Part shown: positions 1-64,000 of the stretch, in pieces
How positions within the stretch are numbered: position 1 is the first letter of the stretch
Layout: the number at the start of each line of letters is the position of its first letter
Translations under genes and position numbers: made by a program
Notes under the pieces: generated by a model
Told to the model about the DNA's origin: nothing
Database searches by the model: none
Seen by the model: the letters and a program-made list of their open reading frames with translations, nothing else
Assembly (NCBI GenBank): GCA_012520995.1
Contig: JAAYNI010000003.1
Location: 1-64,000 of the forward strand
DNA from: Candidatus Rifleibacteriota bacterium
Lineage (GTDB): Bacteria > Muiribacteriota > Ozemobacteria > Ozemobacterales > Ozemobacteraceae
Length of the DNA: 64,000 nucleotides
Direction of reading: 5' to 3'

Positions 1-85
1 CCCGTTCCGAACTCAGAAGTTAAGCTCCCAAGCGCCGATGGTACTGCGGCGGCGACGCCGTGGGAGAGTAGGTTGCTGCCGGGCC
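1..85 (+). rRNA. rrf: 5S ribosomal RNA, 3' part (5' end outside window)
   Basis: The first bases (CCCGTTCCGAACTCAGAAGT) are the universally conserved loop of bacterial 5S rRNA. They are followed by the GCCGATGGTACTGC and GGGAGAGTAGGT blocks found near its 3' end. The 5' third lies before the window. The mature 3' end is placed near base 85 because a terminator stem begins at base 90. This gene probably closes an rRNA operon running into the window from the left. Confidence 0.95.
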
Positions 86-89
86 TATA

Positions 90-122
90 AAGCCCCTTGA
101 CGTTAAACGTCAGGGGGCTTTT
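90..122 (+). terminator. Rho-independent terminator of the rRNA operon
   Basis: A 14-bp stem (90-103 with 107-120, one G-U pair) with a 3-base loop is followed by a short T-run. It lies directly behind the 5S rRNA. Confidence 0.9.
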
Positions 123-257
123 CTCATTTCCAAGCTCCCGCTTGCAATGAGAAAAGCAAGGGGTTAGGGGGCGGGGTGTGTGAGGTACTGAGGACCAAAC
201 GAACAACAAAACTCCAAACAGCCGAACATCCGCAGATTAAGAAAAAGAATTTTTTTA

Positions 258-285
258 AACCACGGAACACACGGAATACACGGAC
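258..285 (+). repeat. R1 dispersed repeat (CACGGA type)
   Basis: Three CACGGA-like units spaced 8-9 bases apart (CCACGGAACACACGGAATAC then ACGGA). Related blocks lie in other spacers at 18483-18505, 27942-27965, 36755-36772, 46551-46580, 46607-46630, 46852-46880, 49306-49337, 58658-58680 and 60262-60350. Confidence 0.7.
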
Positions 286-302
286 ATCATAACCAAACGA
301 GC

Positions 303-385
303 AACATTCTGCATGACAGAATGTTTGCCGGAGTCTCTTCTTAAAGCTGAATATTTACTAAGCAAGCTTTCTAAATATTCAGCTT
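303..385. repeat. Two adjacent perfect inverted repeats
   Basis: AACATTCTG/CAGAATGTT (303-311 with 317-325) is followed by a 14-bp perfect inverted repeat (344-357 with 372-385, arm AAGCTGAATATTTA). Neither is followed by a T-run, so they are not typical terminators. Their role is unknown. Confidence 0.6.
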
Positions 386-574
386 CAATCAGAGCCTCCC
401 GTAAAAATATAAATATTTTTACTTGGCCGTTCGGTTCTCTTTAGCTAATTTGTAATTGACAATGATTGTCGCTAAGCCAAGTAAACTTCCAGAATATTCG
501 AGTTTTACTCGGAGACTTTGCAAAAATTGAAACCGTTTTTGCATCACATTGCTTTCTTAAACGCAAACAACAGT

Positions 575-664
575 TATTTATAAGGATTTTAAAGCAATTA
601 TTAGTTTCAGCGATTGAGTCTGGTTTTTCGCTAGTCCCTACGTCCTATACCCTACTCCCTATAG
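575..664 (-). repeat. R2 copy (reverse) followed by an R6 copy
   Basis: Bases 575-625 (TTAAAGCAATTATTAGTTTC, then GATTGAGTCT) match the reverse of the R2 family best seen at 36845-36902. Bases 632-664 are an R6 piece (CCCTACTCCCT). Confidence 0.55.
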
Positions 665-805
665 TGCGGCTGCTGCATCAACTAAGCATGAATAGATTGC
701 TGACTGGTTTGGTATTAAATATGTAACTTTTAATGAAAAAGCAGCACTAGGCATTTGTGGGAAAAATCAGTATAATTATGTACCTAGGGAGGAGGAATCA
801 AGAAG

Positions 806-3103
806 ATGAAAATAAGAAGAATAATATTAATCCTGCCATTAACAGCTCTATTTTTTACAGCTACCTTAGTCACTGCTTCACAAAGTGGAGCTTACAACTC
901 TTATCTTTCTGCTTATCAGGCTTATAAAGAAGCAGTTAGCAGCGGTATGCCTTCTTCCGAGATCGAAGTAAGACTTAAAGCCTATCTTGGTGCAAAAGCA
1001 GTTTATGAGTCTGAAATTAGAACGCCGAATACCGATATCAACTATCAGGCTCCAGTTGCAAATAATGCCGAATCATCGAGTCTTTCTGAAAAGGATTCTG
1101 CCACTTTAGCTGGCTCTCTTTCTGATTATGGAGATCGTCTCCAAGATCTTGTCACATCAGGGGCCTCAAATCTTGCTAGTCGCAAAAAGACTATTGCTTT
1201 GCCTAAGAATCTAAAACATCTCATTGACAAGCTTTGGTCAGATAATATTGATGAAGCCAAAAAAGCCCTTTCAGATTTGGAAGCTTACGCAGAATCGGTG
1301 AACTCAGAGGAGCTTAAGCAATTAGCTCTATATGAGGTTGCAAAAGGCTATGATTATATAATGGACGACATGGAAACTTCCAAGGCTGTTTTAGCAAAGC
1401 TTATTTCAATGAGACCTACTTCAAAAATTGGTAAACTTGCTCAGGAGCGCATAACCTATCTCTCAGAGAAAAAGACCTCTCTGAATATGAAGCAGCGGAT
1501 AAATGAGAAGTTTAAAGTAACTGATAAAACCTATAAAGATTATAAAAAAGTTTCTTGGGCTTTATTGCCTTATAAGCTTACAAAATGGACAAGCTATGCA
1601 AGTTCTAATATGTCTTTTACAAAGGCTCAGAACGATTATACTAAGTCTATGCTTGAGTATGAAGCAAGAAACGCAAGGTTTGCTCCTCCTGTAAATGTTG
1701 TTTTCAATACCTTTAAGCCTGAGATAAACAGGGAAGACCCTGCGACCGTTAGACTTATTTATTCCAATCCGGAAGCTTGGTATGCCAGATGGAAAATAAT
1801 TGAAGAAGCCAAAGATACTATTGATGTACAATATTTTATTTTGGGAAAAGATACCTTTGGGTATTCTTTGTTAGGTTTGCTTCTCAAAAAAGCTGAAGAA
1901 GGCGTAAAAATTAGAATGCTCCTAGATTCTCGTGGCACAAAAGATTTTGCTCGCCAATTCTTAGGGCAGGAATATTTACAGCGTCTGGCTCTTTCACCTA
2001 ACATAGAAATAAGAATATTTAGTCCTGTCACAACAAATATAGTCAGTATGTTCCATGATCCGAGAAAGATTCTTGCTTCCAACCATGACAAGATTCTCAT
2101 AGTTGACGGTCAGTATTCGATCATGGGCGGCAGAAACCTCTCCAAAGAGTATTATCTAGACAAGCGTGACAATTCAGGTTCCTATGTTGATTGTGATATT
2201 CTTATAGACAGCGCTTTAGTTGCAAAGGAATTGAAAATTGCTTTTGACGGTGAATATGATGGACTTAAAGTTCACCAGATCTCTTCTTCCGGCTTGAATA
2301 GACTTAAGCATGAAGCAAAATTGAGAGCAGCTCATGACACAATGTTTGCTCATATATCAAAAGACAAAATTCGGCCTTTAAGAGAGTTCGCGGAAAATCG
2401 CAACTATATAGCCTATGTTAAAGACTTCTATAGTGAAGTTAAAGACTGGAAATATCTTAGAAATTTTGGCGACTTTGTTCTCTTTGCTGACTGCGTTGAA
2501 GCTCCAGTTAAGATTATGGACAAACACTCTATGCATGGCCCTCTTAATGAAATGACAGATAATATAGTCAAATACATTGATGGCAGCCAAACTGAGATTT
2601 TCATGCAGAATCCTTATGTTGTCTTCACGGATAGAATTTTTGCGGCATTGAAACGTGCTGATAAAAAAGGTGTCAGTATCATATTGGCCACAAACAGCCC
2701 GGCATCAACTGATAACCCCATTACTCAGGCCATGTTTGTTCATGACTGGAAAGATATTTTCCGTCAGACAGAAAACTTCCGCATTTATGCTGCCAAAGAA
2801 CAAAAACTTCATGCTAAGAATTGGCTGTTTGACCGTAAAATTAGTCTAATTGGCAGCTATAATCTTGATCCTATGAGTGAGGATATCAACTCTGAAATTG
2901 CCGCTGCTGTAAATTCGATTGAGTTTGCTAAGCAGCTTCGCAAAGCTTTGTTGGAATATATCAGCGAAGCAGCTGAATATCATTACATTGAAGATGAGCA
3001 AGGCAATGTGGTTTCTTCGGTTGGTCCTGATGATTATAAAGGCAAGTCTACTGCGCTTTTGAAGATCCTCTCTTGGATGCAGTTTATTCGCCCGCTCGTA
3101 TAA
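806..3103 (+). CDS. Secreted phospholipase D-like protein with two HKD motifs
   Basis: This 765-residue protein belongs to the phospholipase D superfamily, which includes cardiolipin synthases and phosphatidyl transferases. A signal peptide (about residues 1-24) implies export. Residues 25-300 are mostly helical with no recognised domain. The catalytic half has two HKD motifs, as needed for one active site. The first starts at His427 (HDKILIVDG then GGRN) and the second at His669 (HAKNWLFD then GSYN). The ATG has a strong ribosome site (GGGAGGAGG about 10 bases upstream). A TATAAT at 771-776 could be a -10 element, but I see no good -35. The family members ClsA, ClsB and ClsC are cardiolipin synthases. 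With psd-pssA next door a lipid substrate is likely, but whether it is a synthase, lipase or nuclease cannot be told. Confidence 0.85.
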   Translation: MKIRRIILILPLTALFFTATLVTASQSGAYNSYLSAYQAYKEAVSSGMPSSEIEVRLKAYLGAKAVYESEIRTPNTDINYQAPVANNAESSSLSEKDSATLAGSLSDYGDRLQDLVTSGASNLASRKKTIALPKNLKHLIDKLWSDNIDEAKKALSDLEAYAESVNSEELKQLALYEVAKGYDYIMDDMETSKAVLAKLISMRPTSKIGKLAQERITYLSEKKTSLNMKQRINEKFKVTDKTYKDYKKVSWALLPYKLTKWTSYASSNMSFTKAQNDYTKSMLEYEARNARFAPPVNVVFNTFKPEINREDPATVRLIYSNPEAWYARWKIIEEAKDTIDVQYFILGKDTFGYSLLGLLLKKAEEGVKIRMLLDSRGTKDFARQFLGQEYLQRLALSPNIEIRIFSPVTTNIVSMFHDPRKILASNHDKILIVDGQYSIMGGRNLSKEYYLDKRDNSGSYVDCDILIDSALVAKELKIAFDGEYDGLKVHQISSSGLNRLKHEAKLRAAHDTMFAHISKDKIRPLREFAENRNYIAYVKDFYSEVKDWKYLRNFGDFVLFADCVEAPVKIMDKHSMHGPLNEMTDNIVKYIDGSQTEIFMQNPYVVFTDRIFAALKRADKKGVSIILATNSPASTDNPITQAMFVHDWKDIFRQTENFRIYAAKEQKLHAKNWLFDRKISLIGSYNLDPMSEDINSEIAAAVNSIEFAKQLRKALLEYISEAAEYHYIEDEQGNVVSSVGPDDYKGKSTALLKILSWMQFIRPLV

Positions 3104-3215
3104 AAGATAGTGGACAGTGGTCTGTGGGTAGTCTAAGAACCAAATGAACAAAACCTGCCTAAAACCTTTTTAGCCACGGAGCAAAAATAGAATAAGACCT
3201 TTCAAGAACAAAAAA

Positions 3216-3262
3216 ACAGCCCTGCTTGAATAGCTTAAAGCTCAAGCAGGGCTGTATTTTTT
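3216..3262. terminator. Bidirectional Rho-independent terminator
   Basis: A 14-bp perfect stem (3216-3229 with 3242-3255, arm ACAGCCCTGCTTGA) is flanked by an A-run on the left and a T-run on the right. It can therefore end transcripts of both the phospholipase D-like gene and the convergent psd-pssA operon. Confidence 0.9.
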
Positions 3263-3309
3263 ATATCAGATTTTTAGTTAGTTATAAACTATCGGTTCAG
3301 CAATTGAGT

Positions 3310-3379
3310 CTAAAACTTTTCTGTTAGCCTTTCAAAATTCACAAGACAATAGCTGATAATAATATGCCGCCCGCATTAG
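3310..3379 (+). repeat. R5 dispersed repeat, copy 1
   Basis: About 70 bp matching 4907-4977 with scattered differences. The shared core is TTCACA, AATAGCTG, TAATA and CCGCC. The two copies flank psd-pssA, in the spacers just after and just before it. An R2-like fragment (AATTGAGTCTAAA) adjoins on the left. Confidence 0.6.
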
Positions 3380-3385
3380 TAATTG

Positions 3386-4177
3386 TCACGCCGGGGTTTC
3401 TGTGTGGCTAAGTTTATGAAACAGAATGTTTATCTTGTTTAGCAGATATTTAACGGGTCCGTAAAGCCCGAAAGCCCAAAATAGCAAGAATAACATTACT
3501 GGTGGATGCAACAAAAGAGCAACGGTTATAAGCAACACCAGCACACGTCTCATTCTGTCAGTTTTCTGAGTCTTTTTCATAGCAGGATATTCTATTTTGC
3601 TGACCATCAATAGGGATGTGGCTATGGCTATAAAGGGTATGGCTCTTTGCGGGAAAGTAGCTATTCGGAAAAACTGAATGTCGAAAATAGTCATAGTGAC
3701 AATAAGTCCAGCAGCACCTGGTATGGGAAGACCTTCGAAAACACCATGCTTGGAAGCGGGCGTTACATTGAATCTTGCTAGGCGCAGGGCTCCGCAAAGT
3801 ACAAACAAGGTGGAAATTATGCCGCCCATTACAGGCATAGTTACAAAATAGCGAGTAAAAAGCAAAAAAGCTGGTGCAACTCCAAAACTGACCAAATCGC
3901 AAAGAGAGTCTAATTCAGCTCCAAAACGTGATTCTACTGATGTGAGTCTCGCTAAACGGCCGTCTAATATGTCAAAAATGTTGGCAATTATTATTAACCA
4001 GCAAGCTACCAAAAACGCACCAGAATGGGCGGCTATAATTGCTGAAAAACCGCAGACTAAGTTCATGGAAGTACAGGCATTCGGAATAATCGAAAGCTTG
4101 TTGAATTTCTCAACCTTGATTTGTTCTTTTTCTGCCTTAGCTGTTATCTGAGGTTTTTCGCGTCGTTTTCGTTTCAT
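3386..4177 (-). CDS. pssA: CDP-diacylglycerol--serine O-phosphatidyltransferase
   Basis: Makes phosphatidylserine from CDP-diacylglycerol and L-serine in the inner membrane, the first committed step to phosphatidylethanolamine. The 263-residue protein carries the complete CDP-alcohol phosphotransferase signature DG-x2-AR-x8-G-x3-D-x3-D (DGRLAR, then G, D and D at the expected spacing, about residues 75-97). Several hydrophobic helices follow. A basic N-terminus (KRKRREK) precedes the first helix. The start codon overlaps the psd stop as ATGA, so the two are probably translationally coupled. This is the membrane-bound type common outside enterobacteria, not the soluble E. coli type. Confidence 0.95.
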   Translation of the reverse strand: MKRKRREKPQITAKAEKEQIKVEKFNKLSIIPNACTSMNLVCGFSAIIAAHSGAFLVACWLIIIANIFDILDGRLARLTSVESRFGAELDSLCDLVSFGVAPAFLLFTRYFVTMPVMGGIISTLFVLCGALRLARFNVTPASKHGVFEGLPIPGAAGLIVTMTIFDIQFFRIATFPQRAIPFIAIATSLLMVSKIEYPAMKKTQKTDRMRRVLVLLITVALLLHPPVMLFLLFWAFGLYGPVKYLLNKINILFHKLSHTETPA

Positions 4178-4815
4178 TGTTTGGGAGCCGCGAGAGCTAT
4201 TACAGAGGAAGCTCCTTTGACTATATCGCCAGGCTTAACTTTTACTTCTGCGTCCATAGGTAAATAGAGCTCTGTTCTAGAACCGAATCTTATTAGGCCG
4301 AATCTTTCTCCTTTAGTAACCCAGTCGCCAGGAACTTTCCAGCAAAGCACTCTGCGGGCAATCAAACCGGCAATTTGCTTGACAAGGATCTTGCTCCCTG
4401 ATTCTGTCTCTATGCCTAAAGAGCTTTGTTCATTGAGATCAGAAGCTTTTTCTTCAGAAGCGACATAAAACTTGCCTGGCTTATATTGTCTGTATGTGAC
4501 TTTTCCTGAGTAAGGAATGCGATTGATATGGATATTGAATACCGAAAGAAAAATACTTATTTTCTTGGCAGGACCATCAATAAAAGGGGCATGCTCTACC
4601 ACGCCTACATCAAGTATTTTGCCGTCAGCGGGAGAAACTATAGCCCGCTCGTCAGCTGGAATTTCTCTTTCAGGATCTCTAAAAAAGTAGAGAGTGAACA
4701 AACCTAACGCACAAAGTATACGAGACAAAGCTTTAGAAAATTTATTTGAGAAATAAGCGGCTGCAAAAAAGAAGCCAGCCATTGGAAAACCTTCTTTGTG
4801 TATAGGAATGCGCAT
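4174..4815 (-). CDS. psd: Phosphatidylserine decarboxylase, short type
   Basis: Converts phosphatidylserine to phosphatidylethanolamine with a pyruvoyl cofactor. The proenzyme is 213 residues, the usual size of the short bacterial class. The self-cleavage site is the FGSR motif, where Ser179 should become the pyruvoyl group after cleavage between Gly and Ser. HINRIP and the PADGKI segment are further family landmarks. A hydrophobic stretch near residues 10-40 suggests membrane association. The start has a strong ribosome site (AAAGGAGGAAC). It is first in an operon with pssA behind a consensus promoter at 4845-4873. Together the two genes supply the lipid that the transferases at 53474-57068 would use as donor. 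Confidence 0.95.
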   Translation of the reverse strand: MRIPIHKEGFPMAGFFFAAAYFSNKFSKALSRILCALGLFTLYFFRDPEREIPADERAIVSPADGKILDVGVVEHAPFIDGPAKKISIFLSVFNIHINRIPYSGKVTYRQYKPGKFYVASEEKASDLNEQSSLGIETESGSKILVKQIAGLIARRVLCWKVPGDWVTKGERFGLIRFGSRTELYLPMDAEVKVKPGDIVKGASSVIALAAPKQ

Positions 4816-4844
4816 GTCTGTTCCTCCTTTTAATTTAGTGACAA

Positions 4845-4873
4845 ATTATATAGCTATTGATTTCCGCTGTCAA
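4845..4873 (-). promoter_or_regulatory. Consensus sigma-70-type promoter of psd-pssA
   Basis: On the minus strand, TTGACA (4868-4873), exactly 17 bases, then TATAAT (4845-4850), a perfect match in both hexamers. Transcription would start near 4838, about 23 bases before the psd ATG. Confidence 0.85.
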
Positions 4874-4906
4874 CCAAAAATACAGTTGAACTACTGCTTT
4901 GTTTCT

Positions 4907-4977
4907 CTAAAACTTTCGTATTTGTTTTTCAAACTTCACAGAATAATAGCTGCTAATATTTATTCCGCCGTACTAAG
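4907..4977 (+). repeat. R5 dispersed repeat, copy 2
   Basis: Matches 3310-3379 over about 70 bp (CTAAAACTTT, TTCACAGAATAATAGCTG, CCGCC, TACTAAG). It lies directly upstream of an R2 copy. Confidence 0.6.
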
Positions 4978-4984
4978 AAAAGTG

Positions 4985-5055
4985 GACAGTGGAATTGTTT
5001 AGCAATTCAGCATTACAGGCAATAATTCCTTTGAGATGCTGTTAAACAGCTGGAA
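4985..5055 (+). repeat. R2 dispersed repeat
   Basis: Carries the family landmarks GAATTGTTTAG at the left and TTTGAGATGCT near the right. It is closest to the copies at 46678-46755 and 59976-60055. Confidence 0.6.
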
Positions 5056-5152
5056 CTTTTAGATTTGAAAAACAGAGGACAAAACTTAAAAAAAATCTAC
5101 TTAATAAAACTTTTAGAGAAAAAGCAGCACTCGATCAATACTTGAAAAAACA

Positions 5153-5182
5153 TTGACACTATATCTGCTCCAAGGGTATTAT
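5153..5182 (+). promoter_or_regulatory. Promoter of the Ig-repeat lipoprotein gene
   Basis: TTGACA (5153-5158), 18 bases, then TATTAT (5177-5182). Transcription from about 5190 gives a leader of roughly 215 bases. Inside the leader an imperfect direct repeat is present (5205-5221 and 5223-5239, cores GCGGCGAGAGGATT and CGGCACGAGGATT). I could not match the leader to a known riboswitch. Confidence 0.65.
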
Positions 5183-5406
5183 ACCTCTAATGAAGAGGGT
5201 CTATGCGGCGAGAGGATTCTGTACGGCACGAGGATTTTGAACAGAATTTGCGGATATTTGAAACCTTAATGTTTCATTTGTTTGTTTATTTTGTAAGATT
5301 ATCTCCTTTGGTGTCTCATAAATTTACTCCTCTCCCATTTATGTGGTTGTTCTGATACTTTCTCTCTTCTTGCAATGATGAATTGATTTTTTTCAGGGAG
5401 TATTTT

Positions 5407-8400
5407 ATGAGAAAAATTTTTGCTCTTATATTTTGTGCAGTTTTAACAACACTGCTTGTTCTTTCTGGCTGCGGCGGTTCAAAGTCTTATGACAATGTGA
5501 ATGCCTTTTCCTCCCGCTCCGATACAAAGAATTATGCAAAGGAAGATGATGTTTCTTTAAAGTTCGGAGATGCGACTCTGAATATACCTTCTAATACCGC
5601 TAAGAGCAATTTTACCCTTAAAATTACAGAAATTCCTGCTACTGTTCTTCCAGAGGAAAAGAAAGAAGAGCTCAGACAGGAATACGGAATTCCTCCTAAG
5701 TATGATATTGCAAGTTCTCTTTATGACGTAAATATTACCTATTCTTCTGCCTCCAAAAGGTTTTCGACAAGGTTCTCTACAGCAGATGATATTACAGGAA
5801 AAGCAGAGCTGATAATTAACTTTATTGCTTATGCCGGTAAAAAATATGTTGTAATGTTTGTTTCCAAAGATCGTTCCGCTAAGCTGTTTACACCGCTTTA
5901 TGATATTGGAGTGGGGCCTGTTACAGTAAGATTGGAAACAAATAACCTTTCAGGTGTCTATATTATATTGGCTTTACCTGATGATTTTGATGAAGCTGCT
6001 ATTACCGGCTTTAATATTCAAAGCGATAAACTTATATTGGTCGCTCCTGCTTCAGAACCAAAATTTCTCTCTGATCTAACGATAACTTCTATTTTGGAGT
6101 CTTCCAAACCTTCTGATTTTGCATCTCCGATTCTTAAAATAAAATCTTCAGAGCCTTTTGATCTCGGAGCTGGTTTGATAGGCAGCTTGGAAGATGGTTA
6201 TTACAAGGCGGAAGCTCATTTCCCTAATGAGGTTAATATTACAGCAGAGATTGCGGCTCGTATTTTCACAATTCCAATGCGAGATGTCCTTTATAATCCA
6301 GAAAAGCATCCGCCTCAACTCTTTGTCTGGGCTGAAACTCCAGATGCAGACGGAATTTATCGTTCCTCGGATATCCTTTCTATTGGTTTTGGCAGAGAGC
6401 CTCGCCTTGTTTCTTTTCAACCTGCTGAAGGTGCTCAAGATGTCCCTGTAAATACTCCCATAAAGATAACCTTTTCTGAATCCATGGATGAGTCTTGCAC
6501 AAAACAGATCATAGTCAAAGATGACGAAGGTGAAGTCGCTGAACTTGCCAGAGCTTTAAGCTCTGACAAGAAAGTTCTGACTGTTCAACCTCCTGCGACA
6601 TTATGGAAGAGCAGCACCGCTTACACGGTAATTGTGCCTGATACTGTCAAAACTGTTGTCGGAGCGGGTGTTGCCAGTGAGACTTTCTCCTTTACAACCG
6701 CAGAGAAACCTTACGTGGTTTCTACAGTTCCTGCAGACGATGCTATTGATGTTACTGTTCACTCTCTTTTAAAGATAACCTTCTCTGAAGCTATGGATCT
6801 TTCTTGTGCAAAACAGATTATAGTGAAAGATGGAGAAAATAAGCTTGTTGATCTTGCTGGTAGCTTCAGTTCGGATAATACAGTTTTGACTATTCAGCCT
6901 CCCGCAACATTATGGAAAAACGATACCACATATACAGTTATTATTTCTGAAGAGATGAAGAATGTTTCAGGTGCGAGTGTTGTTCCGGCAACATTCTCCT
7001 TTACAGTTATATCTGCTTTTAAACCTTATGTGGCTTCTACTGTTCCTGCCGACGATGATAAAGATGTGGAATCGAATAGTCCTATAAAGATAATCTTTTC
7101 AGAACCTATAGATTCTTCCTGTAGCAGTCTGATCACTGTAAAATGCGGAAATGATACAGTAGAATCCCTTGCAAAAAGCTTCAGCAATGACAATAAAGTT
7201 TTGACTATTCAGCCTCCATCAACATTCTGGGAAAGCGGTGCCACATACACAGTAACTGTGCCTAATGAGGTTAAAAATCTTTCAGGTGCAAATATTGCTC
7301 CTCTAACCTTCTCCTTTACCATAATGTCGGATTTGAAACCTTGTGTAGTTTCTACTGTACCTGCTGAGGATTCTATAGATGTTGCAGTAAATACATCGCT
7401 AAAGATAACTTTCTCTGAACCGATGGATCCTGCTTGTGCAAACATGATTGTTGTAAAATGCGGTGATAATACGATAGAAAACCTTGAGGGAACTTTTAGC
7501 TCAGATAATACAGTTTTGACTATTGAGCCTCCCGCAACATTATGGAAAAACAGTACCGCATACGCAGTAACTGTACCTGATACTGTCAAAACACTTTCCG
7601 GTATGTTTGTTATCAGGAAAAACTTTTCTTTTGTCACTGCTAGACAACCTTATGTAATTTCCCATATTCCTGCAGATGACGGAAATGTTGGAGTGAATAC
7701 CTCTATAAAGATAACGTTTTCTGAACCTATGGATGCATCCTGTGCTAATCTGATTACTGTGAAATGCGGGGACGATACAGTAGAGCCACTTGTGAAAAGC
7801 TTCAGCTCAGATAATACAGTTTTGACTATTGAGCCTCCCGCAACATTATGGAAAAATGCTGCTTCATATCTTGTCTCTGTGCCTAAAAAGATGAAAAGCC
7901 TTTCAGGTGCGAATGTTGTTCCTGCGACTTTCTTTTTCACTGTGAAGCTGGCTTTAGATAATTATTTGGATTCTGTAACCCCCCTTGACGGAGCTTCAGC
8001 AGTTCCTATAAACACTCCTATTAAAATAAGCTTTCTTGAGCCGATTGATCCTTCTTGCGAAAATCTTGTTTTAGTGAAAGAGCTGGCAAAAGAAGGAGAG
8101 GATGAAGTTATCCTTGAAAATCTTGTCAGAAGCTTCAGCTCCGACAATAAAGTTTTGACTATTCAGCCCCCTGCGGCATTGTGGAAAAGCGGCACTCCAT
8201 ATACTGTTACAGTGCCTGATACCGTCAAAACAATTTCTGGAATGGCACTTGTGGCTAAAACTTTCTCATTTGTAACTGTTCTGAAACCTTATGTGGTTTC
8301 TCATGAGCCTGCAGATGGTAAAGAAAATGTGGCTGTGAATGCTCCTATAAAGATAACTTTCTCAGAAGCTATAAATGATTCCTCTGCAAATGTAAATTTA

Positions 8401-10053
8401 ATAGCTGTGAAATATTTGGATGCTAATAATATAGAGCATACTATGGAAAACCTTTCAAGGACTTTCAATAATAACAAGACATCTCTGACTATTGAGTTAC
8501 CTGTCGGAACATTATGGAAAAATAGCACTGAATATACGGTCACAATACCGGATACTGTCAGAACACAAGCTGGTATGGGCGTTGTAGAAAAGAGCTTTTC
8601 TTTCACAGTGACAGGGCCTTTGACGGTTGCTTGCGGTAATGTTAATCCTGCAAATGACGAGCCATTTGTTCTGAATTTCAGTTCTGTTCCTGATCGGGCA
8701 TCATTGAATTTAAAAAATGTTACTCTCAAGCAAGGTGATGATGAACTGATACTTGGCGATGACTATGATTTCACGCTCTCAGATAAAACACTTTCTATTG
8801 CTCCTTTGCCTAGTGGCTCATTCTGGAAGTGTGGAGAAACTTATAGTGTAACCCTTGGAACAGAAATAAAAGACAAAACTGGAAACGCGATGGCAAAGGA
8901 TGTTACATTCTCCTTTGTTGTGACTATGTTCGGAGGCGGAAGCGGCAGCATTACTGATCCTTATATTGTCAGAAATGTTTATCATATTGATAATATACGC
9001 GCTGGTTATCTTGACAAACACTACAAGCAGACTGCGAATATAGATTTGAGCACACACCTCGCCGAATATTATCAAGATGATGGCTGGCTCCCAATAGGCG
9101 ATGATAAAACTCCCTTCAGCGGTTCTTATAACGGCCTTAACCGTTCTGTGACAGGTCTCTGGATAAAGAGAAAATCAGACTCTTATGTCGGTTTGTTCGG
9201 AAAGATCTATGAGGGCGCTGTGGAGAATCTGAATGTCGTGATTCCATCTGGCGCAGAGATCTTGGGATATTCGAATGTTGGCGGTATAGCTGGTCTTTTG
9301 GTCGGAGAACGTGCTAAAGGAAAAATAGCGAATTGTACTGTTTCTGGCAAAGTCAGTGCTATTGGCACTATGGTAGGCGGTATTGTCGGAGAGCTTGGAG
9401 AATATAACAAAATAGATCTTTGCAGTTTCTCTGCTGGAAAAATAGAAGGAAATGCTTCTGTAGGCGGAATTGCAGGAATTATTCGTGCTAAGGCGAATGT
9501 CTCAAACTGCAATGTCATTCAGGATACACAGGTCATAGGCCGAGGAGATTCTGTAGGCGGTATTGTGGGTTGTGCAAACATAATGTCTCCTGTTGATCCT
9601 GGCAATCCTTCAAAGATTCTTGGCTGCAGCTTTAATGGCTATGTCATTAACTTGGCCGAGGTGCCTCCCACAGGTTCTTCGTCAGCAGCAGGCACTGGCG
9701 GTATAGTCGGGAACTGCTCAACAGACTTTGACATAGAAAACTGTACGGTTCAAGGCGCAATCAAAGCTGAAAATGTTTGTGAGGTTGGCGGTATTGTAGG
9801 ACACAGTGAAGCTGCTTTGATTTTCAATTGCTCTTTTAACAGTGCTGAACCTATAGGTATTGTAGGTGATGACATGGTCGGCGGAATAGCTGGATGGTCT
9901 GAGTTTATAGCTGCTCCGGCATCACAGGAAATAAAAGACTGCGGCGGCACTGCTAATATACTAGGAAAGACTAATGTGAATCCTATTGTCGGATATGGAA
10001 AGCCAACTTTGAACAATACTCCAAACTCCGGCAACTTTAAAGTTAACCCATAA
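5407..10053 (+). CDS. Giant surface lipoprotein with Ig-like repeats and a GLUG-type C-terminus
   Basis: A 1548-residue predicted lipoprotein. The signal peptide ends in a lipobox (LSGC, Cys22). After about 300 unassigned residues come seven clear repeats of roughly 95-105 residues. Each opens like PYVVSTVPADDAIDV, continues with KITFSE and ends with an FSF motif. They resemble bacterial Ig-like Big_5 (SbsA-type) domains. An eighth repeat is degenerate. The last 350 residues contain GLUG-like units (VGGIAG, VGGIVG) seen in surface and adhesin proteins. The ATG at 5407 was chosen over an upstream TTG because it follows AGGGAG and begins the signal peptide. Repeats share long DNA identity, including 53 bp at 7498-7550 and 7804-7856, so repeat number may vary. 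A surface adhesion role is inferred. Confidence 0.85.
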   Translation: MRKIFALIFCAVLTTLLVLSGCGGSKSYDNVNAFSSRSDTKNYAKEDDVSLKFGDATLNIPSNTAKSNFTLKITEIPATVLPEEKKEELRQEYGIPPKYDIASSLYDVNITYSSASKRFSTRFSTADDITGKAELIINFIAYAGKKYVVMFVSKDRSAKLFTPLYDIGVGPVTVRLETNNLSGVYIILALPDDFDEAAITGFNIQSDKLILVAPASEPKFLSDLTITSILESSKPSDFASPILKIKSSEPFDLGAGLIGSLEDGYYKAEAHFPNEVNITAEIAARIFTIPMRDVLYNPEKHPPQLFVWAETPDADGIYRSSDILSIGFGREPRLVSFQPAEGAQDVPVNTPIKITFSESMDESCTKQIIVKDDEGEVAELARALSSDKKVLTVQPPATLWKSSTAYTVIVPDTVKTVVGAGVASETFSFTTAEKPYVVSTVPADDAIDVTVHSLLKITFSEAMDLSCAKQIIVKDGENKLVDLAGSFSSDNTVLTIQPPATLWKNDTTYTVIISEEMKNVSGASVVPATFSFTVISAFKPYVASTVPADDDKDVESNSPIKIIFSEPIDSSCSSLITVKCGNDTVESLAKSFSNDNKVLTIQPPSTFWESGATYTVTVPNEVKNLSGANIAPLTFSFTIMSDLKPCVVSTVPAEDSIDVAVNTSLKITFSEPMDPACANMIVVKCGDNTIENLEGTFSSDNTVLTIEPPATLWKNSTAYAVTVPDTVKTLSGMFVIRKNFSFVTARQPYVISHIPADDGNVGVNTSIKITFSEPMDASCANLITVKCGDDTVEPLVKSFSSDNTVLTIEPPATLWKNAASYLVSVPKKMKSLSGANVVPATFFFTVKLALDNYLDSVTPLDGASAVPINTPIKISFLEPIDPSCENLVLVKELAKEGEDEVILENLVRSFSSDNKVLTIQPPAALWKSGTPYTVTVPDTVKTISGMALVAKTFSFVTVLKPYVVSHEPADGKENVAVNAPIKITFSEAINDSSANVNLIAVKYLDANNIEHTMENLSRTFNNNKTSLTIELPVGTLWKNSTEYTVTIPDTVRTQAGMGVVEKSFSFTVTGPLTVACGNVNPANDEPFVLNFSSVPDRASLNLKNVTLKQGDDELILGDDYDFTLSDKTLSIAPLPSGSFWKCGETYSVTLGTEIKDKTGNAMAKDVTFSFVVTMFGGGSGSITDPYIVRNVYHIDNIRAGYLDKHYKQTANIDLSTHLAEYYQDDGWLPIGDDKTPFSGSYNGLNRSVTGLWIKRKSDSYVGLFGKIYEGAVENLNVVIPSGAEILGYSNVGGIAGLLVGERAKGKIANCTVSGKVSAIGTMVGGIVGELGEYNKIDLCSFSAGKIEGNASVGGIAGIIRAKANVSNCNVIQDTQVIGRGDSVGGIVGCANIMSPVDPGNPSKILGCSFNGYVINLAEVPPTGSSSAAGTGGIVGNCSTDFDIENCTVQGAIKAENVCEVGGIVGHSEAALIFNCSFNSAEPIGIVGDDMVGGIAGWSEFIAAPASQEIKDCGGTANILGKTNVNPIVGYGKPTLNNTPNSGNFKVNP

Positions 10054-10079
10054 GCTTATTTACTGGCTTATCTGCAATA

Positions 10080-10110
10080 GAGCTTCAGAGGAAAGTTTCT
10101 TCTGAAGCTC
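10080..10110 (+). other. Strong hairpin behind the lipoprotein gene
   Basis: A perfect 10-bp stem (arm GAGCTTCAGA, 10080-10089 with 10101-10110) lies 27 bases past the stop. No T-run follows, so it is a terminator candidate only if factor-assisted. It may otherwise protect the 3' end of the mRNA. Confidence 0.5.
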
Positions 10111-10155
10111 ATTGCATACTATACGTCTATTCATTTCTAATTATCAGCTTTTACT

Positions 10156-10184
10156 TGTTGTACGGGTAAAAATAAGCTACAATA
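10156..10184 (+). promoter_or_regulatory. Probable promoter of the FecR/OMP/cyclase cluster
   Basis: TTGTTG (10156-10161), 17 bases, then TACAAT (10179-10184). It is about 58 bases upstream of the GTG start at 10242. Confidence 0.5.
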
Positions 10185-10241
10185 ATCCCCCTATATAGAA
10201 AAACACGGAAAATAAAAACGGCCATGTTTTGGAGGCTTTGA

Positions 10242-13094
10242 GTGAAGTATCGCAGACTTATAACCCTTTTGCTTGGTTCTCTATTATTTTTATGCAATAT
10301 TCAAGCTTTCGCAAGAACTGATTCCGGTGCCAGATTCGCCAATCTGTATGGCGAAGTTAACGTGCGCCCTGATGATGAATCAGACGGAGCTTATGAATAT
10401 GCTGAAGAAGATACGATTCTTTATGTGAACGATCGAATCAGAACCGGTACAAATTCGGGAGCGGCGATAAACCTTAGAGATGCCACTTTGACTATTATGA
10501 AACCTGAGAGCATTCTTGTATTGAAAGAAGCTTCTCCCTCCAAGATGGCTTATAATGTTGCTGGAGGCAAGGTTTGGTTCAACTTTAAGAAAATAATGAC
10601 TGAAGGCGCAGTGACTGTGGAAACCAGCAATGCGGTTGCAGGTATTGAAGGTACAACTTGTCTTGTCGAAGAGGATACAGAAAGAGGTTTGAGCAAATTC
10701 AGTTTGCTTAAAGGAAAGCTCAGAGTCAGAAACAAATATACTGACGAGTTTTACACCTTGAATGCAGGTGAAATGCTTTCGATCAGTAACAGAGGCGGAG
10801 CGAGAAAAGGCGCTGTTACAACCAGTATGCTTGCCAGGGAATTAGCCTCTGATTTTTCAGAAACCATAAAGCGTTCAAAGAATCAAGAGGCTCTTACAGA
10901 AGGATTGATCGAAGTCTATACAACAGATTTGGAGGAAACTTCGGCTTCTTTCAAGAAACGCCTTGAAGAGCTTAAGTCCAACAGAAGCAGGGAAGACTGC
11001 TCTAAGCTTTTGCAAGATATAAGAAGATACAGCGGTGTTTTCTTTGAAGCTGATGCGCTGGTAACCACTGTTAAAAAAGATTATCCTTCGCTTGCGAAAT
11101 CACCTGCTTTCTCAAAATTTATAGAAGTTTTGCAAAATACAAGAACATTGTATGCCAATCTTTTGAGGGAAGCCGAAGATCTGATGAAAATATCCGCTGA
11201 TACAGCTCCTGTTGGAAGCGGTAAATCGGCCGAATCGGAAAAAACTGAAGAAAAATCTAAAGCTGACAAAAAAACAGAAAAAAAGAAAACTCAGAGCCAT
11301 TTAGGCAGTGCTATGAGTCCTAGAGATGCTGCAATTCTTGAAGAGGCTCAGAGAAATCTTTTGGATAGTCTTATAAAGGTTCGTGATCTGGAGCATGATG
11401 CTGCTCAAGTTAGGAGTCAAAAATGGTTTAAAGCTGCGGCGACTACCTGTACAAGAGAATTGGAACGGCTTCAATCAGTTAAAGAATCTCTGTCGCTCAT
11501 TTCTTCAGACAGAAGAAGTTATATCAGGATAAGAGATACAGAGCTCAAAATAGATGATGCCATGAGACTTATAGGAATGAAAATTCAAGATTATACAGTC
11601 TATCAAATACCTAGTGAATACTTGGATTTGATGCGCGATTTGGAGCAACAGATAAGCAATTTCGCTAATACCTCTTCTTATGGCGGTGCAGCTACACCAT
11701 CTCCTTCTATGAGGCCTTCAACTCATATGAGTCCAATCAGATTGCAGGCATCGGCAGCTTCTGCGCCTAATCTTTCAGATCTTACAAACCTTTATCGCAA
11801 AGCGGAAAATGTCTATAAAACAGTTGAAAGAGCTTCTGCAAACGACAAATATACAACTCTTGAGAAACGCCAGTTTACTCAGAATTGGCAGAGCGCGCAG
11901 AGCCTTTATAATGCAATAGCTTCTTACAAACGAACAGATCCCGATTTTGCGCAAAAATTTTATCAGGGCTATACAGGCGGAGAACGTTTGCAAGCGGAAA
12001 TCGATAAGCGTGAGCGTTCAATAGCTAACTCTCTGGGTATGTCGATATCTCAAGGTCAAAATACTATTGACGATAGAATTGATGAAATAAATCAAGAGCT
12101 TGCTGATAAGAGAAGCGAAGCTCAAAGTCTGAAATCAGGCATAAGCCAGCAAGAAGCAGCAGTTGCAGCTGCACAAGCAGAATTAGATAGCTTGCTTGCT
12201 TCTTTGAACGCATCGGAAGAACAAGTGGCACTTAAACGAAATGAATGGCTGCAAGCTCAGCAGGCTCTTGCAAGATTACAGGCAGCCCTTGCCGATATTC
12301 TTGCGGAAGCGCAGAACATTCAAAATGAGATAGACCGTCTGGATGAGCAAAGAAATGGTTTGTATAGTGCTTTGCGGGATGCTGAAAGCCAAAAAGCAAA
12401 TTTGCAAAATGAAATTGATAATTTGAATAGTCGATTATCTGGTTTTTACAATGACCTTAATGAGTCTAATGGAGACTTAAGAGGTGTTAACAGCCTATTG
12501 GCTCAAAAGACAGCGGAAAAGCAAGCCATAGAAGCTCTATTGGCTGAAATCAATGCGAATGCTAATGTCCCGGGACAAAGTTATAGTCAGTTTGATGATG
12601 ATGATATAGACGAATTGGAAGCTCAAATACAGAGTTTGCAGAATGAAATAGGAGGTTTGCTTGTCCAAAAGAATGATATTAATTCTGCTATCACTTCAAC
12701 GAACAATAAGATCAGCAATTTGCAGGGAGAAAAGCATGGGAAGGAATCAGCAAGAGATGCATTTGCTGAGAGTATATATGGAACAAGTCAGGAGATAGCA
12801 AGCCTTGACGGCGATATTGATAGACGGAATAAACTTCTGGAAGATGCAGAATCTGCTCTGGCTCGCCTTGAAGGTTTTTATGATGAACAAAATAGTGTCG
12901 TGACAGGTTATAAAGAAGCTTTGGATGACGCAGAGGCTGAAAGAGATGAGGTCAGGGGAAATGTAAATCTTGCTGAATCAGATTTGTCTGAACAGGAAAC
13001 TGCTCTTGAAGAGGAAAAAGGTCTTTTAGATGCTGCAAACAAAGCCTTGGAACAGCTTGAAGCTGAAAAAGAATTCTTGGAAAACGATGAGTAA
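10242..13094 (+). CDS. Exported FecR-domain protein with a long coiled coil
   Basis: A 950-residue exported protein. The signal peptide spans about residues 1-25. A FecR-type domain follows (about 30-180; GTNSGAAINLRD, AGGKVWFNF, NAVAGIEGT, LNAGEMLSI are typical). The next region is helical, with a Lys/Glu-rich linker near 325-350 and a Ser/Pro linker near 485-510. From about residue 580 to the end the sequence is continuous Gln/Glu/Ala-rich coiled coil. The GTG start has GGAGG six bases upstream. Standalone periplasmic FecR domains usually bind envelope components rather than act as the FecA/FecI regulator. The next gene starts 5 bases after the stop and an adenylate cyclase follows, suggesting one envelope complex or signalling unit. 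The exact role is unknown. Confidence 0.8.
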   Translation: MKYRRLITLLLGSLLFLCNIQAFARTDSGARFANLYGEVNVRPDDESDGAYEYAEEDTILYVNDRIRTGTNSGAAINLRDATLTIMKPESILVLKEASPSKMAYNVAGGKVWFNFKKIMTEGAVTVETSNAVAGIEGTTCLVEEDTERGLSKFSLLKGKLRVRNKYTDEFYTLNAGEMLSISNRGGARKGAVTTSMLARELASDFSETIKRSKNQEALTEGLIEVYTTDLEETSASFKKRLEELKSNRSREDCSKLLQDIRRYSGVFFEADALVTTVKKDYPSLAKSPAFSKFIEVLQNTRTLYANLLREAEDLMKISADTAPVGSGKSAESEKTEEKSKADKKTEKKKTQSHLGSAMSPRDAAILEEAQRNLLDSLIKVRDLEHDAAQVRSQKWFKAAATTCTRELERLQSVKESLSLISSDRRSYIRIRDTELKIDDAMRLIGMKIQDYTVYQIPSEYLDLMRDLEQQISNFANTSSYGGAATPSPSMRPSTHMSPIRLQASAASAPNLSDLTNLYRKAENVYKTVERASANDKYTTLEKRQFTQNWQSAQSLYNAIASYKRTDPDFAQKFYQGYTGGERLQAEIDKRERSIANSLGMSISQGQNTIDDRIDEINQELADKRSEAQSLKSGISQQEAAVAAAQAELDSLLASLNASEEQVALKRNEWLQAQQALARLQAALADILAEAQNIQNEIDRLDEQRNGLYSALRDAESQKANLQNEIDNLNSRLSGFYNDLNESNGDLRGVNSLLAQKTAEKQAIEALLAEINANANVPGQSYSQFDDDDIDELEAQIQSLQNEIGGLLVQKNDINSAITSTNNKISNLQGEKHGKESARDAFAESIYGTSQEIASLDGDIDRRNKLLEDAESALARLEGFYDEQNSVVTGYKEALDDAEAERDEVRGNVNLAESDLSEQETALEEEKGLLDAANKALEQLEAEKEFLENDE

Positions 13095-13099
13095 ATCTT

Positions 13100-15223
13100 A
13101 TGAGCTTAAATAAACTTATTTCTTTCAGACTTGTTCTTCTTGCTTTCTTGGCGCTTGGCTTAGCGTTTGCTTCAATACAGGAGGCAGCGGCACTGTCTGC
13201 AGCTTCTTCTGCAACATTGCAAGCTTTTAGACGCTATGAAAAGACCTTTTTGCAGGCTGAAAGTGAGCTTAGGAAACTTCAACAAGATCTTACGGCGGCT
13301 CTCACTGCAGGCGATGCTTCCACAACTCAAGAACTCTTGGGTAAGGCTTCCCAAAAAATGCAATTGCTGGCAAGAGGATATTCCGATATGGAAAATCTTT
13401 ATTATTCCACTCTTGCAAGCAATAAACCTGATGGAAGTCAGCTTCATGCAGGTTTTATGAAAATATATGATGCTTATCATAAAGCTTTTATGTTTCATAA
13501 ACACAATATAGAGAGCTTGCCCGAGCAATTTGCTGCTAATCAGCATAAAACTGAGGAAAAGCTTGCTGCTTTGCCTTCAGCAACGCAGTTGCCAAAAAAA
13601 CAGGCAGAACTGCCTGTTGCTTTGTCAGAAACCAAAGAGCTTGTTGAAACAGGGGACTATGAAGGCGCATCTTATACTCCCAGTGAATTGGAATTGCAGA
13701 TTGATACTTTGCTTAAGTCTTTGTCCAGCAAAAGAGCTTCCTTTACAGAAACGGCAACTGCAAAGGGAGCCGCTTTAAAGATTAAAGGTTCGTTGATGCT
13801 CAAATATTCTGAGATCAAGGAGACTATAACTGAACAGAATACAGTTGTTCCTGTTGTTACGGCTAAGAGTACTCTTTATGACAAATTGAGCCAAGCAAAG
13901 CTTTTTGCTGTTTATAATTTCAACAGCGGCAGTTTTACTCTTCAGGAAGATTATCAGGCTAGACAGAGAAACGAAAAGATTCATGAGCATTTCTTGACAT
14001 TGGCTTATAACAAGAAAATGACCAGCAATGTTACTCTGGTTTTACGAGACAAGCTCAGATTGGCTGATTATCCGGATGAAACTTACAAAAACTTCAAAGA
14101 CAATACAGCAGAGATTGTTTTAGACAACCAGCGGGGCAACAATAACTTTTCTTATTCAGCAGGCCTTGTTAACAGGCGTTATAAAGATATATCCTACTCA
14201 GATTTTGATCAGATACTGATGAATTTCCAGCAAAGCTCCTATAATGAAGGAAAAACCTTTTATCTGGATTATGCTGGCGAGCTTACATCCTATAAGAGCT
14301 TTTCTGATCTTGACTATGACAGTCATAGCCTCTACGCGGAATATAGCTCCGATTTTACGGGAAATAACAGCACTCTGCAGTTTTCTGATTCTTTCATGTA
14401 TTTTAATTACATTTCGCCTGATTTGATTTTCTATAGAGATGATTATATAGATAATACAGCTCGTGTTTCATATTCTTTGCCAATCAACTCCAAAGCTGAC
14501 TATACTATTGAAACAATTCATAACAAAAGAAAGTATGACAAAGACCATTTGAGAGGTTATCAGGAACTGGACTTTTTTAATCAGGTGATCTATGAATTCT
14601 CTCCGAAAGAAAGGGTGACACTTAGCTTCAGATATATTGATAATGATGAGAACATTAAGAAAATGTCTCATGAAAACTATGTGTACACAGGTTCATATAG
14701 ACGCAGACTCTCTGAGCAGGTGATCTTCAATTTCGACAAAATTTATCGCAAAAGAGATGGAAACAATTCTATAGTAGGCAAAACGATGGATTTTGACGAA
14801 AATCAATATAATACCGCAATAACTGTCAAAGCCAGACAGCATTGGATGTTCAGTTTGAAAAATGTCTATCTGGAACGCCTTTATGATTTGCCTTGGTATC
14901 CGGACTACAGATATAATCATTTCTCGGCTGAGGCCAGATATATGCCTCCTGGAAATGAAATGTTTACTATTGCTGTCGGGAACCGCCATTTTTCTTTCAG
15001 AAATTATAATCAGGCTCGCAAGCCATGGGAAACAAGGCATCAGCCTGTTGGCGAGATGATTTATACCAAGAGACTCAAAAAAGATTTAGACTTCAATCTG
15101 ACTCTTTCTTATGAGAAGACTTGGCAGCAGACTTACGATATAGTGACACAAGAACTCCTTTATGACTTCAGCAAACCTCGTACAGACCGAGAAATAGTGC
15201 TTTCACTTAATCTCGACTTCTGA
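13100..15223 (+). CDS. Predicted outer-membrane beta-barrel protein
   Basis: A 707-residue exported protein. The signal peptide is about residues 1-31. Residues 32-230 are helical and charged. From about 250 to the end the sequence alternates polar and aromatic residues, rich in Tyr, Phe, Asn and Asp, as in amphipathic beta strands. It ends with LSLNLDF, the C-terminal Phe that the BAM machinery recognises on outer-membrane barrels. It starts 5 bases behind the FecR-domain gene and must be co-transcribed. I recognise no named family. Secretion channel, porin or sensor partner of the FecR protein are all possible. The barrel call rests on sequence pattern only. Confidence 0.7.
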   Translation: MSLNKLISFRLVLLAFLALGLAFASIQEAAALSAASSATLQAFRRYEKTFLQAESELRKLQQDLTAALTAGDASTTQELLGKASQKMQLLARGYSDMENLYYSTLASNKPDGSQLHAGFMKIYDAYHKAFMFHKHNIESLPEQFAANQHKTEEKLAALPSATQLPKKQAELPVALSETKELVETGDYEGASYTPSELELQIDTLLKSLSSKRASFTETATAKGAALKIKGSLMLKYSEIKETITEQNTVVPVVTAKSTLYDKLSQAKLFAVYNFNSGSFTLQEDYQARQRNEKIHEHFLTLAYNKKMTSNVTLVLRDKLRLADYPDETYKNFKDNTAEIVLDNQRGNNNFSYSAGLVNRRYKDISYSDFDQILMNFQQSSYNEGKTFYLDYAGELTSYKSFSDLDYDSHSLYAEYSSDFTGNNSTLQFSDSFMYFNYISPDLIFYRDDYIDNTARVSYSLPINSKADYTIETIHNKRKYDKDHLRGYQELDFFNQVIYEFSPKERVTLSFRYIDNDENIKKMSHENYVYTGSYRRRLSEQVIFNFDKIYRKRDGNNSIVGKTMDFDENQYNTAITVKARQHWMFSLKNVYLERLYDLPWYPDYRYNHFSAEARYMPPGNEMFTIAVGNRHFSFRNYNQARKPWETRHQPVGEMIYTKRLKKDLDFNLTLSYEKTWQQTYDIVTQELLYDFSKPRTDREIVLSLNLDF

Positions 15224-15261
15224 GAACGAGAGCTTTTTAAGCTTTAAACTTCTCGTCAGGA

Positions 15262-18200
15262 ATGGAGAAAAACTCGAAAAGCGAAAGAGGCAGTTATTTA
15301 GCAAGAACCTTGGCTATAGCCTTGGTTCTTTTTACCGTTGTTCACATGCTTTTGGCGACTGGAGTTTTTGTTCCTTCAGAGACCTATATACAGTCTTTGA
15401 TTTACCAGATGGGGCATAATCCTAAGGCTTTGCTGAAAAAGAAAAATGCCAAATATACTCAGAGAGTTTACTTGGCGAAGAAGGATCAGACGACTACCCA
15501 TCTGATCAGAAAAGACCCTAAAAGGGAAGATTTTGCTTCTATAATAGAGTTCTTGTCCTCTAAGCATGAGGTTAAACGTCCTTTTGCGCCTAGATCTAGA
15601 AACTATGAGATTTTTAGGCTGGATTTCGGATATTTTCCTAACATCAAAAACTTTTTGCCAATCAGAACCTCTTTTACTGAATGGGCTTATGGTAATCATT
15701 CGATACCCGAGGATCTGCTTCAAGAAGCTAAAAACACTTCTTCAAAAGACAAACTTACAGAACTTTTAGCTTCTACAGATTATAGAAGTGAAGCCTCAAA
15801 AATTTATTCACAGCAATTTTCAGCACAACCTTCAAGTCGCGGTATAACTTCAATTGTAAGATTAGAAGAGTATATTTTCCCTCCGCGCGGGAAGAATATT
15901 TTCAAGGTTTTGGCAGGCGTTTCTGAAGATCCCATGATGCCTTTTTTGCTTTTTGGCAAAAGGGATAAGGCCTTTTGGGATAACTTTGAAAATGATTATG
16001 CCGAAGCTCTTGCAGAGCCAACATTCAGGCAAGATAAACTGTATGAGAATCCTTATAAACTGTTTTATGTCTGGGAGAATATTTTTGCGAATCTGCTGAC
16101 ATCAACATTTTCTTTAGAGGTGAAATTTTTTCCGACTATAGAAAAGCCTTGCGGATATGATGAGCCTGATTCAGAACAAAAGTCCTTTGTATCTATTTCC
16201 CTCAAACTGCATACCAAAGGTTTGGCGCCTACATACACAGTAGAGCCGGCATCGGCAGTTGCAGTTGACTTCGTTCTTACAGGCAGGCTAAGGCCTGAAA
16301 CAGACGAAAGGCTTGCAGCTGTCTTAGAAAACTCTTCTATTCCGATAGTCTTGGCGGAATTTCTCAGGAAAGAAGAGTCAGCTTCCCAACTTCCAATGGA
16401 TATTCCTGAGGCCCCCAGAATACATGAAGAGGGTGAAAAAGGGATTGTGACAATAAAACAGGAGTTGAGAGAAAGCGCTCAGACTGTCTATGTCACAGCA
16501 AAGCCTGATCCCATGTTTACAGAAGGTTCAAATATTTCGAGAGCTTTGATTAATATTAAGGTTTCGAGCAACGGTTTGGTAGACTCTATGCCCTTGTTCG
16601 GTTATGACCATGGCGAGGATGTTTTGAAGCCTTCATTTGCCTTGCTTACAGCAGTTTTGGCTAAAGACAGGATTGATGCTACGGGCGGAACATATGAACA
16701 GGCAATGTATGAAGAGCTGGCTAAACACAAAGATAACGTTAAAAATGGAATATATCCGAAAAGGCTTGTTATCAATGATATCGATTTGCCATTGGATAAT
16801 AATGGCGGTCTTCAAATTTATTATTTGGGAACCACTGTCAGCGACAAAAACGGAAATCCGCCCGCTTTCATGTCTTACTCCTTTTATGAGCTTTATGAAG
16901 AAAACTTGGCGAACAAGTATCTGAATCTCTATCCTGAATCTTCTCTTTTGAAACCTGATACGCAAAATGCTCACAGAAGATCTTTGGGTATTTCTTCTGG
17001 CAATAAAGCGGGCAAAATTATTATGATGGGCACCATGAAGCTGACGGACATGGACTTTTATCATACGCCTTTTACTTACAGCACTCCTTTTACAAAACAG
17101 TCTGAAAAAATGGCTGGTATAGAAATTCAAGCCAATGCTGTGGCTAATATTCTTGACGGTCTATATCTTAAACCAGCTGATCTGCGTATGTCGGCTGCGG
17201 TTTTGTTAGGTGCAGGGCTTTTTCTTGCAGTTTTGCTTTCTTATTGCCCGCCTGTTTATGCCGTATTTCCAATGTTTGCAGCTATAGCGGCTGTGTTTTA
17301 CAGTTCTTATTATTCATTTCATCATCTTCACCAGCCTTTGCACATAGCTCATATATTAGTGGCTATGCTGGCAGTTTGGGCGGCTACTCTTATCAGACAT
17401 TATGTTTGGCAACGAAGAAAAACTGCATCTGTTAAAAATATGTTCTCTAAATTTGTTTCAGCGGATGTAGTCAAATACATGGTCGAGCACCCTGATTTAG
17501 TCAAACCTGGCGGAGAAAAGGCAGAACTCACTATTTTCTTCTCTGACTTGGCTGGTTTCACGACAATTTCAGAAAAAATGCAACCAGAAGCCTTAGTAGA
17601 GCTTTTGAACGAATATTTGGCAGCTATGACGGACATTCTCTTTAAATACGGCGGAACTCTTGACAAATTTATAGGAGATGCAGTTATGGCTTTCTGGAAT
17701 TATCCAAAGCAGGATGAGAATCATGCACTTCATGCTTGTTTATGTGCCTTGGAAATGCAGGAGAAAATCAGAGAACTCCAAATAGGGTGGAAGGATAGAG
17801 GATTGCCGATTTTATCAGCAAGAGCAGGTTTGAATACAGCGGAAGTAGCAGTTGGCTATATGGGAAGCGAAAGGTCTCAGATGAACTTCACCTGCATAGG
17901 AGACGGTGTCAACCTGGCTTCACGAATGGAGGGAGCCAACAAAGAATACGGTACTCAGCTGATGATCAGTGAGGCTCTGTTAAAGAGAGTTAAAGATGAC
18001 AGGCTTACTGTGCGCTTTTTAGATTTGCTTACTTTGAAAGGAAAAGCGAAACCTGTCAAGGTTTATGAACTTATTTGCAGAGCCGAAGCTTGTACTACTG
18101 CTTTGAAGGAGAAAATCGAAAAGTATGAGAAGGCTCATAAGCTTCATTTGGAACGCAAGTTTGATGAGGCTATAGAGTTGTTTGAAGAGATTTTAAAAGA

Positions 18201-18309
18201 ACACCCTGAAGACGGGCCTTCAAAAACTTATCTTGAAAGATGCAAGCATTACAAAGACAATCCGCCTAATGAAGATTGGGACGGCAGATTTATAATGACA
18301 ACCAAATAA
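15262..18309 (+). CDS. Transmembrane class III adenylate cyclase with CHASE2-like sensor
   Basis: Predicted to make cAMP from ATP in response to an envelope signal. Of 1015 residues, one N-terminal helix (about 15-35) precedes a large extracytoplasmic region (40-630) ending in a CHASE2-like segment (GLVDSMPLFG). Three membrane helices (about 640-718) follow, then the cyclase domain (about 755-945) and a TPR-like hairpin (about 960-1000). Catalytic residues are intact: metal ligands Asp762 (FFSDLAGFT) and Asp806 (FIGDA), Lys802 for the base, and transition-state Asn884 and Arg888 (VNLASR). Thr877 sits at the second base-selecting position, as in class IIIb/c adenylate cyclases. The ATG is 38 bases behind the barrel gene. 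The AGGA before it is unusually close, so translation may depend on coupling. Confidence 0.88.
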   Translation: MEKNSKSERGSYLARTLAIALVLFTVVHMLLATGVFVPSETYIQSLIYQMGHNPKALLKKKNAKYTQRVYLAKKDQTTTHLIRKDPKREDFASIIEFLSSKHEVKRPFAPRSRNYEIFRLDFGYFPNIKNFLPIRTSFTEWAYGNHSIPEDLLQEAKNTSSKDKLTELLASTDYRSEASKIYSQQFSAQPSSRGITSIVRLEEYIFPPRGKNIFKVLAGVSEDPMMPFLLFGKRDKAFWDNFENDYAEALAEPTFRQDKLYENPYKLFYVWENIFANLLTSTFSLEVKFFPTIEKPCGYDEPDSEQKSFVSISLKLHTKGLAPTYTVEPASAVAVDFVLTGRLRPETDERLAAVLENSSIPIVLAEFLRKEESASQLPMDIPEAPRIHEEGEKGIVTIKQELRESAQTVYVTAKPDPMFTEGSNISRALINIKVSSNGLVDSMPLFGYDHGEDVLKPSFALLTAVLAKDRIDATGGTYEQAMYEELAKHKDNVKNGIYPKRLVINDIDLPLDNNGGLQIYYLGTTVSDKNGNPPAFMSYSFYELYEENLANKYLNLYPESSLLKPDTQNAHRRSLGISSGNKAGKIIMMGTMKLTDMDFYHTPFTYSTPFTKQSEKMAGIEIQANAVANILDGLYLKPADLRMSAAVLLGAGLFLAVLLSYCPPVYAVFPMFAAIAAVFYSSYYSFHHLHQPLHIAHILVAMLAVWAATLIRHYVWQRRKTASVKNMFSKFVSADVVKYMVEHPDLVKPGGEKAELTIFFSDLAGFTTISEKMQPEALVELLNEYLAAMTDILFKYGGTLDKFIGDAVMAFWNYPKQDENHALHACLCALEMQEKIRELQIGWKDRGLPILSARAGLNTAEVAVGYMGSERSQMNFTCIGDGVNLASRMEGANKEYGTQLMISEALLKRVKDDRLTVRFLDLLTLKGKAKPVKVYELICRAEACTTALKEKIEKYEKAHKLHLERKFDEAIELFEEILKEHPEDGPSKTYLERCKHYKDNPPNEDWDGRFIMTTK

Positions 18310-18327
18310 TTAGGGGTTATAGGCTAG

Positions 18328-18359
18328 GACAAAAATTGTGATTATGCGGTAGCAGAATA
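18328..18359 (+). repeat. R3 palindromic repeat, copy 1
   Basis: ACAAAAATTGTGATTATGCG then GTAGCAGAAT. The same 29 bases (CAAAAATTG to AGAAT) recur in reverse at 28081-28121, with closely related copies at 49247-49292 and 29676-29715. The rest of this 216-bp spacer (18310-18525) holds tandem-like ATTAGAAGT text, an R6 piece (18456-18482) and an R1 piece (18483-18505). No gene is seen. Confidence 0.7.
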
Positions 18360-18525
18360 AATTAGAAGTTAGAAATTAGAAAGTAGAAAGTATAAATTAG
18401 AAATAAATGTTTCAGTTTTTTCTGCAGTTTCTGTCCTATTTCTTTGTTTTGCTTTTGCTACTCCCTACTCCCTTTCCTTAAGTATCTGTGTCCATCTGTG
18501 GATAGAAAAGTTTTAGAGAAAAAAA

Positions 18526-19674
18526 TCAAGAGATTAATTTGAAGAGGGTGAGGTAGTTGTCGGCTTCAATTTCTGCTGAAAATTCTTCTCTGATACGCTT
18601 TTTAAGGGTTTCGCCCAGTTCTTTTTTTTGTTTGCTTGTCATTAACAGAGCATTTGCTAGAGCTTGGGAGCACTCGTTTGCGTTGCCAGGATGAAAGAGC
18701 AATGAGTTTGCTTCTTCCGGCAAGATTTCTTTTACGCCGGGAAGAGCTGAGGCTATTGCGGGAATTCCGAGAGCAGAGGCTTCTAAGAGAGTGTTCGGCA
18801 AACCGTCATAATGGAAAGGCATGGCTACAAAGTCACAAGCAGGATACTTGTGGAGAAGCTCTTCTCGTTCCATGAAAGGGATATGAATAATATTAAAGAA
18901 GTCTTTTTTGTCTTCCAGCCAGTTTTTAAGGCCTTCTTCTAGGTTTCCTATCAGCAAAAAATAGATCTGGTCGTGGAAATTCATCTTAAGGACACAATTA
19001 AAAAAGAAGGATAGTCCATTTTTTTCTTTCAGCTGGCCTATGATTCCTATAAGAATTTTATTGTCTATGTTGTGTTCTTGGCGGAATTTGGCTGCTTGTT
19101 CATAGTCGCTTTCAGTTGAGTTCCAGTTATCCAGGCATATGGCGGGCGGAGTTGTTACTACGTTTACGTCAGGATAAAAGGATTGGAGACGTTGTTTAAG
19201 GTCGTCAGAAAGCACAGATATCATATCTGCCGCATGTAAAGCGTCATGTAGCAAAGAGCGTCTAACAGGGTTGAATATGCTGGCTGTGAAATCATTTCCG
19301 CGAAGCAGTATTATACCTGTGGCCTTCAGCCAAGCTTTCAGCGGGGAGAAGGCAAGTACGGGCTGATAGCCGCCAAAGGCCACCAAATGAGTGTAGGAGA
19401 TGTTATTTGATGGGTCAGACAGATAGTTGTATAGAAGGTTAATAGTGTGAGCTGGATCATCTGCAAAGGGCATGGTTATGAGTTTTCCGCCCTTAACTTC
19501 TTCAACTGAAAAATACTTTGCAGTACGGCTGAAGTGAGCGACATCTATCTCCAGTCTGTGTATGCGGCGCAAGCTAGAGACAATTCGGTCGCAATCTTGA
19601 GAGGTGCCGCCATGATGCGGAGGAAAGCTTTCGGTTAACCAAAGGATTCGCATACTAATAGGCCGAAACGGCAA
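18526..19674 (-). CDS. GT4-family glycosyltransferase
   Basis: A group 1 (GT4-like) glycosyltransferase of 382 residues, presumably transferring a nucleotide-activated sugar in the cytoplasm. The N-terminal half begins with the typical RILWLTESFPPHHGGT. The C-terminal half has the nucleotide-sugar site EASALGIPAIAS with a following GVKEIL. The frame opens at TTG 19674, preceded by AAAGGCGG. An internal ATG at 19653 sits exactly where family members usually begin but lacks a ribosome site, so either start is possible. It stands alone, with no polysaccharide cluster nearby, so the acceptor is unknown. Confidence 0.85.
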   Translation of the reverse strand: MPFRPISMRILWLTESFPPHHGGTSQDCDRIVSSLRRIHRLEIDVAHFSRTAKYFSVEEVKGGKLITMPFADDPAHTINLLYNYLSDPSNNISYTHLVAFGGYQPVLAFSPLKAWLKATGIILLRGNDFTASIFNPVRRSLLHDALHAADMISVLSDDLKQRLQSFYPDVNVVTTPPAICLDNWNSTESDYEQAAKFRQEHNIDNKILIGIIGQLKEKNGLSFFFNCVLKMNFHDQIYFLLIGNLEEGLKNWLEDKKDFFNIIHIPFMEREELLHKYPACDFVAMPFHYDGLPNTLLEASALGIPAIASALPGVKEILPEEANSLLFHPGNANECSQALANALLMTSKQKKELGETLKKRIREEFSAEIEADNYLTLFKLIS

Positions 19675-19878
19675 GTTTGCCGCCTTTCTTTGATGTTGAT
19701 GTTGTAAAATTACATTCTATAGGCTTATTGCAGTTTCTCATTGCATTTCTCCTAAGGCTTTATCGGTTACAAAATAAATTTATTTTCGACAAAAGTCAAC
19801 TTGCCCTAATTGGATTTCTCTTTTACACTGCCTGTTGTGTAATATCTGCAAAGAAATTCTATTAAAAAGGAAAACGAG

Positions 19879-21552
19879 ATGAGAACTGATTTAGAAATAG
19901 CAGAATCTATTAAGTTAAAACCAATAAAAGAAGTGGCGGCATCTATAGGCTTAGACCCTTCTCATTTAGATCTTTATGGCAACTATAAAGCAAAAATAAA
20001 TGTAAGCTCAGTTTATAAAACAGCTGGTGACAGACCTGACGCCAAACTGGTGTTGGTAACCGCTATTACTCCGACACCTGCGGGTGAAGGCAAGTCTACT
20101 GTCTCTATAGGTCTCAGTCAGGGTTTGAACAAAATAGGCAAGAAGTGCATTGCCGTTTTGAGAGAGCCTTCCTTGGGACCTGTATTTGGAATTAAAGGCG
20201 GGGCAGCAGGCGGCGGTTATTCGCAAGTTTTGCCTATGGAAGACATCAACTTGCACTTCACAGGTGATTTGCATGCAATAACAGCAGCAAACAACCTGCT
20301 GTCAGCCATGATTGACAATCATATTCAACAGGGCAATCAGCTTGGCATAGACCCCCGCCAGATTATTTTCAAGCGATGCATGGATATGAATGATAGAGCA
20401 TTGAGAAATATAGTTGTCGGTCTTGGCGGCAAACCTTCAGGAGTGCCTCGAGAAGAACACTTTACAATCACTGCTGCCTCTGAAGTAATGGCGACTTTTT
20501 GTCTTGCTTCAGATTTGGAAGACCTTAAGAAAAGGCTTGGCAATATTTTGGTCGCCTATGACTATACAGGCAAAGAAATATTTGCAAGAGACTTGGAAGC
20601 TCAAGGCGCAATGGCTCTGCTTCTGAAAGATGCTATCAAGCCTAACTTGGTGCAGACTTCTGAAAACACGCCGGCAATAATTCATGGCGGGCCATTTGCA
20701 AATATAGCTCACGGCTGTAACTCTCTTATTGCGACAAAGCTTGCACTGAAGCTTTGTGATATAGTGGTTACCGAAGCAGGTTTTGGTGCAGATTTGGGTG
20801 CTGAAAAGTTTGTTGACATCAAATGCAGAATAGGTGAATTGAAGCCTTCGGCAGCAGTTTTAGTAGCTACCATCAGAGCTCTAAAGATGCACGGCGGAGT
20901 TGCTAAGACTAATTTGGCTGAAGAAAATGTGGATGCTCTTGTTAAAGGTTTTTCAAACCTTCTCAGGCACAGCAGAAACCTGAAAAAAATGGGCTTCAGG
21001 AGCATAGTAGCTTTGAACCGTTTCTCAGGTGATACTGAAAAAGAAATGCAAGCTTTTGCTGAAGAATGCAAAAAGCACGGAATTGAATTCGCTTTGTGTG
21101 ACTCTTGGGCTAAGGGTGGGGAAGGCGCTACGGAACTTGCTGAAAAGGTTTATAACCTTGCCGAACAGGGCAGCCAGACTCCTGCTTTCCTCTATGATAC
21201 AAACCTCAGTATAGAAGAAAAACTTTCCAAAATCGCAAAGAATATTTACGGCGCTGAGAACCTGATAATAAGAAGTGAAGCAAAAAAACAGATAGCAAGT
21301 CTTGTTAAAAATGGCCATGCTTCTTTGCCTGTTTGTATTGCCAAAACACAGTATTCCTTCACTGATGATCCTGCACAGGTTGGAGCTCCTGACAATTTCG
21401 AAATCACTGTTGAAGATGTTCAGCTTTCTAACGGAGCTGGCTTCATAGTTTGCAGAACTTCCAACATAATGACTATGCCTGGTCTTTCCAAGACTCCGGC
21501 AGCGGCTAAGATGGACGTTAGTGCAGGCGGCAAAGTCAGCGGATTATTTTAA
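19879..21552 (+). CDS. fhs: Formate--tetrahydrofolate ligase
   Basis: ATP-dependent ligase making 10-formyl-tetrahydrofolate from formate, feeding one-carbon metabolism for purines and fMet, or the methyl branch of the Wood-Ljungdahl pathway. At 557 residues it has the normal length. The ATP loop TPAGEGKST and the family block [20 protein letters not shown] are intact. AAGGA precedes the ATG by about 10 bases. It is monocistronic here. No other acetogenesis gene is in the window, so an anabolic or formate-assimilating role is as likely as acetogenesis. The 204-bp spacer upstream holds no THF riboswitch that I can recognise. Confidence 0.97.
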
Positions 21553-21575
21553 TTTTTAAATTAACTTGCTAACTA

Positions 21576-21626
21576 TTGATTTTTTTGTTTTTGTACGTTA
21601 GAATATTCGCACTGCATCAGCAGTGC
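21576..21626 (+). promoter_or_regulatory. rpsB operon promoter and 5'-terminal hairpin
   Basis: TTGATT (21576-21581), 17 bases, TAGAAT (21599-21604). Transcription would start near 21611, at the base of a hairpin GCACTG-CATCAG-CAGTGC (21609-21626). This could stabilise the mRNA or take part in S2 autoregulation. Confidence 0.6.
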
Positions 21627-21655
21627 AAATTATTTCGGAAGGAATACACAAGAAA

Positions 21656-22480
21656 ATGAGTACTACTTCAATGAAAAGCCTCTTGGAGGCTGGGGTACAT
21701 TTTGGCCACCAGACTAAACGCTGGAACCCTAAGATGGCCAAATACATATTTACAGCAAGAAACGGTATCTATATTATCGACTTGCAGAAAACTATCAAAT
21801 TGCTTGATGAAGCATGTGAATTCATCAAAACAGTTGTAGCACAAGGCAAACCTGTTTTGTTTGTAAGCACGAAGCGCCAAGCTCAAGATATTATTAAAGC
21901 TGAAGCTGAAAGATGCGGCATGTATTATGTGAATTATCGCTGGCTTGGCGGTATGCTCACCAATTATGTTACTATTGAAAAACGCATTCGCAGGCTGAAA
22001 GAACTCAACGATTTGGTTGAGAGCGGCAAAATTGAGTCCTATCCCAAAAAAGAAGCTGCCAAAATGCGTCAGGAACGCGAAAAGCTTGATAGAGCTTTGG
22101 GCGGAATTCAGGATATGAACGGAATGCCGGGCGTTATTTTCGTAATCGACCCGCATAAAGAAGCCATAGTTATAAATGAAGCCCGCAAAATGGGTATTCC
22201 TCTGGTTGCAGTAGTAGATACCAACTGCGATCCTGACAATATTGACTATGTTATTCCTGGAAACGATGACGCTATCAGAGCTGTTAAACTCATCACTAGC
22301 GTTATAGCTGATGCGGTTCTTGAAGCCCTTGAAGGTCATTCTTTCGCCGATGTCAAAGAAAAGGCTGAAATTCAGGCCGGTATGATGGGCGAAGATGATG
22401 AAGATATGACATCCGCATTGGCTAACGATGAAGACGACGAAGAAGATGAAGATGAGCCCGAAGTTTTGGTTATAGACTGA
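21656..22480 (+). CDS. rpsB: 30S ribosomal protein S2
   Basis: Ribosomal protein S2 of the small subunit, 274 residues. Typical blocks are [19 protein letters not shown], the [10 protein letters not shown] segment, RWLGGMLTN and [11 protein letters not shown]. The ATG at 21656 gives the conserved N-terminus; an upstream in-frame GTG (21623) would add residues encoded by the leader hairpin and is rejected. The ribosome site is GGAAGGA, about 12 bases upstream. The last 30 residues are strikingly acidic ([19 protein letters not shown]), an extension beyond the usual S2 fold. It heads the operon rpsB-tsf-pyrH-frr-ferredoxin-uppS-cdsA-rseP. Confidence 0.97.
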
Positions 22481-22498
22481 TTTTGAAAGGTAAAGCAA

Positions 22499-23461
22499 AT
22501 GCAAATTACAGCTAAAACAATTAAAGAACTCAGAGACAGAACCGGCGCTGGCATGGTCAATTGCAAAGAAGCTTTGAACGAATGCGGCGGCGACATAGAA
22601 AAAGCAGTTGACTACCTTCGCGAAAAAGGCCTTGCCGCAACTAACAAACGCTCTGGCAGAACTACTGCTCAAGGCATAGTGCTTCCCGTTATGACAGCGG
22701 ACAGAAAGAACGCCGCTATCATCGAAGTTAACTGTGAAACAGACTTTGTGGCAAAGACCGAAGACTTCAAAAACTTTGTGGCACATCTTGCAGATCTGGC
22801 TCTTAATGATCCTTCTGTTAAGAATATGACAGATCTTGAGACCAAATCTTATGATGGCCATACAGTAGCTGAGCATGCCAAAATGCTTATCGCTAAAACA
22901 GGCGAAAACATCACTCTTAACAGAGTTGAAAGATTCAAGGTTCCTGCAGGCGTGAACGCAACTTTTGAAGTATACAGCCACGGCGACGGTGCCATAGGCG
23001 TTATCGTTCAGGGACAAGCTTCCAAACCTGAAACATGGAAAAATGAAGCGGCAATAGATATTCTTCACGAAACTGCTTTGCAGGTTGCCGGCATGACTCC
23101 TCTCTATGTTTCAGCGGAAAATATTCCTGCAGAAGCTGTTGAAAGAGAAAAAGCAGTAATTTCCGGTCAAATGAAGAACGAAGAAGCAGAAAAGAAAGCT
23201 GCCGATCCTGATTATAAAGTCAGACCTGACAGCGTTCTTGCTAAAATTGCCGAAGGCAAGCTCAATAAGTTCTTTGCCGACATTACTCTTTTGAAACAAG
23301 AATACTTCAAGGAAAATAAAACAACTATGGAAGCCTATATTAAGAACGCTTCCAAACCTCTTAATGACTTGGTTGTTATTAATTCCTTCACCAGATGGGC
23401 TTTGGGCGAAGAATCCGCTAAGGACGCATCAGCAGAAGCTGCATGCTCAGCCGGAGCCTGA
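22499..23461 (+). CDS. tsf: Translation elongation factor Ts
   Basis: Nucleotide exchange factor for EF-Tu, 320 residues, slightly longer than E. coli Ts. The N-terminal UBA-like block (IKELRDRTGAGMVNCKEAL then YLREKG) and the core IIEVNCETDFVAK are unmistakable. It starts 18 bases after rpsB with AAAGG upstream, the classical rpsB-tsf pairing. The C-terminus ends in an Ala/Ser-rich tail. Confidence 0.97.
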   Translation: MQITAKTIKELRDRTGAGMVNCKEALNECGGDIEKAVDYLREKGLAATNKRSGRTTAQGIVLPVMTADRKNAAIIEVNCETDFVAKTEDFKNFVAHLADLALNDPSVKNMTDLETKSYDGHTVAEHAKMLIAKTGENITLNRVERFKVPAGVNATFEVYSHGDGAIGVIVQGQASKPETWKNEAAIDILHETALQVAGMTPLYVSAENIPAEAVEREKAVISGQMKNEEAEKKAADPDYKVRPDSVLAKIAEGKLNKFFADITLLKQEYFKENKTTMEAYIKNASKPLNDLVVINSFTRWALGEESAKDASAEAACSAGA

Positions 23462-23489
23462 TTTTGACATTTCTGAAATAATTTGCTTG

Positions 23490-23518
23490 ACCGGGAATCG
23501 CTATTAGCGGTTCTCGGT
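23490..23518 (+). terminator. Inter-cistronic hairpin (weak terminator or attenuator)
   Basis: A stem of up to 14 pairs with two wobbles (ACCGGGAATCGCTA against TAGCGGTTCTCGGT) lies between tsf and pyrH. Only a broken T-run (TATTCTTAT) follows. It probably lowers, rather than stops, transcription into pyrH. Confidence 0.55.
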
Positions 23519-23544
23519 TATTCTTATAACAGAACATCAAAAAA

Positions 23545-24270
23545 ATGAGTGAAAAAAAATCAAAAAAATATTTAAGACCCTTGCTAAAACTAAGCGGCGA
23601 AATGATGGGCGGAAGAGCTGGAACTGGTTTTGAAGCTTCATCAATTGAGTCTTTTGCAGATGAGATAGCTCTTTTAGCCAGAAACGGCGTGGTTCCCGGG
23701 GTCGTTATAGGCGGCGGAAATTTCTTCAGAGGCGGCTCATCCCAGCTGGCTCCTTTACGCCGTTTCAGAGCCGACTATATCGGCATGCTTGCGACAATTA
23801 TGAACGCAATTTGTCTTTCTGATTTTTTATTGCAGAAAGGCGTTAAGAATATTCTTTATTCTTCTATGCCTGTGGGCACGGTAACAAAAGTTTATGATAT
23901 AGAAGATGCCAGACAAAAGATGGCGGAGGGCTATGTTTGTATTTTTGCAGGCGGAACAGGCAGCCCTTACTTTTCAACCGATTCAGCAGCGGCATTAAGA
24001 GCTGCTGAAACGGTCTGTGATCTTTTGGTTAAGGTTACAAAAGTAGACGGAGTCTATGATAAAGATCCTGCGAAGTATTCCGATGCAAAAAAATATGAAA
24101 CTATAACCTATGATGAAATTTTAGACCAAAAGCTAGGGGTAATGGACTTGGCGGCAATTACCATTTGCAGAGACAACCAAGTTCCGCTAAAAGTTATATC
24201 TCTTGCTGAAAAAGGCATGCTGCTGAGAGTCTGTCAGGGTGACCCTGTAGGGACTTCAGTCATACCATGA
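23545..24270 (+). CDS. pyrH: UMP kinase
   Basis: Phosphorylates UMP to UDP, an amino-acid-kinase-fold hexamer. The 241 residues include LKLSGEMMGG near the start, GVVIGGGNFFRG, and DGVYDKDPAKY. The position between tsf and frr is the conserved bacterial order. The ribosome site is poor (only A-rich sequence before the ATG), suggesting low expression relative to rpsB-tsf, together with the hairpin upstream. Confidence 0.96.
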   Translation: MSEKKSKKYLRPLLKLSGEMMGGRAGTGFEASSIESFADEIALLARNGVVPGVVIGGGNFFRGGSSQLAPLRRFRADYIGMLATIMNAICLSDFLLQKGVKNILYSSMPVGTVTKVYDIEDARQKMAEGYVCIFAGGTGSPYFSTDSAAALRAAETVCDLLVKVTKVDGVYDKDPAKYSDAKKYETITYDEILDQKLGVMDLAAITICRDNQVPLKVISLAEKGMLLRVCQGDPVGTSVIP

Positions 24271-24299
24271 TTTAAAACTCCACGAAAGGACTAGTTAAC

Positions 24300-24860
24300 A
24301 TGGCAATCGACAGCGTTTTAAATAATACGAAAGAAAAAATGCAACAAACACTGGAAGCCTTGAAAAAAGATTATTCTACCATGAGAACTTCAAGAGCTAC
24401 TCCTTCATTGCTTAATCGCGTTACGGTTAACCAATATGGCTCAGAGGTTCCTATACAGCACGTAGCTTCGGTTTCAGCACCGGATCCCAAGTCTTTGGTT
24501 ATCCAGCCTTGGGATAAAAATATGCTTTCTGAAATTGAAAAAGCAATTCAGAAATCAGATTTGGGGTTGAATCCTCAGAATGACGGAAACCTTATCAGGC
24601 TACCAATTCCTCCTCTGACTGAAGAACGCAGAAATGATCTTGTAAAGAATGTCAAGAAAAAAGCTGAAGATTATAAAGTCAGCATCCGAAACACAAGAAG
24701 AGATGCAAATGACGAGTTTAAAGCTATGGAGAAAAAAAGCGAAATCTCCAAGGATGAATTAAAAAGAGCCAGCGATCAAGTTCAGAAGCTTACAGATGAG
24801 CATGTAGAAGCTATACAGCAAATTTGTGACGCTAAAGAAAACGAAATACTTGGCAAGTAA
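24300..24860 (+). CDS. frr: Ribosome recycling factor
   Basis: Splits post-termination ribosomes together with EF-G. At 186 residues it has the standard length. The motifs LRT-type MRTSRATPSLL, PWDKNMLSEIEKAIQKSDLG, and RLPIPPLTEERR are typical. AAAGGA stands ten bases before the ATG. Confidence 0.97.
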   Translation: MAIDSVLNNTKEKMQQTLEALKKDYSTMRTSRATPSLLNRVTVNQYGSEVPIQHVASVSAPDPKSLVIQPWDKNMLSEIEKAIQKSDLGLNPQNDGNLIRLPIPPLTEERRNDLVKNVKKKAEDYKVSIRNTRRDANDEFKAMEKKSEISKDELKRASDQVQKLTDEHVEAIQQICDAKENEILGK

Positions 24861-24908
24861 TTAAGAAACTAATATAACTTAGCTGCTTACATAGGGAAAA
24901 CTGGAAAA

Positions 24909-25088
24909 TTGCTCTACAAGATAACTGAAAGATGTGTTTCTTGCGACACTTGTCGTTCGGTATGCAGATTTGGGGCTATTTTGCCTGGTTTTCCCTATAA
25001 AATTTTACAAGAACGTTGTAAGAAATGTGGCAAATGTTATGATTGTTGTCCTTCTGAGGCTATAGAAAAGCTGACAGATTCGGATTGA
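24909..25088 (+). CDS. Small 2[4Fe-4S] ferredoxin-like protein
   Basis: A 59-residue open frame between frr and uppS. It has two clusters of four cysteines: CVSCDTCRSVC (C-x2-C-x2-C-x3-C) and CKKCGKCYDCCP (C-x2-C-x2-C-x3-C-P), each followed by an Ala-Ile pair (GAI, EAI), as in bacterial dicluster ferredoxins. The start is TTG; the frame is closed 12 codons upstream and offers no ATG or GTG. GGGAAAAC and GGAAAA upstream are weak ribosome sites. Its stop overlaps the ribosome site of uppS, so it belongs to the operon. It would carry electrons at low potential. The isoprenoid enzymes IspG and IspH need such donors, which would suit the uppS neighbourhood, but this is inference. Confidence 0.8.
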   Translation: MLYKITERCVSCDTCRSVCRFGAILPGFPYKILQERCKKCGKCYDCCPSEAIEKLTDSD

Positions 25089-25095
25089 GGAGTTA

Positions 25096-25848
25096 ATGAT
25101 GACTTCCAGCATGGATGCTATACTTCAAGTAACAGACAAAACCAAGCTTCCGCAGCATGTCGGAATCATTATGGATGGAAATGGCCGCTGGGCACAAGCT
25201 AAGGGGAAAGAACGCGTGCAAGGTCATTATGCTGGTGCCAAGCGTGTAAAGCCTATTCTCAAGCTGGCAAAACGCTTGAAGATAAAATATTTGTCGGTTT
25301 ACGCTTTTTCGATCGAAAATTGGCTCAGACCCTCTTTTGAAGTGTCTTTTATTATGAACTTGATAAAGGACTATTTGCAAGAACTTCGACAAGAAATGAT
25401 CGATGAAGGCGTCTTTTTCAATTTTATGGGTAGAAGAGAAAATCTTTCAAAAGCCGTTATTAAAGAAATAGAGCTTACAAAAGAAGCTACTAAAAATAAC
25501 AATACTATTACTTTGAATCTTTGTATTAATTACGGCGGCAGAGCAGAACTGGCAGATGCTTTCAAGGCGATGCTTCAGAATAATGTTAAGCCTGAAGATG
25601 TGACAGAAGAGCTTATCTCCAAATATTTATATTGTCCGGAAGTTCCTGATGCTGATCTTATAATCAGAACAGGAGGCGATATGAGAGTCAGCAACTTTTT
25701 GCTTTGGCGTTCAGCTTATTCTGAGCTATATTTTACGGAAACCTACTGGCCCGATTTTTCTGACGAAGAATTCTGTGATGCTGTTTGGTCATTTATGAAC
25801 CGTGAAAGGCGCTTTGGCAAAACAGGAGACCAAGTAAAGAAAAAATGA
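25096..25848 (+). CDS. uppS: Undecaprenyl diphosphate synthase (cis-prenyltransferase)
   Basis: Builds the C55 carrier lipid for peptidoglycan and polysaccharide export from farnesyl diphosphate and IPP. The 250 residues contain HVGIIMDGNGRWA with the catalytic Asp27, SVYAFSIENW, and the C-terminal SNFLLWRSAYSELYFTETYW. The segment before it reads IRTGGDMRV where many homologues have RTSGE-type sequence. GAGGAG precedes tandem ATGs; the first is used here. Its stop overlaps the cdsA start. Confidence 0.96.
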   Translation: MMTSSMDAILQVTDKTKLPQHVGIIMDGNGRWAQAKGKERVQGHYAGAKRVKPILKLAKRLKIKYLSVYAFSIENWLRPSFEVSFIMNLIKDYLQELRQEMIDEGVFFNFMGRRENLSKAVIKEIELTKEATKNNNTITLNLCINYGGRAELADAFKAMLQNNVKPEDVTEELISKYLYCPEVPDADLIIRTGGDMRVSNFLLWRSAYSELYFTETYWPDFSDEEFCDAVWSFMNRERRFGKTGDQVKKK

Positions 25849-26645
25849 AAAGTGCTCTTAAACGTTTACCTCTAATTATTCTAGGAGTTCCGGCTCTTTA
25901 CTTTCTTTTGCTTAAAGGCCAGCCGAGCTTTATTATCTTGGCTTTGCTTACTATAACTTTGTTTGCTCAAACAGAGCTCAACAATATGCTGTCAAAAAGC
26001 GAGGGGGGCTCTCTTCCTTACTTTGAAATGATTTCTGCAGCTGTTTATCTTACGTCTCTTCACTTCTGGGAGCTAGGAGCAGTTTTGGCGATATTTCCTG
26101 CATTGATAGCTGCAGGTGCTTTTGCAGCTGTTTTTAAAGGACTCCAGCCCGATTCTACAGAAAAGTTTAAAAACTATGTTTTTTCCTTGGTTTATCTGCC
26201 TCTCTGTTTGGGATATTATTATTTGATATTCTCAGAATATACAGGCGGGTGGGTATTCATTATTCTGGCTTCTGTCTGGTGCTTGGACATAGGTGCCTAT
26301 ATCACCGGATCTTTACTTAAAGGGCCTAAGCTGGCTCCTTCAATAAGCCCAGGCAAAACTATCTCAGGCGCTATCGGAGGCGCAGTTTGTTCGGGGCTTT
26401 TTCTTTTTTTGGCCAATAAGTATTCTCTTTGCGGCTTTACTTTGTCCCCTAAACAGCTGACTGCTTTGATATTAATTATAACTACCACGGCACAAGCGGC
26501 TGATTTGTTTGAATCGGTTCTTAAGCGAACATCTGGCGTTAAAGATTCCGGCGATCTTTTCGGTGCGCATGGAGGCGTGCTGGACAGAATCGACAGCCTT
26601 ATCTTTACTGCCCCTTTGGCATACGCTGTATTTTTACTTTTATAG
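25845..26645 (+). CDS. cdsA: Phosphatidate cytidylyltransferase
   Basis: Makes CDP-diacylglycerol, the precursor used by PssA, in the inner membrane. It has 266 residues and about seven hydrophobic helices. The C-terminal CDS signature is present as SVLKRTSGVKDSGDLF, then HGGVLDRIDS. The usual LPGHGG is FGAHGG here, a mild variant. ATGA overlap with uppS implies coupled translation. Confidence 0.95.
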   Translation: MKSALKRLPLIILGVPALYFLLLKGQPSFIILALLTITLFAQTELNNMLSKSEGGSLPYFEMISAAVYLTSLHFWELGAVLAIFPALIAAGAFAAVFKGLQPDSTEKFKNYVFSLVYLPLCLGYYYLIFSEYTGGWVFIILASVWCLDIGAYITGSLLKGPKLAPSISPGKTISGAIGGAVCSGLFLFLANKYSLCGFTLSPKQLTALILIITTTAQAADLFESVLKRTSGVKDSGDLFGAHGGVLDRIDSLIFTAPLAYAVFLLL

Positions 26646-26667
26646 ATTGCGTTAGAAAGGTTTACAA

Positions 26668-27909
26668 ATGGTCACTTTCCTCGGTATTTTAAAATTCATT
26701 TTAGCTTTCTCTTTTGTGATGGGTTCGATAGCTTTGGTACACGAGTTCGGTCACTATATCACGGCAAAGCTTTCAGGCGTATGGGTTTTGGAATTCGGCA
26801 TAGGCTTTGGCAAGAGAATTTTTAAAATAAAGCTCGGCGAAACTCTTTATTCGCTTAGACCTTTGCCTGTTGGCGGATTTGTGCGATTGGCAGGCATGGA
26901 TAATGTCAAGGAAGACTATGAAGAAGCTCTTAAAGAAGCCGAAGAAAAGGGCGAAGAATGTGAGATAGAACTGGATCCCGATATTCCTATGGTCTCACGT
27001 GATGATGATCGCAGTTTTGAAAAGGTCAACTCTTTCGCTAAGCTTGTGATCTTGGCTGCCGGCTCCATAATGAACTTTGTTTGGACAGCAGTTTTGTATT
27101 CGATAATAGCCATGATCATGGGTGCCCCTATGACCAATATTGAAGTTAAAAGAGTAATGCCTGGAAGGCCTGCTGAGGTTGCTGGCCTCAAATCTGGCGA
27201 CATCATAATGGAAATTAATGGGCAAGTTTTGTCTGACTATAATGATGGTCTAAAGATTATTGAAAAATCTTATGCTAAGCCCTTGTCTGTAAAGGTTTTA
27301 AGAAAACACCCCAAGACAATGTCAGCTATAGGCGGCGGAATCACTATGAAAATGGACGCTGCCGATACTGCGACTTATGAAATGTTCACTTCTGAAAAGC
27401 TTGATTTTACTTTAATGCCTGATGGAACCGAGACAAAGGCTACAATTGGCATTGAACTTACAGCCAATGTTTATGATTATAAAGAAGATGTTTCTGTTTT
27501 CGAAGCTATGAAAATGGGCACAGAGGCTGCAGTTAATGTGATAGCTCGCACTATCATGGCATTAGCAAGCATGTTTTCCGGCAAAGCTCCTGCAGACTTG
27601 GCAGGCCCTGTAAAAGTTGCAGAAATGATCAATACTCAGACCCAAAAAGGTTGGGAAGAGCTTCTGCACTTGACAGCTTTGCTTTCGGCAAATATCGGTT
27701 TAATAAACCTTTTACCTTTCCCTGTATTGGACGGCGGCAGAATTATTTTTGTAATAATCAGATTTTTCCTTGGAATTATTAATTCTATCTTAGGCCTTCA
27801 CCTTGTATTTAAACGAGAGTGGGAAGAATATGTGCATTTTGCGGGTATGTTTGTTTTGCTGGGCTTGATAATATTTGTTACCTATAAAGATATTGTCAGC
27901 TTCTTCTAG
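26668..27909 (+). CDS. rseP: Site-2 intramembrane zinc protease, RseP family
   Basis: Cleaves membrane-embedded anti-sigma factors or signal-peptide remnants. Of 413 residues, the first helix contains the zinc motif HEFGH (His25, Glu26, His29). A PDZ domain follows (about 155-200; GRPAEVAGLKSGDIIMEING). The second zinc site is the LDGGR motif near residue 355 (PFPVLDGGR). An acidic insert near residues 75-110 precedes the second helix. AAAGG lies about 9 bases before the ATG. The usual neighbour dxr is absent between cdsA and rseP. Confidence 0.95.
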   Translation: MVTFLGILKFILAFSFVMGSIALVHEFGHYITAKLSGVWVLEFGIGFGKRIFKIKLGETLYSLRPLPVGGFVRLAGMDNVKEDYEEALKEAEEKGEECEIELDPDIPMVSRDDDRSFEKVNSFAKLVILAAGSIMNFVWTAVLYSIIAMIMGAPMTNIEVKRVMPGRPAEVAGLKSGDIIMEINGQVLSDYNDGLKIIEKSYAKPLSVKVLRKHPKTMSAIGGGITMKMDAADTATYEMFTSEKLDFTLMPDGTETKATIGIELTANVYDYKEDVSVFEAMKMGTEAAVNVIARTIMALASMFSGKAPADLAGPVKVAEMINTQTQKGWEELLHLTALLSANIGLINLLPFPVLDGGRIIFVIIRFFLGIINSILGLHLVFKREWEEYVHFAGMFVLLGLIIFVTYKDIVSFF

Positions 27910-27967
27910 TTGTTTGTTTTATCAAAACGTTTCTAGAATTTATTATCCACAGATGGACACAGAAAGA

Positions 27968-28018
27968 ATTTTTAAGCTAGCTTAAAAATCAGTGCCGAGT
28001 GGTGAGTGGCGGGTGGCG
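27968..28018 (+). repeat. R7 repeat: palindrome plus GTGGCGGG tail, copy 1
   Basis: A perfect 22-bp palindrome (ATTTTTAAGCT-AGCTTAAAAAT, 27968-27989) is followed by GAGTGGTGAGTGGCGGGTGG. The same order (11-bp inverted repeat, then GTTGAGTGGCGTGTGGCGAG) occurs at 58507-58561. Confidence 0.6.
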
Positions 28019-28080
28019 GCTAGCGGCTAGGAACCAACATCCATAACAGCCGTTCTATCCGCAGATGAGGGCAAAATTAG

Positions 28081-28121
28081 TCAAAAATTGCATTCTGCTA
28101 CCGCATAATCACAATTTTTGA
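28081..28121 (-). repeat. R3 palindromic repeat, copy 2
   Basis: Read in reverse it is CAAAAATTGTGATTATGCGG then TAGCAGAATGCAATTTTTG. The ends are inverted copies of each other, so the RNA could form a hairpin. Its first 29 bases are identical to copy 1. Confidence 0.75.
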
Positions 28122-28210
28122 CTCACCCCCTGATTAAGGAATAGGGAGTAGGACTTAGGGCGTAAGGTGTAGCAAAAAAACAAAACAAGACAGGCAGAAA
28201 TACTGAACAT

Positions 28211-28240
28211 TCATTTTTACACTTTACACTCTATATTTCT
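28211..28240 (-). repeat. R4 dispersed repeat, copy 1
   Basis: In reverse it reads TAGAGTGTAAAGTGTAAAAA. It is related to 42806-42840 and 58562-58592 (TAATGTAAARTGTAGAGTG). Confidence 0.5.
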
Positions 28241-28332
28241 ATTAAAATTTGCCACTCGCAACTTACCGCCAACTGTTTTATATTCTGTGGATAAAAAAGA
28301 ACTGTTGGATATTGCATAGCACGAGAGTTTTT

Positions 28333-29553
28333 ATGAGTAAGAAAAGAAAAATGCGAATTTCCTTTTCACCGCCTGATATTACAGAAAGCGAAATTCAGGC
28401 GGTAGCTGAAGTGCTCCGCTCAGGTTGGCTTACAAGGGGTCCTAAAACCAAGCTTCTTGAAGAAAAAACGGCTAAATTTTTGCAAACAGAAAAAGTAGTT
28501 TGTCTCAACTCGCAGACCTCATGTGCAGAGATGACTTTGAGACTTGCAGACATAGGCGAAGGCGATGAAGTTATTACTACAGCTTATACCTATACTGCTA
28601 CAGCTTCAGTTATAGAACACGTAGGCGCGAAAATAATTTTAGCTGACACACAAAAAGATTGTCTTGAGATGGACTATGATCTTCTTGAGAGCTTAATCAA
28701 CGAAAAAACCAAGGCTATTATTCCTGTTGATTTAGCTGGCATTCCTTGTGATTACGATAGAATAATAAAAATTTCCAAGTCTGCTGAAAGCAAGTTTAGA
28801 GCTAATTCATTTATCCAGGAAGCTATAGGGCGTCCGATTATAATAGCTGACTCAGCTCATGCTTTTGGGTCCCTTTTTCATGGAAAACCTCTTGGCTCTT
28901 TTGCAGATTTTACAAGTTTCAGCTGGCATGCAGTAAAGAACTTTACAACAGGCGAGGGCGGAGCCCTGACTTGGAGACCTCTGTCTGGAATAACAAGCGA
29001 AGATATTCATGAGCGTCTGCATCTTTTGTCACTTCATGGACAAGATAAAACCTCTCTTGAAAAAGTCAGCGAAGGCTCATGGGAATACGATATACTTGGC
29101 ACTTGGTATAAATGTAATATGACAGATATTGCAGCGGCTATTGGATTAGCTCAGTTGCCAAGATACAAGGGCATGCTTGAGAGACGTCGCCATGCTATAG
29201 AAGTTTATGATCGGGCTTTTAAGCCAATGGGCTTAAGGCTTTTAGAGCATTTTACCGCAAACTACGAATCATGCGGGCATCTATATATGACTTGGGTGCT
29301 AGGAATCACTCTTCAACAAAGAGATAAAATAATATCTGAAATGTTTGAACGAGGCGTGCCTTGCAATGTACATTATAAACCTCTTCCTATGCACACTGCT
29401 TATAAAAAACTTGGGTTTCGCATAGAAGATTTTCCCAATGCCTATGCAAACTTCATAAATGAAATTTCTTTGCCTTTGCATAGCAAGCTTACGGATGAGG
29501 AAATTTCATATGTAATTGATACTTATAAGGATGTTTTGAAACCTTACATATAA
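28333..29553 (+). CDS. DegT/DnrJ/EryC1/StrS-family aminotransferase
   Basis: A PLP-dependent sugar aminotransferase of 406 residues, related to ArnB and WecE, which aminates a nucleotide keto-sugar. The PLP lysine is Lys202 in SWHAVKNFTTGEGG, and ADSAHAFGS holds the PLP-binding Asp. The N-terminus FSPPDITESEIQAVAEVLRSGWLT is typical. I chose the ATG at 28333; extending to 28249 would translate 28 codons of repeat spacer. No other nucleotide-sugar gene is near, so the substrate is unknown. Many homologues make amino sugars for O-antigen or glycan synthesis. Confidence 0.9.
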   Translation: MSKKRKMRISFSPPDITESEIQAVAEVLRSGWLTRGPKTKLLEEKTAKFLQTEKVVCLNSQTSCAEMTLRLADIGEGDEVITTAYTYTATASVIEHVGAKIILADTQKDCLEMDYDLLESLINEKTKAIIPVDLAGIPCDYDRIIKISKSAESKFRANSFIQEAIGRPIIIADSAHAFGSLFHGKPLGSFADFTSFSWHAVKNFTTGEGGALTWRPLSGITSEDIHERLHLLSLHGQDKTSLEKVSEGSWEYDILGTWYKCNMTDIAAAIGLAQLPRYKGMLERRRHAIEVYDRAFKPMGLRLLEHFTANYESCGHLYMTWVLGITLQQRDKIISEMFERGVPCNVHYKPLPMHTAYKKLGFRIEDFPNAYANFINEISLPLHSKLTDEEISYVIDTYKDVLKPYI

Positions 29554-29675
29554 GACAGTGTCTAGTGAATGGGGAAAGTGGCATTGACATTGTTTATGAA
29601 ATAAATACAAAGGCGCTCTCTATTTGCTAAATTATTTACATGACCATTTTCTTAGATTTAATGTCCGTTCTTTGC

Positions 29676-29715
29676 TCAGAGACTCGGTCAAAAATTATAA
29701 TTCTATGGTAAAATA
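29676..29715 (+). repeat. R3-related repeat, copy 4 (diverged)
   Basis: CAGAGACTCGGTCAAAAATT matches the left flank and arm at 49240-49260 (CAGAGACTCGGGCAAAAATT). The rest has diverged. It sits in the 347-bp spacer 29554-29900, which also carries a R2-like fragment (TTAGCATCAAAGTTCTAAAC, near 29752) and no gene. Confidence 0.55.
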
Positions 29716-29900
29716 GATAGAGAAATTGAAGATTAGCTTTATTTATTATTTTTAGCATCAAAGTTCTAAACATTCCCACTGTGCACCGCTACTAAACAAC
29801 AGCTGCTGTACTATTTAAACACCTGCAACAATTATTTGCTCTGGAGCAAGCTCATTTCAAAAGAAAGTTTTACCTGAAATAAAGCACTGGAGGAGTTTAA

Positions 29901-30218
29901 ATGAAACGCGAAATCCAGAACTTCCTGCTTTTAGCTCTCTTTATAGCAGGAACCCTTTATTTGAGTTCTCTTATAGGTTTGTTGCCGAAGCTGGATTATG
30001 AGGTTAAACCTCGATTTCTAAGCAAAAAAAACTCTGAATTGTCTTTGGAAAAAGCTGCTGGCAGGGTAGATCGCATAATTGATGAACAGGTTATAGTGGT
30101 TTTTAAAGATCCTCTAGACGGACGCTTCAATAAGGAAATAACAGTTCCTCTTGAAATGTTTAAGCAGCGGATTCCAGAGGAAAATGACAGCATCACTTTG
30201 AATATCGCTTATAAGTAA
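29901..30218 (+). CDS. Small membrane-anchored protein with DUF3006-like domain
   Basis: A 105-residue protein. One hydrophobic helix (about residues 8-28) is followed by a soluble part. Residues 55-103 (GRVDRIIDEQVIVVF, then TVPLEMF and END) resemble the DUF3006 pattern, a small beta-rich domain of unknown function. A strong ribosome site (GGAGGAG, about 6 bases) supports expression. It precedes the MscS-type channel by 89 bases on the same strand. Function unknown. Confidence 0.7.
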   Translation: MKREIQNFLLLALFIAGTLYLSSLIGLLPKLDYEVKPRFLSKKNSELSLEKAAGRVDRIIDEQVIVVFKDPLDGRFNKEITVPLEMFKQRIPEENDSITLNIAYK

Positions 30219-30307
30219 CTGAGGCTCTTTTCCCTGTTGGGACTTGTATTAATCTCAAATTAAATAGAACATATTGCCGTGATTCAAATAGACACAGGAG
30301 TTATATT

Positions 30308-32458
30308 TTGAAAAGAATACCAGTCACACAAACTATTTTTACTTTACTTCTTACAACAATTTTTGCTTTTTCCTGCTTCTCTCTCTTGAATCCTTTGGCA
30401 GCTCAGGAAGCAGCGAAATCTGGAACTGCAAGAAATTATCTTGAAAGTCCAAAAAGCACTTTACGTATGTTTATGAGAGAAATGAATAATGTTGTTCATT
30501 TCAAACATCTGACTATAGACAAAGCTTTAGAAGCTCTCCATTTGGACAGCGTGCCTGAGGCTGCCAAACAAGCTAAAGGGCAAGAGATGGCTTTACAGCT
30601 TTATAATCTTCTGGATTACTATACCTTCAAAATAGAAGCTTTGCCTGGCAAAGGCGAGATTACGAAGAATACTCTGACATTGCCTTTAGGCGAAGACGAG
30701 AATATTAAAATAACTCTCAGGGCTTATTCACAAGATAAATGGCAGTTTTCTTATGAAGGCACTTTGGAACGTCTGGATGAATATGTGGCAATAATAGAGA
30801 AAAAAAAGGAGTCGCGCCAAAAGAGTACAACAGCAGACCCCCTTCTTTATTCACCTAGAAATGCTGTTCGCCTGTTTTTTAATCAGGTCAACCAAAATAC
30901 AAAAGAAAGCTTTCTTAAAGCCTCTAAAATTATCAATGTTAGCGATTATGATCGTCCAATTCGCACTGAAATGGCTCTTGGTGCGGTTAATATGCTCAAC
31001 TTTGTGTTTTCTAAATATAGATATATAGACTTGACGGAAGTGTCAGATGATCCTGATTCTCCTCCTGTAGTATTGCTGGATAACCCAGAAGGTCAAATTG
31101 TTCTGGAAAAAGTCAAAAATCCTGAAACAGAGCTCTACTCTTGGAAGTTTTCAAGTCAGACCGTTAAAGACCTGCCTGCCCTTTGCGATGCCTATGAAGG
31201 TAAAGCAACTATAGAGGATGCGGTAAGCACTGTTGAAATGCCTTACTCGAGGCGTGTGAGAAATTATGTCAGACAGAATTTCTCATTTTTGCTCAAGGAA
31301 TCCTTCTTTTTGGAAAATTGGCAATGGATTGGTATTTTTATAATAATCCTTTTGGGTTTGATAGCAGGGCACTTTTCTGTTTATATTCTCAAAAAATTTA
31401 TTGCTCTCTTTTTTGAACGTAAGAATGTTGAATTGATTGAAGCGACACAAAAGCGATTTTTGCTGCCTGTTCATGTTTCTGTGGTTGCTTTGATTGCTTG
31501 GGGCGGCTTCTACATGTTGGCCCTTCCTCCGGCAGCAAGAAGTATCCTGGTGGCAGGCTCTAAAGTTATAGCTGTTATTGCGGCTATATGGGCGGCTTAC
31601 AGACTTATAGATCTTATAGGCGATTATTTGTTAGGCAAAGCCCTTAAAACTGATAACAAGTTCGATCACCTGCTTGCGCCTCTTATGACTAAAGCTTCTA
31701 AGGCGCTGGTTATTATTTTCGGTGTGCTCTTTGTAGCAGACATGTTTGATTTGCAACTTAACAAAGTGGTTGCTGGATTAGGACTTGGCGGTCTGGCTGT
31801 CGCTTTGGCTGCTAAAGAAACAGTTTCGAACTTGTTTGGTTCTTTGACAATTTTGATGGATAGACCTTTCCAAATTGGAGACTATATTGAGGTGGGCAGC
31901 ACAGCAGGTACGGTTGAATCGGTCGGTATCAGAAGCACTCGCATAAGAACTCTTTATGATTCTGTTATTACAATGCCTAACTCTATCTTGATTACCAGTC
32001 AAATAGATAATCTTAGTATGAGAACATACAGAAGAACCAAAACCAGTGTAACTATACAATATTCTACTGCCCCTGAAGTTGTAGAAGCATTTCTTGAGGG
32101 CATTAAAGAACTTATTAGACTGCATCCCATGACCAGAAAAGACTATTTCATGATTAACATGGAAGACTTTAAAGAGCATGGTCTGGTTATCTTGATTTAT
32201 TTCTATCTTGCAGTTCCAGATCGTGCTACGGAACTAAACGAAAGACAGCGTCTCCTTTTGGATATTCTGAGACTAGCCAAAAAGCTGGGTATTTCCTTTG
32301 CGGTTCCTGCACAAACCATTTATATGGGGACTGGTGACAGAATGCCTGCTTACACCGATGTTGACAGCAGCTGGAAAGGTTTTGTGGCAGAAGGCCAAGC
32401 TGCCGCTAACGAAGTCGCAACTATAGACAGCGAATACACTGTACCTTCTCAGCAATAG
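30308..32458 (+). CDS. MscS-family mechanosensitive channel with large periplasmic domain
   Basis: A small-conductance mechanosensitive channel that releases solutes on hypo-osmotic stress. It has 716 residues, far longer than E. coli MscS (286). The signal peptide (1-33) precedes about 300 periplasmic residues, then about four membrane helices from residue 335. The pore helix and beta domain (about 490-560) contain GLGGLAVALAAKETVSNLFG and DRPFQIGDYIEV, the hallmark of the family. A C-terminal alpha/beta domain follows. The start is TTG with AGGAG seven bases upstream. The modular build resembles MscK/YnaI-type proteins. A strong terminator closes the unit. Confidence 0.93.
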   Translation: MKRIPVTQTIFTLLLTTIFAFSCFSLLNPLAAQEAAKSGTARNYLESPKSTLRMFMREMNNVVHFKHLTIDKALEALHLDSVPEAAKQAKGQEMALQLYNLLDYYTFKIEALPGKGEITKNTLTLPLGEDENIKITLRAYSQDKWQFSYEGTLERLDEYVAIIEKKKESRQKSTTADPLLYSPRNAVRLFFNQVNQNTKESFLKASKIINVSDYDRPIRTEMALGAVNMLNFVFSKYRYIDLTEVSDDPDSPPVVLLDNPEGQIVLEKVKNPETELYSWKFSSQTVKDLPALCDAYEGKATIEDAVSTVEMPYSRRVRNYVRQNFSFLLKESFFLENWQWIGIFIIILLGLIAGHFSVYILKKFIALFFERKNVELIEATQKRFLLPVHVSVVALIAWGGFYMLALPPAARSILVAGSKVIAVIAAIWAAYRLIDLIGDYLLGKALKTDNKFDHLLAPLMTKASKALVIIFGVLFVADMFDLQLNKVVAGLGLGGLAVALAAKETVSNLFGSLTILMDRPFQIGDYIEVGSTAGTVESVGIRSTRIRTLYDSVITMPNSILITSQIDNLSMRTYRRTKTSVTIQYSTAPEVVEAFLEGIKELIRLHPMTRKDYFMINMEDFKEHGLVILIYFYLAVPDRATELNERQRLLLDILRLAKKLGISFAVPAQTIYMGTGDRMPAYTDVDSSWKGFVAEGQAAANEVATIDSEYTVPSQQ

Positions 32459-32461
32459 AAG

Positions 32462-32513
32462 TTATAAAAACAGTGATTAGCAGACATTTGTCTGCTAATC
32501 ACTGTTTTTATAA
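32462..32513. terminator. Bidirectional Rho-independent terminator
   Basis: A perfect 25-bp inverted repeat (32462-32486 with 32489-32513, inner arm GTGATTAGCAGACA) carries TTTTTAT on both strands. It separates the MscS gene from the convergent gene ending at 32550. A partial copy of the arm (GTCTGCTAGTCATT) recurs at 32546-32559. Confidence 0.9.
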
Positions 32514-32549
32514 ATAGATAATAAATGCGATTGTGTGGATTATTGTCTG

Positions 32550-33188
32550 CTAGTCATTTGTTTTAGCTGACGGCTCTCCGTGTTTGCTACATTTGACAGT
32601 ATTATTTTCAGACAATATGTTTGAATATTCTCCATTGCCAAGGCATCTTGGTATTTCTGTTAAATAACCCTTTTGATATAGTTCTGTAAATACAGAAGTG
32701 TTATTGTAGTGTGCTAATGGTGGGATTTTCTCTTTTTGCTCTTTATTGTAAAGTTCAATTGCTTTTTCTATTGCATCAATATTGGAAAAACACAATTCTT
32801 TTTCCTTGACGCTCCATCTATCAAACGGCGAAGCATGTTCACTGCACCATACTGTGTCAACATACTTCTTTTCAACATTGATTTCAATTGAGTAGGTTCC
32901 TTTACTCGGGCATTTTGATCGTTTTTTTTCTAAGTAGCCTTTATTAACCAGTTCTTCCACTTCTATTTCTTTTGGCATTTCCTTAAGATCCATATAGTAT
33001 ATTTCAGCTCTACTATATATTTCAGATATATTAGAGTGACATTCTTTTTTTGTTTTATATTTCCTGCTTTTTTTTATGATTACGAATATACTCTCGCCGT
33101 TAGCCATATATATAAACGTTGAAATAATAGTCAGAATGATAAAAACTTCAATTAGACCTTGGATAATGTGTTTTTTTTTTATTTGCAT
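32550..33188 (-). CDS. Membrane-anchored protein with two pilin-head-like Cys modules
   Basis: A 212-residue protein of unknown function. One N-terminal membrane helix (about 10-38) is followed by two copies of a module of about 75 residues. Each has CxSNI-x3-I-x3-A-x-E-x-Y, then a GYL motif, a Cys-Pro or Cys-Leu segment with G-x-Y, and finally CS-x-H. Copy 1 is CHSNISEIYSRAEIYYMD to WCSEHA. Copy 2 is CFSNIDAIEKAIELYNKE to KCSKHG. The pattern resembles the head of type IV pilins and GspG-like pseudopilins, but the prepilin cleavage site is missing. The next two genes upstream on this strand each carry one more module. The ribosome site is weak. Confidence 0.7.
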   Translation of the reverse strand: MQIKKKHIIQGLIEVFIILTIISTFIYMANGESIFVIIKKSRKYKTKKECHSNISEIYSRAEIYYMDLKEMPKEIEVEELVNKGYLEKKRSKCPSKGTYSIEINVEKKYVDTVWCSEHASPFDRWSVKEKELCFSNIDAIEKAIELYNKEQKEKIPPLAHYNNTSVFTELYQKGYLTEIPRCLGNGEYSNILSENNTVKCSKHGEPSAKTND

Positions 33189-33292
33189 GATCTAGAAAAT
33201 CTTTTTTATCCTTACTTTAAGTTTAGGCTGGTCATAGAGAAATTCTCTTTTGCCAGCCTAAGTTTTTTGTTATTTATTGGTTATTGTCAGCT

Positions 33293-33706
33293 TTAGTTTA
33301 TAGCTCCATGTACACTGCATCTGATTTTGCAGTCTTCTATCAGATTATCTCCGGAATAGGTTCCGCCCGAGGGGCATGTTGTGTATTCGGGTTTCATATA
33401 TTTAGCTTGAATAAGCTTGTCGATATCCAGAACATTCATCATTTCCATGTGATCCATATTGTACATCTCAACTGCACCTTGCATTATAGATATATGAGAA
33501 TGGCAGGCTTGTTTTCTGCTTTCTTGCAGCTTTTCTCCAATGTTTTCTCCTATGCTTTTTGCTTCTTGCGGTTGAGAAGCCTCTGACTGTGTTTTGTCGG
33601 TAGCAGGAGCAGGAGCCTTCTTTGTGCAGCAGGCTGTCATGAAAATAGAAACGAATAATAATGAAGCTGATAGAATTCCAATAATCCAATTTGAACTTTT
33701 CTTCAT
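33293..33706 (-). CDS. Lipoprotein with one pilin-head-like Cys module
   Basis: A 137-residue predicted lipoprotein. The signal peptide ends MTAC (Cys26). An Ala/Pro/Gln/Glu-rich spacer (residues 30-60) follows, then the module from about residue 68: ACHSHISIMQGAVEMYNMD, CPSGGTYSG and RCSVHG. AAAGGAAAA precedes the ATG. It lies between two genes with the same module. The heavy spacer looks like a tether lifting the module off a membrane. Function unknown. Confidence 0.75.
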   Translation of the reverse strand: MKKSSNWIIGILSASLLFVSIFMTACCTKKAPAPATDKTQSEASQPQEAKSIGENIGEKLQESRKQACHSHISIMQGAVEMYNMDHMEMMNVLDIDKLIQAKYMKPEYTTCPSGGTYSGDNLIEDCKIRCSVHGAIN

Positions 33707-33766
33707 GGGTTTTCCTTTTTATTTTGATTTAGCTTATTAAAGCAAAGCTGTTTTGCGGCACTATAT

Positions 33767-35053
33767 TTACCGAGTCTTGGTGCCATGTATGCTACACTTG
33801 ATTGTTGGTCTTTCGCCGAGGAGATCGGTACCTGAATAGGTTCCGTCTTGAGGGCACTTAGGAATCTCTCTTAAATATCGGCTTTCATGCAATCTTTGCA
33901 GATCTAATTGTGTCATTGGTTCTTTAGGCTGATAGCTACTATACTTGCTGGACATTTCGTTACTTTCGTTTACATCCAAGTTGTACATTTCAACTGCGCC
34001 TTGAATTACGGCCATATTTGAATAGCACACTTTTTCTCTGGCACTGTCTCTGGCTTTTTTGAAGCTGGGAATTGCCATGGTTGCAAGTATTCCTGCTATT
34101 GAAATAGTCAGAGGTTTTATTACGAGATCTTTATCAGGGAAATGTAAATACACGCTTGAGGCGTCTTGCTTGACTTTTATTGTGTTTAGGCTGTCTAAAA
34201 GATTAGCAAGGGAATACAGGTTGCTTATGCTAAGCATTGCTTGGATTAGTGGAGCTTTTTTTGCTTCTTCTGTATTTTCTTGCAGTTGTGCTCTTAGAGC
34301 GGCAAACTGTCCCATGAATGTTTGGAGAAACTTTGATAGCTGTGAAGCAGCCGAAGAATCTGTGAGATCGCTTAGAACGTAGAACTCAGAATCCTTAAGA
34401 CAGGCGCCTATGAATTTGAATTTGTCTTGAGACGGGATCTCAGCAGGCCATTGGCTTGGAGGAATAGAGCTGCTGAGTAATGAGGAATCGAATATGCCTG
34501 CGAAGGAGAGCTGTTTATCTATCAGTTGAGCTATTCGTTCAGGCATAGGAACAAACCATATTTCTCCGGAAGCCATTCTTGGAATAAGTTTTTCACTGCA
34601 AATCAGCAAGAATTGTTTTCCTGAGATAACAGCCCAATCTTTAGCTTTAGCATAGTAGATTTGGCTGTTGTTAATGGTCATGCTTTCCAGTTTTCCGCCT
34701 TCGGAGTCAGCAACGGCTTTTAAAATGGCAGAGGGTGAAAAATTGCCTGTAAGGTAGAAGATGAGGCTTTCTTCAGGTTTTCCTTCTATTAGAAAAAGAC
34801 CGCCGCTTTCAAGATCTCTCTTAGGGTTCAGGTTGAAGTGTTTCATTGAGAGTTCATAAAGAAATGTGTTTATTTTTTCAGTTTCATGAAAACCGGAAAT
34901 ATTCTTATGAAAAGGTGCCCAATCTTCTATTCTGAAATGGAGCATAGCAGCAGTTTTCGTGAAGAATACTTTTTGTTGTGCTGCCAAGTCGGCAGGTAAA
35001 AATGCTAACAAACAAAAAAGAGCTGAAAGAAACAGGATTTTTGATTTTTTCAT
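33767..35053 (-). CDS. Exported protein ending in an internal pilin helix and Cys module
   Basis: A 428-residue exported protein. A signal peptide (about 1-26) is followed by some 290 residues without a recognised domain. Then comes a pilin-like helix: ISIAGILATMAIPSFKKARD, leading straight into the module CYSNMAVIQGAVEMYNLD, CPQDGTYSG and KCSIHG. GILA-x-AIP-x-F-x-KAR is the classic N-terminal helix of type IV pilins and pseudopilins, here placed inside a longer protein and without the prepilin peptidase site or Glu5. I chose the ATG at 35053 behind AAAGGAA; an upstream in-frame start would precede the signal peptide by 11 residues. It looks like a domain fusion. Function unknown. Confidence 0.75.
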   Translation of the reverse strand: MKKSKILFLSALFCLLAFLPADLAAQQKVFFTKTAAMLHFRIEDWAPFHKNISGFHETEKINTFLYELSMKHFNLNPKRDLESGGLFLIEGKPEESLIFYLTGNFSPSAILKAVADSEGGKLESMTINNSQIYYAKAKDWAVISGKQFLLICSEKLIPRMASGEIWFVPMPERIAQLIDKQLSFAGIFDSSLLSSSIPPSQWPAEIPSQDKFKFIGACLKDSEFYVLSDLTDSSAASQLSKFLQTFMGQFAALRAQLQENTEEAKKAPLIQAMLSISNLYSLANLLDSLNTIKVKQDASSVYLHFPDKDLVIKPLTISIAGILATMAIPSFKKARDSAREKVCYSNMAVIQGAVEMYNLDVNESNEMSSKYSSYQPKEPMTQLDLQRLHESRYLREIPKCPQDGTYSGTDLLGERPTIKCSIHGTKTR

Positions 35054-35212
35054 ATTGTTCCTTTCAAAAGAGTCTAACTCTTTCAATTCTAGAGCATCAG
35101 AGAGTTTATGTCAAAGTTCTTGTGTTTAATGTAAAGTCTATTTTTTAGAGAAAAATAGTGTTTGTTTTTCAATCCTTTAAGGAAAGGTGGAAAAGGTTAA
35201 TGAAAAAAAATA

Positions 35213-35240
35213 TTGCCAGAAAAAACTTTTAGAGTATAAT
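35213..35240 (+). promoter_or_regulatory. Promoter of the first TMEM43-family gene
   Basis: TTGCCA (35213-35218), 16 bases, then TATAAT (35235-35240). It is 37 bases before the chosen ATG. Its position inside the upstream open frame argues against the earlier in-frame start. Confidence 0.65.
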
Positions 35241-35276
35241 GCCTGTACACAAATATTTCTTTTAAGAGGAGTTGTT

Positions 35277-36650
35277 ATGTCAGAATATACAGAAGCCACA
35301 GAAACTAGTTGGGGTTCCCGCTTAGGTTCATCCATTAAGGGAATTTTTACAGGTATTGGTCTTTTCCTTTTAGCAATAGTATTGCTTTTTTGGGGAGAAG
35401 GTCGCTATGTAAAACAAAAAAAAGCTATTGGTGAAGCCCAAGATATAGCTATTACTATTGATGCTGCTAAATTGGATTCAGCAAATGAAGGCAAGCTGGG
35501 TGTCTTCCATGGTGATATCAAAGTCAATGATGAAATTGTTGACCCTGTTTTTGTTACAGCACCTATGAAGGCTTGGAGAATCAACAGAAAAGTTGAATTC
35601 TATCAATGGAAAGAAATAGCTAAGAGCAAAACGGAAACCAAGACTGGTGGCAAACAAGTGACTACAACCACTTATTCATATCAAAAAGATTGGGTTTCCA
35701 GTCCTATAGATTCCAGTTCATTTAAAAAAGCTTCGGAACATGAAAACCCTCCCTACGATCCTAACATTTTCAGATCGGAAACAGTATATCCTGAAGATGT
35801 AAGTTTCGGCGCATTTGTTTTGCCTGAAAATAAAATAAGATCTATTTCATCACAGGAAAAGGCTATACTTGTTTCCCCAGAAGAAATCAAAGAAATGCCT
35901 GAAGCACAAGATGTAGCCATGGCTTCTTCCAGGATTGCAGGATCTTCAATTGTTTATTCTTTTTATACGCAACCTTCTGTGCCAGCCGCCAAGGCAGTTA
36001 CACCTGATACAACAGAAACCACTACAGCTGCACCTGATACCACTACAGCTGCACCTGATACAGCTGCAACCGCTAAAGCCGCTACAGCTGCAACAGCATA
36101 TACCCCTCGAATTGGTGACTGCCGTGTAACCCTTTCATATGACAAAGCTCCTGAAAAAGCTACTCTTTTGGCACTTCAGGATGGCAATTCATTTAAGGAT
36201 TATTTTTCCTCAAACGGTCGCGACGTGAGCTATGCCAGGGCTGGCATTCAAAGCAAAGAAGAAGTTTTCGCTTCTCTCTTCTCAAGCAACAATATGATGA
36301 AATGGATTCTTAGATTTGTCGGTCTAATGATGATGTTTATGGGTGTTAAGATGGTATTTGAACCCCTTAAGGTTCTCAGCGATGTTATACCTTTCTTTGG
36401 AAGTATTGCAGATGCTGGCACCAGTATTATAGCTTGGATTATTTCAATTCCCAGCGCTTCAGCTATAATTTTGCTTGGAATGCTGTTCTATAGACCTTTC
36501 TTAGCAATATTCTTAGGCGGTATCTTGGCAGTCGGATTGTTCTTTGCGATTACTGCTCTGAGAAAAGCAAAAAGAAATCCGATGCTCCTGCAGCAGAAGA
36601 AGCTCCTGCTCTTGAGGAAGAACCTCAAACAGCCTGAGCATACTTTATAG
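35277..36650 (+). CDS. TMEM43-family membrane protein, copy 1
   Basis: A 457-residue protein of the TMEM43 (LUMA) family, integral membrane proteins known in eukaryotes and scattered bacteria, of uncertain function. One helix (about residues 22-43, with WGEGRYVK after it) is followed by a large extracytoplasmic region. Family motifs are NEGKLGVFHGDI, APMKAWRINRKVEFYQWKE and GDCRVTLSYDK. Three to four helices stand at the C-terminus. A Thr/Ala/Pro-rich insert (about 240-275) is encoded by a 21-bp tandem repeat. AGAGGAG lies before the ATG. Two paralogues follow on the same strand, one of them truncated. Confidence 0.88.
   Translation: MSEYTEATETSWGSRLGSSIKGIFTGIGLFLLAIVLLFWGEGRYVKQKKAIGEAQDIAITIDAAKLDSANEGKLGVFHGDIKVNDEIVDPVFVTAPMKAWRINRKVEFYQWKEIAKSKTETKTGGKQVTTTTYSYQKDWVSSPIDSSSFKKASEHENPPYDPNIFRSETVYPEDVSFGAFVLPENKIRSISSQEKAILVSPEEIKEMPEAQDVAMASSRIAGSSIVYSFYTQPSVPAAKAVTPDTTETTTAAPDTTTAAPDTAATAKAATAATAYTPRIGDCRVTLSYDKAPEKATLLALQDGNSFKDYFSSNGRDVSYARAGIQSKEEVFASLFSSNNMMKWILRFVGLMMMFMGVKMVFEPLKVLSDVIPFFGSIADAGTSIIAWIISIPSASAIILLGMLFYRPFLAIFLGGILAVGLFFAITALRKAKRNPMLLQQKKLLLLRKNLKQPEHTL
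36019..36060 (+). repeat. 21-bp in-frame tandem repeat
   Basis: Two adjacent units of CACTACAGCTGCACCTGATA (plus one base) with degenerate continuation to about 36090. They encode the TTAAPDTTTAAPDTAATAK insert present only in this TMEM43 copy. It may vary in length by slippage. Confidence 0.7.
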
Positions 36651-36660
36651 AGTCACTTAA

Positions 36661-36692
36661 AAGCTTGTCTCGTTTGAGACAAGCTTTTTTTT
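36661..36692 (+). terminator. Rho-independent terminator
   Basis: Perfect 11-bp stem AAGCTTGTCTC/GAGACAAGCTT with a GTTT loop and a following T-run. It lies 10 bases past the first TMEM43 gene. Confidence 0.92.
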
Positions 36693-36754
36693 AGAGACAG
36701 ATAACTGGTGGTTCATTTTCTCTTAAAGTTTACTATATTGTATATCTTTTTTTT

Positions 36755-36902
36755 TCCACAGATTACACAGACCCTTAAGGAAGGGGGGAGAGGGTGGGGC
36801 GTAGGGAGTAGAAAGGACAAAAACCACAAAAAAATAAAAGACATATATTTATTAGCATCTTAAAGCAATTATTAATTTCAGTAATTGAGTCTAAACAATT
36901 CC
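36755..36902. repeat. Repeat cluster R1-R6-R2 before the truncated TMEM43 copy
   Basis: R1 (36755-36772, CCACAGATTACACAGA), R6 (36773-36817, GGCGTAGGGAGTAG) and a well-preserved reverse R2 copy (36845-36902, TTAGCATCTTAAAGCAATTA then AATTGAGTCTAAACAATT). The R2 copy ends a few bases before the open part of the truncated gene. Confidence 0.65.
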
Positions 36903-36909
36903 TTCTGAG

Positions 36910-37625
36910 ATGTATCTGGGTGCATTTTCTTTCCCAACACAAGAAGCCTATGAGTTATCAAGTGATCTCTCTGAGCAGATCTCTATAAAACCAGAGGAAA
37001 TAAAGGCTCCATCAGGTAAGGAGTTAGGTTTTGTCTCTTCCAGAATAGAAGGTTCCTCCATAATCTATTCTTTTTATGAACAACCTGAAAATAGCACTTA
37101 CAAGCCATCGCTAGGAGATTGCCGCGTAACCTGTGCATATGAAAAACCGCCCAAAGATGCGACAGCTTTGGCTATTCAAAAAGATGAAAATATAGTTCCT
37201 TATGAATCTCCGAGTGGTACAGTAAAATTTTTTGTGCCTACGCGTTATACTGTGTCCGGAGCATTTTCAATGTTAAGTGCGGCAAGTGTGACAGCTAACT
37301 GGATTTTTAGATTTATAGCCTTCTTTTTCTTCTTTTTCCCGCTTTTGACATTGCCTTGGCTGGTAAAATTTATTAGAGGGAGTTTTCCTCTTTTAAAAGT
37401 GATTCCTGAGCGAAAAAACTTTTGACGGTTTTTATTGTTTCTATATTGTTGATATTTCTTTCAGCTTTGATCGCTTTAGTTTCTAAATATAAGATACTTG
37501 CAATAATATTTTCAGCCTTGCTTTTGGTGGCTCTCTTTAGCCGATTAGGAAGCATGAGAGTTCTCGAAGAAAACGTCATGGAAGAGCAGGAGAGTTTTGA
37601 ATCATCTGAAACATCATTTACTTAG
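36910..37625 (+). pseudogene. TMEM43-family copy 2, 5'-truncated and probably frameshifted
   Basis: The frame 36910-37425 (171 codons) aligns only with the second half of the neighbours: LGAFSFP, then SSRIEGSSIIYSFYEQP, GDCRVTCAYEKPP and a WIFRFIAFF helix. The N-terminal helix and the APMKAWRI region are missing. In their place stands an R2 repeat ending at 36902. The frame stops in the C-terminal membrane region, and a second frame (37422-37625, from TTG overlapping the stop) continues with the last hydrophobic segment. I see no good ribosome site at either start. The simplest reading is a decaying paralogue. A translated short pair with a TTGA overlap is less likely but not excluded. Confidence 0.7.
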
Positions 37626-37715
37626 GCAAAAGTATTTTTTTACTTCTTGCATTTTCTTAAGATCTTTTAACCTATAATAGAGATAAAAGATAGATAATGG
37701 AGAAAGGAGCTGTTT

Positions 37716-38801
37716 ATGTCTGAGAATGAGAATACTGTAGTCGAAAAGAAAGGTTGTTTTAGCCGCTTAGTTGAGTCTTTTCAAGGTGTTTTTTTGGGTT
37801 TGGGTTTTATTGCTGCCTCTGTAGGGTTACTCTATTGGGGAGAAGGTTACATACTCAAAGACTTGAAAGCTATTAAAGAAGGCCAAAAGGTTGCAGTCGA
37901 ACTAAACGCGGATAAAATTAATCCTGCAAATGAAGGAAAATTGGCTGTATTTACAGGTGATATCGTTGTTCACGATACAATCACCGATCCAATTTTCAAA
38001 ACAGCTCCTATGAAAGCTTGGAGAATCAGTCGGGATGTGGATTATTATCAATGGAAAGAAACCAGACGAACGGATGATGATGGAAATACACAGTATACTT
38101 ATCACACAACTTGGGTGTCAGAACCAATAAATTCTCGTGCTTTTAAAGATACTTCCAGTCGACAAAATCCAATTTACTTGGGAAATGTATATAAGTCGCA
38201 TACAACCTATCCCAAAAACGTTAATTTTGGCGCTTTTGTTTTGTCTGAAGACAAAATTAAGGGACTCTCATCAGGTGAAGAGGCTATCGCAATCAACCCT
38301 AAAGAGATTGTAAATAAGCCTTCAGGTAAAGAAATAGGCTTTATTACCTACAGAAGCTCAGATACATTTCTAACTTACTCAATGAAAGCTGGTACAGGTG
38401 ATCAATTGGGCGATTGCCGAATAAGATTACGCTATGAAAATCCTCCTGCTAAGGCCACTATATTAGCGGTTCAGAAAGGCAACTCGCTTGTTAATTTCAC
38501 ATCATCGGAAGGTCACAGCATATCTTTTTCTGAACCTGCTATTTTAACAAAAGCTCAAGTCTTTGAAAAGCTTGATTCAAGACATAAAATAATGAAGTGG
38601 GTGCTCAGGGGTTCGGGTTTCGTTATGATGTATTTAGGTGTCCTAATGTTACTTGCTCCAATTGAAGTTTTCAGCGATGTTATACCATTTTTGGGAATAA
38701 TTGTCGGATTTGGCTTAAAATTGCTGGCTTTGATTATTGCAATTTTGGGTTCTGCGGCTGTGATAGTTATTGGAATGACTGGAGCCCGCTTGCCTTTCTA
38801 G
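37716..38801 (+). CDS. TMEM43-family membrane protein, copy 3
   Basis: A 361-residue paralogue of the gene at 35277. The order is the same: N-terminal helix (about 20-42, YWGEGYILK), NEGKLAVFTGDIVV, APMKAWRISRDVDYYQWKE, GDCRIRLRYENPP, then C-terminal helices. It lacks the Thr/Ala insert. AAAGGAG stands 8 bases before the ATG. A perfect -10 (TATAAT, 37673-37678) is upstream; the best -35 (TTGCAT, 37647-37652) is 20 bases away, so promoter strength is uncertain. Bacterial members have no established role. Confidence 0.88.
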   Translation: MSENENTVVEKKGCFSRLVESFQGVFLGLGFIAASVGLLYWGEGYILKDLKAIKEGQKVAVELNADKINPANEGKLAVFTGDIVVHDTITDPIFKTAPMKAWRISRDVDYYQWKETRRTDDDGNTQYTYHTTWVSEPINSRAFKDTSSRQNPIYLGNVYKSHTTYPKNVNFGAFVLSEDKIKGLSSGEEAIAINPKEIVNKPSGKEIGFITYRSSDTFLTYSMKAGTGDQLGDCRIRLRYENPPAKATILAVQKGNSLVNFTSSEGHSISFSEPAILTKAQVFEKLDSRHKIMKWVLRGSGFVMMYLGVLMLLAPIEVFSDVIPFLGIIVGFGLKLLALIIAILGSAAVIVIGMTGARLPF

Positions 38802-38840
38802 TGCTGTGTTGCAATTTTAAACTTGAAAGAGAGATATGAA

Positions 38841-40076
38841 ATGAGTTTTGAAAAGAAAATAACTAAATATGCGGAAGTTGCTGTAAGGATAGGGGCTAAT
38901 GTCCAGCTGGGACAACTTCTGCTGGTAAGCAGTTCTGTTGAGCAAGCCCCTTTTGCCCGTAAAATAGTAGAAGCTGCTTATAAAGCTGGAGCAGGTGAAG
39001 TTATAGTGAGCTGGTCTGACGGCATTACAGGAAAGCTTACCTTACTGAATGCTTCAGATGAGGTTTTGTCAGAATATCCTCAGTGGCAGTTTGATAGAGC
39101 CAAATATTACCAAAACAGAGGATATGCAAGACTAAGCATTTCCAGTCCTGAGCCAATGCTTCTTGCTGATGTGGATCCTTATAAAATTAAGCTTTCCTCT
39201 GAAGCTGGTGCAGAAGAATCAAAAGAATTGAGAGAATATAGCCTCAAAAACAAAGGTCAATGGACTGTCACAGTAGCTCCCAATCCTTCTTGGGCCTCTA
39301 TGGTTTACCCTGAACTTTCAGAAGATGCAGCAGTTGAAGAGCTTTGGAATGACATTTTTGTCATGAACAGAATCGGTGATGACAATAATTCTGTCGATGA
39401 TTGGAGAGCACATGCCGAGAGCATAATTGAACATGGCAAAAAGCTGACGGCTTACCAATTTAAAGAGCTTCGTTTCAAAAATAGCCTTGGAACAGATATA
39501 ACCATAGGTTTAATCAAGGATCATCAGTGGGCTGGGGGAATGGAATTTACGCCTGAGTCAGTAGGTTTTGTGCCCAATTTGCCCACAGAAGAAACATTTT
39601 GCATGCCCCATAGAGATCTTGTAAACGGCAAGGTATATGCCACAAGACCTTTGAGTGTTCAAGGAAAACTTGTGAAAGATTTTTGGTTTGAGTTTAAAGA
39701 TGGTTTAGTAACAGATTTTGGAGCTTCTGAAAACTATGATAGCCTTAAGAATCTTTTAGAGACTGATGAAGGAGCTAAGCGTCTTGGTGAGATAGCTTTG
39801 ATCTCTTATGATTCGCCTATTTCCAATATGGGTAAATTGTTTTACAACGGTCTCATTGATGAAAATGCGTCTTGCCATATGGCTTTGGGCAATGCTTATC
39901 CGTCTAATATACGCACAGATGAGCCTATGACAGAAGAACTGATAAAGCTGCGCGGTGGAAATATTTCTTTGATTCATTGCGACTTTATGTTCGGAACAAA
40001 AGATTTGTCTGTAATAGGAATAGATCAAAATGGCAAAGAAATAATTGTTTTCTCTGATGGTAACTTCGCATTCTGA
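38841..40076 (+). CDS. Aminopeptidase T-type metallopeptidase, family M29
   Basis: A thermophilic-type (AmpS/PepS/AmpT) metal aminopeptidase of 411 residues, releasing N-terminal amino acids in the cytoplasm. Landmarks are the N-terminal KKITKYAEVAVRIGANVQLG, the metal-binding region EETFCMPHRDLVNGKV, the HMALGNAYP segment and HCDFMFGTKDLSV near the end. I chose the ATG at 38841 (GAGAG upstream) over a TTG six codons earlier. It follows the TMEM43 gene on the same strand by 39 bases and may share its transcript. Confidence 0.92.
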   Translation: MSFEKKITKYAEVAVRIGANVQLGQLLLVSSSVEQAPFARKIVEAAYKAGAGEVIVSWSDGITGKLTLLNASDEVLSEYPQWQFDRAKYYQNRGYARLSISSPEPMLLADVDPYKIKLSSEAGAEESKELREYSLKNKGQWTVTVAPNPSWASMVYPELSEDAAVEELWNDIFVMNRIGDDNNSVDDWRAHAESIIEHGKKLTAYQFKELRFKNSLGTDITIGLIKDHQWAGGMEFTPESVGFVPNLPTEETFCMPHRDLVNGKVYATRPLSVQGKLVKDFWFEFKDGLVTDFGASENYDSLKNLLETDEGAKRLGEIALISYDSPISNMGKLFYNGLIDENASCHMALGNAYPSNIRTDEPMTEELIKLRGGNISLIHCDFMFGTKDLSVIGIDQNGKEIIVFSDGNFAF

Positions 40077-40089
40077 GGCTTTGTTTTTG

Positions 40090-40118
40090 TTGCTATTGTT
40101 TTCATTTTTTGCTAAAAT
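40090..40118 (+). promoter_or_regulatory. tRNA-Gly promoter
   Basis: TTGCTA (40090-40095), 17 bases, TAAAAT (40113-40118). Transcription would begin about 25 bases before the tRNA. A small hairpin (AGAAAGCTTTCT, 40130-40141) lies in the leader. Confidence 0.6.
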
Positions 40119-40149
40119 GCCATTGCATCAGAAAGCTTTCTGACGCATC

Positions 40150-40226
<77 letters not shown>

Positions 40227-40410
40227 TTTATGCTTGTTTTTCTGTCCTTGCCGTGTTTTACTGTTCATACACCCAGCAATTAAGAGACTTACAGCTGACT
40301 GTGAAATACAGTAAAAACCGAAAAAATCATTAAGTAAAGTGTGATTTGGTGGTTAAAAATGGTGGTCAATGCCAAAAATCATAAAATCATTGACCGCTGG
40401 GAGAGAAAAA

Positions 40411-40611
40411 ATGAAACCAAAAGCAAAGATGGGAAGACCTACCGATAATCCGAAAACAGAGCAATATCGCTTGAGAATGAGCGATGAAGATGCCTTTATG
40501 CTCAACTTCTGTGCAGAAAAAACAGGCAAGACAAAATCAGATATATTACGTGAAGGCATAAAAATTATTTACAATCGTCTTGTTGAAAAAACAGAAAGAA
40601 GCGATTTTTAA
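40411..40611 (+). CDS. Small ribbon-helix-helix-like protein
   Basis: A 66-residue protein starting MKPKAKMGRPTDNPKTEQYR. The GRPTDNPK head, the beta-like YRLRMS, and two helices (DEDAFMLNFCAEKTGKTKSDILREGI) match the common small MGRPTDNPK family with a ribbon-helix-helix-type fold. Such proteins are usually DNA-binding repressors or antitoxins. I chose the ATG at 40411, preceded by GGGAGAG, rather than the frame start at 40369. No toxin partner is adjacent; the next gene is convergent. Confidence 0.75.
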   Translation: MKPKAKMGRPTDNPKTEQYRLRMSDEDAFMLNFCAEKTGKTKSDILREGIKIIYNRLVEKTERSDF

Positions 40612-40717
40612 AATCAATTCGCTTTTTTCATGCTTCCGAAACAATATTCTTATTAATGGAAAAATCTGCAGCTGTTTAAAGCAGAATACCAGCAAAGTGT
40701 TAAAGTGAATTTAAACT

Positions 40718-40754
40718 AAATAAAAAACTGGCATCAATAGCCAGTTTTTTATTT
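40718..40754. terminator. Bidirectional Rho-independent terminator
   Basis: A perfect 15-bp inverted repeat (arm AAATAAAAAACTGGC, 40718-40732 with 40740-40754) between the convergent ribbon-helix-helix and BRCT genes, with T-runs on both strands. Confidence 0.9.
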
Positions 40755-40796
40755 CATAAACTTAGGTAAGCGGCCAAATAGAGAGAAGAAAAGCAG

Positions 40797-41396
40797 TTAT
40801 ATGAACTTTATGATTGTAGCTTCAGATATAATTGCAGGGTGCATGCTCTTTTTTTTCAGCTCTAAGGCTTTTTCTATTTTTTTTGCGTAGCTGCCATGTT
40901 TCCAATCACGGTTTGTTAGATCTCCTATGACAAGATAATCAAGTTTTTTATTGATTGAATCTTGTATGATTGCGCCTTTTGCCATTAAAAGCTCTTCGAC
41001 TTCTTTTGGGTGACCAAAGTTAAACTTGCCGATAAAGCAGAAAGTTTTATCAAAAGGTTCAATATGTTTGGGTGGCGGATTGTCCAAAGGTAAGGCTGAA
41101 GCATGGACTGTCAGCAGTTCATTTTCTACTAGTTGCTTTAAAACATTAAAAAGCTTTTCTCTGTCTTTTTCTGTGATATTTTGAGGATCCACATTTTCCA
41201 ATATCGCTGCGACTTTATCAATAGGAAAGGCTTTTTTGGCCAGCGGGTTAGCATAAAGCCAATTTATAAGACAAACTATCTCAAGATCGGCTACCTCTTT
41301 GTCGGCTATGATACCTTTGCATAGGCCTGTAAACTCGGCAATATACCTTCTTTGATTATCTTCGGGATTGTAATAAACATTATCAGAATCAGTCAT
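40797..41396 (-). CDS. Standalone BRCT-domain protein
   Basis: A 199-residue protein. The N-terminal half (about 15-95) is helical, with no recognised domain. The C-terminal half (about 115-199) is a BRCT domain of the DNA-ligase/RFC type: FCFIGKFNFGHPKEVEELLMAKGA, then KLDYLVIGD, GSYAKKIEKALEL and a final IISEATIIKFI. Such domains bind phosphopeptides or DNA ends. Here it is separate from LigA. AGAGAGGAA lies upstream of the ATG. A DNA repair or nucleic-acid role is likely but unproven. Confidence 0.82.
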   Translation of the reverse strand: MTDSDNVYYNPEDNQRRYIAEFTGLCKGIIADKEVADLEIVCLINWLYANPLAKKAFPIDKVAAILENVDPQNITEKDREKLFNVLKQLVENELLTVHASALPLDNPPPKHIEPFDKTFCFIGKFNFGHPKEVEELLMAKGAIIQDSINKKLDYLVIGDLTNRDWKHGSYAKKIEKALELKKKSMHPAIISEATIIKFI

Positions 41397-41441
41397 TTAT
41401 ATTCCTCTCTTTGGGTGTTTGGTCTTTTTCTGTCCTGTTAC

Positions 41442-42632
41442 TCAATTATCTGAACCAAGCATATAGCGTAATGGCAGATACAGGCGCTGATGCCAAGACT
41501 TTTCCGAGTGAGTGGCACCTATGACTTCATGGTAACGCATATTTTTGCCAAGTTTGCTGATCTCATTAGCCAGTTTGCGGGTAAACTTGATGGAATTTTT
41601 CTTTTCGCGACTGCCCATGTCTATCCATATTTTGCCTTGGTAGCTGGCAATATCGTGCTCAAACAGCCAGTCAATAATAGCGCCGTTATTCCACCAAATA
41701 GAAGGCGACATGGCAATTATGCCGCCGAATGTCTGCGGATATGCGATGCCGGCATAAAGCGAGATCAGACCGCCGAGCGAAGAGCCTCCAATAAAGGTGT
41801 TTTCACGATTCGGCAGTGTACGAAATTCTCTGTCGATCATAAGTTTGAGTTCATCGACTATGAATTTGACATAATTGGCGCCATTGCCGCCACTGCTGTG
41901 GTTTGGGTCGGGAAAGGGTGTATACTCGCTCATGCGCTCGCTTGTATTGTAAATGCCTACTACTATAGCTTCATTGAGCTGCCCATAATTTGCTCCGATA
42001 ATATAATCAAGCATTACTTCGTCCATTCCCCATTCATTGCCGCCGAAGGCAGTATTCGCGTCAAAGAGATTTTGTCCGTCATGCATGTAAATGACTGGAT
42101 ATCGCAACATAGGTGCACAGTGATAAGATGGCGGCAACCAGACAATAACGTCTCTGGCTGGTTCAAGATATTTTGATTTTACCGATCTGAACACAGAATA
42201 CAGCCCGGAAATTTCAGGCTCTGCAGAGGTTGGGATAAGTTGGTCGGCCCAAGCCTCTACGCTTATATGTTTGTTCTGTGTTTGGTTAGTGCCGATACGG
42301 ATTTTTCGATTGGGTATTTCGTGACCCTGTACATTCTTTTCTATGCTGGCAAAAGTGCCGCGATTGAATTTGAACTCAAGTTCAGTGCCGCTAACAAAGT
42401 CAGCGACAAACTCATAAAGGTTAGGCTTAATTTTTTTGAGCTGGGCACCCTTTGCATTCCAGTTTCCTAGCTTTTCGTGATTGCCGGTTATCCAGATCTG
42501 TGCATCATCAGGTGTTGTTTTAGGCACGGTTACCTGCAGAACACAGTTGGCGGCAAAAGCGGTATTAAAAGATAAAGCCAGAGCAAACAATAGTAAAACA
42601 ACCGATAATCGGTCAAAATATAATTTTCGTAT
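41442..42632 (-). CDS. Exported esterase with N-terminal CBM20-like domain; apparent ATA start
   Basis: An exported alpha/beta-hydrolase of the putative esterase (PF00756, IroE/enterochelin esterase) type. A CBM20-like starch-binding fold comes first (QVTVPKTTPDDAQIWITGN, GNWN). The hydrolase follows, with YPVIYMHDGQNLF, the nucleophile in GGSSLGG and a C-terminal His in GATHSEKSW. The first available TTG (42590) would give only MFALALSF, with no charged n-region and no ribosome site. Extending to ATA at 42632 gives IRKLYFDRLSVVLLLFALAL, a complete signal peptide, with GAGGAGAGGAAA at good distance. I therefore place the start there: either a rare AUA start or an ATG-to-ATA change. Likely role is de-esterification of a carbohydrate or siderophore. 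Confidence 0.8.
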   Translation of the reverse strand: MRKLYFDRLSVVLLLFALALSFNTAFAANCVLQVTVPKTTPDDAQIWITGNHEKLGNWNAKGAQLKKIKPNLYEFVADFVSGTELEFKFNRGTFASIEKNVQGHEIPNRKIRIGTNQTQNKHISVEAWADQLIPTSAEPEISGLYSVFRSVKSKYLEPARDVIVWLPPSYHCAPMLRYPVIYMHDGQNLFDANTAFGGNEWGMDEVMLDYIIGANYGQLNEAIVVGIYNTSERMSEYTPFPDPNHSSGGNGANYVKFIVDELKLMIDREFRTLPNRENTFIGGSSLGGLISLYAGIAYPQTFGGIIAMSPSIWWNNGAIIDWLFEHDIASYQGKIWIDMGSREKKNSIKFTRKLANEISKLGKNMRYHEVIGATHSEKSWHQRLYLPLRYMLGSDN

Positions 42633-42940
42633 ATGTTTCCTCTCCTCAAATTCAATTTATCAGGCTTTTATCAGAGTATGATAATATTAAGATGCTATCT
42701 GATCAAGCTTATTTCAGCATTATTAATAGCTATGATTGAAGTGCTTATGGATTAGTAGACAGTGAACAGATAGGGCAACTATTACAGTGATAAGTGGATG
42801 GTGCGGGTTTAAATAATGTAAAATGTAGAGTGTAAAGTCTAAATCTAAAAGAAAGATTTAGATCTTCAAGAAAAAGGTTTGATTTTTAGAAAAATGCATA
42901 AGATAATAAGCAAGATAATAAGCAGGATGATATTCTGAGG
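42633..42940. other. 308-bp spacer with an R4 repeat; no gene
   Basis: Divergent region between the esterase (minus) and Fic (plus) genes. It contains an R4 copy (42806-42840, AAATAATGTAAAATGTAGAG) and a short tandem AGATAATAAGC-AAGATAATAAGC just before the Fic gene. I see no clear promoter. Confidence 0.5.
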
Positions 42941-43933
42941 ATGAGTGAATATATACCGCCATATACAATTTCAAATCAAATGCTTAAGCAGGTTTCAGCT
43001 ATATCTGAAAAAGCAGGCATGATTGCAACTTATAATGCATTTGAAGCTAGGCCGCATCTTAGACGGAATAACCGTATCCGTTCCATTCACTCCTCGCTTA
43101 AAATCGAAGCAAACTCTTTGTCTTTAAGCGAAGTAAGAGATGTCATTAACGGACATCTTGTCTTGGGTGATCAGAAGGAAATACAAGAAGTCAAGAACGC
43201 ATATGCCGCATATGAAAAAATACCGGAAATCAATCCGTTGAGTATATCAGATTTGAAAAAAACACATAAAATCATGACATACATGACTGTTGAAGAGTCA
43301 GGTATATTCAGAAAAGGTGACGTGGGAGTTTTTTCAGGAGATAAATGTATATTTGTTGCTCCTCCTCCAGAACAGGTTGATCCATTAATGCAAGATTTGT
43401 TTTCATGGATGAATCACTGCGAAGATAAAATACACCCGCTTATTATGGCAGCTGTGTTTCATTATGAATTTGTATTTATTCATCCTTTCGCGGACGGTAA
43501 TGGCAGAATGGCAAGATTATGGCACACAGCAATCTTGTATAGATGGAGAAAATTATTTGAGTTCATTCCTTTGGAAAGCCAGATTGAGAGATTTCAACAA
43601 AATTACTATGATGCAATAGCTGAATGTCACACAAATGGAAACTCCAATGTGTTTATTGAATTTATACTCGAAATGCTGGAACAGATTTTGGACGAGGTCA
43701 TTATACGGATAGCTAAAACAAATGCAGGAACAAGCGAATATGTGAAACGTCTGCTGGAGATAATGGAATATGACGTGCCGTATACATCCAACGACCTTCT
43801 GAATCTGCTAGGATTAAAATCGAAGGAAACCTTACGTAAGAATTATTTGAATCCAGCTATTGAACTCGGTTTTATCAGAATGACGCTTCCAGATAAGCCT
43901 AGCAGCAGAAATCAGCGATATGTCAGACAGTGA
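42941..43933 (+). CDS. Fic-domain protein (class II, N-terminal inhibitory helix)
   Basis: A Fic protein of 330 residues, normally transferring AMP from ATP to a hydroxyl of a target protein. The active-site loop HPFADGNGRMAR matches HPFxxGNGRxxR, including the catalytic His. The N-terminal SSLKIEANSLS occupies the place of the inhibitory helix of class II Fic proteins, though Ala stands where many have Gly. The C-terminal 65 residues (YTSNDLLNLLGL, NQRYVRQ) look like a winged helix, as in Fic proteins with DNA-binding tails. GAGG touches the ATG, so the useful ribosome site may be AGGA further upstream. No antitoxin gene is adjacent. Target unknown. Confidence 0.92.
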   Translation: MSEYIPPYTISNQMLKQVSAISEKAGMIATYNAFEARPHLRRNNRIRSIHSSLKIEANSLSLSEVRDVINGHLVLGDQKEIQEVKNAYAAYEKIPEINPLSISDLKKTHKIMTYMTVEESGIFRKGDVGVFSGDKCIFVAPPPEQVDPLMQDLFSWMNHCEDKIHPLIMAAVFHYEFVFIHPFADGNGRMARLWHTAILYRWRKLFEFIPLESQIERFQQNYYDAIAECHTNGNSNVFIEFILEMLEQILDEVIIRIAKTNAGTSEYVKRLLEIMEYDVPYTSNDLLNLLGLKSKETLRKNYLNPAIELGFIRMTLPDKPSSRNQRYVRQ

Positions 43934-44046
43934 AGGGGAGAAAAGCTGCTCTGTGACAACTGTGCATGCCATAATCTCATGGTGATTACACTTCACAACC
44001 AAAAAACACCAAGCCTGCTACGGAATGTAATTATTCTTTGGCAAAA

Positions 44047-44076
44047 AAAAAGCCTCTCAATATAGAGAGGCTTTTT
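44047..44076. terminator. Bidirectional Rho-independent terminator
   Basis: A 12-bp stem (AAAAAGCCTCTC against GAGAGGCTTTTT, loop AATATA) between the convergent Fic and pckA genes. Confidence 0.9.
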
Positions 44077-44105
44077 GAGTTTTTAGTAAGCCTAGTGAGA
44101 TGCTA

Positions 44106-45701
44106 TTAATTACCCGCAGCTGCGGCTTTTGCTTCTTTAACTACAGGAGCCTGAGCTCTTACTTCTTCTGATGTTTCAGAAGCATATTTTTCGAAGTTCT
44201 TGTTGAATCTCTTGGCCAGATCATTTGCAACTTCGGCAAACTTGGCTTTGTCAGTCCAAGTGTTGATCGGGTTGAGTATTTCTGTGGGAACTTCAGGGCA
44301 AGATTCGGGTACCAGAATCTTGAATATAGGATCCGGATTGTATTTTACCTTTTCAAGATCGCCGTTCAGAGCTGCTGTCAGCAATGCTCTGGTATGCTTG
44401 ATGCTGATGCGCTTGCCAGTGCCGTTCCAGCCAGTGTTTACAAGCCAGATGTGGGTGTTATGCTTTTTCATGCGTTCAGCAAGCATTTGGGCATATACTG
44501 AAGGGTGCCTTACCATGAATGGAGCACCGAAGCAGGTTGAGAATGTCGCCTGAGGTTCAGTGACACCAGCTTCTGTGCCTGCTAATTTTGCAGTGTAACC
44601 TGACAAGAAGTGGTACATTGCTTGAGCAGGTGTAAGTTTGGAAATCGGAGGCAAAACACCGAATGCGTCTGCTGTCAGGAAGAATATGTCTGTGGGATGT
44701 CCGCCAGTGCCTTCTTGTATGCAGTTGTCAATGTAAGAAGTGGGGTAGGTGACTCTGCTGTTTTCTGTGATAGAGCCGTCATCATAGTCGGGAACTCTGT
44801 TTTTGTCGACTACAACGTTTTCAAGAACTGAACCGAATCTTATAGCATTGTAAATTTGGGGTTCATTTTCTTTGGAGAGCTTGATGCACTTGGCATAGCA
44901 GCCGCCTTCAAAGTTGAAAATGCCTTTGTCGTTCCAGCCGTGTTCGTCATCGCCGATGAGTCTGCGGTTAGGGTCAGCTGAAAGGGTGGTTTTTCCTGTT
45001 CCGGAAAGACCGAAGAAGAGAGCTGATTTGTCATCGTGGGAGACGTTGGCTGAACAGTGCATTGTGAGAGTGCCCTTGGCAGGAAGCAGGTAGTTCATTA
45101 CAGAGAAAATACCTTTTTTTATTTCGCCGCCGTAGTGGGTTCCGCAAATAAGTATTGTCTTGGCTTCAAAGTTCAGAAGAACAAAGACTTCCGAGTTGAG
45201 ACCGTAGTCTTTGAAATCGGGCATAGGCATGTCACATACGTTTATTACAGTAAAGCCGGGTGTTTCTTTTAGGAGGTTGGATTTTGTGTCTATGAAGAGG
45301 GTTGTAGCGAAGAGAGCGTGCCAAGCCTTTTCAGCTATTACACGAACTTGAAGGCTGTTTGATTCGTCAGCGCCGGCAAAGCCGTCAAAAACGAATATGT
45401 CTTTGTCAGCCAAATAATTTTTTGCTTTGGTGAAAAGTCTGTCCCAGCTTTCTTTCGGGAAGGGCTTGTTAACATCGCCCCACCAAACACCGTCAGTGTT
45501 GTTGGTTTCTACAACAAATCTGTCATTGGGTGAGCGACCGAAACGGTTGCCGTTATTTCCAGCTATAAGAAGCGCGCCGTTTGAAGCAAGTTTGCCTTCT
45601 TTTCTCAAAAGAGCTTCTTCAACCAGCTGTGCTGCGGGCAGATTGACATATACATTTTTGTTAGTTTTAATTCCGATATAATCCAAGACGTTGGTTGACA
45701 T
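44106..45701 (-). CDS. pckA: Phosphoenolpyruvate carboxykinase (ATP)
   Basis: Interconverts oxaloacetate and PEP with ATP/ADP, for gluconeogenesis or, in many gut anaerobes, CO2 fixation toward succinate. At 531 residues it has the normal length. The kinase loop GLSGTGKTTLSADPNR and the metal site GDDEHGW follow in order, as does the RFGSVLENV block. The C-terminus has a short Ala/Lys tail. AAAGGAGACAG stands before the ATG. A good promoter lies at 45733-45761. Confidence 0.97.
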   Translation of the reverse strand: MSTNVLDYIGIKTNKNVYVNLPAAQLVEEALLRKEGKLASNGALLIAGNNGNRFGRSPNDRFVVETNNTDGVWWGDVNKPFPKESWDRLFTKAKNYLADKDIFVFDGFAGADESNSLQVRVIAEKAWHALFATTLFIDTKSNLLKETPGFTVINVCDMPMPDFKDYGLNSEVFVLLNFEAKTILICGTHYGGEIKKGIFSVMNYLLPAKGTLTMHCSANVSHDDKSALFFGLSGTGKTTLSADPNRRLIGDDEHGWNDKGIFNFEGGCYAKCIKLSKENEPQIYNAIRFGSVLENVVVDKNRVPDYDDGSITENSRVTYPTSYIDNCIQEGTGGHPTDIFFLTADAFGVLPPISKLTPAQAMYHFLSGYTAKLAGTEAGVTEPQATFSTCFGAPFMVRHPSVYAQMLAERMKKHNTHIWLVNTGWNGTGKRISIKHTRALLTAALNGDLEKVKYNPDPIFKILVPESCPEVPTEILNPINTWTDKAKFAEVANDLAKRFNKNFEKYASETSEEVRAQAPVVKEAKAAAAGN

Positions 45702-45732
45702 AAATTCTGTCTCCTTTCAAGGAATCTGCGGT

Positions 45733-45761
45733 ATGATACTCTTTTTAGCCAGCTCTTTCAA
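45733..45761 (-). promoter_or_regulatory. pckA promoter
   Basis: On the minus strand, TTGAAA (45756-45761), 17 bases, TATCAT (45733-45738), about 32 bases before the pckA ATG. Confidence 0.6.
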
Positions 45762-45824
45762 TGGGTTTTCACAAAAGATTTTTTATGCTAAATCTTAATT
45801 ATAAGAAATATTGATGAGGTCTTT

Positions 45825-46532
45825 ATGTCAGAGGAAAAGCAAGCGATTGTCAAAAATATTAACGAAGGTCATCGAGAGAGGCTTAAGTTGCGTTTTGATC
45901 AAGCAGGCTTTGACGGATTTGCTGAGCATGAAATCCTTGAGATGATGCTCTTTTTTGCGATTCCCAGAAGAGATACTAAACCAATAGCTAAACTGCTTTT
46001 AAATGAATTTAAAGATTTGAACGGGGTTATTTCCGCAACTTCTCATCAGCTAAAGAAAATAAAAGGTATAGGCAAAGAATCGGCCAGATTTTTAACCTGT
46101 CTTCGCGAATTTTGTTCCTATATAAACAGAACCAGCGCTTTACGGGAAGAAGCGGAAATTACTGGCTCATCTGCTCTGATACAATATTTGAGAACCAAGA
46201 TGACCAGATTGATTCATGAAGAGTTCAGAATTTTATATCTGAACATCAAAAACATCATTATAAAAGATGAGGTGCTTTCAGAAGGCACGGAATCCCAAAC
46301 GGCTGTTTATCCAAAGAAAATTGTTAAAAGAGCTTTGGAACTTGGAGCAAGCGGCATAATAGTTGCTCATAATCATCCGGCAGGTTCTTTAAAGCCGTCA
46401 AGGGCAGATATACTTGTTACCCGAAAAATTAAGGAAGCTGCTGAGCCATTGGATATTCTCTTGCTTGATCATGTTATTATAGGCGGTTCAGGCGAGGGTT
46501 TTTTCAGTTTCCGCCAAAACGGGCTAATATAA
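45825..46532 (+). CDS. radC: RadC-family JAB-domain protein
   Basis: A 235-residue protein of the RadC (YicR) family. An N-terminal helix-hairpin-helix region (about 55-95; LKKIKGIGKESARFL) precedes a JAB/MPN metallo-domain (about 110-235). The zinc motif is present: HNHPAG, then D in S-x2-D, with an upstream Glu in SEGTES. Despite the name, a role in DNA repair is not established. It is divergent from pckA. GATGAGG stands about 9 bases before the ATG. Confidence 0.93.
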   Translation: MSEEKQAIVKNINEGHRERLKLRFDQAGFDGFAEHEILEMMLFFAIPRRDTKPIAKLLLNEFKDLNGVISATSHQLKKIKGIGKESARFLTCLREFCSYINRTSALREEAEITGSSALIQYLRTKMTRLIHEEFRILYLNIKNIIIKDEVLSEGTESQTAVYPKKIVKRALELGASGIIVAHNHPAGSLKPSRADILVTRKIKEAAEPLDILLLDHVIIGGSGEGFFSFRQNGLI

Positions 46533-46677
46533 AAACAAGGACATTTCTAAACCACGAAATACACGAAAGATACGAAAAAAATTCCAAAACTTCTTTAAAA
46601 CCTTTTTAAACCACAGAATACACGGAATTTTAAGCATAGCTTACAATCAGGGAGCAGGGGTTAGGGTGTAGAGACTA

Positions 46678-46755
46678 GTGAAATTGTTTGGCAACTCAAT
46701 ATTACAGCCAATAACTGCTTTAAGATGCTGATGAATAGCTGAAGCTCTGATATAA
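46678..46755 (+). repeat. R2 dispersed repeat
   Basis: GTGAAATTGTTTGGCAACTC at the left, and TTAAGATGCTGATGAATAGC at the right, matching 59976-60055 and 4985-5055. Confidence 0.65.
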
Positions 46756-46881
46756 AAAAACTAATAATGCTTAGATGACATAAGACAAGAGAAAATATTG
46801 CAAATTGCTCTTTCTATCCACTATCCACCACCCACAACCCACTGTTTGTTGCGCTCTGTGTCATCTGTGGATAAAGTTTTA

Positions 46882-46916
46882 AATAAAAAAAAGACCAGGT
46901 TTTAAAATCCCGGTCT
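46882..46916 (-). terminator. Second minus-strand terminator downstream of transketolase
   Basis: On the minus strand AGACCGGGATTTTAAAACCT then GGTCT and a long T-run. The 8-bp stem has one mismatch. It lies about 95 bases beyond the first terminator, so it may back it up or end a separate short transcript. Confidence 0.65.
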
Positions 46917-47010
46917 GAAAAATAAGGAGGCAAACAAATCCATAAACACTTTCGTTTAAAAGGATTCTTTTTTTAACCATAAACCTCATATTTTTTTTGA
47001 AAAAAATAAA

Positions 47011-47056
47011 AAATAAAAACAGCAGTTATATGAAAGTATAACTGCTGTTTTTATTT
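47011..47056. terminator. Transketolase terminator (bidirectional form)
   Basis: A perfect 20-bp inverted repeat (arm AAATAAAAACAGCAGTTATA, 47011-47030 with 47037-47056), with T-runs in both directions. Ends the minus-strand tkt transcript. Confidence 0.9.
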
Positions 47057-47150
47057 AGTTTTTAGTCCGCTTTTATTAGTTGACAGTTCTTAGTATCAAG
47101 TTTCTAAACAATTCCACTGTCCAGAAAATACTGCCAACTGTTCGTCAGTT

Positions 47151-49013
47151 TTAGAAGTTTTCGAGAGTTTCTGCAATTTTGTCTGCGGAAAGTCCGTAAG
47201 CTGCGAGAAGTTCCTCTGGTGTGCCTGAGCAAGGAACAGAAGTTACTGCGGAATGTTTGAACTTTTTGATTGTGCCTGCAAGATTGCGGGAAACTTCTGA
47301 GCCTATACCGCCATTGGGGGAGTGCTCTTCGAACACTGCGACTTTTCCGTTGGTTTTCTCGACGAGTTTTTTAAGTTCTTCTGTAGGGAAGGGTTTAATC
47401 GAATAGAGGTCTACTACCTGTACGTCTACCTTGTTTACAAGAGACTTGGCAGCTTTCAATAGTTCGTGCAGAATAACACCGGAAGCTATTGCTGTAATTG
47501 TGGGGCGTTCGGGAGCATGAACTACTTTGAGTCCGCCTATTTCGAAGGTTTCATCGGGGTTATAAATTATTGGCGATGAAGGTCTGGAAAGTCTTACGTA
47601 ACCAGGACCATCGTGTTTGATGAGGTTCAAAATGCACTTGTAGGCGCTTACGCCATCAGACGGATAGAAAACAGCTCCGTTAGGCAGAGTTGCGAAGAAG
47701 GCCAAGTCTTCAAGAGCCATCTGAGAAGCTCCGTCTTCGCCAATGGAGATGCCAGCGTGAGTGCCTATGAATTTTACGGGAAGACCTGAGAGAGCGGCCA
47801 TTCTGATTTGGTCGGCTGCTCTGACTAAGAAAGCGCCAAAAGTAACTGCCACAGGCACAAGTCCTCTTGCTGCTAATCCGGCTCCAACGCCAGCCATGTT
47901 TTGTTCTGCTATGAAGCATTCTATGAAGCGTTCAGGATATTTTTCTGCAAATTTCTGAGAATAGGTGGAATTTTGAGTGTCGCCATCTATTACCCATACG
48001 CGTTTGTCTAGACCGCCAACATTGACGAGAGCTGGTCCTACTGCTTCTCTGGTTGCCGCTTTGCTGCCTTTCTCGTAAGGAGCTTTTTCAACTGAAGCAT
48101 AGCTTTCAGGCTTAGTGGGTAACGTGCCTTTAACAGCTGCGGGTTCTTTAATCTGGGGTGCGGGAGGATTTTTCATAATATCGACAGAGACATCTTCAAT
48201 GGCTTTTGCTCTAACCGCATCGTCTTTGAGGGGTTTGCCGTGCCAATTGTCTTTGTCGGAAATTTCAGTCATGCCTGCGCCTTTGAAGGTTTTGAGCAAA
48301 ATGCAGACAGGTTTACCCGTCACGGTTTCAGCCTTGTCAAATGCTGCAAGAACGCTTTCCACATCGTTGCCTTTTTCGACTGTTATTGCTTCCCAGCCGA
48401 ATGCCGCAACGCGTTTTTCATAGGTTGCCATGTCGTGTCCGAGGATGGTTTCACGGCTTTGGCCAAGTCTGTTTACGTCGACTACTGCTATTAGATTGTC
48501 AACCTTCATTGCGGATGCCAAGCTCATGGCTTCCCAGACTGAACCTTCAGCCATTTCACCGTCGCCCATGAGAACGTAGGTTCTGGCGTTGTTTTTAAGA
48601 ACGCTTCTTTGCTGAACGGCAATGCCAAGTCCGCAAGCCAAGCCTTGTCCCAAAGAACCTGTGGCAACATCTACAAATGGCAGTGATGGCATGGGGTGTC
48701 CTTCAATTCTGGAGCCCATTTCACGAAGAGTATAAAGTTCTTCTTCTTTGAGATAACCAGCTTCAGACCAAGCTGCGTAAAGTGCCGGAGCCGCATGTCC
48801 TTTTGAAAGAACAAGTCTGTCATTAGCTGCGTTGCCCGGATCTTGCGGCAAGTATTTCATGCTATGGAAAAACATCACTGCTAATGCTTCCGCACAAGAA
48901 CAGCATGATGTTGGGTGTCCTGAACCTGCTTTCGCGGTTGTTTCAATTGAGAGAAGCCGAATTTTAGCGGCTCTGTGTTTTAGTTCCTTTACCTTTGATT
49001 TATCGTAAGGCAT
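47151..49013 (-). CDS. tkt: Transketolase
   Basis: Transfers two-carbon units in the pentose phosphate pathway using thiamine diphosphate and Mg. The 620 residues form one full-length chain of the shorter class, not split N- and C-halves. The N-terminal TPP site contains GDGEMAEGSVWEAM and the metal ligand in VVDVNRLGQ. The pyrimidine domain has ECFIAEQNMAGVGAGLA with the catalytic Glu. The C-terminal domain ends with the EEHSPNGGIGSEV block. GGAGGAA lies before the ATG, and a promoter is probable at 49044-49071. Confidence 0.95.
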   Translation of the reverse strand: MPYDKSKVKELKHRAAKIRLLSIETTAKAGSGHPTSCCSCAEALAVMFFHSMKYLPQDPGNAANDRLVLSKGHAAPALYAAWSEAGYLKEEELYTLREMGSRIEGHPMPSLPFVDVATGSLGQGLACGLGIAVQQRSVLKNNARTYVLMGDGEMAEGSVWEAMSLASAMKVDNLIAVVDVNRLGQSRETILGHDMATYEKRVAAFGWEAITVEKGNDVESVLAAFDKAETVTGKPVCILLKTFKGAGMTEISDKDNWHGKPLKDDAVRAKAIEDVSVDIMKNPPAPQIKEPAAVKGTLPTKPESYASVEKAPYEKGSKAATREAVGPALVNVGGLDKRVWVIDGDTQNSTYSQKFAEKYPERFIECFIAEQNMAGVGAGLAARGLVPVAVTFGAFLVRAADQIRMAALSGLPVKFIGTHAGISIGEDGASQMALEDLAFFATLPNGAVFYPSDGVSAYKCILNLIKHDGPGYVRLSRPSSPIIYNPDETFEIGGLKVVHAPERPTITAIASGVILHELLKAAKSLVNKVDVQVVDLYSIKPFPTEELKKLVEKTNGKVAVFEEHSPNGGIGSEVSRNLAGTIKKFKHSAVTSVPCSGTPEELLAAYGLSADKIAETLENF

Positions 49014-49043
49014 AGATTCCTCCGTTTATTTTTGTTCGCCTCT

Positions 49044-49071
49044 ATCCTAACCTTGAATCATTTAAATTCAA
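49044..49071 (-). promoter_or_regulatory. Probable transketolase promoter
   Basis: On the minus strand, TTGAAT (49066-49071), 16 bases, TAGGAT (49044-49049), about 30 bases before the ATG. Confidence 0.45.
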
Positions 49072-49246
49072 AGCTAATTTTAAAAAGAGGCTTTTTATTA
49101 TCAATTCGTAAACTATAAAAAAATAAAAAAGGTGATTAGTGCTTGGCGTGCAGCGGGCAGCGATATTGTATTAGTAATAAATCATCAAAATTTAATGTGA
49201 GTATCAGGGTAGGTTATCATTGGCTATATCTGTTCTTAATCAGAGA

Positions 49247-49337
49247 CTCGGGCAAAAATTGCGCTTATGCGTTAGCAGAATGCGATTTTTGCCCAATTTT
49301 TTATTATCTGTGAAATCTGTGTCCATCTGTGGATAGT
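49247..49337 (+). repeat. R3 repeat (copy 3) followed by reverse R1
   Basis: 49247-49292 reads GGGCAAAAATTGCGCTTATG, then CGTTAGCAGAATGCGATTTTTGCCC in part, with complementary ends. CAGAGACTCGG precedes it, as in the copy at 29676. Bases 49306-49337 are R1 in reverse (CTGTGTCCATCTGTGGATAG). The rest of this 364-bp spacer (49014-49377) shows no gene. Confidence 0.7.
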
Positions 49338-49377
49338 TTGTTTTTTTGCTATCTGTCCACAGTCCACTGCTTTTTCA

Positions 49378-51081
49378 TCAGTTCTTATTCTGTATTTTTG
49401 CCCAAGAGTCTTTCAGACCTACTGTACGGTTGAAGATCAAGGCGTTTTCTTTGCTGTCTTTGTCTTTTATGAAGTAGCCAAGTCTTATGAACTGTACGGC
49501 TTTGTCATTAGGAATGTCTTTGAGAGCAGGTTCCAGCTTTGCGTTTTTGATTACTGTTAGAGAATCGGGGTTCATGTATTCAATGAAAGTTTTTCCTTCA
49601 TCGGTTCTGTCTGGATTTTCTTCAGTAAAGAGTTTGTCATAAAGATTGACTTGAGCGGTCACAGCTTCTTTTGCATTTACCCACTGAATTGTGCCTTTGA
49701 CTCTGCGGTTGTCAGGCGAGGAGCCGCCCTTGCTTTCAGGATCATATGTGCAGTGAATTTCTGTGATATTGCCTTCTGCGTCTTTTATAACATCGGTGCA
49801 AGTGACATAGTAAGCGTGTTTGAGTCTTACTTCTGCTCCAGGAGCCAGTCTGAAGTATTTTTTCGGCGGATTTTCCATGAAGTCTTCTCTGTCTATATAG
49901 AGTTCTTTGCCGAATTTCACTTTTCTGGTACCGGCATTGGGATCTTCAGGGTTCATATCTGCGTCAAACCAATCTTCTTGGTTTTCGGGATAGTTGGTTA
50001 TAACTACTTTGAGAGGGTCTAAGACTGCCATGTAGCGATCAGCCGTTTTATTAAGCTCGTCTCTTATGCAGCTTTCAAGCATGGCAAAATCGACAGTGCT
50101 GTTTGCTTTGGCTACGCCGATTTTGTCGCAGAAATTTCTTATAGCTTCGGGTGGATAGCCTCTGCGTCGCATGCCTGATATGGTAGGCATTCTGGGGTCG
50201 TCCCAGCCGTTTACCAACTTGTCTTTAACCAGTTTCAGAAGCTTTCTTTTGCTCATAACAGTATAGGTGAGGTTAAGTCTTGCAAACTCAAACTGGTGAG
50301 GCTCAGCGGGCACTGGAAGCACTTCTATGAACCAGTCATAGAGAGGTCTGTGGTTTTCAAATTCCAAAGTGCAGATGGAGTGAGTGATGTGCTCAATGGC
50401 ATCCGATTGACCGTGTGTGAAGTCATACATCGGATAAATGCACCATTCTTTGCCCGTGCGCGGATGTTCGGCGTGAAGAATGCGATAAATAATAGGGTCT
50501 CTCATGTTTATGTTAGGAGAGGCCATGTCTATCTTAGCTCTTAAAACTCTTTCTTCTTCTGCGAATTCGCCGTTTTTCATTCTTTCGAACAGCTCAAGAT
50601 TTTCTTCTATGCTTCTTTCTCTGTAAGGTGAGTTAACTCCAGGTTCGGTAAGAGTTCCGCGGTTTATTCTTATTTCTTCAGGAGTTTGGTCGTCTACGTA
50701 GGCAAGACCTTTTTTAATCAAGAAAATTGCCCACTCGTGAAGGGTGTGGAAGTACTCTGAGGCATAATATTCATGTTCGCCCCAGTCAAAGCCAAGCCAG
50801 CGAACGTCTTCTTTGATTGAGTCGATATACTCTTGTTCTTCTTTGATAGGGTTGGTGTCATCAAAACGAAGGTGACAAACGCCTTTATAGTCTTCCGCAA
50901 TGCCGAAATTCAAGCAGATTGATTTAGCGTGACCTATGTGAAGGTATCCGTTAGGCTCAGGCGGGAATCTGGTTATAATTTTGGTGTATTTGCCGCTTCG
51001 TAGATCTTCATTGATAATGTCTCTGATAAAATTAGTTTTTTCTGTATCTGGAATTAAATCCGACCTGTTTTCTGATGTCAT
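49378..51081 (-). CDS. glnS: Glutaminyl-tRNA synthetase
   Basis: Charges tRNA-Gln directly with glutamine. Class I synthetase, 567 residues, the usual length. The HIGH motif appears as [15 protein letters not shown] near residue 40, and the KMSKS motif as [11 protein letters not shown]. The anticodon-binding beta barrels follow. GAGGAAAA precedes the ATG. The presence of GlnRS suggests that Gln-tRNA need not come from the GatCAB route. Confidence 0.97.
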
Positions 51082-51193
51082 GTTTTTCCTCGTGAATTCT
51101 ATTGTTATGACTGTGAAATCCTACCACAACTGGACAATAACAGCAATTAGCATTACAATACTCAGGATTTATTCACCCTAAATGAGGAAAACA

Positions 51194-51940
51194 ATGCCCA
51201 AAGAACCCTTAGCAGAAGCTGACAGCAATCAAAAACCAGAATTGAAAAATTATATTAATTGGAAACCTGCCAATATTCTTGAGAAGTCTTTCACAGAATC
51301 AGATTCTGTAGAAGATGCCCAATCAGAACCAGGAAAACAAGATGCAGACGGAGTTTGTTATGAAACAGACGCTTTTGAATTCAGCAAAATCCGAAAATAT
51401 GCTTTTTACTTTTTTTCTGCCTTAATGTTTTTCTCCCTTTTATGGACTTTGATATTTTCTGTTCAAGTTTTTTTGGGGATGGCGTTTATCAAAGATGTTC
51501 CTCAAGAACAGGAACGTTCTGTTATTGCTTTCCGTCTCTTTGCGGCGATTACTGTCTTTCTTTCTGTTTGGGGCTTAAAATATCTGTCTAGAACGGTTAA
51601 AGACAGAAGGGCTTATCACAGAAGTATAAAAATCACAAATAACTATGTGCTTTTCAAAGAGACAAATCTCTCAGGAACAAAAGAGTGGAAAGAGAAAATA
51701 AAACGCTATGAATCAGTTGTGCTTACCCAAGTAAAGGGCAGTCTTAAGGGCAATTGGTTTATATATTTGAAGCATAAAGACAACACAAAAAATATTCCTA
51801 TTTTTTACCCTATGCCAGGAGAAAAACTTCCTACAGAAGAAGAAAGAGACGAGAAACTCAATGAATATGCGGCAAAATTTAAGCTTCCCGCTTTAAATCG
51901 TTTTAAAAAGCAGGCGGATACAGAGAAGGCTGTATCATGA
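51194..51940 (+). CDS. Two-helix membrane protein of unknown function
   Basis: A 248-residue protein with no family I recognise. Residues 1-65 are acidic and probably disordered. Two membrane helices (about 75-103 and 115-137) form a hairpin. The C-terminal 110 residues are soluble and mixed alpha/beta (IKITNNYVLFKETNL, LKGNWFIYLKHKD), with a look of a PH-like bacterial domain, though this is a guess. The start at 51194 is chosen because GAGGAAA lies just before it; an ATG four codons earlier lacks a site. Its stop overlaps the next start as ATGA, so it is co-translated with the flavoprotein. Confidence 0.75.
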   Translation: MPKEPLAEADSNQKPELKNYINWKPANILEKSFTESDSVEDAQSEPGKQDADGVCYETDAFEFSKIRKYAFYFFSALMFFSLLWTLIFSVQVFLGMAFIKDVPQEQERSVIAFRLFAAITVFLSVWGLKYLSRTVKDRRAYHRSIKITNNYVLFKETNLSGTKEWKEKIKRYESVVLTQVKGSLKGNWFIYLKHKDNTKNIPIFYPMPGEKLPTEEERDEKLNEYAAKFKLPALNRFKKQADTEKAVS

Positions 51941-53169
51941 AAATAGCCGTTATAGGTGCCGGTCCTGCCGGAATTATGGCTTCATTGCAAGCAGCACAGG
52001 CAGGAGCCAATGTCTCGTTGTTTGAAAGTAAGCCTAGAATAGCTTTGAACTTGGGTATAAGCGGCAAAGGTCGTGGCAACATTACCAACTCTTGCTCTTT
52101 TAAAGACTTTTTAAACCATTTCAATGATAAAAGATTCTTAAAATATGCTTTTAAAAGTTTTTCAAACACCTCTCTTATTGCCTTTTTTGAAAATATGGGA
52201 GTGAAGCTCGAAGAAGAGCGCGGCGGCAGAGTTTTTGTCGCCAGCGGCAGAGCTATTGACGCAGTTAACGCTCTCTATCGCAAGCTGAACTCTGAAAAAA
52301 TTGAACTCTTTCTAGCCACTCCGGTTGACTCTCTTATTATTGAAAAAGGGGTTTGTAAAGGACTCATTTCCAAGGGTAAAAAAATACTTGCCGACAAAGT
52401 TGTTTTGGCTACTGGCGGAATCTCATATCCGCAAACTGGTTCTACTGGTGACGGGCTAAAGTTTGCAACTTTAGCAGGACATACTTTGCAAAAACCTTAT
52501 CCTTCATTGGTTGCTTTGAAGCCTGCGGAGCTCTTATCCGAAGAATTGGAAAATCTTAATTTGATAAATATTTCCGCCTCTCTTTGGTTGAATGGCCGCA
52601 AAGACAGTGAGGAGCAAGGAGAAATGCTTTTCAGAGATGGCATGCTTGATGGCCCTGTAATCCTCAAGTTAAGCAGAAAAGCTGTGAAACCATTGTTTGA
52701 AGGCATAAAGACTGAAATAGTTATAGATTTTAAACCTGCTCTTTCGTATGAAAAGCTTGATAATCGCATATTGAGAGACATAGAAAAGAAAAAAACAAGC
52801 AATCTCTATGATTTAGCAAGGGGATTGGTTCCTGCAGCTTTGGTCAATTTTTTGCTGCAAAAAGCAGGTCTTTCTCCAAAGTTAAATCTTTCAGATCTTA
52901 AAGCTGATAATCGCAAAAAGCTTAGAAACATCCTTAAGGAAATGAGATTTGAAATAACTGATTGCGGCGGTTGGGACAGAGCTATAGTTACTTCAGGAGG
53001 CATTTCGTTGCGTGAAGTCACCCCGGAGACTATGGAGTCAAAATTAATAGAAAATCTATATTTTGCCGGGGAAATTTTAGATATTGACGCAGACACAGGC
53101 GGTTACAATCTTCAAGCAGCTTTTTCAACAGGCTATGTAGCGGGCAAATCAGCTAGCACTTTGCTGTAG
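51937..53169 (+). CDS. FAD-dependent oxidoreductase, HI0933/YhiN (BaiN-like) family
   Basis: A flavoprotein of 410 residues. The Rossmann FAD site GAGPAGIMAS is at the N-terminus, followed by the family motif SGKGRGNITNSC. VVLATGGISYPQTGSTGDG is the middle signature, and GEILDIDADTGGYNLQAAFS the C-terminal FAD contact. Members of this family reduce unsaturated substrates in gut bacteria (BaiN) or are uncharacterised (YhiN), so the substrate is open. It is coupled to the membrane protein before it by an ATGA overlap. Confidence 0.92.
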   Translation: MKIAVIGAGPAGIMASLQAAQAGANVSLFESKPRIALNLGISGKGRGNITNSCSFKDFLNHFNDKRFLKYAFKSFSNTSLIAFFENMGVKLEEERGGRVFVASGRAIDAVNALYRKLNSEKIELFLATPVDSLIIEKGVCKGLISKGKKILADKVVLATGGISYPQTGSTGDGLKFATLAGHTLQKPYPSLVALKPAELLSEELENLNLINISASLWLNGRKDSEEQGEMLFRDGMLDGPVILKLSRKAVKPLFEGIKTEIVIDFKPALSYEKLDNRILRDIEKKKTSNLYDLARGLVPAALVNFLLQKAGLSPKLNLSDLKADNRKKLRNILKEMRFEITDCGGWDRAIVTSGGISLREVTPETMESKLIENLYFAGEILDIDADTGGYNLQAAFSTGYVAGKSASTLL

Positions 53170-53235
53170 CTAAAACTTCCTTTAAGAAGACATTTTCTTC
53201 AACAATAAATCATTGTTGGCACCTCCTAAGAGCAC

Positions 53236-53384
53236 ACTGTGGCGAGTTGAATTGTTTAGAATTCAATTTCTAAAATTGATAATTGTTTTGAGATGCTAAT
53301 AAATTATATGTTATTTGTTTTTGTGGTTTCTGTTCTAGGTATTGGTCCTCGCTACCCCCGACCCCCTAACCCCTCCCTTGGAGT
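53236..53384 (+). repeat. R2 and R6 dispersed repeats
   Basis: R2 (53236-53312) reads GGCGAGTTGAATTGTTTAGA at the left and TTTGAGATGCTAATAAATTA at the right, close to 59976-60055. R6 follows (53329-53384, CCCCGACCCCCTAACCCCTC). The spacer 53170-53473 otherwise holds nothing I recognise. Confidence 0.65.
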
Positions 53385-53473
53385 TTTTGCCACCCACCAC
53401 TCATCACTAGCTGTTCGTTACAATTGAGGCTTGCCTGTTTTGCTGGATAGGTGTATTTTTACAAAGATTGAAA

Positions 53474-55222
53474 ATGACTCGACAAGACAACGAACAAAAC
53501 GAAGAACCAAAAAACGCCCATCAAGCTGAATCCCTAGAGCCTACTACCTTCGTGGAGCATGTCTTTTATGACAGTGCTCTAATGATTTTCTTCAGCACTA
53601 TTTATAATTTTTTGCCCTATTTGCAGGCCGGAGAATTTAAAAATACTTTTGCAAAAGCCTTGAATGTCTCTTTCTCAGCCTTTATGACAGCCCTCGTTTT
53701 AGCTTTCATATATCAGCTTTTCTATTTTAAGCCTGTAAAGAAGTTGTTTATAGTTATAACAGCTCTCATACCCATGATATTTTCGGTCGCTAATGTTGTG
53801 CTCAAGGCCATATTTGGCATGGGTTTTGGCTTTGTGGTAATGGATATCATTGCAGGAACCAACTTAGGTGAAGTGGAAGGCTTTATTCAACTTTATCTCG
53901 ATGAAAAGTTTATTGGTTATATTTTGCTTGGTCTATCTCCATTCATATTGGCTTTTTGTTTCAGAAAGCACATAAGGAAATTTGCCGTTTATCTGGCAAG
54001 AAACCCTCGCTATATCATTGTTTTCGTTGTTTTATGGGCTTTGATAATACAGATAAATCTTGGAAAAGTCTTCGGGAATAGTTATGAGTCGCCTATAATT
54101 TCTATGTTTCGTTATGCCAAAACCTATATAAAAGGTAAGTTTTATGGAGGTTCTATATATGAGGAAGGTGCCTTTAGAGCGGAGATTACAAGGAACGACT
54201 CAAGTATTCCGAATATAGTCTTGGTTATAGGTGAGAGCGCTTCCAGTGACTACATGGGTATATACGGACATAAGATCCCGAATACTCCTGCCTGCGAAAC
54301 TTGGGAGAACAAAGGAAACTTGGCGGTTTTTCATAATGTTATAACTCCCAGGCCTTCAACCTATTACGCTGTGCCAATGATGATAAGCTTTATGGCATAT
54401 GATGCTCCCGAACTGACAGATCATACGGCTAACAATATTTCTGAAATTTTTCAGCAGTGCGGTTACAAGACTTTTTGGATTTCCAATCAAGAGCGGGATA
54501 CCAACGGAAGCCTTTATACGACTTTCACGTCAGACTATCTGAGTGATTACAGTCATTATCATTCTGGTTCCCGTTTTAACATAGAATCTTCGAAAACGCT
54601 TTCAAACTTTGACGGGTTGGTTGCAGCAGATTTTCTTAATAACTTAAAAAAGGAAAGAAAAGCGGAAGCAAAAGGTTTTTACGTGCTTCATCTTCAAGGC
54701 AGTCACTATGCTTATAATTTACGTTATCCGCCGCAGTTCCAGCGATGGAATTCCATAGATTTGCTTGATGAACCTTTGCAGGAAGACAAAAAACAAAACG
54801 TGGCTGATTTCATCAACAGTATGTATTATACAGACCATCTCTTGGATGTAATGATGCAAAAACTCAATGATGACGAATCAATTTTGATTTATGTTTCAGA
54901 TCACGGAGAAGAGTTGGGACAGAACGGCAAATACAGAACACACTCAAACACTGAGGCAGTTTCGCAAAGCATGTTCCGTATTCCGTTTTTGATTTGGATG
55001 TCTGACAAGTTTATCGCAAATAAACCAGAAAAGGCTGCACAGATAAAAGAGGCTGCTGTAAAGCATAATCCTTGGATGACAGATAGTTTGCCTCATTTGA
55101 TTTTGGATTTAGCAGATATAGAAACAACTCAATATAAACCTGAGAATAGCCTTATTAATCCTGCTTTTCAATTAAAGGATAGAAAAATATTTGGAATTAA
55201 ATTTGAAGACTTGGAGCCTTGA
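53474..55222 (+). CDS. Phosphoethanolamine transferase-like membrane enzyme, copy 1
   Basis: An EptA/CptA-like enzyme that would move phosphoethanolamine from phosphatidylethanolamine to an envelope glycan or lipid. Of 582 residues, five membrane helices occupy about 30-210. The periplasmic sulfatase-fold domain follows. Metal ligand Glu254 is in VIGESASSDYMGIYG, the likely catalytic Thr296 in PRPSTYYAVP, and the late metal site is VSDHGEELGQNGKY. HLQGSHYAYNLRYP matches the His/Ser block of the family. The frame opens at TTG 53468, but the ATG at 53474 is more likely. The next gene is a paralogue. The target could be lipid A, core sugar or a surface polymer. Confidence 0.87.
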   Translation: MTRQDNEQNEEPKNAHQAESLEPTTFVEHVFYDSALMIFFSTIYNFLPYLQAGEFKNTFAKALNVSFSAFMTALVLAFIYQLFYFKPVKKLFIVITALIPMIFSVANVVLKAIFGMGFGFVVMDIIAGTNLGEVEGFIQLYLDEKFIGYILLGLSPFILAFCFRKHIRKFAVYLARNPRYIIVFVVLWALIIQINLGKVFGNSYESPIISMFRYAKTYIKGKFYGGSIYEEGAFRAEITRNDSSIPNIVLVIGESASSDYMGIYGHKIPNTPACETWENKGNLAVFHNVITPRPSTYYAVPMMISFMAYDAPELTDHTANNISEIFQQCGYKTFWISNQERDTNGSLYTTFTSDYLSDYSHYHSGSRFNIESSKTLSNFDGLVAADFLNNLKKERKAEAKGFYVLHLQGSHYAYNLRYPPQFQRWNSIDLLDEPLQEDKKQNVADFINSMYYTDHLLDVMMQKLNDDESILIYVSDHGEELGQNGKYRTHSNTEAVSQSMFRIPFLIWMSDKFIANKPEKAAQIKEAAVKHNPWMTDSLPHLILDLADIETTQYKPENSLINPAFQLKDRKIFGIKFEDLEP

Positions 55223-55325
55223 ATGTGATGAAAAAATCAGCATTAAAAGCGCTATTTTGCAGATGTAAATTTAGAGTTTATACTGGCAGCTCCTTTTTTC
55301 TATTTAAAAACCTCTAAAAAATATT

Positions 55326-57068
55326 ATGTCAGCTGAAAAAACAGAAGATAAACTCCAAAATAACTATTTACAGCCTGAAACATTCGCAGAACGAGTTTTT
55401 TATGACTCGGCTCTCATGATTCTTTTTAATACTATTTATTGCTTTGTGCCGTATTTACAAAGCTCAAATACTGATTACGCTGCTTTTATAGCTTTAAACA
55501 AGGCTCTTGTAGGTTTTACGCTTGCGCTGTTCTTAGCTTTTGTTTATCAGCTTTTATATTTTAAACCCATAAAGAAATTTTTTGTAGTTGTAACAGCGCT
55601 TATACCTCTTCTTTTTTCTGTAACTCAAGTTGTTGTTAAGGCGGTTTTGGGAGCAAATCTTAACTTTTCAATTCTGGATTTAGTGACAGGCACTAATTTA
55701 GGTGAGGTTAAGGGCTTTATACAGCTTTATGTTGATTGGCAGGTAATTGCCCTTGTTTTATTGGCGCTTTTGCCATTTTTTCTCGCTTATGTTTTTCGTA
55801 AATATGTAAGAAGTTTTGCGGTTTACTTGTTACGACATCATATCTGCCTTATAACCTGCCTCATAATAATCGTGTTTTTTTGGGTTTTGTTTATGGGGAT
55901 AAATTTAAGCAATCTATTTGCTCGTGCTGAATCTCCTATAACATGGTCATTTCGTTATGCAAAAACATTTGTCAGTCTAGATTTATATGCTGCTGCTCTT
56001 CTTAAAGAAGGAGCTTTTAGGGCAGAAATAACAAAAAATGAATCAACTATTCCAAATGTGATTTTGGTTGTTGGTGAGAGTGCTTCCACTGATTACATGA
56101 GTATTTATGGTTATGAAATGGATACAACACCTGTTTGTGCTAATTGGGAAAAAAATGGCAACTTAGCAGTATTTCATGATGTAATTTCTTCTAATACTTT
56201 AACAAAATACACTGTGCCAACTTTAATAAGCTTTATAGGCGGGGATAAAACATCTGGACTTTCAGATAGCACGGCAAATAATATTTTTGATATTTTTTCT
56301 CAATGTGGTTATAAAACCTTTTGGTTATCTAATCAAGATAGAGATACCACTGACACGCTTTATATGAATTTTACGTCTGACTTCCTAGCAGATCATAGCA
56401 AATATTATGCAGGTTCACGTTTTGCCGCATACTCTTCTAAAAAATTTTCTGCTAAAGATGGAGTGCTTGTCGAAGACTTTATTAAAAAAGTTGAGAGGGA
56501 AAAAGAAGCCTCCGGTAAGAAACTTTATCTGCTTCATCTGCTAGGCAGTCATGCTGCTTATAATTTGCGTTATCCAGCAGAATTTGAACGATGGACTGCC
56601 TCAGATTTGGCAGATGAGCCTTTAAAAGAAGATATGAAACAACGGGTTGCGGAGTATCTCAACAGCATTTACTACACAGACTATCTCTTGGGACAAATGA
56701 TGGAAAAACTGAACTATGAGGAATCAATTATTTTATATGTTTCAGATCACGGAGAAGAATTAGGGCAAAATGGCCAATACAGAGGACATATTCTTTTGCC
56801 GGCAGTTTCGCAGGCAATGTTTCGCATCCCTTTTCTTATCTGGATGTCTGACAAGTTTATAGAAAATAATCCAGAAAAGTCACTTCAAATAATGGAAGCT
56901 GCTGAAGAAAGCAAGCCTTGGATGAGCGATAGTTTGCCGCACCTGCTTTTAGATATAGCTAATATAGAGACAACCCAATACAAGCCTGAAATGAGTGTTA
57001 TTAATCCAGCTTTTGTGGTAAAAGAAAGAAAGATACTTGGAATTAACTACGAAGATTTTGAACCCTAG
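55326..57068 (+). CDS. Phosphoethanolamine transferase-like membrane enzyme, copy 2
   Basis: A tandem paralogue of the preceding gene, 580 residues, with the same five helices and sulfatase-fold domain. Glu251 in VVGESASTDYMSIYG, a Thr in the segment NTLTKYTVP, HLLGSHAAYNLRYP and VSDHGEELGQNGQY all correspond. The membrane part and the substrate loop have diverged most, which suggests different acceptors. The 103-bp gap before it holds no terminator I can see, so both may be one transcript. The ribosome site is weak (only AAAAAATATT). Confidence 0.87.
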   Translation: MSAEKTEDKLQNNYLQPETFAERVFYDSALMILFNTIYCFVPYLQSSNTDYAAFIALNKALVGFTLALFLAFVYQLLYFKPIKKFFVVVTALIPLLFSVTQVVVKAVLGANLNFSILDLVTGTNLGEVKGFIQLYVDWQVIALVLLALLPFFLAYVFRKYVRSFAVYLLRHHICLITCLIIIVFFWVLFMGINLSNLFARAESPITWSFRYAKTFVSLDLYAAALLKEGAFRAEITKNESTIPNVILVVGESASTDYMSIYGYEMDTTPVCANWEKNGNLAVFHDVISSNTLTKYTVPTLISFIGGDKTSGLSDSTANNIFDIFSQCGYKTFWLSNQDRDTTDTLYMNFTSDFLADHSKYYAGSRFAAYSSKKFSAKDGVLVEDFIKKVEREKEASGKKLYLLHLLGSHAAYNLRYPAEFERWTASDLADEPLKEDMKQRVAEYLNSIYYTDYLLGQMMEKLNYEESIILYVSDHGEELGQNGQYRGHILLPAVSQAMFRIPFLIWMSDKFIENNPEKSLQIMEAAEESKPWMSDSLPHLLLDIANIETTQYKPEMSVINPAFVVKERKILGINYEDFEP

Positions 57069-57085
57069 ATGAAAATTGAGAGGAA

Positions 57086-58495
57086 ATGATGAAAAGCGCA
57101 TTATTAGGCATATTGCTCGGAGCCGCTATTTATCCGCATGCGGCAGTTGCAATCAAAGAAGTCGCAGGAAAAGATGCGGATAAATGCCTTCACACTGTTG
57201 AAGGCACAGAGAAGCTCGGGAAAGCAATTCAAGAACTGGCTCCTGACACCATAGTTATAATATCGCCCCATGGTATAGCTTTTTCTGATGCTATAAGTAT
57301 TGCTATAGAGCCTGAGATGAAGGGCAGTTTTGCCATGTTTAGGTGCCCTGAAATTAAGTTTTCTTTTCACAACGATCTTGACTTGACCAAGGCTATCATA
57401 GATTTGAGCAAAGCCGAGGGAATCCCTGTGATAGAGATGAATAAATCCACAGCTCAAATGTACGGACAGCGATACGAGCTGGATCACGGCGTTATGGTGC
57501 CAATGCACTTTCTGACACAGCATTATAAGCCATTTAACCTAGTTTCCATTACTTATGCTATGCTTTCTTCTGAAACTCTTGCTAACTTCGGAAAAGTTAT
57601 AAGAAAAGCTGCGGAAGAAAGCGGTAAACGGGTTTTGCTGCTGGCTTCAGGCGATCTGTCGCATAGGCTTTCTAAAACTGGAAATTACTCTTTTTCGCCG
57701 ATGGGCAAAATTTTTGACGAGAAAATAGTTGACTTGGTCAAAAACAAAGATCTTGACGGAATCATAAATTTTGACGAAGAAGTCAGAGAAGAGGCAGGGG
57801 AGTGCGGTCTTAACTGCTTCAAGATAATGGCTGGAGCTTTAAAAGGCCTTAAACTGGAATCAGAAGTTTTTTCTTATGAAGGCCCTTTTGGAGTTGGCTA
57901 TATGACAGCCATTTTGAAAAATGTTGGAGCAAATATGAAAAGTGAAAACGGAAAAGGCTCAATTGAAGCCGAAAGCAATAAAACAACGGATCCATACGTG
58001 GCTCTTGCAAAAGCAAGCCTTTCTTATTATTTGGAGCACAAAAAGCTTATGCCTGTACCGCCGGATTTGCCTGCAGAAATGCTCAATACAAGAGCCGGTT
58101 GTTTTGTCTCTATGAAAAAAAGAGGAAGACTGCGCGGCTGCATAGGCACTATTGTTGGATATCAAAAATCTCTTGCAATGGAAATAATCTCCAATGCTGT
58201 TTCAGCGGGCATGAATGACTCCAGATTTTCGCCTGTAAGGAAAGAAGAGTTGGATGAGATTGTTTTTTCGGTTGATGTGCTGAAAGAACCGGAACCAATA
58301 AATTCCATTGAGGAGCTGGATGTTAAAAAATACGGCGTAATAGTCACTTTCCGAAACCGCAGAGGTTTGCTTTTGCCAAATCTTGAAGGAGTTGATACCC
58401 CTGAAGAACAGCTCTCTATAGCTATGCAAAAAGCCGGCATTTATCCTGACGATCAGTATAGATTAGAGCGTTTTGAAGTGATACGCCATGAGTAG
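57086..58495 (+). CDS. Fused LigB-type (Memo-like) and AMMECR1-domain protein
   Basis: Two domains of the AmmeMemoRadiSam group are joined in 469 residues. Residues 1-275 form a class III extradiol dioxygenase (LigB)-like domain: LGAAIYPHAAVAIKEV, IISPHGIAF, LDHGVMVPMHF, LLASGDLSHRL. Residues 300-469 form an AMMECR1 domain, with the invariant LRGCIGTI motif and SRFSPV. These two proteins are usually encoded beside a radical SAM enzyme; none is present in this window. GAGAGGAA stands before two tandem ATGs. It starts 17 bases after the transferase gene. The function of the system is not established. Confidence 0.92.
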   Translation: MMKSALLGILLGAAIYPHAAVAIKEVAGKDADKCLHTVEGTEKLGKAIQELAPDTIVIISPHGIAFSDAISIAIEPEMKGSFAMFRCPEIKFSFHNDLDLTKAIIDLSKAEGIPVIEMNKSTAQMYGQRYELDHGVMVPMHFLTQHYKPFNLVSITYAMLSSETLANFGKVIRKAAEESGKRVLLLASGDLSHRLSKTGNYSFSPMGKIFDEKIVDLVKNKDLDGIINFDEEVREEAGECGLNCFKIMAGALKGLKLESEVFSYEGPFGVGYMTAILKNVGANMKSENGKGSIEAESNKTTDPYVALAKASLSYYLEHKKLMPVPPDLPAEMLNTRAGCFVSMKKRGRLRGCIGTIVGYQKSLAMEIISNAVSAGMNDSRFSPVRKEELDEIVFSVDVLKEPEPINSIEELDVKKYGVIVTFRNRRGLLLPNLEGVDTPEEQLSIAMQKAGIYPDDQYRLERFEVIRHE

Positions 58496-58506
58496 CTGCT
58501 GTGCAG

Positions 58507-58592
58507 GCTTTTTAAGCAAAGCTTAAAAAGCAGTGGAGAGTGTTGAGTGGCGTGTGGCGAGTTTTAATAATGTAAAGTGTATAGTGTAGAAT
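58507..58592 (+). repeat. R7 repeat (copy 2) followed by R4
   Basis: An 11-bp perfect inverted repeat (GCTTTTTAAGC, AAA, GCTTAAAAAGC; 58507-58531) is followed by GTTGAGTGGCGTGTGGCGAG. Then R4 (58562-58592, AATGTAAAGTGTATAGTGTA). A reverse R1 piece is at 58658-58680. The spacer 58496-58696 has no gene. Confidence 0.6.
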
Positions 58593-58696
58593 GACAAAAT
58601 GAATGTTCGCTTTTTCTGTCCTTTCTGCCCACTATCCACTACCCACAACCCACTGTTTTTACAGTCTGTGGATAAAAAAAAGAAAAGGAATAATTG

Positions 58697-59950
58697 ATGA
58701 GTAAGTTTAATAAAAGATATGAGTTGTCCGTAACATCTGAAATAGGCAAGCTTGAAGGAGTTATACTGCATACGCCAGGTCTTGAAATTGAACACATGAC
58801 ACCTGCTAATGCTGAAAGAGCTCTTTATAGTGACGTTTTGAATCTTTCAGTTGCTTCAATGGAATATGATCAGCTCAAAGGTGTTTTGGAAAAAACCGCC
58901 CAAGTTTTTCAGGTGGAAGACCTTTTGGCAGAGGTTTTGGATAACTCAAGAGTAAGAAATAATTTAATACAGAAGATTTGTGCCAATTCAGAAGCTCATG
59001 AAGTTTATGAAGACTTGCTCAAAATGTCGCCTGCCGATCTTTCGGAAGCTCTTATGCAAGGCGTTTTGATGAAACGTGACAATCTTTCCAGATTTTTGAG
59101 TAACGAAAGGTATTCTTTGCGTCCCCTGCACAACTTCTTTTTTACTAGAGACCTTGCAGCAGTAATCAATGACAGAGTTCTGGTTTCCAAGATGGCGAGC
59201 CAAGTCAGAAGCCGAGAAGCTTTGATAATGGAGACTATTTTCGACTATCATCCTATGTTTTCGGTAGAGACATTAGACTTGAACCACATTGATAATGCCC
59301 ATATAGAAGGCGGCGATGTTCTTGTCGCAAACGAGAATACTCTCATAATAGGCTGTGGAGCCAGAACCAATTCTGTGGCTATAGATTATTTGATTGAAAG
59401 CTTTAAAAAAGAAGGCGGAGTGCAACATATTCTGGTTCAAGAACTTCCGCTTGAGCCAGAGTCATTTATTCATCTTGATATGGTATTTACCCTCCTGGAT
59501 AAACATACTTGCATGGTTTATAAACCTGTGGTTATGGACTCTGCTTCATTAAAGACAGTTTCAATAACAATTGATAATGGCAAAGTTTCTATTAGAGAAG
59601 AAAAAGATTTGCTCAGGGGTATGGAAAAACTTGGAATGGAAATGGAACCTGTATTCTGCGGCAGCACTTCAGATACTTGGATTCAAGAGCGCGAGCAATG
59701 GCACAGCGGAGCTAACTTCTTTGCTCTTGGCGAAGGCAAAATTATAGGTTATCATCGCAATGTGAATACTATAGAGGCATTGGACTATGCTGGCTTTAGC
59801 GTTATAGATGCTGTGGATGTCATAGAAAACAAAGTAGATCTTGATTCATACGACAGATATGTAATTACAATTGATGGCTCTGAACTGGCCAGAGGCGGCG
59901 GCGGTTGCAGATGTATGACTATGCCTATCCGCCGTGCACCCGTTAAGTGA
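58697..59950 (+). CDS. arcA: Arginine deiminase
   Basis: Hydrolyses arginine to citrulline and ammonia, the first step of the deiminase route to ATP and acid resistance. The 417 residues contain FTRDLAAVI, the catalytic Glu/His region HIEGGDVLV and EQWHSGANFFALG, and the nucleophile Cys406 in GGGGCRCMTMPIRR at the extreme C-terminus. AAAGGAA is about 9 bases before the ATG at 58697. No arcB, arcC or antiporter arcD gene is adjacent, so the rest of the pathway must lie elsewhere if complete. Confidence 0.96.
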   Translation: MSKFNKRYELSVTSEIGKLEGVILHTPGLEIEHMTPANAERALYSDVLNLSVASMEYDQLKGVLEKTAQVFQVEDLLAEVLDNSRVRNNLIQKICANSEAHEVYEDLLKMSPADLSEALMQGVLMKRDNLSRFLSNERYSLRPLHNFFFTRDLAAVINDRVLVSKMASQVRSREALIMETIFDYHPMFSVETLDLNHIDNAHIEGGDVLVANENTLIIGCGARTNSVAIDYLIESFKKEGGVQHILVQELPLEPESFIHLDMVFTLLDKHTCMVYKPVVMDSASLKTVSITIDNGKVSIREEKDLLRGMEKLGMEMEPVFCGSTSDTWIQEREQWHSGANFFALGEGKIIGYHRNVNTIEALDYAGFSVIDAVDVIENKVDLDSYDRYVITIDGSELARGGGGCRCMTMPIRRAPVK

Positions 59951-59960
59951 GGGTGACGGG

Positions 59961-60055
59961 TCTTGAGTGGCGGGTGGCGAGTTGAGTTGTTTAGACTCAA
60001 TTACTGAAACTAATCACTGCATTGAGATGCTAATAAATAGCTGAACCTCTTAGCT
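59961..60055 (+). repeat. R7 tail joined to R2
   Basis: 59961-59981 is the GTGGCGGG part of R7 without its palindrome. It joins directly to the best-preserved R2 copy (59976-60055, TTGAGTTGTTTAGACTCAAT, then TTGAGATGCTAATAAATAGC). Confidence 0.65.
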
Positions 60056-60124
60056 TTGAAAAGAGAAGAAAAATCGACTATAAATTCTAAGTTCTTGTTT
60101 CTAATTAAAGACAAAAATCAGTAG

Positions 60125-60160
60125 AAAATTCAATTTGATAAAAAAGAGAATTGAATTTTT
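60125..60160 (+). terminator. Weak AT-rich hairpin with T-run behind arcA
   Basis: AAAATTCAATT pairs with AATTGAATTTT (11 bp, 13-base loop), followed by a short T-run. A second small hairpin (AAAAACATG/CATGTTTTT) is at 60230-60250. Either could end arcA or the convergent ATPase transcript. Confidence 0.4.
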
Positions 60161-60261
60161 GGAAGAGTCACGATGAAATAGGTGAATTAGAAGATTTATT
60201 TTTAAGTCACCTGTTGTCACTGACGGAACAAAAACATGTTACATGTTTTTGAGAGATTTTT

Positions 60262-60350
60262 GGTCTGTCGGTGTATTCCGTGTGTTCTGTGGTTTAAAAA
60301 AGTTCTCAGTTTTCAATTTGTGTTTTTCGTGTGTTTCGTGGTTTGGCGAT
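60262..60350 (-). repeat. R1 repeats overlapping the ATPase C-terminus
   Basis: In reverse: CCACGAAACACACGAAAAAC, then about 30 bases, then CCACAGAACACACGGAATAC. The left part lies inside the ATPase gene and encodes its last residues and stop. Confidence 0.75.
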
Positions 60351-62861
60351 TTTTAAAATCTCATACCAGAAGACCGATAAAAACGCCAACAGAGCTGACT
60401 TTGCAAGCAGTTCAAAACTCAGGCCTTCCAGCTTCAGATAAGAGGCTAGGGGAGTATATAGAATAACAAGCAAGAACACTGGAGTAGCAACAAACACACT
60501 TCTCATAGTATTGTCTTTTAGCAGTTTTTTCAGGGTTTGAAATGCGTATTCCTTCTCTGAGCTGACAACCATGACCAAAAACAGGTTTGCAAGAATCATT
60601 ACTGTCAGACCCGCTGAACGGGCTAAAGCTGAATTTTCCGGATTGGAAGACAAGCGGCTGTAGTAGAGGCCGAATGAGGCAAGGAATATGACAAAACCTT
60701 GAAGCAAACTGGAGAATAATTTTTTGCTTGTGACTATACTTTCTGATGGGTCTCTAGGTTTTCTGTCCATTATATCAGGCTCAGGAGGCTGTCTTTCTAA
60801 AACTATCGAACAAGTCGGGTCTATAAGCACTTCCATTAAAACAACATGCAACGGCAGAAGCATAAGCGAGGCTGATGGAATGCCTAAGAATGGTCCTAAA
60901 AGCGATGCGAGGGCAATGGGCAAGTGAATAGCAAATACATAGCCGACAGCTTTTCTTATGTTGTCATAGATGCGCCTGCCGTCTTTTATAGTTTCAACTA
61001 TAGTTGTAAAGTTGTCGTCCATTAAAATCAGGTCGGCTGCTTCACGGGCAACTTCGCTGCCGCGTTTGCCCATGGCTATTCCTATGTTTGCATGTTTCAA
61101 AGCTGGAGCATCATTTACGCCGTCTCCTGTCATGGCGACTATCTCGCCTGATTCCTGAAAAGCTTTGATAATATTCATTTTGTGCTCGGGTAAAACTCTT
61201 GAGAAAACAGATACCTCTTTGACAGCTTCACAAAGCTCTTCTTGGGTCATGTTTTGTATCATGTTGCCAGTGATGCAGACTCCCTCTTGGCATATACCTA
61301 CCTTTTTTGCTATTGCCAAGGCTGTTTCAGCACTGTCACCTGTTATCATAACAACTCGGACTCCCGCTTTTTGACAAAGAGCTATGTCGTTTTTGACACT
61401 TTCTCTTGGGGGATCTTCTAAACCGACAAGCCCTAAAAAGTGCAATGAGGAGTTCTCCAGGGAAGCAGGTAAAGCCTTGAGATTGTCTAATCCAGCGTAT
61501 GCCACAGCTATAACCCTGAGACCTTTTTTTGCCAAAAGCCGCATTGTGTTTTCAGCTTCCTTTTGGTCTTCTGCAGAAAGGTTGCAGAGAGGCATGATTT
61601 TTTCAGGACTTCCTTTTGCTGCTATAAAAGGCTTTTTGTTTATTTTCCAAACATGTCCCATCATCTTGGTTTCATTTGTGAAAGGATAGTCATGCAAAAA
61701 TTCACGTTCAAAAAGCTTTGCCGTGTCTATAGCTTTTTCATTGCAATAAGCGAGCATAGCCTTTTCCATGGGATCGTAAGCTTCGCTTTCGCAGGCAAGA
61801 GCCATAGTTTCAAGTAAGAGCGTTTCTTCTGTGTTTTTAAAAGGGGCTATTTCCTGAACTTTCATTTGGTTCATGGTTATAGTGCCTGTTTTATCAACGC
61901 AAAGCACAGATACTGAGCCGAGAGTTTCTACACTTTTCAGGTTTCTTACAAGCGATTTTTTTTTGGCGAGCCTCCAAGCGCCCATTGAAAGGAAAACTGT
62001 TAATATTACTGGAAATTCTTCCGGGATCATGGCCATAGCCAAGGTGACTCCGGATAGAATGCTTTCTGTGAGGCGCTCCTTAAAAGGATGATCGGAAATA
62101 TTAAACCAGGTGAAGAGAGCGACTGTCAGCATCAAAATTCCTGCGACAATAGCTGATATTTTAACTAATTTATCTATCTGCTTTTGCAGAGGACTTTTCT
62201 CATCCTCTGCGGCAGAAACGTTTAAGCCTATTTTGCCATATTCGGTTTTGGCTCCTGTTTGTTCAACAAGAATTGTCGCTGTGCCGTGCAGAACAAGAGT
62301 GCCTGCATAACAATGATCTTTTCCCCAATGTTCGTCTTTAACATCAATTTCAGTGGTGTCTGAGGTTACTTGCGTTTTCCAGACAGCTGTGGATTCGCCT
62401 GTAAGTGAGGACTCGTCAATTTGCAGGTCGGCGCAACTTAGGATTTTGCCGTCTGCGGGTATTCTTATACCCTCGTGGATGAGCATCAAATCTCCGGGAA
62501 CCAAATCCTCGCTGAGTATGGCTGTTTCTTTGCCATCTCTTATTACGGTAATATGAGGTCCTGAAAGTTCTTTGAGAGCTTCAAGAGTTCGGTCTGTTTT
62601 CCATTCCTGGAAGAATTCTATGCTCATAATACCAACTACGAAAATGAGCATGATTGCTCCGTCTCTGGCTTCGCCTAAAATGAAGTAGACTAAGGCTGCT
62701 GCAAGAAGAAGCAAAAACATGGGTTCTGCAAGGACATTTAAGAATCTGGTGAAAGGGTTTTTCTTCTTTTCGGGCACCAAAAGGTTTTTGCCATGTTTCG
62801 AAAGGCGTTCTTTCGCTTCAGCAGAGGAAAGTCCAGATATGGGTAGGGCAGGTTGATTCAT
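60306..62861 (-). CDS. P-type cation-transporting ATPase, P2-like (PEEFP), under a NiCo riboswitch
   Basis: An 851-residue inner-membrane cation pump. It has the phosphatase loop TGES, helix 4 with PEEFP (residues 280-284), the phosphorylated Asp323 in DKTGTITMNQM, nucleotide site KGSPEKIM, TGDSAETA and the hinge TGDGVNDAPALKHANIG. Ten membrane helices are expected. PEEFP replaces the PEGLP of Ca pumps, and there is no CPx motif of P1B heavy-metal pumps. The leader carries a NiCo-type riboswitch, which implies export of Co, Ni or Fe(II) ions. The C-terminus (KPRNTRKTQIEN) is encoded by an R1 dispersed repeat. GGGAG precedes the ATG by about 9 bases. Confidence 0.93.
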   Translation of the reverse strand: MNQPALPISGLSSAEAKERLSKHGKNLLVPEKKKNPFTRFLNVLAEPMFLLLLAAALVYFILGEARDGAIMLIFVVGIMSIEFFQEWKTDRTLEALKELSGPHITVIRDGKETAILSEDLVPGDLMLIHEGIRIPADGKILSCADLQIDESSLTGESTAVWKTQVTSDTTEIDVKDEHWGKDHCYAGTLVLHGTATILVEQTGAKTEYGKIGLNVSAAEDEKSPLQKQIDKLVKISAIVAGILMLTVALFTWFNISDHPFKERLTESILSGVTLAMAMIPEEFPVILTVFLSMGAWRLAKKKSLVRNLKSVETLGSVSVLCVDKTGTITMNQMKVQEIAPFKNTEETLLLETMALACESEAYDPMEKAMLAYCNEKAIDTAKLFEREFLHDYPFTNETKMMGHVWKINKKPFIAAKGSPEKIMPLCNLSAEDQKEAENTMRLLAKKGLRVIAVAYAGLDNLKALPASLENSSLHFLGLVGLEDPPRESVKNDIALCQKAGVRVVMITGDSAETALAIAKKVGICQEGVCITGNMIQNMTQEELCEAVKEVSVFSRVLPEHKMNIIKAFQESGEIVAMTGDGVNDAPALKHANIGIAMGKRGSEVAREAADLILMDDNFTTIVETIKDGRRIYDNIRKAVGYVFAIHLPIALASLLGPFLGIPSASLMLLPLHVVLMEVLIDPTCSIVLERQPPEPDIMDRKPRDPSESIVTSKKLFSSLLQGFVIFLASFGLYYSRLSSNPENSALARSAGLTVMILANLFLVMVVSSEKEYAFQTLKKLLKDNTMRSVFVATPVFLLVILYTPLASYLKLEGLSFELLAKSALLAFLSVFWYEILKIAKPRNTRKTQIEN

Positions 62862-62870
62862 TTTTTTTAT

Positions 62871-62911
62871 CTCCCTTTATAGGGCTCAGTTATAAGCCTT
62901 AGTAAAACAAT
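62871..62911 (-). promoter_or_regulatory. Expression platform of the riboswitch (ribosome-site control likely)
   Basis: Between aptamer and ATG the minus strand has ATAACTG (62887-62893), which could pair with the 3' strand of aptamer helix P1. It also has CCCT-ATAA-AGGG (62873-62884), which could cover the ribosome site GGGAG. No terminator stem with a long T-run is visible, so control of translation fits better than of transcription. This is inference from pairing by eye. Confidence 0.5.
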
Positions 62912-63003
62912 AAACTGTCCCGCAGGAGATATTTGAAACCTGCTGCCACAAATGAGCGGCCCGGCTTGCATTCCTTTTAAGAAAGGAACAGCCTGTTCAG
63001 TTT
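62912..63003 (-). ncRNA. NiCo (czcD-type) riboswitch aptamer
   Basis: On the minus strand the order of conserved blocks matches the NiCo aptamer: P1 strand AAACTG, AACAGGC, hairpin TTCCTTT/AAAGGAA, GCAAGCCGGGC, hairpin CCGC/GTGG, GGCAGCAGG, hairpin GCAGG/CCTGC, then GGGACAGTTT closing P1 (62912-62917 with 62998-63003). The blocks CAGGC, GCC-GGGC, GGCA and GGGACAG are the ones that define this family and its four-way junction. These RNAs sense cobalt and nickel, and ferrous iron has also been reported, and they switch on metal exporters. It stands in the leader of a P-type ATPase, as expected. Confidence 0.9.
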
Positions 63004-63076
63004 GTACTGTTGATCTCGCATTTCAACTCTATGGAAGAAATGTAATGCAGTGCAAAGAGGTTTGGTTGCAGAATGA

Positions 63077-63106
63077 ACTATAGCAAATAAAGTGCCTTTT
63101 TGACAA
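63077..63106 (-). promoter_or_regulatory. Promoter of the riboswitch-ATPase transcript
   Basis: On the minus strand, TTGTCA (63101-63106), 18 bases, TATAGT (63077-63082). The leader would be about 210 bases and contain the whole aptamer. Confidence 0.65.
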
Positions 63107-63143
63107 GGAAAAGCGAATCAATATATCAAGTGCTTTGTTACAG

Positions 63144-63452
63144 CTAAGTAACAGGATTTTTTGAATTCAGTACTGCTTTGAATTCGTATTCTATATTTTC
63201 AGTTATTACATCCGAAAACAATTTTGTTATTTTCATAAAGGGGAAGTCCCCTTGCCTTATTCTGATAAAATCATATAAAACACTGCCTAACATTTCAATA
63301 ACATTGCCTGCAAAGGCTTGGTGCATTACGATATACTTATGCTGTAGCAGTCTTATGATTTTTCTTCTAAAAAGGAAAGTAATTCTTTTTTTGCAGAGAA
63401 AGCATAAACATAATTTGAGGTAAAAATTTATTCTTGATAACAGGTTGAGCAA
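63144..63452 (-). CDS. Hypothetical protein or gene remnant
   Basis: A 102-codon frame without a recognised domain. The last 60 residues (NVIEMLGSVLYDFIRIRQGD, FKAVLNSKN) look protein-like, while the first 45 are Leu/Cys/Lys-rich and improbable. No ribosome site is evident. The opposite strand has an equally unsupported frame (63178-63423). It may be the remains of a gene related to the partial one upstream, or chance. Confidence 0.25.
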   Translation of the reverse strand: MLNLLSRINFYLKLCLCFLCKKRITFLFRRKIIRLLQHKYIVMHQAFAGNVIEMLGSVLYDFIRIRQGDFPFMKITKLFSDVITENIEYEFKAVLNSKNPVT

Positions 63453-63516
63453 TAGAAGATAAAATTTGTATAAAAATGTCAGATGTATTCTGAATACAAT
63501 GCTCTAACACTTCAAG

Positions 63517-64000
63517 TCATTTGTTAGCCACTTTCTTCAAAAGTGCAATAAATTCGTCTGACAATCTTAATGAAAGGGCATTTGAAACAGCAAGCAATAT
63601 TTTTGCGGAACTTTTTAATCCCGTAAATTTGTTGTTACAGGCATTTTGAATGTCTGGAACGGTAACTCTGGGACAATTAAAAGCTCCTTGAAACATTGTT
63701 GTTCTCTCCAACCAAGTTTTTCGCAAAATATTATCAAAGGTTTCTTTAATTTCAAGGCGGAAAGGGCTTATCAATAATTGATTGAAAAGAAAAAGGTGAG
63801 CCCCAAAAAGATAGTCTGGAACGCCAAGATTATCTACAGACACCCGGATTGCAGCCAGAGTTCTCAAGAAGTCATCTTCATCTTTTTTTTGCATTAGGTT
63901 TAAAAGTTCTGTTTCAGATAAATCTAAAATTTGCTCAATTTGTTTGAGGGATTGACTTCTATATTCTTTTTCTTCAAAGTTTGTGATTTGTAAGTGCCAG
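63517..64000 (-). CDS. Unrecognised protein, partial (5' end outside window)
   Basis: The frame is open from the right edge of the window (first full codon Trp at 63997-63999) to the stop at 63517, at least 161 residues. A Met inside (63894) is not the start, because coding-like sequence (EEKEYRSQSLKQIEQILDLS) precedes it. The visible part is helical, with NVDNLGV-like SVDNLGVPDYLFGAHLFLF and a C-terminal LKSSAKILLAVSNALSL. I recognise no family. No terminator is obvious after the stop. Confidence 0.55.
   Translation of the reverse strand, partial: WHLQITNFEEKEYRSQSLKQIEQILDLSETELLNLMQKKDEDDFLRTLAAIRVSVDNLGVPDYLFGAHLFLFNQLLISPFRLEIKETFDNILRKTWLERTTMFQGAFNCPRVTVPDIQNACNNKFTGLKSSAKILLAVSNALSLRLSDEFIALLKKVANK

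Follow-up and report, generated by a model that had tools for sequence, protein, structure and literature searches.

Three large genes that stand in a row in this bacterial genome encode, in this order, a FecR-domain protein, a putative outer-membrane barrel and a CHASE2 adenylate cyclase. Do they act together as one signalling chain that begins at the cell surface and ends in the cytoplasm? The genes lie in a stretch of 64,000 nucleotides, which we call the window, and a preliminary description of it had placed them in one unit at 10242-18309, with gaps of 5 and 38 bases between them. The coordinates of the open reading frames confirm this layout:

5383..10053, plus strand: gene of an Ig-like putative surface lipoprotein with 8 Big_5 repeats (ORF listing, Pfam)
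10080..10110, no strand assigned: inverted repeat with 10-bp arms between the Ig-like lipoprotein and FecR genes (sequence reading)
10242..13094, plus strand: gene of the FecR-domain periplasmic protein, 950 aa, GTG start (ORF listing)
13100..15223, plus strand: gene of the outer-membrane beta-barrel protein, 707 aa (ORF listing, alignments, model)
15262..18309, plus strand: gene of the CHASE2 class III adenylate cyclase, 1015 aa (ORF listing, Pfam)

All three frames of the trio are open, and neither of its two intergenic gaps contains a terminator-like site. The inverted repeat, which lacks a T run, is possibly the end of the upstream transcript, and the Ig-like lipoprotein encoded ahead of the FecR gene is a possible further partner. 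Among the scanned neighbours of the trio, which include PLD, lipid genes, an Ig protein, a glycosyltransferase and ribosomal S2, we found no ECF sigma gene, no membrane anti-sigma factor and no multihaem cytochrome gene; a phosphodiesterase was likewise absent from the scanned neighbours in the window.

The cyclase would be the output end of such a chain. Two of its parts were recognised:

16249..17205, plus strand: CHASE2 domain, residues 330-648 (Pfam)
17521..18066, plus strand: cyclase catalytic domain, residues 754-935 (Pfam, alignment)

The catalytic domain matches the Pfam family Guanylate_cyc with E = 3.3e-21. The CHASE2 match (E = 1.3e-13) covers only positions 69-243 of the 257 in the profile and, judged by its sequence, the domain is divergent. 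The earlier statement that all catalytic residues are present holds: we find D762, K802, D806, T877, N884 and R888, which we take to be the two metal-binding aspartates (D762, D806), the lysine and threonine that pair with adenine, and the asparagine-arginine pair of the transition state. The first five are identical in 19/19 aligned cyclases and R888 in 18/19, and the set lines up with that of the solved CyaB. In a quick tree the window cyclase forms one clade with the cyclases of related genomes, sister to the other 19 rows (support 99). In the source genome CHASE2 occurs in two proteins, of which one is a GGDEF protein.

At the other end of the trio stands the FecR protein, which bears a signal peptide and has two distinct regions:

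10431..10718, plus strand: FecR domain, residues 64-159 (Pfam, fold match, NsrA profile match)
12033..13088, plus strand: two long helices, a probable coiled-coil hairpin, residues 598-774 and 786-949 (model, alignment)

In this protein of 950 residues Pfam finds the FecR domain (E = 1.3e-8) and recognises no sigma or anti-sigma part. The predicted structure consists of a beta domain (residues 27-191), helices up to residue 575 and then the two very long helices. The fold predicted for the beta domain resembles that of periplasmic domains of anti-sigma proteins (4m0n; PupR, 6ovk), and in a profile comparison the FecR domain matches residues 19-214 of NsrA (probability 93.8). As for the coiled coil of about 370 residues that had been proposed, the model and the sequence periodicity bear it out for residues ~598-949. 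The long helices have moderate pLDDT in a model with a pTM of 0.39 and, if straight, would measure about 26 and 24 nm. The model has a low-confidence break between them at residues 775-785, from which we infer that the tail is probably an antiparallel hairpin. Both arms show a 3.5-residue periodicity roughly double that of the average shuffle; since at least 1 of 300 shuffles scored higher for each arm, the support that periodicity gives to a coiled coil is moderate. The tail is seen in none of the other 22 rows of the FecR alignment. As it is confined to the lineage of the window among the aligned sequences, the coiled coil cannot be essential to this kind of receptor.

The middle protein of 707 residues has no Pfam family, and its domains were delimited on an AlphaFold2 model:

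13199..13567, plus strand: periplasmic helical domain at the N-terminus of the barrel protein, residues 34-156 (model)
13778..15217, plus strand: 24-strand barrel with a C-terminal Phe, residues 227-706 (model, fold searches)

The model was calculated from an alignment of 17 rows and has a mean pLDDT of 81.6 (A4 and the model exclude row L023 of alignment A1 because of a frameshift). It comprises a signal sequence, helices at 34-156, a disordered linker at 157-224 and 24 strands at 227-706, so that the outer-membrane barrel announced by the preliminary description is what the prediction returns. The best Foldseek match is MtrB (E = 6.8e-14, TM 0.45). VIA-align puts MtrB on top as well (Z 19.2, rmsd 5.7, 442 residues), with the ushers PapC and FimD second (Z 18.2 to 16.7). 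By these matches the window barrel resembles a large plug-less barrel, and its function is not readable from the likeness of folds alone. We rejected several assignments. A TonB receptor does not agree with the lack of a plug family in Pfam or with the 24 strands and the helical N-terminal domain of the model. Kinship in sequence to NsrA received a probability of 0.2, in a comparison whose sensitivity is limited by the single NsrA sequence, and none was detectable to the TPR-barrel proteins that occur beside other CHASE2 cyclases; this double lack of kinship counts against a signalling chain. Finally, a porin-cytochrome conduit of the MtrB type is at odds with the absence of an MtrB family by Pfam and of a cytochrome gene among the scanned neighbours, the likeness being one of fold only. 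Among the sequences of solved structures there were just three weak matches (E = 0.34 to 0.74). The window barrel is a new family without a Pfam name.

The window proteins have long branches in our trees, as might be expected if the locus were a product of chance or decay, degenerate and without joint function. We hold this to be very improbable, because the frames are all open, the catalytic set is intact and the conserved columns of the barrel are retained in the window protein.

We then wanted to know how the three genes are arranged in related genomes. Our sample of the phylum held 39 genomes, 24 from the same family and 15 from outside it. The barrel occurs in 23/39, that is, in 23/24 within the family and 0/15 outside. 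At 22/25 barrel loci of the family a FecR gene immediately precedes the barrel gene on its strand; the other three are a homologue without the FecR domain in the source genome (C75) and two loci cut by contig ends. CHASE2 is common in the phylum (38/39 genomes). The cyclase, on the other hand, abuts the barrel in the source genome only, among the 24 genomes of the family. The idea of the trio as a conserved unit of close relatives is thereby rejected: in these genomes the cyclase is separated from the FecR-barrel pair, which itself stays together. In the relatives the cyclase directly follows a GH57 branching-enzyme gene at 10/18 loci and is itself followed by an RNase D gene at 12/18 (the 18 being the relatives' 19 cyclase loci minus L122, where no cyclase passed the cut). 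Both this GH57/RNase D operon and the occurrence of the three-gene adjacency in one of 24 family genomes speak against a signalling chain. On a shared contig the cyclase lies 4.4 to 14 kb from the barrel in eight genomes (G011, G013, G016, G017, G018, G022, G024 and G026); in seven of them it is downstream on the strand of the barrel, and G011 has it on the other strand. G009 and G010 carry the cyclase on a different contig, even though their barrel contig is long. G010, which represents another genus of the same family, has FecR, an Ig lipoprotein and the cyclase on one strand, with the barrel not adjacent. Across the relatives' cyclase loci the FecR HMM finds a FecR ORF at 1/19 (L123).

The neighbours that recur around the FecR-barrel pair of the relatives are an M23 peptidase, Ig-like exported proteins and the flagellar protein FliK. 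Several relatives have the order M23, FecR, barrel, Ig-like protein; the Ig-like proteins are found either downstream of the barrel or between FecR and the cyclase. Could the pair then be a station for export or surface assembly, serving Ig-like lipoproteins or cell-wall work, with the cyclase a bystander that arrived by rearrangement? This gene order would suit such a station, and so would the neighbouring gene of FliK (flagellar hook) in several relatives, the predicted likeness of the barrel to the plug-less conduits MtrB and PapC/FimD, and the membership of the relatives' cyclase in another operon. However, 8 other genomes keep the cyclase at a distance of 4-14 kb from the pair, 7 of them downstream on the same strand, and FecR also stands next to the cyclase where the barrel does not, namely in G010 and in other phyla. 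We regard the export station as rather unlikely, though as the foremost of the alternatives.

The source genome itself bears traces of a rearrangement. Its GH57 operon (cluster 5, TPR, DUF4912, GH57) is intact at C62 and lacks the cyclase, RNase D and M23 flank a second barrel copy at C75, and the cyclase is together with barrel copy 1 at C84. The two copies of the barrel are sisters in the tree (100/100). A neighbourhood split three ways, together with sister barrels, points to a duplication and break-up after which the cyclase stood beside the FecR-barrel copy in which the FecR domain was retained. This is one event, and a deletion of intervening genes is an alternative account. Two observations from this comparison count for a signalling chain: the source genome broke the other links of the cyclase, yet the cyclase adjoins the FecR-barrel pair, and the pairing is fixed in the family while the FecR homologue at the cyclase-less copy has lost the FecR domain.

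Is the vicinity of FecR and CHASE2 cyclases peculiar to this family? From a scan for CHASE2 cyclases we analysed the best 80 of 580 confirmed loci, the majority from Alphaproteobacteria and others from Omnitrophota, Deltaproteobacteria, Elusimicrobia, SAR86 and Marinimicrobia. Note that these 80 were picked by their likeness to alignment A5, which includes CyaK and the Paracoccus cyclase, already known to lie beside FecR, and that the FecR HMM was seeded from the window family, L124 and L126 and from none of the 80 loci. A FecR ORF was present at 39/80 of these best loci of 580; the HMM gave none at the other 41/80, where some flanks are short. Sorted by distance, 32 FecR ORFs lie within 1 kb of the cyclase, 4 at 1-3 kb, 3 at 3-6 kb and 0 at 6-9 kb, or 32 in 151 kb of flank (<1 kb) against 3 in 694 kb (3-9 kb). 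Thus, at the best 80 of 580 loci, FecR genes are strongly concentrated beside CHASE2 cyclases across phyla. Of the 38 FecR ORFs within 4 kb in this set, 17 precede the cyclase on its own strand and 21 are convergent, divergent or otherwise placed, and with such mixed placement the association is not one operon. The 41 loci without FecR and the 21 ORFs not upstream on the same strand count against a signalling chain. The FecR HMM was also negative at the 6 loci where the source genome has its other cyclase/CHASE2 genes (0/6, L069-L074) and at two plasmid cyclase loci (0/2, L125 and L127).

A TPR-barrel protein accompanies FecR and the cyclase at 14 of the best 80 of 580 loci, with some matches being fragments and the HMM seeds drawn from the 80 loci themselves, so that this count is no test against chance; two further cases, L154 and L159, were recognised by eye. 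Thalassospira (L178) has the TPR-barrel gene first, FecR next and the cyclase last, separated by 3 and 13 bases, and Paracoccus pAMI5 shows this order too. A rule-based search for outer-membrane proteins among exported-looking ORFs gave 6/209 within 3 kb and 6/232 farther away, that is, no excess near the cyclases. In the open-licence PMC literature, as far as its text was available to us, we recognised no further description of the FecR-CHASE2 association as a general class, the MtxA case aside.

A related system is known from Sinorhizobium meliloti. On its plasmid pSymB (L124), a 1219-aa ORF with FecR, TPR and barrel parts overlaps the ORF of a CHASE2 cyclase, to which the window cyclase is homologous by profile. 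The size of the ORF, the position of the barrel and the location on pSymB suggest that L124 is NsrA-CyaK. According to the portions of the papers accessible to us, CyaK (SMb20776) is one of three receptor cyclases of S. meliloti (PMC5498481), the barrel of NsrA occupies residues 600-1200 (PMC7529298), and genetics has found both NsrA and CyaK to be needed for the signal response (PMC7529298, PMC10463352). These genetic results count for a signalling chain, as do the order FecR, Ig lipoprotein, cyclase in G010 and the clustering of FecR with CHASE2 across phyla.

The same bacterium provides the case for a reversed direction, in which the cAMP of the cyclase would switch on the FecR and barrel genes, these being outputs and not sensors. 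Of SMc02177, a separate FecR protein encoded beside cyaD1, it is reported that the shoot signal is perceived without it; SMc02178 is likewise reported as not needed for signal perception, and both are activated by cAMP-Clr (PMC5498481, in the part available), which counts against a signalling chain; moreover, a CRP-like cNMP-binding protein is encoded elsewhere in the source genome. By contrast, perception depends in the accessible reports on NsrA, a protein with both FecR and barrel parts. With the cyclase downstream in the same putative unit, control of that unit by cAMP would be autoregulation, and sensing and autoregulation may both hold. A purely reversed direction seems to us quite unlikely.

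The envelope-sensing pathway to cAMP that had been proposed at the outset is thus favoured by the FecR-CHASE2 clustering, the trios with TPR-barrels, G010 and NsrA-CyaK, and it is weakened by the separate cyclase of the relatives; as a mechanism, a relay from envelope to cAMP is plausible. That the trio is a split chain of the NsrA-CyaK kind, running from the cell surface to the cytoplasm, we consider slightly better than an even bet. In such a chain the barrel would sit in the outer membrane, with its predicted helical domain and flexible linker hanging into the periplasm, to which the FecR protein would be exported by means of its signal peptide. There the FecR protein may bind the periplasmic part of the barrel through its FecR domain or its helical middle, while its hairpin of ~25 nm may reach toward the inner membrane, touch the periplasmic CHASE2 domain and alter the activity of the cyclase. 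The cyclase, having all six catalytic residues, would make cAMP, which the CRP-like protein could read. What the chain senses would likely be a polymer or protein at the surface, or else the state of the barrel itself or that of the Ig-like lipoprotein.

To our knowledge, the route by which a signal crosses the periplasm from the outer membrane to a cyclase in the inner membrane is open even for NsrA-CyaK. In the split version receptor, linker and cyclase each have a gene of their own, which makes it possible to test every pairwise contact separately. The association across phyla also suggests a broad role of FecR domains outside sigma-factor signalling. A further generalisation is rather doubtful: FecR, a helical-headed barrel and a CHASE2 cyclase might be a receptor class that crosses phyla and works without sigma factors or TonB, with NsrA-CyaK as one fused example, in which the barrel could be replaced by an unrelated plug-less one of 24 strands and a hairpin of ~25 nm could serve as a rod spanning the periplasm.

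How does the trio compare with known systems? With Fec-type signalling (FecA-FecR-FecI; PupB-PupR) it shares an outer-membrane barrel and a periplasmic FecR-type domain, but the trio has neither a TonB plug nor a membrane-bound anti-sigma part nor, in the scanned neighbouring genes, a sigma gene, and its output is a cyclase. The MtxA cluster of magnetotactic bacteria (PMC4439547) has a gene of an exported Ig/TPR protein followed by a CHASE2 cyclase gene, whereas the word FecR is absent from the part of that paper available to us. In the clusters with TPR-barrel, FecR and CHASE2 (Campylobacterota, Paracoccus pAMI5, Thalassospira, Rhizobium), FecR and cyclase are separate genes as in the window, and in the latter three a barrel-like outer-membrane protein is also present; however, their barrel proteins, which carry a TPR head, are smaller and belong to a different family. 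For Campylobacterota, the accessible part of PMC9239204 lists a CHASE2 cyclase, a phosphodiesterase, a FecR outer-membrane protein and a TPR protein; here it is the FecR protein itself that is called an outer-membrane protein, and the phosphodiesterase is extra with respect to the window.

The closest comparison is NsrA-CyaK. NsrA is a single chain of 1219 aa with TPRs, whereas the window divides the corresponding parts between two genes and has no TPR by Pfam; its 24-strand barrel has no detectable sequence homology to the single NsrA sequence compared, and its FecR protein has a coiled coil of ~350 residues. What the two have in common is the order of FecR domain, helical region, outer-membrane barrel and CHASE2 class III cyclase: the window encodes an exported FecR-domain protein, an adjacent gene holds the CHASE2 class III cyclase, and a barrel follows a periplasmic helical region, the last in the model only. 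The trio is most likely a split and divergent variant of the NsrA-CyaK kind, with a new family of barrel and a lineage-specific coiled coil.

A second copy of the FecR-barrel pair is found in the window's own genome (locus L064, contig C75, 6259-9294). Its FecR-family protein, 294 aa long, has retained the signal peptide and the helical region, but its FecR domain is gone; the gap between its gene and a divergent M23 gene is just 136 bases, too short for this domain. In relatives, the barrel proteins of loci L054 (2420-5737; 1105 aa) and L057 (7476-10739; 1087 aa) have an insertion of about 400 residues after the N-domain and before the barrel, and FecR genes flank both barrel genes on either side.

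Immediately upstream of the FecR-barrel-cyclase unit we see a putative lipoprotein of 1556 aa (window 5383-10053). It has LSGC close to its N-terminus and contains eight Ig-like repeats of the Big_5 family as well as GLUG motifs. In another genus (L123, contig C174 of genome G010, 506-8545), FecR, an Ig-like (He_PIG) lipoprotein and a CHASE2 cyclase follow each other on the same strand, and the barrel is absent from this set.

Elsewhere in the window's genome, an ORF of 2082 aa has two separate cyclase-domain matches (L071, contig C99, 9184-15432), and two cyclase genes of 945-950 aa lie in tandem (L070, contig C51, 1557-7265). At L105 (945-12694) and in relatives, the CHASE2 cyclase belongs to a conserved operon (TPR - DUF4912 - GH57 branching enzyme - CHASE2 cyclase - RNase D/HRDC - C25 peptidase), which possibly links cAMP to glycogen-type metabolism. 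At the SAR86 locus L222 (7536-8858), a TPR-barrel protein adjoins a CHASE2 cyclase, but we found no FecR ORF there.

Follow-up and report, generated by a model that had tools for sequence, protein, structure and literature searches.

The window, by which we mean the whole 64,000-nucleotide stretch of DNA that was analysed, carries on its reverse strand a P-type ATPase gene directly 3' of a NiCo (czcD) riboswitch aptamer (Table 1). On the other strand, positions 53468-58495 (+) hold a LigB/MEMO-AMMECR1 fusion gene and, 5' of it, two similar tandem genes that resemble membrane proteins; the second of the two matches Pfam Sulfatase. The first-pass annotation had recognised the riboswitch at 62912-63003 from its conserved blocks and proposed the Rfam covariance model as a check. 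That model, RF02683, matches over its entire length (model positions 1-96, E-value 3.4e-16), and this is the sole NiCo match across the host genome; the aptamer is thus genuine, while the span first given for it ends seven bases short at the 5' side. A chance match is ruled out by the score of 73.5 bits together with the recurrence of the element before homologous pumps, and a greA-leader match at 59424-59521 was dismissed as chance (26 bits versus 60). The guanine tracts of the NiCo aptamer are metal ligands (PMC7689651), and in the window, to which we matched the published numbering by inference, they correspond to the GGG of CCGGGC and that of GCGGGAC, which are invariant in 15 leaders including that of the window. 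The promoter noted earlier upstream of the element does have a consensus match, but a weak one, since the scan of the region found two such sites where shuffled sequences give 1.0.

Table 1. Features of the riboswitch-pump locus, with palindrome-bearing loci of other genomes
Feature	Position	Strand	Basis
P2-fold P-type ATPase, 851 aa, PEEFP subfamily	60306..62861	(-)	ORF, Pfam, NCBIfam, AlphaFold model
Codons 677-684 in M6: E677 (SERCA N796), D681 (D800), C684	60810..60833	(-)	E, D in 25/25 homologues; C in 24/25
Codons 646-648, His-Leu-Pro in M5 (H at SERCA N768, P at G770)	60918..60926	(-)	H, P in 24/25 homologues
Codons of E281 and E282 (M4 PEEFP)	62016..62021	(-)	invariant in 25/25 aligned homologues
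Ribosome-binding site GGGAGAUA, presumed switched element	62868..62875	(-)	folding
UAUCUCCU in P4 loop and 3' arm, presumed anti-RBS strand	62924..62931	(-)	predicted pairing with 62868-62875
NiCo riboswitch aptamer	62913..63010	(-)	Rfam RF02683, 73.5 bits vs cut-off 37
Conserved 5' extension CTCTTTGCACTGCATTACATTTC...GAAATGCGAGATCA	63011..63059	(-)	beyond Rfam model; leader comparison
Promoter-like site TTGTCA-18-TATAGT	63077..63106	(-)	consensus scan, 10/12 matches; weak alone
Palindrome-bearing Clostridiaceae loci	L062, L064-L071, L074 (promoters); also L116, L219-L248		

Just 5' of the aptamer, the extension has the layout CTCTTTGCACTGCATTACATTC-loop-GAATGCGAGATCA, which is also seen in L003, L007, L028 and other leaders, and it is common to nearly all clostridial pump leaders and to some CDF leaders. 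Its TTTGCACTG is able to pair with CAGTACAAA of the aptamer. The extension is mostly one invariant sequence, and the pairing is kept in a few variant leaders (L044, L173), which suggests a helix between extension and aptamer.

The ATPase contains AMIPEEFPVILT and DKTGT, and the Pfam models Cation_ATPase_N, E1-E2_ATPase, Hydrolase and Cation_ATPase_C all match it beyond their cut-offs. Cation_ATPase_N and Cation_ATPase_C domains are typical of P2 pumps, and with these domains and a 10-helix fold the protein falls into this type. Its AlphaFold model (mean pLDDT 83.9) has LMCA1, SPCA1, SERCA and Na,K-ATPase as best structural matches, and it shares domains, fold and catalytic motifs with the P2A pumps SERCA, SPCA1/PMR1 and LMCA1. 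None of the NCBIfam subclass models attains its cut-off. TIGR01522, for calcium pumps of the PMR1 type, comes nearest with 511 bits against a cut-off of 798, and the P1B model TIGR01525 scores 277 bits against 346. CPx, SPC and TPC motifs are absent from M4, which reads PEEFP. A mis-called P1B pump is ruled out by this M4 sequence, the sub-threshold TIGR01525 score and the P2 Pfam domains, and the earlier description of the pump as P2-like rather than P1B holds. We found no characterised member of the PEEFP subfamily in the literature searched.

The presumed ion site sets the pump apart from P2A Ca2+/Mn2+ ATPases. Site positions were mapped against LMCA1 and through a family alignment of 25 sequences, and are given in what we take to be the SERCA numbering of the calcium pump. 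Of the residues that form Ca site II (E309, N796, D800) and contribute to site I (N768), the window pump keeps E309 as E281 and D800 as D681, whereas N796 is replaced by Glu677 and N768 by His646. The Ca site is therefore not conserved. Further differences are Pro648 at G770 and a glutamate at G310 (E282, next to E281), and Cys684 lies three residues past D681. The remote homologue L078 is the single exception to H646, P648 and C684 among the 25 aligned sequences, and SERCA-like outgroups keep PEGLP, CNVGE and NLVTD. The combination of E281/E282, H646, E677 and D681 is a hint that the pump carries something else than Ca; by coordination-chemistry reasoning, the histidine and the extra glutamate would suit a transition metal. 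Where PEEFP had been offered as the clue that the pump resembles Ca-, Na- or H-type ATPases, we find this motif alone a poor guide to cargo, and the substitutions across the whole site also point away from Ca. It is nevertheless conceivable that the pump exports Ca2+ (or Mn2+), as PMR1/SPCA or YoaB pumps do, with a riboswitch that answers general metal stress: its best sequence and fold matches are LMCA1, SPCA1 and SERCA, and its nearest NCBIfam model is of the PMR1 type. We consider this improbable, given that the His at N768 and the Glu at N796 are kept subfamily-wide, that the score lies far under the PMR1 cut-off, and that the pumps controlled by Mn riboswitches belong to another subfamily (see below).

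The association between riboswitch and pump extends well beyond the window. A homologue search of bacterial and archaeal genomes yielded 80 loci; an Rfam scan of 14 of these found NiCo directly upstream in all 14, and a covariance model built from the 14 leaders was then run over all 80. Among homologues with an identity of 53% or more to the window pump (63 loci, less L061, which starts inside the gene, and L063, which has N inside a recognisable aptamer start), NiCo is present in 60 of 61 readable leaders, although some leaders are identical or near copies (e.g. L028, L029, L031), so that the counts overstate independence. The only readable leader without NiCo is that of L048, on a contig binned as Brachymonas (gene start 4558), whose pump nests in the NiCo clade yet lacks the riboswitch; the element may have been lost once the gene had been transferred, or the contig may be misbinned. 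Homologues from the host's own family are related PEEFP pumps without NiCo, and the PEEFP subfamily is thus not bound to this riboswitch.

Viewed from the RNA side, 391 genomes of one clostridial class gave 57 NiCo matches, which were sorted by the next gene. A CDF exporter follows in 37 and a pump of the PEEFP subfamily in 18, two are unclear (one of them below cut-off), and a P1B ATPase is the next gene in none of the 57 matches in these 391 Clostridia genomes. One well-scoring NiCo element (L163, G383:C75:79726-79836) is followed by only short or broken reading frames, and the genome of Lacrimispora defluvii (G067; L017, L030, L206, L207) holds five NiCo riboswitches, at least two of them before PEEFP pumps. 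Among the genes next to the pump, no conserved one was found that identifies its cargo. As a control, 148 genomes from this clostridial class were searched for the Mn riboswitch; the matches, which lie below Rfam's cut-off, precede the expected Mn genes, namely MntP-like or UPF0016-like genes or P2 pumps of another type. These P2 pumps, seven in number, share 32-37% identity with that of the window, and M4 reads PEGLP in all five in which it is visible. The kind of riboswitch therefore tracks the kind of pump, NiCo preceding the PEEFP pumps and the Mn riboswitch a different P2 subfamily.

The original NiCo paper reportedly lists metal transporters beyond czcD. Leaving aside the genes listed in Furukawa 2015 and Xu & Cotruvo 2022, we found no mention in the literature searched of a NiCo link to a PEEFP ATPase. 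Two known arrangements come close. In Listeria, a czcD riboswitch appears to control the P1B Fe(II) exporter LMO3448, of the PfeT kind (PMC7689651); this is likewise a P-type ATPase under a czcD riboswitch, but a P1B one, and the window pump, a P2 ATPase, has no CPx/SPC motif. P2 pumps under the Mn riboswitch are also known, among them YoaB, which protects L. lactis against Mn (PMC11477304), and C. difficile CD2503. Like the window pump, they are P2 ATPases under a metal riboswitch; they differ in the M4 sequence and identity given above and fall outside its clade.

The leaders also bear on the direction of transport. Of 56 clostridial leaders, 55 show pairing of the 3' arm and tail of aptamer helix P4 with a downstream segment that is followed by a T run; the stems often have 13-17 bp. 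Under the same loose criterion, some stem of this kind also turns up in 26% of shuffles. Because this terminator uses the aptamer 3' arm, a metal-stabilised P4 would prevent it, which makes the clostridial leaders ON switches, in keeping with the ON switch by a terminator mechanism described for the czcD riboswitch (PMC7689651). The window leader matches the riboswitch class in full, but it differs in its 5' extension beyond the Rfam model and in having no P4-arm terminator on its strand. In the folded free leader, UAUCUCCU (62931-62924) instead forms a helix with GGGAGAUA, the ribosome-binding site at 62875-62868, with a probability of 0.86-0.99, and only 0.5% of shuffled RBS regions attain a helix of 8 bp. 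Enforcing the structure of the aptamer abolishes this pairing, with part of the RBS still paired with nearby coding sequence. From the folding of this one leader, we propose that it is probably a translational ON switch: without metal, UAUCUCCU of P4 would sequester the RBS and keep translation of the pump off, and bound metal would stabilise P4 and free the RBS, while in Clostridia the same strand would form an intrinsic terminator and give a transcriptional ON switch. Some P-type ATPases import ions, and CtpE is reported as a Ca uptake system (PMC5615198), so that one could picture a metal importer under an OFF switch. This we regard as very improbable, both because a terminator built on the aptamer 3' arm should be prevented by the ligand and because the class otherwise has CDF exporters as its targets.

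Taken together, the genuine NiCo aptamer, the P2 rather than P1B nature of the pump, and a pairing that is both family-wide and specific make export of a transition metal the best reading. We consider it likely that the pump exports Fe(II), Co or Ni as part of a metal-induced efflux module; metal binding by the window RNA, the direction of transport and the cargo are what we infer from this evidence. Raised free Fe(II), Co(II) or Ni(II) would be sensed by the riboswitch, which would turn on the P2-fold ATPase, and the pump would expel the sensed metal through the usual P2 cycle. Its membrane site would comprise E281/E282 (M4), H646 (M5), and E677 and D681 (M6) with C684 nearby, and might suit a first-row transition metal better than a Ca site does. 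Points that weigh against the module are the response of the riboswitch class to Zn, the near-copies among the leaders, the NiCo-free PEEFP pumps in the host's family, and the residual pairing of the RBS under the enforced aptamer structure. The initial idea that the riboswitch predicts export of Co, Ni or Fe(II) is favoured in so far as a transition metal is concerned, by the aptamer, the 60 of 61 pairings and the census, with Fe(II), Co and Ni as candidate ions.

In vitro, Co, Ni, Fe(II) and Zn all elicit a response from the czcD/NiCo class, whose ligand is debated (PMC7689651). A refinement of the efflux reading, to which we give slightly less than even odds, holds that the main physiological cargo is Fe(II) and the NiCo RNA an iron sensor of anaerobes, with Co and Ni as side substrates. 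Most carriers of the NiCo-pump pair are clostridial, a mostly anaerobic group, which would fit such a role. Against it, the affinities in buffered anaerobic assays are tighter for Ni (61 nM), Zn (93 nM) and Co (120 nM) than for Fe(II) (400 nM) (PMC7689651), and in most of the linked CDF proteins the sites read HxxxD/HxxxD, which does not single out Fe.

Export of a transition metal might then be a property of the whole subfamily. We lean, with some reserve, towards the view that the P2 pumps with PEEFP, HxP and ExxxDPxC, which occur Clostridia-wide and in other phyla, form an Fe/Co/Ni efflux class with a Glu-His-Asp site, and that the window riboswitch, once transferred, changed its transcriptional platform for a translational one. 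This would supply a likely cargo for a widespread pump subfamily that family models put nearest calcium pumps, along with a testable sequence signature (E282, H646, E677). If true, P-type transition-metal export would not be confined to P1B and Mn-linked P2 pumps, and the ion moved by the pump should reveal which metal the czcD RNA answers to in anaerobes.

How the module reached its host can be read in part from a tree of 55 pumps. The window pump lies within the NiCo-linked clade (support 99), with Bacillota sequences around it. The host's family and phylum supply six homologues to the tree; their genomes lack NiCo, and they form a separate clade (support 100). The sequence 5' of the aptamer is also common to the window and clostridial leaders. 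Judged by these sequence relationships, the host probably acquired the riboswitch along with the pump, from a lineage of the Bacillota type, with joint horizontal transfer as the simplest account. In the 96% complete host genome we found no CDF gene (PF01545), a family present in all 14 control genomes, and its three P1B pumps all carry SCPCA (CPC type), not SPC. Since neither a CDF gene nor an SPC-type P1B pump was found, the window pump may be the host's main Co/Ni/Fe exporter among the classes looked for.

A sister clade without NiCo comprises ten Clostridiaceae pumps that are 46-49% identical to the window pump and have the same site. Their promoters carry palindromes close to TTATCAATTGATAA, with TCAATTGA recognisable by eye in all ten. 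No mention of the motif was found in the literature searched. A Fur-box reading is not supported, the exact 14-mer having been seen before CDF genes and the pump and not before feo-type genes. Across 196 Clostridiaceae genomes, the 16-base form of the palindrome ATTATCAATTGATAAT occurs 49 times, against 6 for a reversed control, and among 30 places examined it precedes a CDF gene in 17 and the pump in one. From its sequence and distribution, the palindrome is probably the operator of some metal regulator. Because the same two exporter types would thereby stand under a second kind of control, the proposed role in metal efflux gains independent support.
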